Assembly (NCBI RefSeq): GCF_036785885.1
Contig: NC_092326.1
Coordinates: 186,001-250,000, forward strand
Reading direction: 5' to 3'
DNA length: 64,000 bases
From: Coffea arabica
Lineage: Eukaryota > Streptophyta > Magnoliopsida > Gentianales > Rubiaceae
Below, one piece after another: positions 1 to 64,000 of the stretch (within the stretch, counting starts at the first letter, position 1; the number at the start of each line of letters is the position of its first letter). Both the position numbers and the translations under genes were made by a program. Under the pieces are notes generated by a model, which had not been told where the DNA came from, ran no database searches, and was given only the letters and a program-made list of their open reading frames with translations.

Positions 1-461
1 GAATTTTAAAAAGTGAAAAGTATTTAGCCGATGCACCTGTGTTAGTCGTACCGAGTGGAGGAAGTAGTTTTATATTTATATATATGCTTCAAAAGATGAT
101 TTAGAATGTATATTAATAATACATGAGAAGGTGATTATATATGCCTCTAGAGAGTTAAATGTCACGAGAGAAAGTAGCCAACACATGATTTTGAGTTAGT
201 GGCTATAAAATTCGCATTAAAGAAGTAGAGACATTTCCTATATAAGGTAGACATGAGAACGATTAAGCTGCCATATGACTTAGAAGATTAAAACGCATAT
301 TGGAGATGAAAATTTGATTGTTAATTGGGTGGATAGAAAGTAGGAGATACGAATTGAAAAGTGTAAGTTATTGATTAATCTGCTAAGCCTGGCTATTGAG
401 AGGTGTGATATTTTTCTAAGTGTGAATTTCGAGAACGAACTTCCTTTTAAGAAGAGGAAGG
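1..461 (+). pseudogene. Ty3/gypsy pol remnant (RNase H region) of a Tekay-like element
   Basis: Translating with frame changes, bases 20-250 give the typical chromovirus RT/RNase H junction: 'APVLVVPSG', then 'RELNVTRE', 'THDFELVAIKFALKK' and 'RHFLYK'. Stops and frameshifts interrupt it, so it is dead. After about 260 the expected integrase and chromodomain are missing, and the sequence jumps to the usual end of the internal region: an 'NFENELPFK'-like tail at 424-455 and a purine-rich tract at 449-461 just before the LTR. The 5' part of the element lies outside the window. Confidence is good for gypsy pol and moderate for the Tekay/Del lineage, which rests on the tail sequence and LTR style. 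Confidence 0.7.
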
Positions 462-3400
462 TGTGAGGAATCGAATTTTTTATTTATTTATTGAATATTA
501 CAAGTTTACTTCAATATTTATTTACTCATTTTCTCCGAATTATTTATTTCGACCATTTGAAATCCATTTATATGGAACAACGCCTCTTTTATATTTTCTA
601 AAACGTTTTGTTGAAAAATTCACTTTTCGAAATTCATTTAATTCGGAACAATGAGTGCACGTCTTTCGAGGCTATACTTGAAACGGGAGTGTATTAATAT
701 TGGAGAGTTAAGAATGATCAATGGTAGATTAAGAAAGGTTAATTGAGGAATTAATACTCGACTCATGTAAAGACTCACAAATTTATCTATTTTAACTCCA
801 AATTCTAACTCATTTAATTATTTACTTGGTCATTTATTCCGAATATTATTTTCTAATCTCTTAAGACCTAATTACATTGATCTATGACTCCATTATATTT
901 TTAAAGTGACTCGTATCAAAAATTAATTTTTAGAAGCTCGATTAATGAAAATAGTGAAAACGTGTTTGAAAATTTTAGCCAATTGGGAGTACAATAATCT
1001 CGAAAAATTGGAGACATGTACAATGGTCTTAAAATAGGTAAATTTATGTTTAAATACTCAAGTGATAGTTAGTGGTACGATCGTTATAAGAATTTCTCGA
1101 AAGTTTCACTTTATCGCGCCTAAATTGGAAATACGCGTTTTTACGCGCGCGATTAATGGAGGGACTTTAGACCATTATTTTGGGACAATTAAAAGTGAAT
1201 AATATTTATATGAATATAAGTGCATTAGAGGTTTAGTGCACTAGTGAAATAAACTCGAAAGGAATCGAGCCCGAATCGCGCGCGTACACGCGCTATTGAG
1301 AGTTGACTTTTGCTCCATTTTACACCACACAAATTAAGCTTCTCTTGGAAGCTAAAGCATAACCGACTCTCTCTCTCTTCCTCACTAGAGCAGCCAGCAC
1401 CCAAGCAGCAAGAAACAACCAAGGCTTCTCAAATTTTTCCATCTCCAAATTCTTGCACCAAACCTTCATAGATTCACACCAAATTTCACATACACTTAGC
1501 TCTACACTTGGACACCACTTTGAGCTGCAAAAGGGAGCTAAAACTCACGATTTTTGTGGAGCAAAGGGGACCAAAAATCACTGCCTTGGACATCAACTAG
1601 AGTAAGTAAAGATCAAGCTTTCTAATTTCGATTTTTGGAAGTTCTAGTATACCTTTAAGCTCTTATTTTCATATGGGTTGTTGTTGTTGTTGGAAAAAGT
1701 GGAATGTGGGCTCTATGAACTCCCACCCTTGTCTTGGAGGCTGATCTCATGCTTGATGATGTTTATAATGTTGGATTAGTGCTTAAACTAGTGGATTATT
1801 GGTGGAAAATTGAAGGAAACTCATGATGGGTGCAAAGGCCAAATCTGACCATTTTGCCCCTGCCTTGTTCGGCCACTTTAATGCAAAAATTTGAGGATTT
1901 AATGGATTGATTGGATTGTTTACATGTTGTAGTAGTTGTATAAAACTTTTTATTGAAAAATACTGAGTTTTGGTTGGTCAAATGAATTTATTTCCCAAAG
2001 CTAGTAATCTGGAAACTGTTCCCGTAATGCTCAGACCAGTGTTCGTGTTTCGTCCATAACTCCGTGCTCCGATGTCGAAATCAAGTGCCGCCAGTGACAT
2101 TTGAAGCTAGACATTCCTACCTTTCCAACGGTATAAAATGCACATTTTGGTTCCATGTGTGTGAGCCGCACCACTCTTTTGAACTCAGCTGTTCTGTTTC
2201 TCTGTTCTGCTGGAACGATTTGATGATGCTGCAACTTTAGGCTTAATTTCGAGCCAGTTGCATGCTGAATCCTAAAACGATTTCTTCTGTGAAATTATAG
2301 CCCTATGAATTTATTTTCCAACACTATCAACCATGCTCAATTCCGAGTTAAATTGAGTGAGTCATGATCAAAATACGGTAACTGCCTTGTTCTTGAAAAC
2401 CCTTGGATTTGGACAGATTTGATGTGAGACTCGTTGTAGTCTTACTAAATGAATTTCTTGGTGCTAAACACCTACCAAATGTACCATGTATGTTCCTTGG
2501 ACTTTTCTTGCACAAATGAACCATGTTTGGAGGTTTTTCTTAGCCGAATGTTTGGAAACAGAGAGAAATGGTGCTAAAGGCAGTTTTGCCTTAGTAATTT
2601 CAAAACTTTGGTCGATTGGTTAACCACCTTCCCGAAGGTATTTTTTCACGAAATTTGATAGAGAGATACCCTTCATATAGGAGTGCTGTGCTACAAAATT
2701 TGGCTTCAATCCAAGTCCGTTTCGACACTTTACTAAAGGTCCAAAGTCGGAAACCCAAATCTGGAAATTGTTCAACAGTCTTGAATTTTCCCCAATTTTG
2801 AGCTACCATATCTTGGTGCTCGAAACTCCGATTCTCGATCCGCTTGTTCTGTCCTAAACCTTACTTGCACCTCTAATTGAGTTATAAATTTCAAGGGCTG
2901 GTTTGCAACGAGTGAATTCTGCCGAATTTCAAAATTTTAGCGAAAAACCAACCCCAGCTCGATCCTGAACATTCTGGAACAGTGATTTCAAGCTCATTTT
3001 TGAGTACTTTTCATTTAGATTCGTGGAAAAGTGTCTCTAAGAACTTTTAGTACTTTCAAAGAGGTTTCCAACAGTACCAAGTTTTCCAATTTTTGACATG
3101 TAGAATGTGAGATACGATTTTTCAAAATATCGTATCAAAACTGAAAATTTTCCGAATTCAAAAGGAAGGGAGTTTTCAAGCACTCCTTATTCCTTCGATA
3201 TCACTTGAACGTGTTATACTTGATTTTCAAAATGAAAACTAGATCGTTCTTGTACTTTAAAAAACTCTAATTGAATCTCGATTTACGAGTAATTGAGGTT
3301 CGATTTCATGAAATTTCCTTAAATTGTACTAGTGTACAATCTTCCTTGATAATTGGGATATATGAGTGATGCTTCACAATTATTTGCTCAGGCGCACGTG

Positions 3401-4548
3401 AGGACCCTCAAGAGGATCCCACGGTGGACGCTTAAACTTCGAGTGCCCTTTTCTTCTCGTTTTACTTGGTGAGTGTCAAGTGTGTGTTACTTGAACTCCT
3501 GTGAATTCGATACGTGATTATTTGTTATTGATACTTGAGATTTTGGGAAAAGGAATCGAGTGTGTACTTTATCGCACTCGTTCTCATTCGAAATGATTTA
3601 ACTCATGCTCAAATTGCTTGACTATATCGATTGCTTGGATACATCGATTGCTTGTACATATCAATGTTTGATACATGATATGGTATGCTATGGCTGCATA
3701 CGTCATTGGAGTGAATCTCCTCGACACACAATTGCACATGGGGACGTCCATATCTCATTGGCCGACCTTGGACTCGAGCCGGCATGGGTTTGGTCGGGAA
3801 CCTTGGCGAGCCATGAGATATATAAGCTTGACCTAATGAGAGGTCTTGCTTGGCATACTCGAGTAGTATCGCCACAAACAAATGACAGGCGGGCCCAATA
3901 CAGGGGTATGTAAGGTGAAAGAGGACAAGTTAAGTGGAGTTCTACGGACAAAACCTACCCGATTGACGGAGTGTCAATTCGTGGAGGTTATTGATCGTGC
4001 AAGTGGAATATAGCTCCTGAGAGCTCCTATATCCTTGAATTATTTCCGTTTGCTTTCCGATAAATTGTTAATTTTTGAAACATATTATTGCTTGACTTGT
4101 AATTGGGATTGTTACTTGAACTACGTGCTTGCATGTGTGTCTTTGACTTCACGAGCGTTTTGTTCACCCTGTAGATTTGTTTTCCTTAACAGGTTTGAAT
4201 TCGGAGGTGTATTGGAGAAACCCTCCTGATGTGCTTTTGTTTAGGATTTCTATTATATTTTGGCTGTGCCATTGGTTTTGGGTTGTACTTTTGGAATTGA
4301 AATGTAACTTTTGGGGCGTGATGTATATTTGGAATCATGATATACTTTGAACACCTGACGTGCGGGTTGGATAATGGATGAGTATTGTTAAGGTTGAACG
4401 TTTCCGCATTTACTGTATTTAAGTTATTTGCTTGTGTTGTGTAGATCGATAATAAACTTGAATGGAATTGTTTGAGTCCTGGCGAGAGATAGACAGGTGT
4501 TCCGCGGATACACTTTGGTTCGCCTTAGGGAGAAGTGGGGGCATCACA
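462..4548 (+). mobile_element. 3' LTR (about 4.1 kb) of a Tekay-like Ty3/gypsy element
   Basis: It starts TGTGAGG directly after a purine tract and ends GCATCACA, giving TG...CA termini. The last 70 bases (a GGCGAGAG motif and TTTGGTTCGCCTTAGGG) match the end of the solo LTR at 21626-23394, so both belong to related families. There is no coding content: the short ORFs here, such as the one at 3605-3913, resemble no protein. The right flank (4549 onward) is family X LTR sequence, so this element landed inside a family X LTR. The other LTR and the target duplication lie outside the window. At about 4.1 kb it is long, even for this lineage. Confidence 0.65.
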
Positions 4549-5592
4549 GGAAAACTCACCTTGAGGTTGAATTCTCTATAAATAGAGGCCTTAGAGAATA
4601 TTTTCACAACTTTGGAAGGCTAGAAACACTCAACAAAAATATAGCTTTCACTAGAGTTTGCTTAGTTCATTAACTAGGGTAGTATAATATAGTTAGAGTA
4701 GTTTATCCTTCTTGTATTTGTAGTTAGATTTGGATGAATATTTGAAGAGTAAAGATGGAGAGTTAGAGCTCATGTGACAATGGTGACTTCTCTCCTACCA
4801 CTTTCTCTTTTGTATTTGATTCCATGTTTAACTATAATACAAGTTTGGATTTTGTTTTTCGTGTTTAGTTAAACTTTATATCTTGAGTTATGGATGAACT
4901 TTCTATATCTTATTAGTGATGTTTATTTGGTTATTTGATGATATTATTTTGAACAAGTTATTTATCACTTTTGCTTTTCTAATCATGATGAACTGACCAT
5001 TAATTATGATAATCTTAAGGTGTTAAGTTTGCAATAAAAATTGAAATTCAACACTAGTTCAAGGAAGTGATAAACTTAGGGAGTACACTTACAAAAGTAA
5101 AGGTGCACATTTGTGGCTTTAGTGACTTGTTTCATGTAATTTTATAAAAAGAATGAACTTGTAGTTAAATACATAACTACGAGAGTAGGTATGATTTAGT
5201 TACAAGAATAGTTGATTCACTATAAGAGTAGGTTTCACATGCATTAGAAAATTACGCTATAATTAATTAAGATAATAGCATTCATTTAACCGGTAATATT
5301 ATTTGTAAGAGTAGTAAGGAATTTCATATCTTTAAGAGTTTTCTTTTGTATTTTTGTTACTTTTATAGTGTTGACTTAATTTCTTGTACTTGTGATAGTT
5401 TAAATAATAAAGAAATTTGAAAACCAACGGTAATTGATAATTTTTCCTGTGGAATTGACACCCAATACCCTTATACTCAATAAACGACTTGTATACTTGT
5501 AAAAAAATCATGTGTGGGGTATTTATGAATTATAAATGTAAAACTTTACTATAGAATGAGTTTATTGTTATATGTATTTCCCATGCTCGTCA
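4549..5592 (+). mobile_element. Family X (Athila/Tat-type) LTR, 3' portion
   Basis: It ends ...GCTCGTCA, followed 6 bases later by an Asp-tRNA primer-binding site, so this is the 3' part of a 5' LTR. A TATA box (TATAAATAG) sits at 4577-4585. The same sequence recurs in direct orientation at 23450-24505 and inverted at about 7508-8545, which defines family X. The 5' part of this LTR was displaced by the Tekay-like insertion. Confidence 0.7.
4577..4585 (+). promoter_or_regulatory. LTR TATA box (family X)
   Basis: TATAAATAG followed by AGGCC. It is conserved at 23482-23490 and, inverted, at 8521-8529, as expected for the U3 promoter of the family. Confidence 0.6.
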
Positions 5593-5598
5593 AGTTTT

Positions 5599-5616
5599 TG
5601 GCGCCGTTGTTGGGGA
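5599..5616 (+). other. Primer-binding site, tRNA-Asp type
   Basis: TGGCGCCGTTGTTGGGGA lies just inside the LTR end. The canonical plant tRNA-Asp PBS of Athila/Tat elements has CC where this copy has TT, which fits C-to-T decay. It fixes the orientation and the lineage group. Confidence 0.75.
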
Positions 5617-5853
5617 AGATTTGTCAATATTGGTGTTAAGAATAGCTTTATTAGTTTAGACATTTTTACTTGTTTTTCTTGTTTTTGTTGTGTCTAATGT
5701 CTTGTTGATTATGTTTATATGTTTGTTGAGTCTTTATTTGTATCTCATTATATGTGTCGAGTCAACTATTCTCTTCGACTAAACTTAATTTTGAGTTACT
5801 TCAAAAACATGTTTAGGAACTCAAGGAGAGTAGTAAACATGGGAGGATAATGC

Positions 5854-6975
5854 ATGAGAAATGGAAGATCGGCAACAAATGGTTACCAAGTGCAAAGCTT
5901 CTTGAATAGAGGTAACCAAGATGTGTCCGATGGTATGTCATTTGAAAACGGTTTTAAAAGTTTAAAGGCTAAACTTGATGTTATAACGTTAAAAGTTCAA
6001 TTGGACACTATTACATATATGCTTGAACAAAAGAAGAATGTTAATGCTTTTAATTCTTATCATGTGATTTGTGACTTGCGTGGATGTTATCATGTTACTC
6101 ATACATGTATGCAAGCATAAAATGTGGATTATTTTGATGAATTTGAGTATTGTAATCCTTATTTTGATCCAAATAGACCTAATTGGGGCAATTCTGATGG
6201 TTATGGTTGGGATAATCAATGTGCTAATAGTGCTTCTCCTTATTTGTATGATTACTAATCCGAATGTGTCCAATATGAATCTAAACTATCTTGGAAATTA
6301 GCAATAGAAAGGTTAGCTAATGCATCTTTACCTTGAGAATTAGAAAGTGAACCATTAACTAATGATTCTAATGCATCTTGGGAGCTAGCCATAGAAAATT
6401 CTTCTAATCAATTTGATTTAGCCATATAAAAGTTAGCTAATGTGACTTCTGGCAGTTTTGATAGGGTTGAGAAAAGATTAGATGAATTAATTTCTCACTT
6501 TGGTAGATAAGACCAATTGCATGAATTGTATGAAGTTTTTTCTTCTAAAGATATGTACGATGACACTAGCATAAATGGTGAGCATGTTGCAAGTGAAAGT
6601 GGATTGCATTTTGATGAAAATGATGAATCGAAATTCTGTTTCAATGAGAAAATGTCCATTTCATATGATAGTACCTTTGAAACTAATCTTAAACCTCAAG
6701 ATGTGAGTCTTAACGACTCATTTTTCACCTCTTTGAGGAATGTATTGAGAATATAGGTTTTAAAGGTATTATTCCCCAAGAAAATCATGCGAACGTTCCT
6801 TTAGTGAGTTTTCAAGTGGAGCAAATTCAAGGTAATATCTATGAAACACTTGAGATAGGTACACCACTTCCATCTCTCACATCATTAAAACCTGTTGCTT
6901 TTACTATTAAGTCACCTTTTAATGATCTACCACGACCTAAAATAGTGGATTATTCATTGACAAAACCTTCTTGAG
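5854..6975 (+). pseudogene. Degenerate gag-like ORF of family X
   Basis: One frame runs from the ATG at 5854 to 6756 with several in-frame stops, at about 6118, 6256, 6298, 6334, 6424 and 6508. It then shifts frame near 6730 and continues to about 6975 ('PRPKIVDYSLTKPS'). A short Cys/His stretch ('CDLRGCYHVTHTC', about 6070) followed by an Asn/Pro/Trp/Gly-rich segment recalls the gag of Athila/Tat elements ('CxxCGxxHxxxxC' then 'NPYxNxxNPGW'). The position, 240 bp after the PBS, fits gag. No protease, RT or integrase follows, so the element is deleted or non-autonomous. The gag identity is inference. Confidence 0.5.
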
Positions 6976-6989
6976 AAATGAGGTTATCC

Positions 6990-7507
6990 AATGTGTTTGT
7001 TATTTATGTTAATTTTATGTGATTTTATGTTTAAATTATGTGTTTGAATTATCTTGTTGTTTTTCTTTTGTAGGTATTTGAAATAGAAGCAAAAGTGACC
7101 AAATGAGGTGAAAAAGACGAAATTTGATCACAGAACTCCACTCCTCAATTTGAGTAAATGTTGTTTTTGATTCGTTAGAAAGGGATAAAATGCATGTTTT
7201 GATCATTTTACATATGCATTCATTGATATTTTTGACAAAATAATGATCTAGAATGCATTTTGAGTAATTAGGGTAAAAGCATAATTTTTGAAACTTTAAG
7301 AAATTTCTGTAGAAAAACTGCAGAATGAAGAAAATGCGAGCACAGAAATACGTGAGCTCAAGTTGCATTTTCATGAGTCGCGTATTCATTTCTGCAAAAA
7401 TAAAGAAGAAAACACGATCTTCAAAATGCGACCTCAAGTCACGTTTTCAAGAGTCGCATATTTGATCCGGCAATTTTTCAACTGGAAATGCTAGGTCCAA
7501 AACTTGA
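6990..7507. other. Non-coding retroelement sequence with CGCGAC-type palindromes
   Basis: There is no gene. The stretch 7330-7470 carries repeated near-palindromic motifs (AATGCGACCTCAAGTCACGTTTTC and relatives) like those at 8700-8765 and 11740-11945. The sequence 'TTTTTGTAGGT' near 7066 resembles the early part of a family X LTR, so this may be the start of a second, diverged LTR. Confidence 0.35.
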
Positions 7508-9443
7508 CATCAAGCTCGCTGATGTACGGTACACATATAACAATTAGTTTAATCCACAGTCAAGTTTTACATTTATAATATTCTAAATGCCCCACAAGCA
7601 ATTTTCTGTAAGTGTACAGGTTGTGAGCAAGTATAGGGTATTAAGGGTCGAACCCATGGGAAAGATTTTCAATTACCAATGATTTTCAAACTCCTTTATT
7701 ATTTAGACTATCACAAGTGTAAGAAATTAAATTTACACTATTAAAGTAACAAAAATACAATAGAATACTCCTAGAGGTATGAAATTCCTTACTACTTTTG
7801 CAAATGACATTACTGATTAAGTGAATACTATTATCTTGGCTAGTTATGACGTAATTTCCTAATGTATGTGAAACTTACTCTCGTAGTGAATCAACTATAC
7901 TTGTAGCTAAGTCATACCTACTCTCGTGGTCATGAAATTAACTACAAGCTCATTTCTTTTATGAAATTACATGAAACAAGTCACTAAAGCTACATAGGTG
8001 CACATTTACTCTCGTGAGTATACTCCCTAAGTTTATCACTTCCTTGAACTAATGCTAAATCTCAATTTTCATTGCAAACTTAACACCTTCAGATTATCAC
8101 AATTAATGGCCGGTTAATCTGATTAGATAAGTAAAAGTGATAAATAACTTGCTCAAAACAATATCATCAAATAACCAAGTAAACATCACTAACAAGATAT
8201 AGAAAATTCATCCATACTCTAGGCATAAACTTTAACTAAACATAAGAACAAGATCCAAACTCGTATTATTGTTAAACATGAACTTAAATACAAAAGAGAA
8301 AGTGATAGGAGAGAAGTCACCCTTGTCACATGAGTTTCAAACTCTCCATCTTTGCTCCTCAATTTTCATCCAAATCTAACTACAAATATAAGAAGGAAAA
8401 ACTACACTAACTATACTATACTACTCTAACTAATGAACTAAGGAAATTCTAGTGAAGACTACATTTTTAGTAGAGTTTCTTTGGCCTTCCAAAGTTGTTT
8501 AAAATGTTCTCCAAAGGCCTCTATTTATACAGGATTCAAGAACCAAATGAATTGTTTCTAGTTATCATTTTTGACTCTTGAAACTCCCATGAGTTGTCTT
8601 TCTAACTTTCCACACTTTTCTTGATCAGATACAACCGAAATTGATAGTTGAAATTGAGTTGGAAAAGTTGTGTGAAAGCAGGGCAAGTTGATGAGCAAGT
8701 TGCAGAAAACAGAAGAGAATACGCGACTTCAGCTCGCGTATTGACAGCTCGCGTTTTCACTTCTGGGCATTTTGGCACTAATGTAGCTGCTATTTTTTCA
8801 ATGATGAAGGCCGAACTAACTCTTGTGTAAAGCATGAAAATTGTATCCCTTTGAGTTAGATTTCCAATACTTTAAGAATCATCCAATTTGGATCTCTGTG
8901 GACTGAGAAATGACCAAAATACCCTTGAATGGTCAGAACTCTGTCTCAACTTTCAACCATGCACACGCACTTCTGTATTTCGACTTTTTGACAAGTAAGA
9001 CAACTGAACTGGATTTTGATGTCTCATACCAAATGTAGATCTATCTCTGAACTTCAAAATGGTATAATAATCACCTTAATCCGATGCTTGTAACTCAAGA
9101 TATAGCCGAAATATCACAAGGTGTCAAAACTGTGCAACTTTTCTTCCTTTCCTTCTTGATTGCATTTCCTCTTTTGCACTTCATATTCTCTTTTTATCAT
9201 TTCATACCATCATCAGTCATCCAATTATTTTCTTAAATCACTCCATTTGATGATTGAATCTTTAAACCTACAAAAACATGAAGTTTACACTATTAAAATC
9301 CATAGAAATGCAATTTTTACCACTTTAACCACAAAATGCATTTTTTTCACTAAAATCCTAGTTAATTAGTTATAAAAGTGACTAAAACATACCAAAACTA
9401 ACTAATAAAATATACTAAAAACACGTAAAATATACACTTATCA
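7508..9443 (-). mobile_element. Family X LTR, inverted orientation (about 1.9 kb)
   Basis: Read on the minus strand it starts TGATAAGTGTATATTTTACG right after a polypurine tract and ends near 7508 (...GATGTCA then AGTTTTGG, the PBS side). The half at 7508-8545 is the reverse complement of 4552-5592 and 23450-24505. A TATA box lies at 8521-8529 and a CGCGAC palindrome at 8700-8765. Both a PPT-side internal region (9444 onward) and a PBS-side sequence (below 7508) flank it, so it may be the product of recombination between elements. Confidence 0.6.
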
Positions 9444-9460
9444 AACTCCCCCATACTTAA
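9444..9460 (-). other. Polypurine tract of family X
   Basis: On the minus strand TTAAGTATGGGGGAGTT immediately precedes the LTR start. Upstream is the characteristic GAGGACAAGCAATG, typical of the 3' end of Athila/Tat internal regions. Confidence 0.65.
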
Positions 9461-11990
9461 ATCATTGCTTGTCCTCGAGCAATAAGAAATACAAACTAAC
9501 AATGATCCAAAATTTTGAAAATAAACATATATGCACCATTCAACTTCATTTCCTCAAAACAAGGTAAATAACCATTATGCAATCATTCAATTAAGTCCAA
9601 GTACTCATAATATCAAGTAAAGGAGAGCAAATTATACCACAATTATAACAAGTTCAAATCAATTTATCACCCTTACCCAATTTTTCAAGCAAGTAACTCA
9701 TATGGTCAATGAAAATGTTAGCTAAGCCCATGATTATCTTCTTCTCAAATTCAACGAGGGATTTTATTCATATAACATAACTAAATATATACTTAAGTTG
9801 TGAAAGTGCCTCTTGATGTGAAGATGGACATTTTTAGATGAAAATCACCGGTTACTCAATACTTCACATACTCAAATTGCATTTCATACTTTTAATTCTA
9901 ATATCATTTTACGTGAAAGTTGACATTTGTAGATAAAAACTCCCGATTACTAAGTACAAGAATCATTGGAGTAGAACCACTTTTATTCTTTTTTTTTCCA
10001 TTTTTTTTATTTTTTTCTATTTTTGTAAAATAAGATAATAAACATTCCCTCAAAAGAATAATCATTAGAAAAGTATTGCAATTATTGACTATATTTATCA
10101 CTTAACTATGTAAAATACAGTAAAGAGAAAAAACTTCATCAAATATGCAAAAATGCATGCATAGTTTTTTCCATTTTACACGATATACTTTCTTATAAAT
10201 GCAATATTTATAATCACATAATAGTCATTTCCAAATTAAATGACAAAAGAAGTTTTCAAATCACATATATTTATCTCAAAAGTAGAAGAAATTTAAGTTA
10301 CTAATGGTATGGAATTTGTTGTCCTTTGGATAAAACTTGAAAAAATTTGAAATATTTTGGGGCAATTTTATAATTTTGGACAAGATTTTGAAAAAATTTT
10401 GGCAGAATTTCCCCTTATAAATGGGCAAAACTCCCTACCAATAAACTCAATTTTTGAACAAATTAAAGCACAAGAAATATTTCCAAGACAAGTCCAAATC
10501 ATTTCAATCACATGTCAATCACAACCAACATATATAATCTCAATTCTCCGTAGTTCCCCTACACTTAACATATACATTGTCCTCAACGTGTAAAAAGGGA
10601 AATCAAGATAAAAAAAGTAATACTCCCCTATGTTGCGATCGAAGTGTGTAACATTGAAACTTCACAATCCATTGTCCGTGTTTTTTCAAAACTTCACGAG
10701 TTCCATTTGAATCTATTAGCAATATAACCTAAAATGCAAAATAACAAATAAACTAGGTAAGGGTCAAGGATGCAAAAAGTGACAAAGGCATGAAGAATAT
10801 TTTGCAAATAACTCTTTACCAAAATCTCTTACATCATCACACAACATTTCCCAAATTCTTTAAGCATTATCTCTCTTTTTATCTAGAATAAGAAGTATAA
10901 ACATATTTCCTTCTCTAGGTAATCATAACATCACCATATAATAACGAAATTATGAGCAAAACTCAATCTAAGAACATACATTATGCACATATTCAATTTT
11001 ACTCCTAAAATGTCACTAAAATTGCTAAATTCTTTATATATTCAAAATTAATCATCCAATCATGCTCTATATGAAGATTAAGCAACCAAATCATCTAAAA
11101 TGTCATCGTATAATGAATGTGTACATGTAAACATCATAAACAAGTCACATTTTAGCAAATTAAACCATCCAATTATGCTTAATAACATTCCAAGAGCAAT
11201 AACGACATTGATCATAAAATAGAAATACGCAAAATGTAAAACATTGCATAGATCATCATATTCCTATACTTGATCATCTGAACATGCTTAAAAATGTTAA
11301 ATAAGCATAATAGAACTTCTATACATCAACAACTAACATCACAAATTCACCATTCAAAGTGTATCATTAACTTCAAAAGATTTGCAAATGGTGAATATTA
11401 AAATACCAAAATAAGTTCAAGAAATTTATCTCAATTTGGTAGAGTGGTGTTTGGTGATGCAAATGATGCAAAAAAATCCTATGAAAATCACCCCATTTGA
11501 CCTCCAATTGATGGATTTAGAAATTAAGAACCCCGGCCTTAAGCCAATTTTTAAGATGTTTCTCTTGAATTCTAATCGGTTAAAATGGCTCTATGAAGGT
11601 CAAATGATATTTGTTGGATGATTTCATGCAAGAAAATGGTGTAAAAATAAGAATTTGTGAATTGTGTGTAAGAAAACTTGAGGTGAAGCAAGAAAAGAAG
11701 AAGTGAAGAAATGAACTCGCATTTCCATCTTTAAACCAGGAAGTAATATGCGACTTCAGGAAAACGTGACATGAAGTTGTATTTTGCTTATGGTCGCATT
11801 TTCTGTGTTATAGTTGCATAAGACAATGCGCGAGGTGATGGAATACGCGACTTCAAGTTGCGTATTTCTGTTACTTGCGTATTCTATGTTGTAGCTGCAG
11901 AATGGAATACGCGACTTCAGGTCGTGTATTCGATCCGCGTTTTCAATTTCTGAAGTTTTTCTACAGAAATTTTGCAACTTTCCAAAAATT
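9461..11990 (-). mobile_element. Family X internal 3' region, non-coding and degenerate
   Basis: The stretch 9797-10450 is repeated in the same orientation at 15574-16228 and inverted at 20815-21420. Its position, just before a polypurine tract on the minus strand, marks it as the non-coding part between pol and the 3' LTR. A second PPT-like tract (minus strand AAGTGTAGGGGAAC, about 10553-10567), preceded by GAGGACAATG, suggests that a second element end is fused here. I see no pol domains. 10610-11730 holds nothing I can name beyond AT-rich retroelement-like sequence. Confidence 0.45.
11740..11945. repeat. Cluster of CGCGAC/GTCGCG imperfect palindromes
   Basis: Variants of the unit GAATACGCGACTTCAGGT followed by its inverted arm (CG(C/T)GTATTC) occur several times between 11740 and 11945. 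Relatives lie at 7340-7470 and 8700-8765. The units stand out because CpG dinucleotides are otherwise scarce in this AT-rich region. Confidence 0.55.
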
Positions 11991-14310
11991 TTGAAGGGTG
12001 AAATGCGATTATGAAGTAAAGAAGAAAAGGTTTGGTTGCCCGAACATATTTTGGTATTTGAGTTACAAATATTGGATTGAGGTGATTCTTGAAATATTTC
12101 AAAACCAAGACAAAGGGCTATATTTCTCAAGAGACATCAAAGTCCAATTCATAAATTTCAAGGGTCAAAAAGGTAAAACACAGTCATATATTTTTGCTAC
12201 AAGATTTGAAAATGGCTGTTGACTAGTCAGGGTTGTTTCTGTCATTTCTTAGCCTAGATTGCACCAAATGGCTTGGTTCTTAATGCATTGGAAAGGTAAT
12301 TTAAGCTACAACTTTATGCTTTGTACAAAAACTAGTTCAGCTCCCATCATTGAGAAATTTGTAGCTCAAGTTGAAACAAAAACAGGGTAATTTTCAAGAT
12401 GAATAAAAAAAGTGCAAACCTGCAAAGAAGGACAAAACATGGACCAAAATGCGAACACCACCCATATTCTTCACCCTAGTTTTCATATTTCGACTGTGCA
12501 AGTTGTAGGGCAACTTAGAGCTTGTTCACATTCTGATCAAATTCCGATGGGAACTATCCAAGAAATCATAAAGGATTGTAGATCAACTTTTAGCAATTTC
12601 AAGAAACAAATTACCTCAACTTTAACAAGTTGCTTGGAGTTTGATTCTTTTGTAATTGGGAGCCTTCAAGACTCATTTTCACAATTTTGGAAGCTAGAGG
12701 AACTACCACAAAAATGTAATTTTTCACTAGATTTCCTTAGTTCATTAGTGTAGTGTAGATTAGTGCAGTTTATCCATCTTGCATTGTAACTAATTGTAGA
12801 TGAAGAGGATGAACAAGAAGTGCTTAGAAACTTATGTGACAAGGGTGACTTCTCTCCTACCACTTTATTTTTTATATTTATTCTCGCGTTTAGTGAAAAT
12901 ACAAGTTTGGTAGTTGTTTGTGTTTCATTTATGCTTCGTTAGTTTGTATACCTAGGGATAGATGAACTATCTATTTATTGTTATGTGAGGTTTCCATAAT
13001 TATTTGAGCTTGTTTCTTAAGCAAGTTATTTAACACTTTTACTATTACAAGCATGATTAATTGATCATTAATCGTGATTACCTAAAGGTATTATTTCACC
13101 AATGAAAATTATGATTTAACATTAGATCATGAAAGTGTTAAATTTAGGGAGTATTCTCATGAAAGAAGGGAAACACCTTTATGGTTTTAACTAAGTTATT
13201 TCATAGATTCTAATGAGGATAATCACGAAATGTAGGTTAGGATAGTTATAGATATGTTTTGTACACTGGTGAAGTGCATATCACGTACATTAGGAATTTC
13301 CATAACTAGTCAAGGCAAATAAACTCATTTAAAAGGTAATTTTTGCTTGTAAGAATAGTTAAGAATTCCATAACAATACGAAGGCCTTTATTGTTAGTTT
13401 AACTACTTTTATTGCATGATTGTAACATAGATTTAGCTGCTTTATTTATGATCGTCTAAATAATAGAGGAGTTCGAATCACACTAATAATTGACAATTGA
13501 ATATTTCCTATACTCGTGTACAACCTGTGCACTTGAAGTAGTGGAAATTTGAGTTATATTTAAAACTTGGAAGCAATTAAAGATTATACTTCCTATGTGA
13601 TTTCACAGATCAACCTAGGATAATGCCCTAACCCAATGAATTTGCGGGAGTGTCTAATACAGAACAGTCTAATGAGTTTGGTCGCACTTAGGCATGTCAA
13701 TGGGTAGGGTCTGAGTTAGATCTCTTTGATCCAGATCCAGACCCATTTAATTTAGTTAGATCCAGACCCAAATGTAGACTCTTTTGGGTTTGAAAAAGTA
13801 AGTTCATATCTAGACCCTTATCAATGAATATCCATGGGTATTTTCTGAAAATATTAAAGTAAAAATGTATTAAAAATATATAGAGTTCATAAATAATACA
13901 AATACCATCCAATTTTTGTTTTCAAATAATAAAATTAACATTCAACAAATTGAATGCAATATTTTAAATTCAAAAAAAGAATTATTATTGACTACTTCTA
14001 TATATTTTTAAAGATTTAACTGCATCCACATCAATATTTCATTTGTTTGCTTTTACCTTTTTTCCTTTTCTTGAAAAAGTTTGTACCAATTACAGTGACA
14101 ATTAGGATTAGTTTTTAAAAAAGAAAACAACCATAACATATATAAATATTTAGTCTTATTAAAAAAATATAATTTTGTACCTCTTTTTCTTGTTTAAACC
14201 TCAATGTTGAGAGATGTTTCGCAATCCAGCACTAAAATAGTGAATGAGATCATTTGATTAAGGATCGATGACAAATAAATAATAGAATAAGAAGATTTAT
14301 AAATACTTAC

Positions 14311-14433
14311 TCATTTTTTCTTTGATTCAATCCAATCATCAGTAGTCACTAATGTTTCAATCGCATTTAAAAGCAATTTGGCACGAGTCTTATCAATCAC
14401 CCAACCACCAATACTAAATGCAGATTCGGATGC
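14311..14433 (-). pseudogene. hAT transposase C-terminal fragment
   Basis: About 40 codons match the hAT C-terminal dimerisation motif: 'ASESAFSIGGWVID' and then 'LVTTDDWIESK', ending in TGA. Family transposases have 'ASESAFS.GGR.L' followed by '..LV...DW'. There is no upstream DDE domain, so this is non-functional. An equivalent fragment lies at 26894-27016. Confidence 0.7.
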
Positions 14434-14529
14434 CATAAAATCTTACTGTATTTAATCCAATAGCCATAAAATATTATATTATTTTATAAATTTTCTAATG
14501 TATATATTATTTAAATAAATATATATGGG

Positions 14530-14974
14530 TAGGAGTGTGCAAAATCAAAAAATTTTGTTTTATCGACCGAATTCGAATTGAATTCGAAATTTTCGAAATC
14601 AGCAATTTGGAATTCGGCACTGATGTCGGAATGAATTCGAAATCGGAAATCGAAATCGAAATTTTTGATTTCAATTTCGTTTTATAATATATATATTAAT
14701 ATACATTTATTTATATATAATAATATTTTTTATTTCAATTTCATTTTATAAATATATATAATAATTATAATAACATTTTTTATAATATGTGTAATATAAA
14801 ATTTATGTTATATAACAATACATCTAATAAAAAAGAAAAAAGGGAAAAAAGGTTTTTGATTCGGTGAATTTGGAATTGAAATCGAAATCGGTCTATAATT
14901 CCTATTCCAAAATTTCAAAAAATTTCGAATTCAAACTTCCGAATTATCGAATTCGAATTCGTTGCACACTCCTA
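14530..14974. mobile_element. hAT-type MITE nested in the hAT relic, copy 1
   Basis: Terminal inverted repeats TAGGAGTGTGCAA / TTGCACACTCCTA with a perfect 8-bp target duplication tatatggg (14522-14529 and 14975-14982). The 445 bp body is rich in TA runs and GAATTCGAA motifs and is non-coding. Confidence 0.85.
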
Positions 14975-15573
14975 TATATGGGTTTGCATAAGGTCTGACA
15001 TGGGTTTGGATTTAGATCTGAATTCTAAAAAATCAGACCCTACCCAGACCCACGATTCTTTCTAAGGTTTGGGTCTGGGTAGGGTTTGGATTTGAGAAAT
15101 TAAATCCAAACTCTAACCAAATATATTGAGTCTGGATTAGATTTGGATAAGGCCCGACCCAGTGACACGCCTAGTCACATCAAAAGAATATTTTTGTTTG
15201 ACTTAGTGACTTTGACTAGATGGATAAGATTGGCCTTTAACTTTACAATTGCTCCGGCACCTAATATTAACTCTGAAAATATGGCAAGTTTTCATTGTGT
15301 CTAATGCATAGTGAATGAATGTGTAAATATATACTTCTCTAAAGAAATCTTTTCAAACTGGATACAAATTCTCAAAACAAGGAAACTTCAATTGTTAACA
15401 GAAAAAAAGTGGTAACTCCCGGAATTTTACGCTGACAAATTAATTAAAGTTCAGTCTGTTTAACAGGTGCTCTATGGTTACTCGCTATCAAGTGTTAAAT
15501 TTTTAGAAATATAAGATTAATTAGAAAAAGTTTATAAATATAAGAGAAAGTAGTAATTATTAATATGTGTATA

Positions 15574-16228
15574 TACTTAAGTTGTAAAAGTGCCTCTTGA
15601 TGGGACGATCGACATTTTTAGATGAAAATTACCGATTACTCAACACTTCACATACTCAAAATTTCATACTTTTAATTCTAGTATCGTTTTAAGCGAAAGT
15701 TGATATTTATAGATGAAGACTCCCAGGTATTAAATACAAGAACCATTGGAGTAGAACCACTTTTATTCTCTTTTTTTTTCTTTTTTTTGAAATTTTTATT
15801 TTTTCTTCTATTTTTTTCATAGTAATATAATAAACATTCCCTCAAAAGAATAATTATTAGAAGAGTATTGCAATTATTGACTCTATTTATCAGTTAACTA
15901 TGTAAAATAAAGTAAAGAGAAGAAACTTCATCAATTATGCAAAAATGTAGACATAATTTTTTTTCATTTTACATGATATACTTTCCTATAAATGCAACAT
16001 TTATAATCACATAATAGTCATTTCCAAATTAAAGTAGAAAAAAAGTTTTCAAACCACATATATTTATCTCAAAAGTAGAAGAAATTTGAGTCACTAATGG
16101 TATAGAATTTGTTGTCCTTTGGATAAAATTTGAAAAAATTTGAAACATTTTGAGGTAATTTTGTAATTTTGGACAAAATTTTAAAAAAAATTTTGACAGA
16201 GTTTCCCTTATAAATGGGCAAAACTCCT
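15574..16228 (-). mobile_element. Family X internal fragment
   Basis: Same orientation and sequence as 9797-10450. It is abruptly followed by a 5'-truncated Copia LTR. The inverted counterpart starts at 20815 on the far side of the Copia element. Confidence 0.65.
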
Positions 16229-16824
16229 TACCTACATTTTTCAAGGAGAAAATTATGCCTATATCATGTAATTTTAGTGAGAAAGCACTCTCCAAAGAAG
16301 ATTTGTAGTTTTAGTAGTGTGAAGTTCATTATAAACTTTTTATTTGTGAGTGAATACTTTAATAGTGTAGCTATGTGAGGGTTGTCCTAAGAGATAGTAA
16401 AACTTCCTAACTTGACGTAGTGGAGTTTGGGACAAGGAGGAAGTGAGTTTTTCTTTGTATATAAGATTGATTGTATTTCATCAACTTGAAGAAGTTTGTT
16501 TGAATTGATCTTCAAACTCAAGTGGAACTTGGTAGTCAATTGGTTTGCAATTCATTTCTTCTTATTTACTTATTGTTATCTTGTGATCTTTAAATTGCTT
16601 ATATCTTCTACTTCTCTCAAGTGATTTTGTTCATTCATTGATTGATTTATTGTGTGATCACTTAGAAAAGAGGGTAAATTTCATATTGAACAAAAAAATG
16701 CCCTTAACTTGATTAGCTTTATAATCAATCTAATTCATCCCCCTCTTAAGTTATTTTCGGGGCTAACAATTGGTATTAGAGTTTGGTTTCCTAGAGATTA
16801 AGTTCAAGCAGTTTAAGAGTAAAG

Positions 16825-17890
16825 ATGACAACCAACAATGCCATATTTTTTTAAGGACAATCTGTCACTAGACCTCCAGTATTTAATGGGTCAAACTATG
16901 TAAATTGGAAGGAAATGATGATTATCTTCTTGTAATTGATTGATATTAAATTGTGATTTATTGTCAATAAAGGTTCATATGATACTTCTACAATAAATGA
17001 AAATACTCATAGACTAATACCAAAAATAAGAAATGAATTGACTGCAGATGATAGAGCTCATCTCACCTTAAATGCAATAGCTATGAATGTGTTATATAGT
17101 GTGCTCTAGATTCAAATGAATCTATTAGGGTCAAAGGCTGTAAGTCAGCTAAAGATATTGGGGACAAACTGAAAGAAATTCATGAAGGTAATGAAAATGT
17201 TAGAGAACAAAAGAAATCTATCTTAGTTACTAAATATGGGTCATTTAAGATGGAACTTCATGAAGATATTGATAAAATATATTTATAGATTCAATGATCT
17301 TATTAAGAATTTAGAGGTTCTAGAGAAGGAATACACTTTAAGAGAGAAAAACAGAAAAATCTTGAATGCTTTGACTAAAGATTGGGAGAGTAAGGTGACT
17401 GCTATTGAAGAAGCAAAAGATTTGAATTCAATGCCTATTGAATCTCTTACAAATTCTCTAACATCTTATGAGTTGAAACTTAAGACCAAGGTACAGGAAG
17501 AAAAAGATGCAAAAATAAAAAGGAATATTGCTCTAAAAGCATCTCAATATGAAGATGACTCAGTTTCATTGGATGATGAAGATGTGGATGACAACGATCT
17601 AGCTCTCATCACAAAAAATTTCAAGATAATTCTCAACGAAAGGAGATTCAGAAAAGGAGAACCTAGCAATCCGAATTCTAATCAATTCAACAATGGAAAG
17701 GTAGAGGCCAACAAAAAGTAAGATAACAAATACTATGAATGCGGTTAACTTGGATACTACATGAGTGAGTGTCCAATGAAAAAGAAGAAAGAAGGAAGAA
17801 AACCAAGATTCAACAACTTTCAATTCATATGGAATGAGTGCAACTCCGATGGTGAAATTGAAGTGGAAAAAAAATCTGTTCAATTGACTT
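16825..17890 (+). pseudogene. Copia gag pseudogene
   Basis: It starts ATG ACA ACC at 16825 ('MTTNN'). 'PPVFNGSNYVNWKEMM' matches the Copia gag N-terminus. Frame changes occur near 17120 and 17235, then an open stretch to 17721 carries the UBN2-type gag region ('LNALTKDWESKVTAIEEAKDL'). A zinc knuckle at about 17731-17773 is degraded: the first Cys and the His are Tyr and there is a stop inside, leaving 'ECG*LGYYMSEC'. It is non-functional. Confidence 0.65.
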
Positions 17891-17984
17891 TTATGACTAT
17901 TGGAGATAATAAGTAACAACTTGTAACCCTCAATTTGAAAGTGATAATAAAACTGATGATGATCTTGAATCTTTCATTGAAAAA

Positions 17985-18197
17985 TTGCATGATAGTTTGA
18001 AAGAATCTTATGCTAGAAATAAGGGATTAAAACACAAAATTAATTTTCTTCTTCAGGATAATACACGTCTTTTTCAAGAAAATAAGAAGTTGAAAATTGA
18101 AAATGATTTCTTGAAAAGAATGAGATTGATTTACAAAATAAGCTTGACAGAAAAACAAGACTTTGTGAAATGTTCAAAGAGGAACAAGGTGATCTGA
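17985..18197 (+). pseudogene. Copia gag-pol linker, coiled-coil remnant
   Basis: About 70 codons rich in Lys, Asn, Glu and Leu with heptad-like spacing. They sit between the zinc knuckle and the protease, where SIRE-type elements carry a coiled-coil segment. An in-frame stop ends it. Confidence 0.4.
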
Positions 18198-18579
18198 AAA
18201 GAAAAATGGATAATCTAAATAAGTTTCTCCAATATAAGAAATAAAACTGCTTTCAAGAAAATGGAAGAAATCTTCATCTTGGCACTTATGAGAAGATGAT
18301 AAATTCTGGTGCAAATGATTTTACTGTTTGTAAGAAAAGACAAGTAAGATTTATTAAACCTATTTATCAAATAACTCATTGGTTATGTGTAATTTTTGTT
18401 TTAAAAAAGGTCACATAAAAAGCAATTGCTATGTGAGGAAGAACATGAGAAGAGGCATGAAATGCATGTGGATAGTTAGACATGATGTTAGCTCTCAAAT
18501 ACCCAAAAATGAAAAAGTATCGAATATTAGTTTTTGAACTCTTGAATAGGTGAATCTGGTGAACATCATTAAGAAATCA

Positions 18580-19350
18580 AAATGATTCATAGACAATGAA
18601 TATTCAAAACACATGACCGGTTATCCATCACAATTCATCAAATTTAAGCTAAAATCTAGTAGCACAATGACATTTGGAGATGACATGAAAACTAAAATAA
18701 TTAGAGTAGGAGATGTTGGTGAGATTGGTGAGATTATTGTTTATAATGTTCTTTTGATTGACAATTTGAATTATAACTTGCTAAATATTAGTCAATTATG
18801 TGATAGAAATTTGTTTGTTTTATTCAAGAAGTATGAGTGCTTAGTTATTGATTCAAAATTTAACATCATTTTCAAAGAAAAAAGATTCAATGACATTTAT
18901 GTCGTGATTCTTGAAAATATTATTTCCTCTAACTTTTAATGTCTTAAAGTTTCAAATGAATATCCTTGGTTGTGGCATAGAAGATTTTGTCATTTCAATA
19001 TGTATTTGTTAAAAGAAATTTTCAAAAAAGATTTTGTTAGAGATTTGTCAAAAATTAAGTTTGAAAAAAACAAAATCTGTAATACTTGTCAATTTGAAAA
19101 ACAAATCAAAATCTCTTTTAACCCCAAAAAATGTGTTTCTACCTTAAGACCATTGGAGTTTTTACATCTTAATTTGTTTGGTCCTACACAAATTGCTAGT
19201 TTGGGTGGTAAGAGATATTATTTAGTCATTATTGATGATTATTCTAGATACACTTGGGTGATTTTTCTTGGTCACAAAGATGATACTTTCAAAAAATTTC
19301 GTTTCCCTATTTGCAAAAGTTCAAAATCTGCTTGGTTTGAATATTGTTAA
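18580..19350 (+). pseudogene. Copia protease / GAG-pre-integrase / integrase N-terminal fragment
   Basis: 'FIDNEYSKHMTGYP' (about 18585-18627) aligns with the Copia protease region, but the usual DSGCS is altered to DNEYS, so the catalytic motif is lost. 'NVLLIDNLNYNLLNISQLCD' follows. After a stop near 18940 comes the GAG-pre-integrase zinc segment ('LWHRRFCHFN...CNTCQFEKQ'), then 'LHLNLFGPTQIASLGGKRYY' and 'VIIDDYSRYTWV' of the integrase core. The sequence ends at 19350, with no second half of integrase and no RT. Confidence 0.7.
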
Positions 19351-19818
19351 AATTAGAAGTGACAATGATTCGAAATTTAAATATTTTGAAATTTTGTGAT
19401 TACACTTTAGACACTCTAGGGTCATTTGCACTTCATATTAGGATGCATTTTCAATGTTCTTTTGTAATTTTCTTTTGATGTTTATGATACTCCGAACTGA
19501 GTTTTCTTTGATATTTTTTGAATGATTAGTGGATTTTAGTTGATATTACTAGACTTTCTGCTGTTTCTATTGTTGACTATTTCTGGATTTTTATGATGAC
19601 AAAAAGGAGGAGAAAATAATAATGCTGATCTAATGATGATTTGTTTTGATAATTATTTTGGTGTTTTAGATTTTTTTGAGGGATGCAATATGTAAGAGGG
19701 AGTTTTCGATGATATTATATGCTGGTACCTAATGGTTTTGGATGCTATGAGTAAGGGGGAGCTTTTGTTCATTTTTCTTTATCATCCATTGTTTTGTCAT
19801 CATCAAAAAAGGAAAGAA

Positions 19819-20812
19819 TGATGATCTTGATCCTTGTCTTTTGATGTTTACAAAATAATTGGATAATACTAATATCTTTTCAATAAGAGAGTTTTTCAAC
19901 TCTGAAGCAATTTGATTCAAAGAATAATTGAAAGAAGATAAAGAAATATGAAATCTGTCGAAGGCTCACAAAGACAATATCGGACGTTTGATAGACAGTG
20001 CAGATCATATCGGACGTAGAACATCTTCACCGGACGTCCGATAGAATTGAGATGATCTTTCAAACTCTCTGTCTGCTATCAAATGCAAGCATCGGAAGTA
20101 CCGGACGTCCAATAGAATTGAGATGATTTTTCAAACTCTCTTTCTACTATCGGACGCAAGCAACGGTAGTACCGGACATCCGATACTCCCAACTGCTAGT
20201 TGACTCTTCAGCTACCTTCTATCCGTTGAAGCACTTTTTTGGTCTCATATAAATAGAACATGGTCAGAAACTTCAAATAACTTTTGCACACTGAAAATAC
20301 AAAAGATAAACAGTAGTTTTAATGAGAAAGCACTCTCCAAGGAAGATTTGTAGTTTTAGTGGTATGAAGTTCATTGTATGTTTTTCATTTGTGAGTGAAT
20401 ATTTCAATAGTATAGCTCTGTGAGGGTTGTCATGAGGGATAGTAAAATTTCCTAACTTGACCGAGTGGAGTTTGGGGTAAGGAGGAAATGAACCTTCCTT
20501 TGTACACAAGATTGGTTGTATTTCATTAATTTGAAAACTTATTTGAATTGATCTTCAAGCTCAAGAGGAACTTGATAGTCAATTGGTTTGCAATTCCTTT
20601 TTTCTTATTTACTTATTGTTATCTTGTGATCATTAAATTACTTATATCTTCTACTTCTCTCAAGTGATTTTGTTCATTCATTAATTGATTCATTGTGTGA
20701 TCATTTAAAAAAGAGGGTAAATTTCATATTGAGCAAAAAAGTACCCATAACTTGATTAGCTTTATAATCAACCTAATTCATCCCTCCTCTTAGGTTGTTT
20801 TCGGGCCTAACA
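19819..20812 (+). repeat. 3' LTR of the SIRE-like element
   Basis: 994 bp from TGATGATC to CCTAACA. The last 500 bp align with 16274-16768. The U3 part carries the 71-bp tandem palindromes at 20029-20184. The TATA box is probably ATATAAATAG at about 20248-20257. Confidence 0.7.
20029..20184 (+). repeat. 71-bp tandem repeat with CGGACGTCCG palindromes in LTR U3
   Basis: ACCGGACGTCCGAT, ACCGGACGTCCAAT and ACCGGACATCCGAT start at 20029, 20100 and 20171, an exact 71-bp spacing. The intervening sequence (AGAATTGAGATGAT...) is repeated. A related CGGACGT occurs at about 20012. Likely a repeated U3 control element (inference). Confidence 0.75.
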
Positions 20813-20814
20813 AA

Positions 20815-21625
20815 ATTTTGCTAAAATTTTTTTAAAATCTTGTTCAAATTTGCAAAATTGCCGAAGAAATATTTCAAATTTTCGATTTTATTCAAAGGGC
20901 AACAAGTTCTATACCATTAGTAACTCAAATTCCTTATACTTTTGAGATAAATATATATGATTTAAAAACTTTTTTTTCTTATTTGACTTGAAAATGACTA
21001 TTATATGATTATAATTTGTGCATTTATAGGAAAGTATATCATGTAAAGTGGAGAAAATTATGCCTACATTTTTCAAGTTTAATGAAATTTCTTCTCTTTA
21101 CTTAATTTTATAAGTTAAGTGATACATATGATCAATAATTGAAATACTCTTCTCATGATTATTCTTTTGACGGAATATTATTATCTTTATTTAAAATAAA
21201 GGAATACAAGAAAAAAAAGAATAAAAACTGTTCTACTCCAATGATTCTTGTACTTAGTAACTGGGAGTTTTCATCTATAAATGTTTACTTTCACGTAAAA
21301 CGGTACTTGAATTAAGAGTATGCAAGGCAACAGGAGAATGTGAAGTGTTGAATAACCGACAATCTTTATCTAAAATTATCGATTTTCACGTCAAAAGGCA
21401 CTTTTACAACTTGAGTAATATTTAGCAATATTATATAAATAAATGTCTTTTTGAGTTTGAATAAAAAGATGATCATGGGTTTAGGAAGCATTTTATTGAC
21501 TATACGACTTACTTGCTTGTGAAATTAGGTAAGGATGAGAAATTGACTTGAACTTGTTATAATGACGGTATAATTGGCTCTTGTTTATTTGATATTATGA
21601 GTACTTGAACTTAATTGAGTGATTG
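20815..21625 (+). mobile_element. Family X internal region, left of the solo LTR
   Basis: Reverse complement of about 10440-9590. It continues after the solo LTR at 23395. The reading is uninterrupted if the solo LTR and one copy of gattg are removed. Confidence 0.7.
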
Positions 21626-23394
21626 TGTAACACCCAAAAGAAGAAGAAAAGGACAAACTTTCTGGTGAATAGTGAACGGTAAGAATCCGGCCGAAAATTC
21701 GGCCAGTTCTTGGCCGGATTGGTTGGGAGTTTTGAAAAAAAAATTTAATTCGCCATTGCCTTGAATCCGACCGGATTGTGACATAGCAGCTTCGCCAGCC
21801 AACTTTGACTGGCTGTTTTCCTTCATTCTTATCTTGTTTCTTGGCTGAAATATCTTCCATTCTTGCTCCTTCTTGGCTGAGCTTCATAGAGAGAAAAAGA
21901 AGAGAAAAAGTCTTCAATTTCTTGCTCAATATTGAGATTTTACCGTTAATTTTGCAATCCATTCCATACAAGTGCTCATTAAGGAGGTTTAAAGCTATTG
22001 ATGGAGTGATTTTGAAGGGAAAGATCTAAGTTGCTAGCTTTCTTGAGTTTTGAGATGAGTTGGATAAGAAAGTTCTCTCTTTGCTTTAATAATGGTTAAT
22101 TCGTGGTTTGTAGAGATTAGATATGCTATTTTGTGAATGATTTCATGATTTTAAGTAGAGTTTGACAAATTTCTGATTTATTAGTGAATTTTCTAATTTT
22201 AAATGATAATTGTTGGTTAGCCATGGAATGATATCTTGATATGGGGTCAAATGGAGCTTTTGTGTGTTAATTATGATTGTTTACGAAAAATTTCAAATTT
22301 GTGCGGAAATTTCAATTTTAGGGTTTAAATTTGTGGCTTTCTTATGGTTGGTTATTGAGCACTTAATTGGTTAAGATTTAAGGGGTATTGTGACCTAATT
22401 CGATGTGTTGTATGGCCTATGATGTGTACGTGTAATTATGATTGAATGGAGATGCTATTGGTGATGTATTGTAGGATGGGAAAATAAGGAAATTAAGGGC
22501 AAATATTGTCCAATGTTTGAGGTCATTTGATTGCTCTGTGTTTGGGTTAATTCTTCGTAGAATGAAGAGCTTGGACTTGATCAAGGAAACTGTATATGAT
22601 GGATGAGATTCATGAGCCGTGGTTGGTAAGTGATCCCACAACTATGCAAATTTACTTTTGAACTATTTCTTGCATTGCTTACTCGATTGCATATCATTTG
22701 TGTTTGTGTGTGTATCATGACATGATTTGGCTCCAATGAGTTTTTGGAAAATCTTGTGCTTGGAACTAACGTCTCCACCACTGGTTATTTGGAGCAAATG
22801 GCTCCCTTGTACTGTTTGACTGTTACTGGATCCGTTTGAGAGTTGGGGTCTAAGTATGGTGATTTTACTAACTCACAAGAGCAATAAACATACATTTAAT
22901 CACTGATTCATGACATCATGTAAATGCACTATTGTGAAGCTTATTTGATTTCAGATTTTATTGGACACTCGCTGAGCTTCTAGCTCACCCCAAAATATAT
23001 TTTTCCCCTCCACAGGGCTCGAGGTAAAGGAAGTGCGTGTAATGAGTTATTAGTATGATTGGATGAAATATCTCCCATATAATTTGAATTTGTATTCGAT
23101 TCACTTGTGTTATGGGAAGTCGTGGAACCTTGGAAGATGTAATATTTGAGACTGATATTGTAATTGTAATTATTTGAGAACTAAGAACTTTTGTTTTATT
23201 CGGGGAATTGTACCACTACTTGGGATTTGTAATATATGTTATCTCGGTTATTATTGAGGTTGTACCCTATGTTCTTGGATGTGAGTGATGTAATTTAATT
23301 GAGAACTGTAATGAGTGAGTGAGTTCCGGCGAGAGTTGGGCAGGCGGTCCGCCGAACCCTTTGGTTCGCCTTAGGGGGAGGTGAGGCTGTCACA
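21626..23394 (+). mobile_element. Solo LTR of a Ty3/gypsy (Tekay-like) element
   Basis: 1769 bp beginning TGTAACACCC and ending GGCTGTCACA, flanked by a perfect 5-bp target duplication gattg (21621-21625 and 23395-23399). The uninterrupted target can be read at about 9575-9605 in inverted orientation, where a single gattg is present. There is no internal region, which is the signature of LTR-LTR recombination. Its last 60 bases resemble the 3' end of the LTR at 462-4548. Confidence 0.9.
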
Positions 23395-24505
23395 GATTGC
23401 ATAATGGTTATTTACATTGTTTGGAGAAAATGAAGTTGCATATATGTTTGGAGAAACAACTGACCTTGAGTTTGAAATCTTTATAAATAGAGGCTTGGGA
23501 GAATATTTTCACAACTTTGGAAGGCTAGAAAAACTCCACAAAAATGTAGGTTTCACTAGAGTTTCCTTAGTTCATTAGTTAGGGTAGCATAGTATAGTTA
23601 AAGTAGTTTATCCTTCTTGTATTTGTAGTTAGATTTGGATGAAAATTTGAAGAGCAAAGATGGAGACTTAGAGCTCAGGTGACAAGGGTGACTTCTCTCC
23701 TATCACTTTATCTTTTGTATTTGATTTCATGTTTAGTTATAATACAAGTTTAGATCTTGTTCTTCATGTTTAGTTAAAATTTATGTCTAGAGTTATGGAT
23801 GAACTTTCTATATCTTGTTAGTGATGTTTATTTGGTTATTTGATGATATTATTTTGAACAAGTTATTTATCACTTTTGTTTTTTTAATCATGATTAACCG
23901 ACCATTAATTATGATAATCTTAAGGTGTTAAGTTTGCAATGAAAATTGAAATTCAACACTAGTTCAAAGAAGTGATAAACTTAGGGAGTATACTCACGAA
24001 AGTAGAGGGGCACATTTGTGGCTTTAGTGACTTGTTTCATGTAATTTTATAGAAGGAATGAACTTGTAGTTAAATACATAACCACGAGAGCAGGTATGAC
24101 TTAGCTACAAGTATAGTTGATTCACTATGAGAGTAGGTTTCACATACATTAGAAAATTATGTCATAATTAGTCAAGATAATAGTATTCACTTAACCGATA
24201 ATGTTATTTGTAAGAGCAGTAAGGAATTCTATATATCTAGGAGATTTCTATTGTATTTTTTTAACTTTTCTAGTGTAGACTTAATTTCTTGTACTTGTGA
24301 TAGTCTAAATAATAAAGAAGTTTTAAAACTAATGGTAATTGACAATCTTCCTCGTAGGATCGACACTTAATACCCCTATGCTCAATAAAAGACTCGTATA
24401 CTTGCAAAAAATCACGTGTGGGATATTTAAAATTTATAAATATCAAATTTGATTTTTGAATAGGTTTATTGTTATATGTATACCCCGCGCTCGTCATGGA
24501 GTAAA
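23395..24505 (+). mobile_element. Family X LTR fragment, right of the solo LTR
   Basis: 23450-24505 is a close direct repeat of 4552-5592, ending GCGCTCGTCA. Compared with 7508-9540, roughly 1 kb containing the polypurine tract and early U3 is deleted at about 23448. TATA box at 23482-23490. 24506-24576 is an unassigned junction. Confidence 0.65.
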
Positions 24506-26283
24506 ATGAAAAGATATTTGGATGGTTCTTAATGATTTGAAATAATTTCAAGTGACATAAAGTGCATAATATTCAAAGGGTGAAATGCAATTATGAAGTA
24601 AAGAAGAAAAGGTTTGGTTGCCCGAACATATTTTGGTACTTGAGCTATAATTTGAGTTACAAATATTGGATTGAGGTGATTCTTGAAATATTTCAAAACC
24701 AAGACAAAGGGCTATATTTCTTAAGAGACATCAAAGTCCAGTTCATAAATTTCAAGGGTCAAAAAGCTAAAACACAGTCATATATATTTGCTACAAGATT
24801 TGAAAATGGCTGTTGACTAGTCAGGGTTGTTTCTATCATTCCTTAGCCTAGACTGCCCCAAATGGCTTGGTTCTTAATGCATTGGAAAGGTAATTTAAGC
24901 TACAACTTTATGCTTTGTACAAAAACTAGTTCAGCTCCCATCATTGAGAAATTTGTAGCTCAAGTTGAAACAAAAACAGGGCAATTTTCAAGATGAATCA
25001 AAAAAGTGCAAACCTGCAGAGAAGGACAAAACATGGACCAAAATGCGAACACCACCCATATTCTTCACCCTTGTTTTCATATTTAGATTGTACAAGTTAT
25101 AGGGCAACTTAGGGCTTATTCACATTCTGATCAAATTCCGATGGGAACTATCCAAGAAATCATAAAGGATTGTAGAATCAACTTTTAGCAATTTCAAGAA
25201 ACAAATTACCTCAACTTTAACAAGTTGCTTGGAGTTTGATTCTTTTGTAATTGGGAGCCTTCAAGACTCATTTTCACAATTTTGGAAGCTAGAGGAACTA
25301 CCACAAAAATGTAATTTTTCACTAGATTTCCTTAGTTCATTAGTGTAGTGTAGATTAGTGCAGTTTATCTATCTTGCATTGTAACTAAATGTAGATGAAG
25401 AGGATGAAGAAGGAGAGCTTAGAAACTTATGTGACAAGGGTGACTTCTCTCCTACCACTTTATTTTTTATATTTATTCTCACGTTTAGTGAAAATACAAG
25501 TTTGGTAGTTGTTTGTATTTCATTTATGCTTCGTTAGTTTGTATACCTAGGGATGGATGAACTATCTATTTATTGTTATGTGAGGTTTCCATGATTATTT
25601 GAGCTTGTTTCTTAAGCAAGTTATTTAACACTTTTACTATTACAAGCATGATTAATTGATCATTAATCGTGATTACCTAAAGGTATTATTTCACCAATGA
25701 AAATTATGATTTAACATTAGATCATGAAAGTATTAAATTTAGAGAGTATTCTCATGAAAGAAGGGAAACACCTTTATGGTTTTAACTAAGTTATTTCATA
25801 GATTCTAATGAAGATAATCACGAAATGTAGGTTAGGATAGTTATAGATATGTTTTGTACACTGGTGAAGTGCATATCACGTACATTAGGAATTTCCATAA
25901 CTAGTCAAGGCAAATAAACTCATTTAAAAGGTAATTTTTGCTTGTAAGAATAGTTAAGAATTCCATAACAATACGAAGGCCTTTATTGTTAGTTTAACTA
26001 CTTTTATTGCATGATTGTAACATAGATTTAGCTGCTTTATTTATGATCGTCTAAATAATAGAGGAGTTCGAATCACACTAATAATTGACAATTGAATATT
26101 TCCTATACTCGTGTACAACCTGTGCACTTGAAGTAGTGGAAATTTGAGTTATATTTAAAACTTGGAAGCAATTAAAGATTATACTTCCTATGTGATTTCA
26201 CAGATCAACCTAGGATAATGCCCTAACCCAATGAATTTGAGGGAGTGTCTAATACAGAACAGTCTAATGAGTTTGGTCGCACC

Positions 26284-27839
26284 TAGGCATGTCAATGGGT
26301 AGGGTCTGGGTTGGATTCCTTTGATCCAGATCCAGACCCATTTAATTTAGTTAGATTCAGACCCAAATCCAGACCCTTTTGAATTTGAAAAAGTAAGTCC
26401 ATATCGAGACCCTTATGGATTTGGTATCCAATGAATATCCATGGGTATTTTTTGAAAATACTAAAGTAAAAATGTATTAAAAATATATAGAGTTTATAAA
26501 TAATTCAAATACCATCCAATTTTTGTTTTCAAATAATAAAATTACCATTCAACAAATTGAAACAATATTTTGAATTTAAAGAAAGAATTATTATTGACTA
26601 CTTCTATATATTTTTAAAGATTTAACTGCATCCACATCAATATTTCATTTGTTTGCTTTTACCTTTTTTTCCTTACAATGACAACTAGGATTAGTTTTTA
26701 AAAAAGAAATCAACCATAACATATATAAATATTTAGTCTTATTAAAAAAATGTAAATTTGTACCTCTTTTTCTTATTCAAACCTCAATGTTGACAGATGT
26801 CTCGCAATCCAGTACTAAAATAGTGAATGAGATCATTTGATTAAGGACCGATGACAAATAAATAATAGAATAAGAAGATTTATAAACACTTACTCATTTT
26901 TTCTTTGATTTAATCCAATCATCAGTAGTCACTAATGTTTCAACCATATTTAAAAGCAATTTTGCACGTGTCTTATCAATCACCCAACCACCAATACTTA
27001 ATGCAGATTCTGATGCCATAAAATCTTACTGTATTCGACCCAATAGCCATAAAATATTATATTATTTTATAAATTTTCTAATATATATTATTTAATTAAA
27101 TATATATGGGTAGGAGTGTGCAAAATCGAAAAATTTCGATTTATTGACGAATTCAAAATTTTCGAAATCAGTAATTTGGAATTTGGCACTGATGTCGGAA
27201 TTTCTGATTTCGAATTCATAATTCGAAATCGGAAATCGAAATCAAAATTTTCAATTTCAATTTTGTTTTATAATATATATATTAATATACATTTATTTAT
27301 ATATAATAATATTTTTTATTTCAATTTCATTTTATAAAAATATATAATAATTATTATAATAATATTTTTTATTTTAATTTCATTTTATAATATATATTTA
27401 TATATATAATAACATTTTTTATAATATGTGTAATATAAAATTTATATTATATAACAATACATCTAACCAAAAAAAAAAGGGAAAAAAGGTTTCCGAATTC
27501 GATGAATTCGGAATTTACCGAATTTCGAACTGAATTTGGAATTGAAATCGAAATCGGTCTATAATTCCTATTCCAAAATTTCCAAAAATTTGGAATTCAA
27601 ACTTCTGAATTACCGAATTCAAATTCGTTGCACACTCCTATATATGGGTTTGGATAAGCTTTGATATGGGTTTGGATTTAGATCTGAATTCTAAAAAACC
27701 AGACCCTACCCATACCCACGACTTTTTCTAAGGTCTGGGTCTGGGTAGGGTCTAGATTTGATAAATTAAATCCACACCCTATCCAAATATATTGGGTTTG
27801 GATTGGATTTAGATAAGACCCGACCCAGTTATACACCTA
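26284..27839 (-). mobile_element. hAT transposon relic, copy 2
   Basis: Same termini as copy 1 (TAGGCATGTC... / ...ATACACCTA), with flanking 8-mers gtcgcacc (26276-26283) and atcacacc (27840-27847). It carries the same transposase C-terminal fragment at 26894-27016 on the minus strand. Confidence 0.75.
27111..27640. mobile_element. hAT-type MITE nested in the hAT relic, copy 2
   Basis: Same terminal inverted repeats as 14530-14974 and the same perfect 8-bp duplication tatatggg (27103-27110 and 27641-27648). It is about 85 bp longer than copy 1 in the AT-rich core. Confidence 0.85.
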
Positions 27840-28254
27840 ATCACACCAAAAGAATATTTTTAATTGACTTAGTGACTTTGACTAGATGGATAAGATTGGC
27901 CTTTAGCTTTACAATTGCTCTGGCACATAATATTAACTCTGAAAATATGGCAAGTTTTCATTGTGTCTAATGCATAGTGAATGGATGTGTAAATAGATAC
28001 TTCTCTAAAGAAATCTTCTCAAACTGGATAAAAATTCTCAACACATGGAAACTTCAATTGTTAACTGAAAAAAAGGTGGTAACTCCTGCAATTTTACACT
28101 GCCAAATTAATTAAAGTTCAATCTGTTTAATGGGTGCTCTATGGTTACTCGCTAAGATGTATTTCAAGTGTTAAATTTTTAGAAATATAAGATTAATTAG
28201 AAAAAATGTATAAATGTAAGAGAAAGTAATAATTATTAGTATGTGTATATACAT

Positions 28255-29560
28255 GGTAGGTTGGGTGGAATATAGATGTATTAACAAGATCAGGGTTTAT
28301 GTTGACAAGTTGATCAGTTTATAAACTAGTAATTAGTGATAATTACATGTATAAGATGATTTTCAAGCCACACAAGAAAAGACTAATAGTATAGAAATAA
28401 GCAGGTTATTGTTGTGTCCACTTGAAATTATATTAGAGGTCCATAATCATTCTAACTAGTTTCAGCACAACTTAGCTTTAGCTATAGATCAATTTAAACA
28501 CAATAGGATAGTTATCATAGATAGTAAGTAAACAGTGACTAACAATAAGATTCATGTTATAGACTTATTGACTGATCATCATCAATTTCTAGTTTATAAT
28601 ATTACTCACTTGTAGTGTACTTAATAAAGTTAGTGGTGCACCTACAATTAAGACATATTGTGTCAAAATATATGTGTTAGGTGATATTTATCATAAGGGC
28701 TCTTTTCTTAATATAATAACTATGTTGTGGCATCAAAAAACTAAAACCAGAGGTCACTAATTGAATTAGTAATGCACTAACATGTGATTAAATCACTTAT
28801 GGCTCAAAGATTAAAATCTTTCTTTTTTGTTAAAAGAAAATTAAAGCATGTAATTGTTGATCCCTGCTTGAAAAACTACATTAAGAGCAGATAAACTGGT
28901 TCGACTAACGGCCAAGCTTTTGGAGGCTATTCTTAAACAAAACATGTTAGTCCTACAATCACGGTAGAAAGTGCTAAGGTGCTTTAAGTTGACCAGATTC
29001 AATTTGCTGAAGTTGTAGATCTCACAGCTAGGATACATAGAACAGAGTTAATTCTTTGCTTAGTTGAGTCAACGATCAACTTGAGTCAAAGATATTTTAG
29101 CCCATCTATATTGTTAAACCTTTCTGTTTACCACATAAAATTACTTAGAAATGAGGATTTAGATTTAGCCATACTAGATATGTGTGAACAAGAATAAAAA
29201 TCTGAAACTTTTAAGCAATTGACTGTGGCCATCATATTAAACCACCATATTGTTAACATAAGTTAGAGAGTAATGATTTTAAACTTTATCATAGAAAAGG
29301 AAAATGTGTCAGCAATCAACTTAATTCCATAATCAATTGACTAATTCCCTTTTATATGTTAGTTGATTGTTGTTAAAAGTTATGCCCAAAAGTAATCATG
29401 TGCATGTGGTGAGTATGCAAAGAAGAAATTGTGGTCTTGTTGAGAACAATCACACCACAGCTTATTTGAATCCATCAACTGTGACAAATACAAGTTCATT
29501 AACTTGACTAAAATTGCATCCACTACTAAAGACTTCAGCAGAAGTAGTAATTAAATCACC
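28255..29560. other. Intergenic stretch with nothing recognised
   Basis: No open frame with recognisable family features, no terminal repeats and no tRNA. A 65-codon minus-strand ORF at 28841-29038 matches no family I know. Confidence 0.5.
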
Positions 29561-29718
29561 GGAATGCAGCTTTAGGATGAAATAAGTTCCCTTGTTGAAT
29601 GTCAATAACCTCAATTTTCTTTACTCCATTTTCTTTCTGTCGGTAGATTCTTTCTTTCTCCATTTTCCCCCTCCTTTTGTGCATTTTAGATTCTTTATTT
29701 CTTCCTCCTTTTGTACTT

Positions 29719-30590
29719 TTAGAATCCATTAAATTTAAGCGCTAATTGAGTACTAAACTTTATATTGAATTTTGGGAAAATGTATATATCACGTTTCAAA
29801 CCTTGTCTAAAGTCTGAACTTATTTTATCAAGGGATACAGAGTATTTATCTTTGAGTTGCATATGCAAAAAGCTGGAGTTGAATGACCACAAACCTCCAG
29901 GATGTGATGCAACTTGCCGTCTATCCTTGTTTTGCTCATCATCCTCAAGAATAACAGCTTTATTATCTCCTAGAGCTGACATTAAGTTGACACCACAAAA
30001 TTAAGACATGGACTTCTTTACTATATAGTATATTAGGAACAAAAATTGCATGATAACAAGGTTGTACGTAGGGCTTACGCTTTAAAAATGTCAATATTTC
30101 AATAAAAAGAAGATTGAACATGCTGCTCATACACCAATCCAGTACCAAGTTTCTATAAAAAAAATAGACCTCCGTCCTTAACAAGGGTCTTTCCAACTGT
30201 AGGTTCTGAGCCATTGCTGGGCTGTAAAACCAAAGTGAAGAACCATTACTAGAATTAATATCTGGCACTCAAGGGTTAGGCAGTGTTTTGTAAGAAAATG
30301 TCAAATTTCAGTGCAAATTCTTAGGAGATATTACCTTCAAGACTGAAGAACCCAATTCGAGAAAATTAGGTGGGGGTAAGGAGAGAGCACTCAGATTAGT
30401 CTTGTGATTGGCAAGGTGACGGGTGGATGCGTGGCAGGAGAGGCGAAGGGAAGAGGGATGGCAGAAACGAAGAGCGATGGGGGAAACGATGGTGGAAGCG
30501 GCAAAATGTTAGGGCGGAGGTAGAAGCGATGGTGGAGAGCAGGAGCACTTGCGGGTGAGAAAAAATGGTGAATTAGAATAGGAGAGAGGG
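29719..30590 (-). pseudogene. Possible 5' end of an unrecognised gene (minus strand)
   Basis: On the minus strand, 30590-30330 is unusually GC- and CT-rich for the region, like a plant 5' UTR. It ends at a donor-like CTTGAAG|GTAATATC. An acceptor-like TTTTACAG lies near 30225, followed by a short open segment. A second open stretch (about 29982-29719; 'MSALGDNKAVILEDDEQNKD', then 'ASHPGGLWSFNSSFLHM') reads like real protein sequence but I cannot place it in a family. No downstream exons are recognised, so it could be a truncated or captured fragment. Low confidence in the gene model. Confidence 0.25.
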
Positions 30591-30658
30591 ATGCTTGTAT
30601 ATTTGACCCACTTTTAATTTTTTACCCATGTTAGATCCGCGTGTATATCCATTTCTTA

Positions 30659-30848
30659 GAGTTTAGTTGTGGAATTGGAATTAGAATTCTTTTGGTCCAG
30701 TAAAGAATTCAATTCATGGAATTGGACCCCCATAGAATTTAAATTGAATTCTAATTCTTCAAGTGAAGCAGAATCCAAACAACAGAATTGGAATTGGAGC
30801 CCCAATTCCAATTCTAAACCCCAATTCTATGGGGAACCAAACATACCC
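30659..30848. mobile_element. Probable small MITE (GGGTATGTTTGG-type end)
   Basis: The segment is built from repeated GGAATTGG/CCAATTCC motifs in both orientations. It ends CCAAACATACCC, the typical end of PIF/Harbinger-like MITEs. The flanking trinucleotides are tta and taa, which are not identical, so the left boundary is uncertain. Confidence 0.35.
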
Positions 30849-30889
30849 TAAAGTTATTTCAAGTTGACGTTGCATGCGTATAAATATGA

Positions 30890-30922
30890 CTAGTTTTGGT
30901 GTGCCACGCAATGGCGTGGCAC
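30890..30922 (-). terminator. Helitron 3' terminus: hairpin plus CTAG
   Basis: On the minus strand a 9-bp perfect stem (GTGCCACGC / GCGTGGCAC) with a 4-nt loop is followed 7 nt later by CTAG, then T of the target. In rolling-circle Helitron models this structure signals the end of replication. Confidence 0.9.
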
Positions 30923-31404
30923 TGCCCAGACTTGTGTTTGGTATGTATGATTTTGGTGTTATTTACAAGGAGAGTAATATGTGGTGATATTGATGGAATG
31001 GTATGGCGGGGCTTAGGTGTTATAGGAAAAATGTTATTCAGTAATAGTTATTGTAACGTTTATTGGGGAGATTGAATTAAATGCCAGCTATTTTTGTAGA
31101 TATCCAGTGATTTGGAATGTATGATGTGTCAACTGACGGTGGCTGTGATATTTGCATGGTTGCCAAGTGTTTTTAGTTTACGACACTTGTATGTTTATAG
31201 GTGTCAGTTGTAGCATGTTTGCATGGGGATAGCATGTGAGCATTTGTGTTTTGTAGTAATATTTTGAGTGTTATAAGTATGTGCGTTTGATTTGGAGCTT
31301 TTGGGAGTGTAAAGGGAAAGTAGTTTGTTTGTAGAGGTGTACTTTTTGATTTTGAAGTCAATTTTTGTTTTGGTTTTTTTGGTTTTGTTTTGTGGTTCAT
31401 TGTT

Positions 31405-32479
31405 ATGGAGGAAAATATAATCTCTGTTAGTCAGTTGAATGTTGGCGTTCAGAGCTGGGTTGTTCGGGTTGTTCTTATTGAGAAAAGTTTTGTTCGTGGT
31501 AGTGTTAATATGGGTCGGCATTATCAACGATATGTTTTTGCTGATCAATTGGTAACGATTAAATTTTTTATTTTTTGTTATTCTTTTCATGTGTTGTAAT
31601 TTTGTTTATGAGTTAATTTTTTTGGTAGGGTGATCGAGTTCAAGCTATTGCATATTTTGCTGATCTGAATGTCCTGGATGAGATTTTGCAACTGTTTTCA
31701 ACGTATTATATTGGAAATGGGATTGTTCGTCGGTTAATGGATGATTCAATAATGCTTGGTTCCGTTTCGTTTGAAGTAACACTGACACAACATACTTTAA
31801 TCGAGCGGGTTCATGGTTTAGTTCAATTGCCAACTGATAATCTTTATAATTTTACTCGGTTCGGACATCTGCAGTCACTGAGGCATTCTCGTGATGCTAT
31901 AATTAGTATGATCTATAATTTTCCTTTTTGTTGATTTATATGTAATCATTTGCGAGCTAAATTTATATTTATTTATTAAAGGTTATTGTTTTTTTGTAGC
32001 CATTCTTGGTGTCGTGATCAAGGTGTTTCCATTGCATGTTTTTCTTTTCGGAAGCAGATATATGCGAGTTCAGGAGTTTTTGTTGATGAATGAAGAGTAT
32101 GAATTTTTTTTTAATAATATTTGAATATGTTATGTGTTGGTTTTTGATAATATTTTTTAATAGAATGATGCCAGTGGTATTTGCGATTTGGGAAGAATTT
32201 GTTGATACGGATGGAGCACATCTTGCGCAGATCGCACATGAGCATCCTATTGTACTGATTTGCAGGCCTAAAATTAGCCATTTTCATGGTAATAGATTTT
32301 TCAAATTGTTTGCTCAATAATAGAATTATTGTTCTTATCTTGTGTTTGATAGAATTTTTTTTTTAGGTCTTTCTTTGGCTACAGAAAGGAGAACTATTAT
32401 TATGTATGATGTTGCCATTCGTGAGGCTGATGAGTTGAGAAGCTGGTATGAGGGACTCGCAGGGGATGGACCAAATTGA
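31405..32479 (+). CDS. RPA1-like single-stranded-DNA-binding protein (Helitron cargo, short form)
   Basis: Five exons (31405-31551, 31629-31905, 32000-32096, 32164-32288, 32367-32479) join with GT/AG sites into one frame of 252 codons plus stop. The product looks like plant RPA 70-kDa-subunit proteins with two OB folds. Exon 1 holds 'SWVVRVVLIEKSFVRG' and 'RYVFADQL'. Exon 2 opens 'GDRVQAIAYFADL', then 'LLQLxSTYYIGN'-like 'ILQLFSTYYIGNGIVR', with the 'FEVTLTQHTLIERV' strand. The second OB fold is in exons 3-5, ending 'ADELRSWYEGL'. The zinc-ribbon third OB domain of full RPA70 is missing. Plant Helitrons commonly carry such genes, presumed to help handle single strands. All splice junctions are canonical, so it may still be expressible. 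Confidence 0.75.
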
Positions 32480-33259
32480 TGGATTGTGATGATTCTAGTG
32501 TTTATGTTTATTTTTTGTAGGTTAAAATGTTGTTGGTGAAGAGTGTATATAAAGTGGTTTTTGTTTGTTTATGGTTTTAGTTATGTATTGATTTGTATTT
32601 GGTGGGAAGAAAGTTTAGGTGTGATGATGAAGAAGAGTTGTACTATTTTGTTTTGTATTAATGGTGTAATTCGTTGGGATGTATGTTTTTTGGTCAATTT
32701 TGTTTTGTCTTGTAAAATGATTTCTTGGTTAAAAAATTAATGGTATATTAGTATATATATTATAGAATAATCTAAAATTAGTTTATTTTTTTAATTGAGC
32801 ATTTAACGGCGATGAAAGGAGTGTTAAACAATAATGTGTATAGTCACGAAGGGTGTTAATAGCTTGCAGTAGGATGCAAGTCAGTTAGCAAGCATATTTG
32901 ATTGCTAAAGTGTGAATCTTAGAAAGGATATAAGAAAGCATGAATAAATGCGATATAAGAGGAGCAAAAGATAAAAGATCTGTCATACGTTTCATAAAAC
33001 TAATGATAGTAGTTGTCTCTTGATATGAAAATAGCTGATACAAAACAGTGAGAGAAACTCATGGTTGGAAGTAGAAGACGAGTCATTGAGGAAGGACATA
33101 AAGTTACGAAGTTATGCTTCTTAATAGCATTTGATCGGCTTTAAAAGTAATATTTAGATAACTGGCCGAAGTAGCATGCAAAAGAGATTTTGTTTATATA
33201 AGTGTTTCTAGAGCAAAACCTGGGTTATCCTTGTGTTTGTTTACTGCATTGGTGATATG

Positions 33260-35658
33260 TTACTTATTTTTTTGTCGCTTGGCTGTAGTATCAGCAGGCT
33301 GCATTATCTGGCGTTTTTCAAGCTGGTGCAAGTGAGTTTCTTCTGCATCTAATGACGATTCAAAATGCTTTATAATGTCGTCTGGTTTGGCCGAGGATGA
33401 TGTGCATTCATCTGTTGAAGGGTGATTGTGTGATGATGAGGTTGTAGATATAGAAGAGTCTAGCAGCAGATGTGGATCTGTTGTTCTCTGTGCTGGGATA
33501 GGCAGGTAGGCAAGGATGATGTATCGTGGTGCTTGTGGAATGTCTGATTGCCTAGCAATATTTCGAACGTGAATGTAATATTTCTGGTTTTGGAGTCTTT
33601 TGTTGATGGCATGTAGATCAATAGATCGTTGCTGTGAAGTATATTAGGTTTGAATCGAACAAGTTAGTTGATGCTTATGAAATTAAAGCGAGGATAGTTT
33701 ATGAAAGAATTGTACCTCTTTTTGCATGTCAATTATAGCTTGTGCAGAGCTTCCAAGTAGTGATTGGGCATATTCATCCTCAATTGTTGCAGTTAGGATT
33801 GACGCTCCATCAAATAGTTGTGTTTCAAAGCGTAGTCTGTACAATTTGGAGTTATCAACAAGATAGCTATAAGTTGTATATATTTAAAGATGGATTGATA
33901 AAATGATAATATTTTCATTTGGTTATAGTTATATATAAGCATGTAAGTAAAAGAAGTATTTACTGCTGTACCTTGGTAGTGGTTCTGGGTATGCAATATG
34001 GCAGAAATTACAGGTGAAATGTCTTTTGATGGCTGCACCAGTAGGCCTCATGCATGTAGTATTAGGACAACTGAGAAAATAAAAGCGTTGTGCAGTGGTT
34101 GGAACTCGAATTTCTGCTTGTATCCAAAAAGATTTGTTCTACATAGATGAAAGAATGGAATAGTGAGGCAAGATTTTTACATTGTGAGAGTTTGTATCTA
34201 ATGGGAGTAGTTTGAACAGAAGTAATGTTTTATAAAGATCTCTAAAGCATAGGCCGTCATGGCTAGCTTTTTGGTAGAAGTAAAGCGTGCTAGACAGAAA
34301 TGTAATGGTTCTAATATTATGGGGAAGTAAAAAAATGTAAATTTTTTTTACCTGATAAGTGCTAGAGGTAATGGTGGCAATGTCATGCAGTTGGGTAGTG
34401 GTTGGTGCATGTACAATTTGGTGAGCTTTATCATACAATTTTTCTTGAATAACTGCTCGAGTATAAGCTGTATTTTCTTTCAGCTTATAATATAACTGTG
34501 TTAGACTTGGAAATATACAGGAAATAGGACAGGATAGTAATGTATTTTACCAGTTGTTTAGTGTTGTTGCTGCTGTGATCTGTGGGTTGTACAGGAGTAC
34601 GGTTGTTGCTTGTGTTCCAATTGATATAGCTAAGTGCATATAAGTCTCAGAAAATTAGTATCTTACATGTAGTTATTGTTTTAGTAATTGTCAAAGTATC
34701 AGGGATTTTTTTTTACTTACTGTGGTGAGAATTGATTCTAGGCCTCGCAATGATAATGATTGGTTGCTGTGACATCATTGATCTTAGAATAGCACCTTCA
34801 ACAGCCAGAAATTCATCCCACATAGTGAATATCATTGGTTTTTTCTGCATAAGGTGTCATAGCTTTAGTTTGTAGTATTAATCATGCTAGGAAATGGAAC
34901 CAGAAGAAAATTTTTTATGCTTACTCATGATTGACGACAGTAAACTCTTGAATTGTTGCGTATCCTTGGCCTCTTGGAACTGATCGAGATGGGAGTGTAT
35001 GTATTGCTGTACATAAGATATCTATGATATATAGAAGAGAAAAAATTTTGTTAAGTTAACTAATGGTCAGGTGATAGGATTTGTTACAGTGGCAAAATAA
35101 AGCAGAATAATAGTATACTCACTAATTTTTGCGGTTGCATCATTCATGAAAGTATGTAGGTCTTGAAATGAAGTGAATCTGTAGCAGTTATCGTATGGTA
35201 ATGCTCTTTCGCTTGGGACGGGTTCTATGAAGGTTCTTTTTGAAATTGTGAGCTGGTAGTTGGATGATGCAAGGTAGAATGGCATTGTTATTTTCGTGAT
35301 CCAAGCATTGCCAAGATAATAAGTAGAATGAAGTTGGAGTAGCGGATCGACATCATGGATGTCTCTTTCATAGATAGTAGCTTGAATAGTATTACTCTGC
35401 AATTGAGGAAATAAAAAGAAAATTTAGCAGAATCTGTTAAATGAAGGGTACGTTAAAACATAAATTTGGATCATATTAGTCAGTGGATGTTGTTCAAAAG
35501 GAATTACCTTCTGATCTGCGAGTACCAATCTTATATAAGGAGATCCGCCACTTTTGCTGAATCGTGTTGGTGTCTTCTCTATGATCAGCAATTTTGCAAA
35601 CCAATCAGTATTAGTATCAGTGAGCTCAGGAACCAGGACACATCTTTGCTCGATATCA
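33260..35658 (-). CDS. RPA1-like protein with zinc-ribbon C-terminal domain (Helitron cargo, long form)
   Basis: Minus-strand exons, approximate: 35658-35508, 35396-35123, 35021-34925, 34844-34721, 34629-34551, 34483-34352, 34138-33972, 33836-33716, 33631-33260. The first three match the plus-strand gene in layout; exon 3 is 97 nt in both. Exons 1-2 are the first OB fold ('DWFAKLLIIEK', 'YIRLVLADQ', 'LLQLHSTYYLGNAW'). Exons 3-5 are the second ('FTMWDEFLAVEG'). The exon at 34138-33972 carries a CX4C...CX2C zinc ribbon ('CPNTTC', 'CNFC') as in RPA70 domain C. The last exon is a hydrophilic tail. No ATG is found upstream of the first exon. The frame does not join cleanly at 34844 (six A's where seven would fit) or at 34551/34483, so the gene may be decaying. 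Alternative exon ends are possible. Confidence 0.6.
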
Positions 35659-35975
35659 CTGGTGAATCAAATATGCAGTCATGAAGAAAATAATGATAGG
35701 CAGGTTAGAAGATAAGATTTAGGATATGGAATGAGTAAAAATATATTCATCAGGTATATAAGATGGAGAAAAAATTCGAGGTAGGAATAGGTCTAACTGC
35801 TTTCAGCTAAAGTAAAAATTTCTTTATATACTATATTCTTCGTGCAATTTGTAGCTTGCTGGAATAGAGAGAGAGGCCTGATAAGGATTTTGGTATTTGA
35901 CATTCTTGTTGCTCGTGATAGGGCCACGTACAGCTGACCATGGGAAAATATTGGTTCTTTCAAATACAATCCTAC

Positions 35976-36478
35976 TGTTGCGGAAGCCCTACCAAAGTTA
36001 AGGTATAACGAGTAAATTATTGTACCTAAAATTGCAAAAATGGTAATTCCCAGGAAATATTTGGTGAGGCACACTGGCCTGCTTAAGTACCAATTTCCTA
36101 GACAGAATCACCTATATATGCACTTAATTGCACAATAACTCACTACAAATATACCTACAAATATAGCTACTAAATAGACAATAAAATAGAACACCAGAAT
36201 TTAACGAGGTTCGGCTAATTTGCCTACGTCCTCGGACACTACCGACAATTTAATATTTCACTAGAAGAAATATTACAAAGAGAGAGAAGAAAGCAAGTTA
36301 TTGGCTCTTGCTTGGTGTACTTGAATTGGTTTGTTTGAGAGCTATTTATAGTTTTCAAACAACCTCTCAAATGTTAAACTTAACCGATGTGGGATTTAGA
36401 AACTTAGGCCAAAGAATTCAAAGTCCTCAATTTTGGCTTGAAAAAGTCATCAATTGAGGCTTGGCTTTGAATTCAACA
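35976..36478 (-). repeat. 3' LTR of the Tork-type element
   Basis: 503 bp; the minus strand carries a TATA-like CTATAAATAGC at about 36345-36355. It is identical to the other LTR except at about four sites (for example near 36049, 36106, 36115 and 36353). Confidence 0.9.
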
Positions 36479-36562
36479 AATCTCCACCTTGGCATAATTT
36501 CTAATCCCACTAAAAATACAAATTTTTTTCCCTCAAATTCGGTGGTGTCTTCAAATGCGTTG

Positions 36563-39500
36563 TCACGCGCCAATCTTCAAGTTGTGCACAACATTTATCA
36601 AATTCAAACAATGTTGGAATTTGATAGTTGTCACAACCTTCGTAAGCATATCAGCAGGATTCTCCTTGGTCTGAATCTTTTGAAGTAGTATCGTACTATC
36701 TTCCAAAATCTTCCTCACAAAATGATACCGTACGTCGATATGCTTCGTCCTTGCATGATAAACTTGGTTCTTTGCTAAATGAATAGCACTCTGACTATCA
36801 CAATGAACTTTGATAGACTTCTGTCCAATTCCCAATTCATCAAGCAATCCATGAAGCCAAATTGCTTCCTTAACAGCTTCCGTAACTGCCATATACTCCG
36901 CCTCTGTAGTAGACAAAGCAACTGTTGACTGTAAGGTAGACCTCCAACTGACTGGTGCCTTAGCAAGTGTAAAAACATACCCAGTCGTTGATCGACGTGT
37001 ATCTTGATCTCCTGCGTAGTCGGAATCACAATATCCAACTACGCCTTGACCAATCTTCTCATCCCGCTCAAATACTAATCCAACATCTACGGTGTTCAAA
37101 ATATACCGTAAAATCCATTTCACAGCTTGCCAATGCTCCTTGCCAGGATCATGCATGTACCTGCTCACAACTCCAACTGCCTGTGAAATGTCGGGCCTTG
37201 TACACACCATAGCATACATCAAGCTACCCACCGCATTTGCATACGGTACCTTTGCCATATATTCTCGTTCTGCATCATTCTTTGGAGATAACGATGCACT
37301 AAACTTGAAATGAGGAGCAAGTGGAGTACTAACAGGTTTAGTCTTTTCATTCATACCAAACCTCTTTAATACTTTACTAAGATACTCTTTCTGTGTCAAA
37401 TAAAGCCTCCCCAATCTTCTATCTCTACTTATCTCCATGCCGAGAATTTTCTTGGCTTCGCCGAGATCCTTCATTTCAAACTCCCGACTAAAATGAGATT
37501 TCAATTTTTCAATCTCACCTTGATCCTTGGAAGCTATCAACATATCATCAACATAAAGAAGAAGATATATGTAGGATCCATCTCGTAGCTTGCGCAAATA
37601 TACACAATCATCATATTTGCTTCTTGTGTACCTTTGCCCCATCATAAACTTGTCAAATCGCTTATACCACTGTCTTGGAGACTGCTTCAATCCATACAAC
37701 GATTTGTCAAGCTTGCATGCCATCTTTTCTTTACCAGCAACTTTGAATCCTTCTGGCTGAGTCATGTAGATTTCCTCTTCCAAGTCACCATGTAAAAACG
37801 CAGTTTTTACATCTAATTGGACAAGTTCCAGATCCAATTGTGCTACCAAAGCCAATAAAATTCTGATGGAGGAATGTTTCACGACTGGAGAAAACACTTC
37901 GTTGTAATCAATTCCCTCCTTCTGAGCGTAGCCTTTAGCCACCAATCTTGCTTTGTAGCGAACACCAGACTTGTCAGGAAATCCTTCCTTCTTTGCATAT
38001 ACCCACTTGCATCCGATTGCCTTCTTTCCCTTTGGAAGACTGGTTAGCCTCCATGTTTGATTCTTATGAAGGGAATGTACTTCTTCATCCATTGCAATCC
38101 TCCACTTTTCTTTATCCGAACTTTGAGCTGCTTCATTGAAAGTGGCAGGAATATCAACATTTATGGTTGGGGATGCATAGGCCACTATATCAGCAAAACG
38201 AGCAGGTTTTCTGATTGTCCTCTTTGGCCTACTGGTTGCAATTGATTCATGTTGCTGTGAAAGTTCTTCAACTGGAACATTTTCTTCAGTTGATTCTTCT
38301 TCTACCATAGGAGTCCTTTCATCTACTCCGATATCCACTGCTGGTCTGATAATGCTTCTTTCAAACTCCATCTGCTTAGGAGTGCTCTCCACCTGTTGGG
38401 GAGTACTATCATTCTGCTGTACATCTACCTTTGTTAACATGGTAGATTCATCAAAGGTGACATCCCTACTGAAAACTATCTTTTTCGTTTCGGGACACCA
38501 AAGGCGATAACCTTTAATGCCTGTTGTGATCCCCATAAAGAGCGCCTTCTTCGCCCTTGGATCCAACTTTGATTCTTTAACATGATAATATGCAGTAGAA
38601 CCAAACACATGTAAGGAATCATAATCTGTACCAGGTTTTCCCGACCATTTCTCTAATGGCGTTTTGCCGCCAATAGCAGTTGATGGTAAGCGATTAACGA
38701 GGTGATTTGCATATGCTAAAGCCTCAGCCCAAAATTGTCTGCCCAACTCAGCATTGGACAACATACACCGAACTTTCTCCACCAATGTCCGGTTCATACG
38801 CTCTGCCACCCCGTTTTGCTGTGGTGTATCTCTGACTGTGAAGTGCCGAACAATGCCTTCATTTTCACAGACCTCCATGAACGGATCACTAGTGTATTCA
38901 CCTCCGTTGTCTGTTCGAAGGCGTTTGATCTTTCTTTCTGTTTGAGTTTCCACCATCTTTTTCCACTTGATGAAAATTCCTAATACTTCACTTTTCGCCT
39001 TCTTAGTATACACCCATACTCTTCGAGAGAAGTCATCGACAAAGGTAACAAAATAATTCTTGCCTCCCAAAGAAGTTGTTTTGGAAGGTCCCCACACATC
39101 AGAGTGCACATAATCCAAAATACCCTTGGTATCGTGAATTGCAGTGCCAAATTTTACCCTTGTCTGCTTTCCTTTGACACAATGCTCGCAAAAATCTAAC
39201 TTGCAAACACTGGCTCCTTTTAATAGTCCTTGATTCATCAGAAGATTCAAAGATTTTTCTCCGGCATGCCCTAAGCGCATATGCCATAATCTGGTTACTT
39301 TCAATTCTCGATCATCACTGGAAGCCACGGCCGCTACTCCAACAACTGCATTACCTTGATAGTAATACAAGTTATTATTTTTTCGGATTCCTTTCACCAG
39401 CACCAATGCACCTGAAATGATTTTCATCACTCCATTATATGCCGACACCTTGTAGCCCATTGATTCTAGTACTCCCACAGAAATGAGGTTCTTTTTCAAT

Positions 39501-40606
39501 TTTGGCACATATCGGACATCAGTTAGAATCTTAATTGATCCATCCTGATTCCTTAGCCGAATTGAACCAACCCCATTTGTTGCTAATGTGGTCTCATCTG
39601 CCGTGTAGACGACTCCACCTTCTTTTTCCTTGAAATCAAAGAACCATTCTCTATTGGACGTCATATGATGGCTACAACCTGAGTCCAATAGCCATGTACT
39701 AGAATGACCAGTAGGCATGACAGCTAATGAAAAATCTGAGTTTTGATCAATGCACTCAGATACATTTGAATCCGCAACAGCTTTTTCTTTGTCAGGTCTA
39801 CCCTTCAGTTTTGGGCAGTCCTTCTTCCAGTGCCCTTTCTCTCTGCAAAAGGCACACTCATCTTTACTTAGTCTGGCTCTTGACTTGGATCTTCTTCTCG
39901 TCCCCTTTCTCTGGTTTTGTGAGCGTCCTCTAGTTACCAGAGCTTCTGCTGCTCCATCTCTGCTATTTTGCTTGTCTTTTCTTCTGAGCTCATAGCTGTA
40001 CAGGGCAGAGCTAACTTCACTGAAGGACACCTCAGCTTTCCCATGGAGTAGAGTTGTTTCAAGATGCTCAAACTCCTCAGGAAGAGATCCCAACAACATG
40101 AGAGCCAAATCTTCGTCTTCAAATGTCACATCTAAATTCATCAGATCAGTGATTAACTGATTGAAATTAGTGATGTGATCACTTAGAGTTGTGCCAGGAA
40201 CATAAGTGAAGCGAAATAAACGCTTCTTCATGTTGAGCCTGTTCTGACAATTTTTCTTCAAGAACTTCTCCTCCAATCCAGTCCATAATTTATTTGCAGA
40301 GGTTTCTTTTGAGAACACATATTTTTGTTCCCTTGAAAGACACGATCGAATTGTACCACACGCTAAACGATTTAGCGTCCTCCATTCCTTCTCTTCAATC
40401 TCTTCTGATTTCTCTTTTTCGATGGCAATGTCTAGACCTTGATTAAAGAGCGCGTCTAGAATCTCACTTTGCCACATGCCGAAATGACCGGTACCATCAA
40501 ATGTCTCCACATTTAATTTTGTATTTGTCATAACATTTCTCGCCATAATAGATAATGACGAGCTTGTTGATGCTTGCATTGTAGATGAAGATCTACTTTC
40601 GGCCAT
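36563..40606 (-). CDS. Gag-Pol polyprotein of the Tork-type Copia element
   Basis: A 1347-residue single ORF, close to the 1328 residues of tobacco Tnt1. Order: gag (UBN2-type, about 30-210), zinc knuckle C251-C254-H259-C264, protease 'LLDSGCSHHMTS' (catalytic D308), integrase zinc domain (H442, H447, C473, C476), integrase core with D503, D566 and E602 (35 residues between the last two), reverse transcriptase (about 830-1075) with 'YVDD' at 1018-1021, RNase H with D1194, E1237 and D1260, ending about 1345. No stops, frameshifts or missing catalytic residues are seen. Made in the cytoplasm, it would package the RNA in virus-like particles and integrate the cDNA. The ATG at 40606 precedes gag directly and follows the PBS by about 115 bp. 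Confidence 0.95.
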   Translation of the reverse strand: MAESRSSSTMQASTSSSLSIMARNVMTNTKLNVETFDGTGHFGMWQSEILDALFNQGLDIAIEKEKSEEIEEKEWRTLNRLACGTIRSCLSREQKYVFSKETSANKLWTGLEEKFLKKNCQNRLNMKKRLFRFTYVPGTTLSDHITNFNQLITDLMNLDVTFEDEDLALMLLGSLPEEFEHLETTLLHGKAEVSFSEVSSALYSYELRRKDKQNSRDGAAEALVTRGRSQNQRKGTRRRSKSRARLSKDECAFCREKGHWKKDCPKLKGRPDKEKAVADSNVSECIDQNSDFSLAVMPTGHSSTWLLDSGCSHHMTSNREWFFDFKEKEGGVVYTADETTLATNGVGSIRLRNQDGSIKILTDVRYVPKLKKNLISVGVLESMGYKVSAYNGVMKIISGALVLVKGIRKNNNLYYYQGNAVVGVAAVASSDDRELKVTRLWHMRLGHAGEKSLNLLMNQGLLKGASVCKLDFCEHCVKGKQTRVKFGTAIHDTKGILDYVHSDVWGPSKTTSLGGKNYFVTFVDDFSRRVWVYTKKAKSEVLGIFIKWKKMVETQTERKIKRLRTDNGGEYTSDPFMEVCENEGIVRHFTVRDTPQQNGVAERMNRTLVEKVRCMLSNAELGRQFWAEALAYANHLVNRLPSTAIGGKTPLEKWSGKPGTDYDSLHVFGSTAYYHVKESKLDPRAKKALFMGITTGIKGYRLWCPETKKIVFSRDVTFDESTMLTKVDVQQNDSTPQQVESTPKQMEFERSIIRPAVDIGVDERTPMVEEESTEENVPVEELSQQHESIATSRPKRTIRKPARFADIVAYASPTINVDIPATFNEAAQSSDKEKWRIAMDEEVHSLHKNQTWRLTSLPKGKKAIGCKWVYAKKEGFPDKSGVRYKARLVAKGYAQKEGIDYNEVFSPVVKHSSIRILLALVAQLDLELVQLDVKTAFLHGDLEEEIYMTQPEGFKVAGKEKMACKLDKSLYGLKQSPRQWYKRFDKFMMGQRYTRSKYDDCVYLRKLRDGSYIYLLLYVDDMLIASKDQGEIEKLKSHFSREFEMKDLGEAKKILGMEISRDRRLGRLYLTQKEYLSKVLKRFGMNEKTKPVSTPLAPHFKFSASLSPKNDAEREYMAKVPYANAVGSLMYAMVCTRPDISQAVGVVSRYMHDPGKEHWQAVKWILRYILNTVDVGLVFERDEKIGQGVVGYCDSDYAGDQDTRRSTTGYVFTLAKAPVSWRSTLQSTVALSTTEAEYMAVTEAVKEAIWLHGLLDELGIGQKSIKVHCDSQSAIHLAKNQVYHARTKHIDVRYHFVRKILEDSTILLQKIQTKENPADMLTKVVTTIKFQHCLNLINVVHNLKIGA

Positions 40607-40736
40607 CTCTACAAATTATATTTAGTAGCTCCTAAATGTAGAGTAACAATAGCCCAAGAAATCTTTTCTGATGTGGAAGATCAGACCATGCTGCAACCAC
40701 AGAGCATACTAAGAAACCTCGAGCTCTGATACCAAT

Positions 40737-41239
40737 TGTTGCGGAAGCCCTACCAAAGTTAAGGTATAACGAGTAAATTATTGTACCTAAAATTGCAAAA
40801 ATGGTAATTCCCAAGAAATATTTGGTGAGGCACACTGGCCTGCTTAAGTACCAATTTTCTAGACATAATCACCTATATATGCACTTAATTGCACAATAAC
40901 TCACTACAAATATACCTACAAATATAGCTACTAAATAGACAATAAAATAGAACACCAGAATTTAACGAGGTTCGGCTAATTTGCCTACGTCCTCGGACAC
41001 TACCGACAATTTAATATTTCACTAGAAGAAATATTACAAAGAGAGAGAAGAAAGCAAGTTATTGGCTCTTGCTTGGTGTACTTGAATTGGTTTGTTTGAG
41101 AGCTATTTATAGTTCTCAAACAACCTCTCAAATGTTAAACTTAACCGATGTGGGATTTAGAAACTTAGGCCAAAGAATTCAAAGTCCTCAATTTTGGCTT
41201 GAAAAAGTCATCAATTGAGGCTTGGCTTTGAATTCAACA
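40737..41239 (-). repeat. 5' LTR of the Tork-type element
   Basis: 503 bp, adjacent to the initiator-Met PBS. Transcription of the element would start here and run towards lower coordinates. Confidence 0.9.
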
Positions 41240-44200
41240 CCTACGAAGTCAAGTGTTTGTCCTTGAGCCTTGTTGATCGTCATTGCAAAACACAGCCTTA
41301 AAGGAAATTGTGTTCTTTTAAATGGGACAGATGTGAATTCATCATCTGAGCACTCCAATGGAATCCGTGGAATAAAGACAGATTTTCCTTGGAACGATCC
41401 AGATGCAATCTCAGCATGGATAACATTGTTGTTGAACTGTTTGCATATTAATCAAGTGCCATTCGATAAGCCTTCTGTTGGATTTATGTTTCTGATCAGC
41501 ATTATAGGACAATTCCTTTTCAGCTTGAGCTCGTGCGGAGGCATCCCTTTTGGTGTTAATGAATTCAGAAAATCTTGAGTATCTCTTTGGTCTCGAGAAT
41601 CAATAGGTTGATCAAAACTGAGATATGTTTTTTTCTTCCCTGGAAATTTTTCAATCAATCTGTCATTGATCTCATGAACAAAATCATTACGCGTCATCAA
41701 GATTGCTCGATTAACAACTGCAGCTGGATTTATACTGAAGCTTTCCATGCTAGGAAAAACTACATTTATAAGTGTTTCGAGCGACGAATCATCATCAATG
41801 AATGGTATGTTCATTGATGCTGGTATATCAACCTCACCAGAACTGTTGATTTGTTGAGTTCCATTGCCAATATTGAGAAGGAATGTGCAAAAATCAGGAT
41901 CTTTGCGTGCTCTCATGTTTTGTTGAAGCCTTAATTTTGTCAGTTGTCGCCAAAGAGGAGAGTTAACAAAACTTGCATTGATGATATCTTGCTTGTGGCC
42001 TTTTGACACCACTGGTAGAGTCTGACGGAAATCACCACCGAAGACAATAATTTTTCCACCAAATGCTAAATTTGTTTGCATCAGATCCTGCAGCATCTCA
42101 TTGAATTTTTCAATTGATTTTCGCTTTGCCATAGAAGCTTCTTCCCAAATGATCAACCGTGCATTCTGAATAAGATGTGCAATGGCACTTTGTTTTCCAA
42201 CATTGCAAGTTGCAGCATCATCATCGTATAAAGGAATTTTAAATCTGGAGTGGGCAGTTCGACCTCCAGGTAAGATAGATGCTGCCACACCAGATGTTGC
42301 AGTAGCAAGGGCAATCCAACCTTTTGATCTGATTGTTGCAAGCAGAGTCTTGTATAGAAAAGTCTTACCGGTACCTCCAGGGCCATCAACAAAAAAAGCT
42401 TCTGATTTTTTGTTTAATACTGCATTCATAATTCTGTCGTAGGCTATTCTCTGGTCACCGTTTAGCTGATGCAATGCAGCAAGATCAACATCTAAGACAG
42501 GAATGCTCTTTTCACTTTCTATCTCTTTCGCGATGAGTTGTTTGATATTTCTTTGCGGAACAAAGCTGCTGAATCCGTAATCTTTCAAGGATTTTCCCAT
42601 AGATTGTAAGTAATTGTGAATAATCTGTAAGACTATCTTTTCAACATTAGCTTGGTCAATAGATTTATCTTGATGAATATCCTCAGACAAGGAATCTTGA
42701 TACTTGAGCCATATTTTTTCTGGATTTGTAGGTGTGCAGTAAGCTAAAAGGGCAGCAAATAGATGTCTTAAGGAAGATGGCATTTGATATAGAGTGGCTT
42801 CCTGAAGGCACAATTCAGCAGCGTCATCTGATTGTAGCAAACCAAGTTTATCTGCTGCTTGTTGAAATGTAGCATATGTAATCCCATCGATTGTTTTCAA
42901 TGCATGGAAAGAGGTTGGTTTCCGGATATGCATTAATAACATGCGTAAATAGTAGCGTTCTCCCTTAGATGGGTGAGTAGGAGCTAACCTGCCAATAACT
43001 TGTTTGTTTTTTCGATGATCCCATTGCTTCGTTGTCCTGTTCCAAACGAAATGTTCTGGAAATTCTGCATACAAACAGTTTAAAGACTTTGCATGATCAT
43101 CCTGCCTGTTCATTGCAAAAAATTCGGTTAACATTGTTGTTGAAGAAGTAGGATTTTGCAATAGACTTTCAAGTGGCCTATTTTCAGGAAATGCTAAAGG
43201 GTGTTTATTTTCAAGATGTACTTGAAGCAAAGTCACTGATGGATGTATTTCATTCAGATCAAATGCAAATATGCGCCACATAGCTTCAGGAGCAGATATC
43301 CATCTAGCAGCTACAAAGCTTTTAATTTCATCAAATGAGTGATCAACCTGAGTTTTATTGAGCTGATACAAGATTTTGTCATGACCTTTATATATATATT
43401 TGTAAATATACTTTACAGCTCGAACAGTTGAGCAAACTTCTACATTAAGATGACAGTTAAACTTTGATAATAGATAAGGATTATAGGGGACTACCCACCT
43501 GTTATCTAGATGATGACCACGAACTTTGACTGTTTTCTTGTCGTCGGAACGTTTGTATATAGGATATGAGTTGCTACTGTGACGTGTGGATTCATTGAAT
43601 TCTTTCGGATACTTGTCCTTGCAACCTATATTTTTTCTCATACATGGACATTTTGGATTCATTACTCCACATGGTCCATGCATCATATGCTTCACGACAA
43701 GACTATGTAAATATGGCTGATGATGACAATTAGGAAGTTCAGCACACACAATTCGATCATATGCTTGAGGGGAGTACATCTTGCTTCCTTGTTTAAGAAT
43801 GATAAGAAAATGAGCGTGTGGAAGGCCTCGTTTTTGGAATTCAATAATATACGTATATGCTGCAACCTTTCCAAAAATATGCCTCTTCGATAGCTCCTTT
43901 TTCAACATTTCTAGTTTGGCTCTAAAGACTCATGAGATCAGATCTGGACGATTCTCAACTTGATCAGTTTGTAGTAACTCATTCTTAATCTCTGGCCAAT
44001 TTTGATTGCATGTCATTGTCAAAAATATATCTGGCTTGCCATATCGCTGCACCAAAGCCATTGAATCCATATATCTACGTTTCATATCACGTGGTCCTCC
44101 AATAAATGATTGCGGCAATAAAATTCTTTTCCCAATATTTGAAGATGAAGCCTCTCCTTGAGAGATACTATCAACTATGCCTTGGTATAATTTTGTGCGC

Positions 44201-45900
44201 ATCTGGTTTCGTTTGTCAGTGTTTCGATGAAAATCAAGTCTTGTGGACTCAATTTTGACATACATATCAACCACGTACTGTTGTAGAAGTCGATCTATGT
44301 GAAGCAACATTGATCGATCATTTTCTCTGATCTGCAGCTTGTAGCAGTAATACTCTCGACATGAAACAGTTTTTCTCTTTCGTTTCATTTTTCTGATTGC
44401 TGCATATGGGGAAATAAGAAGTGTAAAGACATATAATCTTGTTTTTTGATCACCGTATAAAAAGATAACACAAAAACTTTTGGAAGTAACATAATTACCC
44501 TGATTTTCAGCATGGATAACATCATCTGCTGTTAAAGCTGAGCCAGAGAATAACACTTGCTCTCCCTGGCATGTTCTTTGTTGACAGGATGGATCATCGT
44601 TGTGTACAACTTTTTCAATTCCTGGATGCCAACCTGGTTCACCATTTGCAAATATCAAGGGATATTGTAGAGAATCATAACAGCCATAGTAATGCTTAAC
44701 GATTTGTGTTTTTCCATTTTTGCCATATACTTCAATATGCTTTGACATTAGTTGCTCAGAATCACTTGTTTCAGACCAAACACCTCCCACCTGTGAAACT
44801 GTTGGTTTATTAAAAGTTCGCTGATCAACGGATGGATTTGCTTCTAGAACAATTTTATAATCATCAAGATTGGGCAATGTTTGAAGTCCTCGAAAGAAGG
44901 CAGAATAAGGATTGACTTTCAAGATACTTTCGAGCTTACTAATGAGTGATTCAGCAAACCTGTTAGATAATGAAAGTATATTGCTTGTCTGATGATCAGT
45001 GTCAAAGAAATATAACTGAAGATTTTTTGGTTGTTCACCATCAGTAGGAATGAGCTGATTTATATAGTGATACATTTGTCCTTGGATTCGAAAAGTATAA
45101 ATTCCATTGTATGCTTTGCCAAGAGATTGATCTGTGTGGACTCCAATGGATGTAAAGGCAAATACGTTATTATAGCTTCTAACACATCGACGAAACTCTA
45201 TGGCATCTTCACTATTATCAAGATAAAGCAGCATAAGTTCTCTTGGCATCTCAGTTGGCACTAATTGAATCTCTCCAGAAGCACAGCAAAATCCTGGAGG
45301 TTCGAGATGAAAACGTTTTGCATTGCAATACTGACAGTTAGCAATTGCTGGTAATAAGCTAGGCTCAGTTGCAACAGCATCTAATGGATCCTTCTGTTTT
45401 TTCTTTTGGCGATTCCTCTTTTGATTACCTCGAGAGTCAAATGCTTTCTCTGTAGATTTCTGTCTTTTACCTTTGTTGATCATACCATCGACCATTAATA
45501 ATGATTGGCCTTGCTCTTTGCTTGTGTTGGGTAAAGTTGTCACTTCAGCTAAATCACCATCAACAGTAACAGCAAGATTATGTAATGTATATCGTAACTC
45601 ATCATCAGATCTTTCACCAGAAATTGGTACATCAAAGAGCATGGATTGAGAAATCTCGTCTGTTAAAGATATCTCAGCCACTTGCTGATTGGATTTACGT
45701 TGATCATTTCCAGAGATTTGATCAGCTACAATGGACTGGTTCATTACATTGCTAGAAATTTCACGATCATTAGAGCCAATAAAATGTTCATAATAAGAAT
45801 TAGCAGATAGAACACACCGTCTGTGCCGACCATCAGCAGACCCAACAATTTCTTGTGGAATCATATTTTCAGCGACACTAAACCCTGTAACTGCAACCAT

Positions 45901-47551
45901 ACATACACCACTACAAGGCTGATCTTTGTTTTTGCCTGTTGCAGCACGTCGCTGTCGCCGACGCCTTCTATTTTTCTCAATATATAGGTCTTCAAGAGTT
46001 CCATATTTTTTGGCTCACCCCATTATTGAGGAAGATAATAGAAATATGGCAAAGGACAACAAATTGGACCAAAAAAAAATACTATATTGACAAACAGAGC
46101 AACATTCAATGGACGACAATAAGATCAAAGCAACGAAACTAACAATAACACAGATCGCAAGAAGAACAAATAGACTCAAATTTGATGAAAGTTAGCTAAT
46201 ACCTAACTCTATTTATAATTATCAATTATAAAGATTTATATGCGCACCTTATAGCATCCATGACCTAAAGCAGCAACCTGTAAACCTAATAGCACGTTGC
46301 TGTTTCTGCTTTTCTTCCTGAAAATGAAAAGCAGTTAATACAAAATTAATACCAACAATAAGCATTGCTATAAACCAACATAGACAACAGAACGGCAATG
46401 AAAACAGAGAACAACGCTTGGAAAAACTAAAAGGAAATTATACAATAGTAAAAAATTCAATTTTAGAACGACGCCTAGCTAGCCAATTTGCATGGACAAA
46501 GATATCAGAAAAGAATCATATGCAACAGCCATTAAAGAAAAAATCGATTGCACGGAAGAATTTGGGAAGATTCTCTCAATGATAAAAACAACATAATCAC
46601 TAATATGAAAAAAAAAACCTATCCCCATGCATGTAACAGATATAGAAGAAAAAATAGCAGACTAACATGCAGCAATATATAAAGGTTGTGTATAAGACAA
46701 ACCAATATCAAATAAATCGAAAACAAAGGAAAGCGCATCAAGGTTCATGCAATAGCAAGTTTACAACAAATCAAGATTTATCAAAGGCCGCGCAATACTA
46801 AGTCTGCAAAAATCTGTCCATTATCGAAAAAAGATACTGGCTGATATGGTAAAAAGCAAAAAATAATCCCCATGCATGCAAAAATAATATGCAGAAGTAG
46901 AAGAGAACTTAAAAGAAAGAAGAAAACAAAATAACAAAAGCGACTGCAATTTTAGATAGAGCTCAGAGACCAACTAGAGCAAAAGGGAAGAATAAAAACA
47001 ACTCTGAGCAGAAAGGAAACAGAGCACTAACAAAGCAGAACAAAAGGAAACAACAAAAACGACTGCAATTTTAGATAGATTTTAGATAGATATATACAAG
47101 CCAACGTCCACTACGTCCATTTAGATGGATGGAAGCCAACATCCACTACGCCGAGCCAGCTCAACAATGACCGAACGCAGCATATGCAATGTAGCGCCAC
47201 GGAAGCACCAATAGCAGGACCCACTAAGAAGACTAAGAGCACAATGCACTAACAGCACTAAGCGCACCGACCGCAGAATAGTCACTGGCCCACCGTAGCA
47301 AAGGGCCCTAAAATTCCTGTAAATTACTGCAAGACTGTAACCAAAGAGCCCTCAGAGCACAACCCACCAAGACAGCCTAACCAAAGGCCCCTCAAATTGG
47401 TGTAAATTACCAACCGTAACCAAAGAGCCCTCAGAGCACAACCCACCAAGACAGCCTAACCAAAGGCCCCTCAAATTGGCGTAAATTACCGCAATAACCG
47501 GACCACAATTGCTACAGTAACTTGAGCTTGGTACTTTTATATCTTGTAAGA
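45901..47551 (-). other. Helitron 5' non-coding region
   Basis: Between the Rep-helicase ATG and the 5' terminus. Apart from the basic N-terminal extension (to about 46015) and the 79-bp tandem repeat, I see only low-complexity A-rich sequence with scattered CAACAAAA motifs. It presumably holds the promoter of the transposase. Confidence 0.5.
47341..47492. repeat. 79-bp tandem repeat near the Helitron 5' end
   Basis: The unit beginning CCAAAGAGCCCTCAGAGCAC starts at 47341 and again at 47420, nearly identical. A partial, diverged unit precedes it (about 47308). It lies within 210 bp of the Helitron 5' terminus. Confidence 0.8.
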
Positions 47552-48080
47552 AGTAGTCAAGCATGGAAACCTAATCATAAGTTTTTATTCAGAATTGTAT
47601 AAACCTTTCACCATCTGATCAAATAGAAAATGTTCAACTTGTACCTTAAACATGGTATATACACTAAGCATTATCTACTCCAACTTCTAAGATCCTTGAA
47701 TGCTTTAACAGAGTACTTTTGAAGCATTGAACTTGACCAGAAGATATTGAACTCTAGAAGTAATGTATATTGACAATTCTTCTTTTGAGGAAAAGGAAAT
47801 TATCAACAGTCACAAGAAAGAATTCAAAAAATTGGAACCATTTAAAATTTTCCTTGTAATACAAAAGACTATACATTAAGGGTAAATTCACAAAAGACTA
47901 AGATCCTTGTATGAAGAGTAAATATATATAGCTTGCTTAAGGGTCTGCTCTTAACTAATCTTTTGGATTTACTTTTGACTTTCAGATTTAGAAAATTTAT
48001 TTAGTACACACGGATATGGAAAATCATTATATTGGAATTTCTTTTACTAGTCTGATAGGTACAAAGAACTAACTCTTTTT
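47552..48080. repeat. Ancient local duplication, copy 1 (right flank of the Helitron)
   Basis: Aligns with gaps to about 49345-49790: shared AACCTTTCACCATCTG, AATAGAAAATGTTCA, GATCCTTGAATGCTT and AAGCATTGAACTTGA. The left Helitron flank (30848-30889) aligns to 49310-49352. No gene. Confidence 0.6.
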
Positions 48081-48611
48081 TACAGTCCCAAACCTGTACC
48101 ACTTCCTTATTTTGCACCTTAAATTTTAATTTTGGACACTTTTCACTCTAAACTCTTAATTTTGAATACTTTGCATTCTAAAATCTCAAGTTTATCCATT
48201 TTAAGTCTAATAAATAACAATGTTGGTAAAATTGAAAAGATAAAAAATGATGTAAATTAATGATAATGTATCGTTTTGTTCTAACCGTGATTTCTTGACT
48301 TATTTTGACTGTTTTTAGCACATGTTCACTAACTTATACGATTTGAATCACTAATATTGTTAGCAAATTAATGAAATAAAGGATGATATAAATTAATGAC
48401 AATGTATCATTTTGTTTTGCAAATCTCTTGGCTCGTTTTGACCACTTTCAACATATTGTCATTGATTTGTAGATCCTTTATTCTGTTACTTTTGCTAATA
48501 TTGTCATTGATTAGGCTTAAATGGGATACATTAGAGATTTTAGGGTGTAAAGTGTTTAAAATTAAAATTTATAATGCAAAATGAAAAAGTGGTACAATTT
48601 TGGGGATGTAA
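48080..48611. mobile_element. Long-TIR foldback element
   Basis: The outer 110-150 bp on each side are inverted copies (TGTACCACTT...ATTTTGCA...AAATTTTAATTTT). The core holds a diverged direct duplication of about 130 bp (AAATTAATGA(T/C)AATGTATC at 48255 and 48389). No clear target duplication. Probably a MULE-like MITE. Confidence 0.5.
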
Positions 48612-48649
48612 AGTGGAGGTAGTCCTAGTAACTAACTATGCATAGGAAA

Positions 48650-49300
48650 TGTGCCCGTTGAGTGAAACTATCGTAAAACATAATTAAAAATTCCTTAAAA
48701 GACTTTGTCCAATCGAACAAAATCATTAGAGAAAATATCACGCAAGAAGTTGAACAACACGAAAGGGAATGCTCTCACAAAAAGGAATATCCACGAGGGA
48801 TTAAAAACACCCGTGAAAGAGGTTGAAAGAGGAACACAACACACAAAGGGACACGAAAGCATTGAAAATTTATGAAGAAATTGAAACCTCTGAACCATGG
48901 TACAGCAAACAATCGAGTTTAGAAGAATTAAGTATATATCGATAAAATGGTATTCAAATATACTTGTTTTTAAAGGTATAGAACGAATTGAGAACCAAAA
49001 AGAAAAAAAAAACTATTAAACAAAGTACAGAAAACCATCTATCCATGGAATAATAAACCCAACAAATGAAATAGCGGGCTCAATTCCTATTCAAATATTT
49101 AACTTGTATGTTCAATAAAATCCTCTTACTGACATGGTTATGGTCGGGAGCTAAAGCATTATTAGTGGATGTATCAATATTTAGGTCTGCAAAGAAATCA
49201 TCTCTAACTGCATCAAAGTCCTCAAAACATGCCCACGTTGAGTTCAGTTTACAGCTTTTGAATTGTAAAGGCAAGAACAGCGCCAGCCTCACGATTTCAC
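48650..49300. other. Intergenic; possible unrecognised fragment at 49150-49270 (minus)
   Basis: Mostly featureless. A minus-strand open stretch ('LNSTWACFEDFDAVRDDFFA') has protein-like composition and an acceptor-like AG just upstream, but I cannot assign it, and nothing on either side extends it. Confidence 0.2.
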
Positions 49301-49304
49301 ACTG

Positions 49305-49790
49305 CTAAACTAAAGTAATTTCAAGTTGATATCGCATGTGGTTCGGATATGAATTAGTCAAGAACGAAAATCTAATCCTCATTTTCTATTCAAAAGTTTC
49401 TAAACCTTTCACCATCTGCCGGAATAGAAAATGTTCACCTTGCACCTGATACAATAGTATATTCTCTAAGAATAATTTACTATATATCAACTTGTATGAT
49501 CCTTGAATGCTTCAACATAGCATATATCTTAAGCATTGAACTTGACGAGAAGACATTAAACGCTAAACTAAGATTTATCTTTTGAGAAATAAATGAAAGT
49601 TAAATTATCAACTGTCGCAAGGTTATATATAGATTATTAAACCAACTACGAATATTTTTCCCCGTAACTAAAGACAGCAGATCAGTTTGGTGGAGTAAAC
49701 ATCCTAGTTTATGCAGATATATAAGAGTACTATATATGAATGTACCTTTCTATTCTGATTAGTAAAACTCTTTTTTTTAGCCCCAGTGGT
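49305..49790. repeat. Ancient local duplication, copy 2 (empty Helitron site)
   Basis: Contains the uninterrupted equivalent of the Helitron target: TTTCAAGTTGA...GGATATGA directly joined to ATTAGTCAAG, where the other copy has the Helitron between ATATGA (30889) and AGTAGTCAAG (47552). Confidence 0.6.
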
Positions 49791-50214
49791 ATCATGAACT
49801 TATTGACAATAAGAAATCCTTCTCATGTCACTGTTATGCTTTTGTCTTCTTGATCAATTTCCAATTGCAAGTTGATATAGTGACGAGCTGCTGCAACTCC
49901 ATTAAATGATGCATGGTCAATCAGTTGTATTTAAGGCAAACTAATACGTTTTAGGAATTGATTATTTGGTTAGTTAACTCAATATGGAATTATAGTATTG
50001 AAAATTGGCTCATCTATATCCATAGGCCTGCTAATTATGTTAAGTAACTTTTTGTTTTGTATCAATGTTAATTAACCAAAATTCTGAAGTACTGATTAAG
50101 CAACATAGGTTCTCCCTTTCGACACCAGCCCTTCCACATCTTTTTGCCTCGCTTTCAGCTTTGTGGTCGAATAACAGTTATCTACTATAAGTCAAAAAAA
50201 TGACTAATTGTTTA

Positions 50215-50352
50215 AGAGGAAATCTTATCTATATACACTATCACCGTTAGATTCATGACATATGTGCAAAAGTTAAATTTCAAATTTAAATTTTACATAG
50301 TTATTATTCATCCAACGCTGATAGTGTATACACTGTCAGTGTAGGAAAGGTT
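50215..50352. mobile_element. Small inverted-repeat MITE-like sequence
   Basis: TATACACTATCACCGTTAGAT at the left and the inverted ATCCAACGCTGATAGTGTATA at the right enclose an AT-rich core. Target duplication not resolved. Confidence 0.4.
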
Positions 50353-51054
50353 AATTCATTGTTAAATTCTCTGAAATAACTTTTCATGATTCTTAATAAC
50401 TTTTATCTAGAAGACGTTTTAACAATGACACTTTCGCGATATTTGACAAAAGAAAAAGGATAAAGGCAATATATGCAAAATACTGAGTATGTGCATTTTA
50501 TATTTGGCCCTAAACAGTTTGAGTGGCTTCGGTTCATATACTACCACTAGTAAGGGCATGCTAAAGTTTTAAATTTCAAAGTCACTAGAGAAATTCTTGC
50601 TATGTTCTTATTGAATATATTAAAAGGAGTGAATTTTTTTTTTCTATTTTCAACTTTGACTACTAATAAAGCACGTTAGAGTTTTCGGTTAATTGATTTC
50701 TTTTGCAATGTTAAATAAATATACTATCAAAGTTTGTATTTGAACAATAATAGAAGGGAAAAAATGTCATTACAATCTGTCTTGTGGATGGAGTTAACTA
50801 TTCTAATGTTTGACCAGTTCACATGTAGGGAGTGAAGTGCTTATTTTTAAAGTTGATGCGATAAAAGGTGACTACCTTCAAAACTTAGGGGGCAAAGTAT
50901 GATTAACCTTTTTTGCTACGTAAGGGTGGCGAAGCAGAACAGTCATGAAATTACGAGGAAAAGAAAAGAAATGTACCGTTTGAATGTCCCAATCACAGCA
51001 GAACTATTAGGCAGTTGCTGATGTTTATGTAAAATTAAACTGTATATATAAAGC

Positions 51055-51195
51055 GAAATGTTATTTGTACTCATTTTTTGGTTAATAACACTCTCATTAT
51101 TATTTTTATCATATGATTTTTATTTATTAGACCATATAATAATACAAATGGTGGGAGTGTAATTAACAAAAAAATGGAGTATAAATAACATTTTC
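51055..51195. mobile_element. 141-bp foldback MITE upstream of the subtilase gene
   Basis: Almost entirely self-complementary: GAAATGTTATTTGTACTCA at the left pairs with GAGTATAAATAACATTTTC at the right, and CACTCTCATTATT pairs with AATGGTGGGAGTG. Confidence 0.55.
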
Positions 51196-51215
51196 CTGTA
51201 CAAATACTGGTTGAG

Positions 51216-51345
51216 AATTCTTGACATTGACTTAATCATGCTTCCTACTTAGACATGGCCAACCATTAACATACATGTTATTGTTTGAAAATTCTTGACA
51301 TTGACTTAATCATGCTTCCTACTTAGACATGGCCAACCATTAACA
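51216..51345 (+). repeat. 74-bp tandem duplication in the subtilase upstream region
   Basis: AATTCTTGACATTGACTTAA through CATGGCCAACCATTAAC occurs at 51216 and again at 51290 almost unchanged, ending about 230 bp before the start codon. Confidence 0.8.
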
Positions 51346-51515
51346 AACCATTAACAAACATGTTTTTGTTAATTTGGGAGAAGACTTTCAGCACAAGTTT
51401 TTATCTCTTGGTGAACTTTGAATTGGCCAATTCCATGGACGTATGTTATGGAAAAATGAAGTTCCATATGAGAATAAAAATAGTAAATCGAGGGCATACT
51501 GCCGATTCTTACCCT

Positions 51516-51527
51516 TTAAATATAATG
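51516..51527 (+). promoter_or_regulatory. Candidate TATA box of the subtilase gene
   Basis: TTTAAATATAAT, about 60 bp upstream of the ATG at 51579. No other TATA-like element with a plausible spacing is seen closer. Confidence 0.4.
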
Positions 51528-51578
51528 ATGGAATAGGCAAAGTTCATCATCACCAGTTGCAATTTCAACAAAAGATTC

Positions 51579-60505
<8,927 letters not shown>

Positions 60506-60609
60506 CTTTCTTGAAAATTCCAATTGTACTTGTGTTACTTGACCAATATAAGATGTCATTAATGTTTCTCTTGTTCTGAGCATTCAGGTATTGTAATTTC
60601 TTCTTGCAT

Positions 60610-60615
60610 AATAAA
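60610..60615 (+). terminator. Polyadenylation signal of the subtilase gene
   Basis: AATAAA about 105 bp after the TGA stop, followed by a G/T-rich stretch. Confidence 0.55.
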
Positions 60616-60681
60616 ATGAGAAGGAAATTATAGTTTGAAGTGGTCATCCCTTTTGAGAAATGTTGCTTGCATCTCATTTGC

Positions 60682-60682
<1 letters not shown>

Positions 60683-60735
<53 letters not shown>

Positions 60736-60736
60736 G
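60683..60736. repeat. Microsatellite (AC)19 (AT)8
   Basis: Perfect AC run 60683-60720 directly followed by an AT run to about 60736. It lies near the expected end of the subtilase transcript. Confidence 0.95.
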
Positions 60737-60739
60737 TAT

Positions 60740-61690
60740 TATTGACTATAGATGTTTACCTATCTCAGCATCCATCATATTGAATTGAAATCTAATGCTA
60801 CTCGCCATCATAATTATCGACTCTGTGTATCAGTTAGCTTATAGACAAGTCATTTGCATCTCATCCATCTTCAAGCCATTCTATTACATTGACAAATGGC
60901 GATATATAAAGAAACCAAAAACTGCTCGAACTGGTCTAGTCCGAGTTGACTGAATACTGAGGCTTTTACTATACATATTTGACCGTTTTTCTAGTCATGT
61001 AAGATTGAGCTATGAAACCTACCTGCAGTTGTCTGGTTCCAGTGGAATTGGCTAACTGGCTACAATTGGTTCAATTTTAAAAGGAGAAATAATTAACTGA
61101 AAAAAAAAAAGAATAGCAGTAACTGTGAATAGATAGGACAAAAAAACTGAGGCCATTCCTTCTCTTTTCTTTTCTTTCATTCCCTGTATATGTAGTATAA
61201 AATTCGTTATGTCCTTTATAACTGAACCCATTCATTGACTCAAAAATATGATCAGGACAAGGATCATTGGTTCAATTATTGGGTCAACCAAAAGTAGCTA
61301 GTCTGTAATTTGACCCGTGACGTCATATATACATTAAAGTATTATGTTGAACATATTGCACACACAAATTATTGCTTAGTTATAGAAATTTCCACTTGTT
61401 TAAAGTAATAATATGACTTTTCATTCCACTTTTATAATTGATACGGTTTTGGCTAACCTGCGACCAATGAACAATTGCTAAGAGAGGTCGTCTTACATGT
61501 TAGTTTTTTTTAAAAAAAGTGTAATCAATTTGGAAAAGTGTCTAATCAAATAGAGTTGCAATAGTTGTGATTGTGTACATTCATATTGCAATTTAAGTAT
61601 ATTCATGGAGAAAAGTTCTAACTGATATCATTTGAAATTTAACCAAAAGTTCTATGGATTAAGATGAGAACGGATTAAAGTATCATGCAT
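60740..61690. other. Intergenic, nothing recognised
   Basis: AT-rich sequence without an open frame, terminal repeat or RNA gene that I can support. Confidence 0.5.
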
Positions 61691-61729
61691 ATGTTTATAT
61701 ATTTTGGTCACTTAAACCATTTCAATTTT

Positions 61730-61892
61730 TAAACAAGGGTAATTTTGAAATTTTCATAAGCTCCGTTACAGATGATCATTTCTGTCATTTTATCACTTTA
61801 ATTCAAACAATGAGAGAGTTATATATAGTTTTTAAAACTAGGGGGTTATATGAAAATTAGCTACACCACAGGGGGTAAAGTGTAATTTATCC
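61730..61892. mobile_element. Fragment of the MULE foldback family
   Basis: Aligns with 56325-56488 (shared GTAATTT, CTCCGTTAC, GATCATTTCTGTCA versus GATTATTTCCGTCA, GGGGGTTAT, CCACAGGGGGTAAA). Only one arm is present. Confidence 0.6.
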
Positions 61893-62302
61893 TATTTTTA
61901 AAGCTATAAATACAAGGAGTGTTATTTTAGAAATTTTGGTCAAGTACATTATGCATTTTAGAGATTTAATTTATAGAAAGAAATCAAAACTTGACAAATA
62001 TAAAGAAATGCATTAAAGAGTTAAAAATGCCACAATATGTAAGTAGGTTGGTGTAATTGTGTACAAAAAAGACAAGTAGAGTTGAAGTATAGAGATATAT
62101 TGATTAATATGTGTCTATTTAATCACCTTATATATATGAAAGAGAAAATGTGTGTCTATGTGTAAATTTAAGGACAATAAATGTTAATCACAAGTTTATT
62201 GGAGATAAATATGAATTTGTAATCAAATTGAGTTTTGGATTGCATCACTACAATCCAAACGAATAAAGTGATAATAACAATGTAGTAATGCTATAAAATA
62301 AA

Positions 62303-63285
62303 GGATTAATCACATTTTATCCCCTTAAAAAATACCCCATTTCTCAGTTTACTCCCTAACCTTTAATTTTGCTCACTTAATCCCCTTTAGGACAAAATTG
62401 CCCTTGTATTATTATAACTTTTCATTTACCTTGTTTTTCTTTCTTTTATTTCTTTTTCTCTTTCTTTTTTATTTAATTCTTCCTCTTTCCCACAAAAATC
62501 TTCATCATAATGATTGAAATTAAAAAAGAAGAATTGCAGAGATCTATCTTCTCCTTAAATGATTAAAAAAATAGTCAAATCACTTTCCTAAAATACAATT
62601 TTTTTAGCCTTTCAATTCTTTTAATTTTGGGTTTTCCTCTTTCCTTTGTAGTTTCTCATTTTATTCCCAAGAAAATATCTTAAAATGAAATTGTGACATG
62701 ATTAATAATCATCAATTGAAATTTGTGATACGTGGCATCATACAAAAAATCAAAATTAGTTTTTGATACCATTTAAACCTTCACCCAAAAATATGCAATT
62801 ACAAACTAAAAACAAAAATTTTTGTTGAAATGGAATTTATATTGGGAAGGATGAAAGAGAGAAGAAAGAGAAAAATAAATAAAAGAAAGGAAAACAATTT
62901 CATCTTATGACATCTTCTTGAGAATAAAATGAGAAACTAGAAAGGAAAGAGGAGAATCCAAAATTAAAAGAATTGAAAGGCTAAAAAACTTGTATTTTAG
63001 GAAAGTGATTTGAATATTTTTTTAATCATTTAAGAAGAAGATAGATCTCTGCAATTCCTCTTTTTTAATTTCAATCATTAAGGTGAAAATTTTTATGGGA
63101 AAGAGGAAGAATTAAATAAAGAAGAAAGAGAAATAGAAATAAAAGAAAGGAAAACAAGGTAAATGAAAAGTCAAAATAATGCAAGGGCAATTTTGTCCTA
63201 AAGGGGGTTAAGTGAGCAAAACTAAAGGTTAAGGGGTAAACTGAGAAATGGGGTATTCTTTAAGGGGATAAAATATGATTAACCC
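62303..63285. mobile_element. MULE-type foldback MITE with roughly 400-bp arms
   Basis: 983 bp. Ends GGATTAATCACATTTTATCC / GGATAAAATATGATTAACCC; perfect 9-bp target duplication taaaataaa (62294-62302 and 63286-63294). The inverted arms run about 62303-62720 and 62875-63285 with few mismatches, around a core of about 150 bp. No coding capacity. Confidence 0.9.
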
Positions 63286-63329
63286 TAAAATAAATGGGTA
63301 TTTTTGTCCAAAATTTCTTAACATATTGA

Positions 63330-63432
63330 GCTGAATTATTTATGGGGGTAAAGTGACTAAAAGATAACGTTAGGGGGTAAACTGATAGTAGGGATATAGT
63401 TTAAGAGGATAAAGTGATAATAACCCTTATAA
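63330..63432. mobile_element. Related foldback arm fragment
   Basis: GGGGGTAAAGTGAC..., AGGGGGTAAACTGA and AGGATAAAGTGATAATAACCC are diverged copies of the arm at 63180-63285. No partner arm is seen. Confidence 0.45.
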
Positions 63433-63454
63433 AAAATATCCTAATAGAATATTA

Positions 63455-63717
63455 CTCCCTTCTTCCCATATATTTAGTTATATTTGGGGATATGTGCTTT
63501 TTATGCATTGTACACTCCACCAAAAAGTTTTTCCTTCTGTTCCACTTTTGCCCTTAATCATGTGCTGGTCAATCTCATCATATTTGTCTTTATGCATCAT
63601 TAATGAAGCGTATAAGGGAAATTTCGTAATATAAAGTAGTTAGAAATGTCAAACATGACAAATATTTTGGGACAGCAAAAAAAGAAAAGTATGACACTTT
63701 CAATGGAACGAATAGAG
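63455..63717. mobile_element. Stowaway-type MITE
   Basis: Termini CTCCCTTCTTCCCATATA / the inverted ...TGGAACGAATAGAG, flanked by TA dinucleotides (63453-63454 and 63718-63719). 263 bp, a typical Stowaway end and target. 63720-64000 holds nothing I recognise. Confidence 0.75.
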
Positions 63718-64000
63718 TACTTCCTAAACACTAAAACTACTATAACTTGACCGATACGAACCCACCAATAAAGACATGAATTCATATTCCACAAAGCCAC
63801 GAATCTAGATGAAGAATCAAGTTAGAGTTGTAGAAACTCTTGACCCTTCTAATTCATGAAATTATAAACCTTGAATTTAATCGTGACCCACAACTTAATA
63901 GAGATATTGAACCAAGGTTGTTGGTAGAAGACGCCACAACTAATTTGTGGCTTTTTGGTTGATAAGTCAAATGAACATTCAAGAAGAATTCTCAAGCACT

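Follow-up and report, generated by a model that had tools for sequence, protein, structure and literature searches.

A decayed Helitron of the RPA-bearing plant type, with a nested copia element, in Coffea arabica

The element and its genes

The window, by which we mean the whole 64,000-nucleotide stretch of DNA analysed here (C17:186001-250000; genome searched: 1.198 Gb in 131 contigs), contains a Helitron on the minus strand at 30890-47551. This span of 16,662 bp consists of 11,393 bp of Helitron, a nested Ty1-copia element of 5,264 bp and a 5-bp duplication, so the 16.7 kb Helitron of the preliminary description is correct as a span, but the Helitron proper accounts for 11.4 kb of it. On the minus strand, the 5' terminal 60 bp (47492-47551) begin with TC at 47551, and the 3' terminal 60 bp (30890-30949) end with CTAG at 30890. 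A 3' hairpin (30901-30922, minus strand) with a 9-bp stem and a 4-nt loop lies 11 nt from the 3' end, and its fold of -13.6 kcal/mol (shuffle mean -5.59, z -4.45) was equalled by 1 of 200 shuffles; both the CTAG terminus and the 9-bp hairpin had been claimed beforehand, and both are there. Direct repeats (46902-47490) are found immediately inside the 5' end, and the right flank does not closely resemble any plasmid record, which is normal for plant DNA.

The Rep-helicase gene (35793-46023, minus strand; natural stop 35793-35795) is non-functional. Its presence, also claimed earlier, is borne out by the frame 41452-46014, which carries the Pfam domains Helitron_like_N and PIF1. An HPHAHF-like HUH stretch and the stretch YIYKYIYKGHD can be read in the frame. 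The protein is homologous to Helraiser (PDB 7lcc, E 5.3e-170) across the whole searched part, and a Rep (HUH) and a Pif1-type helicase thus occur in one protein by homology, in a gene that is broken. Its reading frame is broken by three TGA codons, which lie at 46015-46017 (codon 3), 43930-43932 and 41452-41454. At the second site 103 of 108 homologue alignments show Arg, as do 102 of 103 at the third and the single one that reaches the first. Among the 28 columns that are at least 90% Arg in the homologues, 26 keep Arg in the window and the other two are TGA stops. Sense codons occur at all three sites in the related copy C22 and at the one covered site in each of C14, C19 and C20a, the first site being sense in C22 and C20a.

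The copia element splits the gene, separating 41240 from 35975: many of the 120 homologues align up to about 41227-41236 and resume beyond it at about 35975-35993. Relative to C22 and C20a, the gene is also short of approximately 100 bp near 45440. We considered whether this stretch is an intron and found no support for the idea: it reads as ordinary sequence and has no clear GT-AG borders, and the stretch in C22 contains a stop. No complete Rep-helicase can be produced from this copy, and because of the three TGA codons and the copia element in its helicase domain, where autonomy calls for an uninterrupted gene, the Helitron is not autonomous.

The copia element (35976-41239, minus strand) has LTRs at 40737-41239 and 35976-36478 that are identical at 499 of 503 positions (4 differ), a 5-bp target duplication (CCTAC, 35971-35975, with the second copy at 41240-41244) and an open polyprotein of 1350 aa (36563-40615). 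Its LTRs, its target duplication and the Pfam order, with integrase before reverse transcriptase, are those of Ty1-copia. At the plant substitution rate in common use (1.3e-8 per site per year), the LTR differences put its insertion at about 0.3 million years ago; the Helitron is older.

Two RPA-like genes lie inside the element, as had been described and as is characteristic of RPA-bearing plant Helitrons, although three of the four Pfam matches on the spliced models are under the cut-off. The one at 31405-32479 is on the plus strand, opposite to the Rep-helicase, and has five exons, GT-AG introns and an open frame of 252 aa; it matches REPA_OB_2 (18.6, cut-off 27) and DUF223 (16.9, cut-off 24.6), both below cut-off. 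The other, an RPA70-like gene (33260-35658, minus strand), was read as nine exons, with the first exon and start not fixed, and matches Rep_fac-A_C at 29.1 bits (cut-off 28.5) and human RPA70 (E 1.7e-9). These spliced models did better than ten single frames from the RPA region, none of which scored above cut-off in Pfam. The minus-strand frame slips by one base where exon 4 begins (34844); C22 and C19 have one extra base at this point and C14 does not. From its sequence, this gene is probably frameshifted; a homopolymer error of the assembly is a possible cause of the slip. Outside the exons, approximately 95 bp near 32535 are missing relative to C22, C19 and C14. The preliminary description had all parts in place, which does not hold for an element with three TGA codons and 5,264 bp of copia in its Rep-helicase and a probable frameshift in its minus-strand RPA gene.

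The insertion junction and other copies

Helitrons insert without duplicating their target, and here the ends can be fixed from an empty site on C18. There, 30849-30889 (100% identity) is joined directly to 47547-47698 (96.7%), and the window's flanks joined at 30889|47552 match C18 at 184 of 188 positions. The joins 30888|47551, 30887|47550 and 30891|47554 score equally well, so the data fix the ends to about 2 bases, and we chose the single join by the TC/CTRR rule. The target is T|T, without duplication. Likeness to C18 is limited to 30849-30889 and 47552-47698: the match is lost beyond 47698, and to the left 28288-30848 (2.56 kb) is replaced by 32 bp on C18. C17 and C18 appear to be homoeologous, judging from contig order and matching positions (216,889 and 144,094), but because the match is short on both sides and the locus lies among repeated segments, the C18 site may instead be a close paralogue.

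The uninserted homologous site that had been noticed within the window is also real. It is a diverged Helitron-free relative (49310-49571) that aligns with the two flanks put together at 30889|47552 and is gapless at the junction, with a single 1-bp gap 13 bp to the left. Its left part consists of 29 bp (25 identical) plus 13 bp, and its right part is approximately 210 bp at 77.5%. Being far more diverged, it is poorer evidence for the ends than the C18 site.

A genome search with the 3' end gave 23 matches, namely the window itself, the flank on C18 and 21 further rows that represent 20 places. The 3' end was read at 19 of the 20 places (all except C9), and in every one CTAG is followed by T. 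Stretches of 10-20 kb were fetched for 16 regions, while C14:43584508, C19:13524435 and C5:8366652 were kept as short stretches. All 16 copies with 10-20 kb read end in CTAG|T and have unrelated flanks; for C14, the alignment ends 42 bp before the terminus and CTAG was located by motif. Twelve of the 16 also share the window's 5' TC (C22, C20a, C5a, C21, C3a, C5b, C3b, C20b, C15, C3c, C1 and C9), with the alignment starting exactly there in 10 and, by chance, four bases earlier in C22 and C15. For C19, C4, C6 and C14 no 5' end was found inside the fetched 10-20 kb, and C14 has one about 21 kb upstream. The 12 both-ended copies lie at A|T targets in 11 cases and at T|T in one, making the window's T|T the rarer target in the family; 11 of them are 1.4-3.3 kb long, and C22 is 11,940 bp.

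The other searches agree with these ends. The 5'-end search gave 41 matches, of which 29 start within query positions 38-47 and 16 exactly at 47551; the window and C18 aside, none starts before query position 38. A scan for the terminal motif was positive at 13 of 15 loci, leaving 11 copies after the window and one duplicate are removed; the flanking base is A in 10 of these and T in the other. Many aligned copies overran CTAG by 11 bp, which proved to be chance matching of AT-rich DNA once the sequences were read. On C6, two 3' ends have a flank in common, the result of a local duplication. No copy that was read runs past either end with a flank in common with the window, so the proposed check by other copies came out in favour of 30890 and 47551 as the ends, and the element has inserted precisely, without duplication, in a family whose two ends have spread repeatedly. 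As a reference copy for the family it serves for the ends; as a complete copy it does not, having a dead transposase gene with a copia element inside.

The full-length relative C22, which has both ends and the same order of parts but no copia element, agrees with the window at 95.83% of 10,760 aligned positions (counting alignments of at least 400 bp). Its Rep-helicase is broken as well, by three 1-2-base deletions and a stop near 10469 of the C22 stretch. A search with the second half of the Rep-helicase yielded 1,686 candidates, of which 55 were scored: besides the window only C4:36018314 reached at least 85%, with five stops, and the next best was at 67%; no intact member of the family turned up among these 55. 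An intact member may exist elsewhere, because copies with frameshifts get low scores and the 55 are a small part of the candidates.

Origin of the element and alternative readings

The locus is almost certainly a canonical RPA-bearing plant Helitron (Helitron1) that inserted at T|T without duplication, later acquired three TGA codons and a copia element, and is now non-autonomous. It has the TC/CTRR ends of that group, a hairpin within 10-12 nt of the 3' end and one of its A|T or T|T targets; by sequence, the TC/CTAG ends and Rep-helicase would fit Helitron1, whereas Helitron2/Helentron elements are characterised by asymmetric terminal inverted repeats and by hairpins at both ends. Reasoning from Helraiser (PMC4778049), transposition would have followed the rolling-circle route, in which the HUH/two-tyrosine nuclease would nick the DNA, the Pif1-type helicase would unwind it, and the process would stop at CTAG aided by the hairpin. 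After insertion, the Rep-helicase gained its TGA codons, and the Ty1-copia element landed in the helicase domain. The short both-ended copies of 1.4-3.3 kb must presumably have been moved in trans by a Rep-helicase from elsewhere.

The three Arg codons may have become TGA through mutation at CpG. This is a weak suggestion, because the CpG content of the Helitron is no lower than that of its surroundings (observed/expected 0.57 vs 0.35-0.59 around it). In its favour, relatives have sense codons at these sites, and 67 of the 449 differences between the window and C22 are of the CpG-transition type; TpG/CpA is also slightly raised (1.30 vs 1.15-1.21 around).

A first alternative is that selection still acts on the plus-strand RPA gene and that this copy donates RPA to other Helitrons despite its dead Rep-helicase, in the manner of the RPA-only mother element proposed for rice Mothra (PMC4683698). 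The 252-aa frame is open with all splice sites kept in both the window and C22, and dN/dS between these two is approximately 0.11 for the gene, compared with 0.27 for the Rep-helicase. However, the contrast flips with C19 (RPA 0.30, Rep-helicase 0.23) and C14 (0.24 and 0.08), noting that for the Rep-helicase these two copies span part of the gene only; minus-strand RPA exons 1-3 give 0.38, 0.18 and 0.21 against C22, C19 and C14. The plus-strand gene is also damaged in two relatives, having a 2-base deletion in C19 and lacking 49 bases and two donor sites in C14, and selection before insertion would explain a low dN/dS. We therefore regard a role as RPA donor as quite improbable.

A second alternative is that 30890-47551 is not one element, the 5' and 3' ends coming from two adjoining Helitrons. 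A long span with an unrelated insertion inside it could suggest such a composite, but C22 has both ends and an identical part order at the high identity given above, 12 of 16 copies combine the two ends, and the C18 empty site lacks everything between them. The chance that the span is a composite is very small indeed. Smaller still, to the point of being negligible, is the chance that the Rep-helicase works through readthrough or splicing of the TGA codons: each of the stops is a TGA at an Arg site, in 4.8 kb that is otherwise unshifted, but TGA as a recoding signal was rejected because relatives have sense codons at these sites and a copia element complete with LTRs and target duplication splits the gene, cutting off the last helicase part.

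With the span read as one decayed Helitron1 element, its likenesses to known systems follow. The best protein matches are the Coffea families P0001 (59% across the entire second half of the Rep-helicase) and P0031/P0032 (71% over 51% of it); these are separate families by sequence, several with open frames of more than 1,100 aa in the genome search. Helraiser is not known to carry an RPA gene. That bat element (PDB 7lcc; PMC4778049) shares with ours TC/CTAG ends, a hairpin 11 nt from the end and a homologous Rep-helicase, and it differs in being an animal element with demonstrated activity. The sister family of rice Mothra (PMC4683698) also has TC/CTRR ends, a 3' hairpin, A|T or T|T targets and a Rep-helicase beside RPA-like genes, with elements that carry both measuring 8.1-15.5 kb; the coffee element differs from it in having two RPA-like genes on opposite strands, a dead Rep-helicase and a nested copia element. 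Wheat Xuan-Feng (PMC13286980) has TC/CTAG ends, a hairpin 11 nt from the end and AT targets, and an autonomous member moves those that are non-autonomous. Feng8 is reported there as demonstrably autonomous, in contrast to the lack of an intact member among our 55 scored candidates.

Copies without a hairpin and the fate of the family

When 45 nt of each of the 16 other copies were scored with one folding program, the 3' hairpin had a perfect stem in 10, one mismatch in C1 and was missing from five (C19, C4, C6, C14 and C9). Three of the five, C4, C6 and C9, agree at approximately 90-91% across the roughly 1.1 kb that leads to CTAG; they lie in unrelated 3' flanks, and all three terminate precisely at CTAG|T. 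The 5' end is normal in C9, and none was recognised in C4 or C6. The hairpin may therefore be dispensable for exact termination in this family, with C4, C6 and C9 representing a non-autonomous hairpin-less lineage, but we put this forward as a doubtful lead, weakened because C9 alone among them has a recognised 5' end and thus shows movement as a Helitron.

Removal of the hairpin from Helraiser cut transposition to 8.8% and made read-through more frequent (PMC4778049). A non-canonical fungal group of Helitrons has been reported elsewhere to lack a 3' hairpin. In the Helitron literature consulted on Coffea arabica and on hairpin-less elements, neither this family nor a hairpin-less plant lineage is described. 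If a full count confirms them, the hairpin-less copies would be a natural test of the hairpin's role, and if they prove numerous, they would point to a second stop signal near the end in plant Helitrons.

The element at 30890-47551 is an ordinary, decayed member of the known RPA-bearing plant Helitrons. Through the empty site and the 12 both-ended copies, the ends of a Helitron family in a crop genome are known to about 2 bases, and the family's history is a familiar one, in which short relatives that share these ends spread as the Rep-helicase dies.

Variation at the Helitron ends

Direct repeats lie inside the 5' end of the Helitron (46902-47490), and several copies of the element give overlapping matches in this region, so the number of repeats seems to vary between copies. 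On C6, a 10-kb stretch (47259501-47269500, L037) holds a copy of the same family that lacks the hairpin. At 7067-10000 of this stretch, 1.3 kb lies between two hairpin-less 3' ends with a flank common to both, a local tandem duplication.

Flanking and nested sequences

Where the window has 2.56 kb adjoining the Helitron (28288-30848), C18, the contig with the near-identical empty insertion site, has 32 bp. A short palindrome sits at the right end of this segment. Beyond it, 4473-28287 is an array of repeated segments (0.5-3.7 kb units in both orientations, 80-91% alike) which are also present on C18.

The Ty1-copia element nested in the Helitron (35976-41239) has an open polyprotein that is 99% identical to P0121, a protein match found only in ENA contigs; its named relatives come from Xanthoceras, Hibiscus and Citrus. 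Elsewhere, two sets of plus-strand frames resemble copia gag and integrase pieces (17227-19347) and subtilisin-like protease exons (51718-60502, e.g., 59615-59890).

Another Helitron family

The C. arabica assembly was searched with the second half of the Rep-helicase (the Helitron transposase gene), and 55 of 1,686 candidates were scored. Five frames (C2:53418640, C4:1389201, C4:74745584, C6:1078262 and C19:8218020) scored equally, at 1001.4 bits and 53% identity to the query, and each is open over all 1148 aa. They represent a Helitron family other than that of the window element, one that appears to have spread recently.
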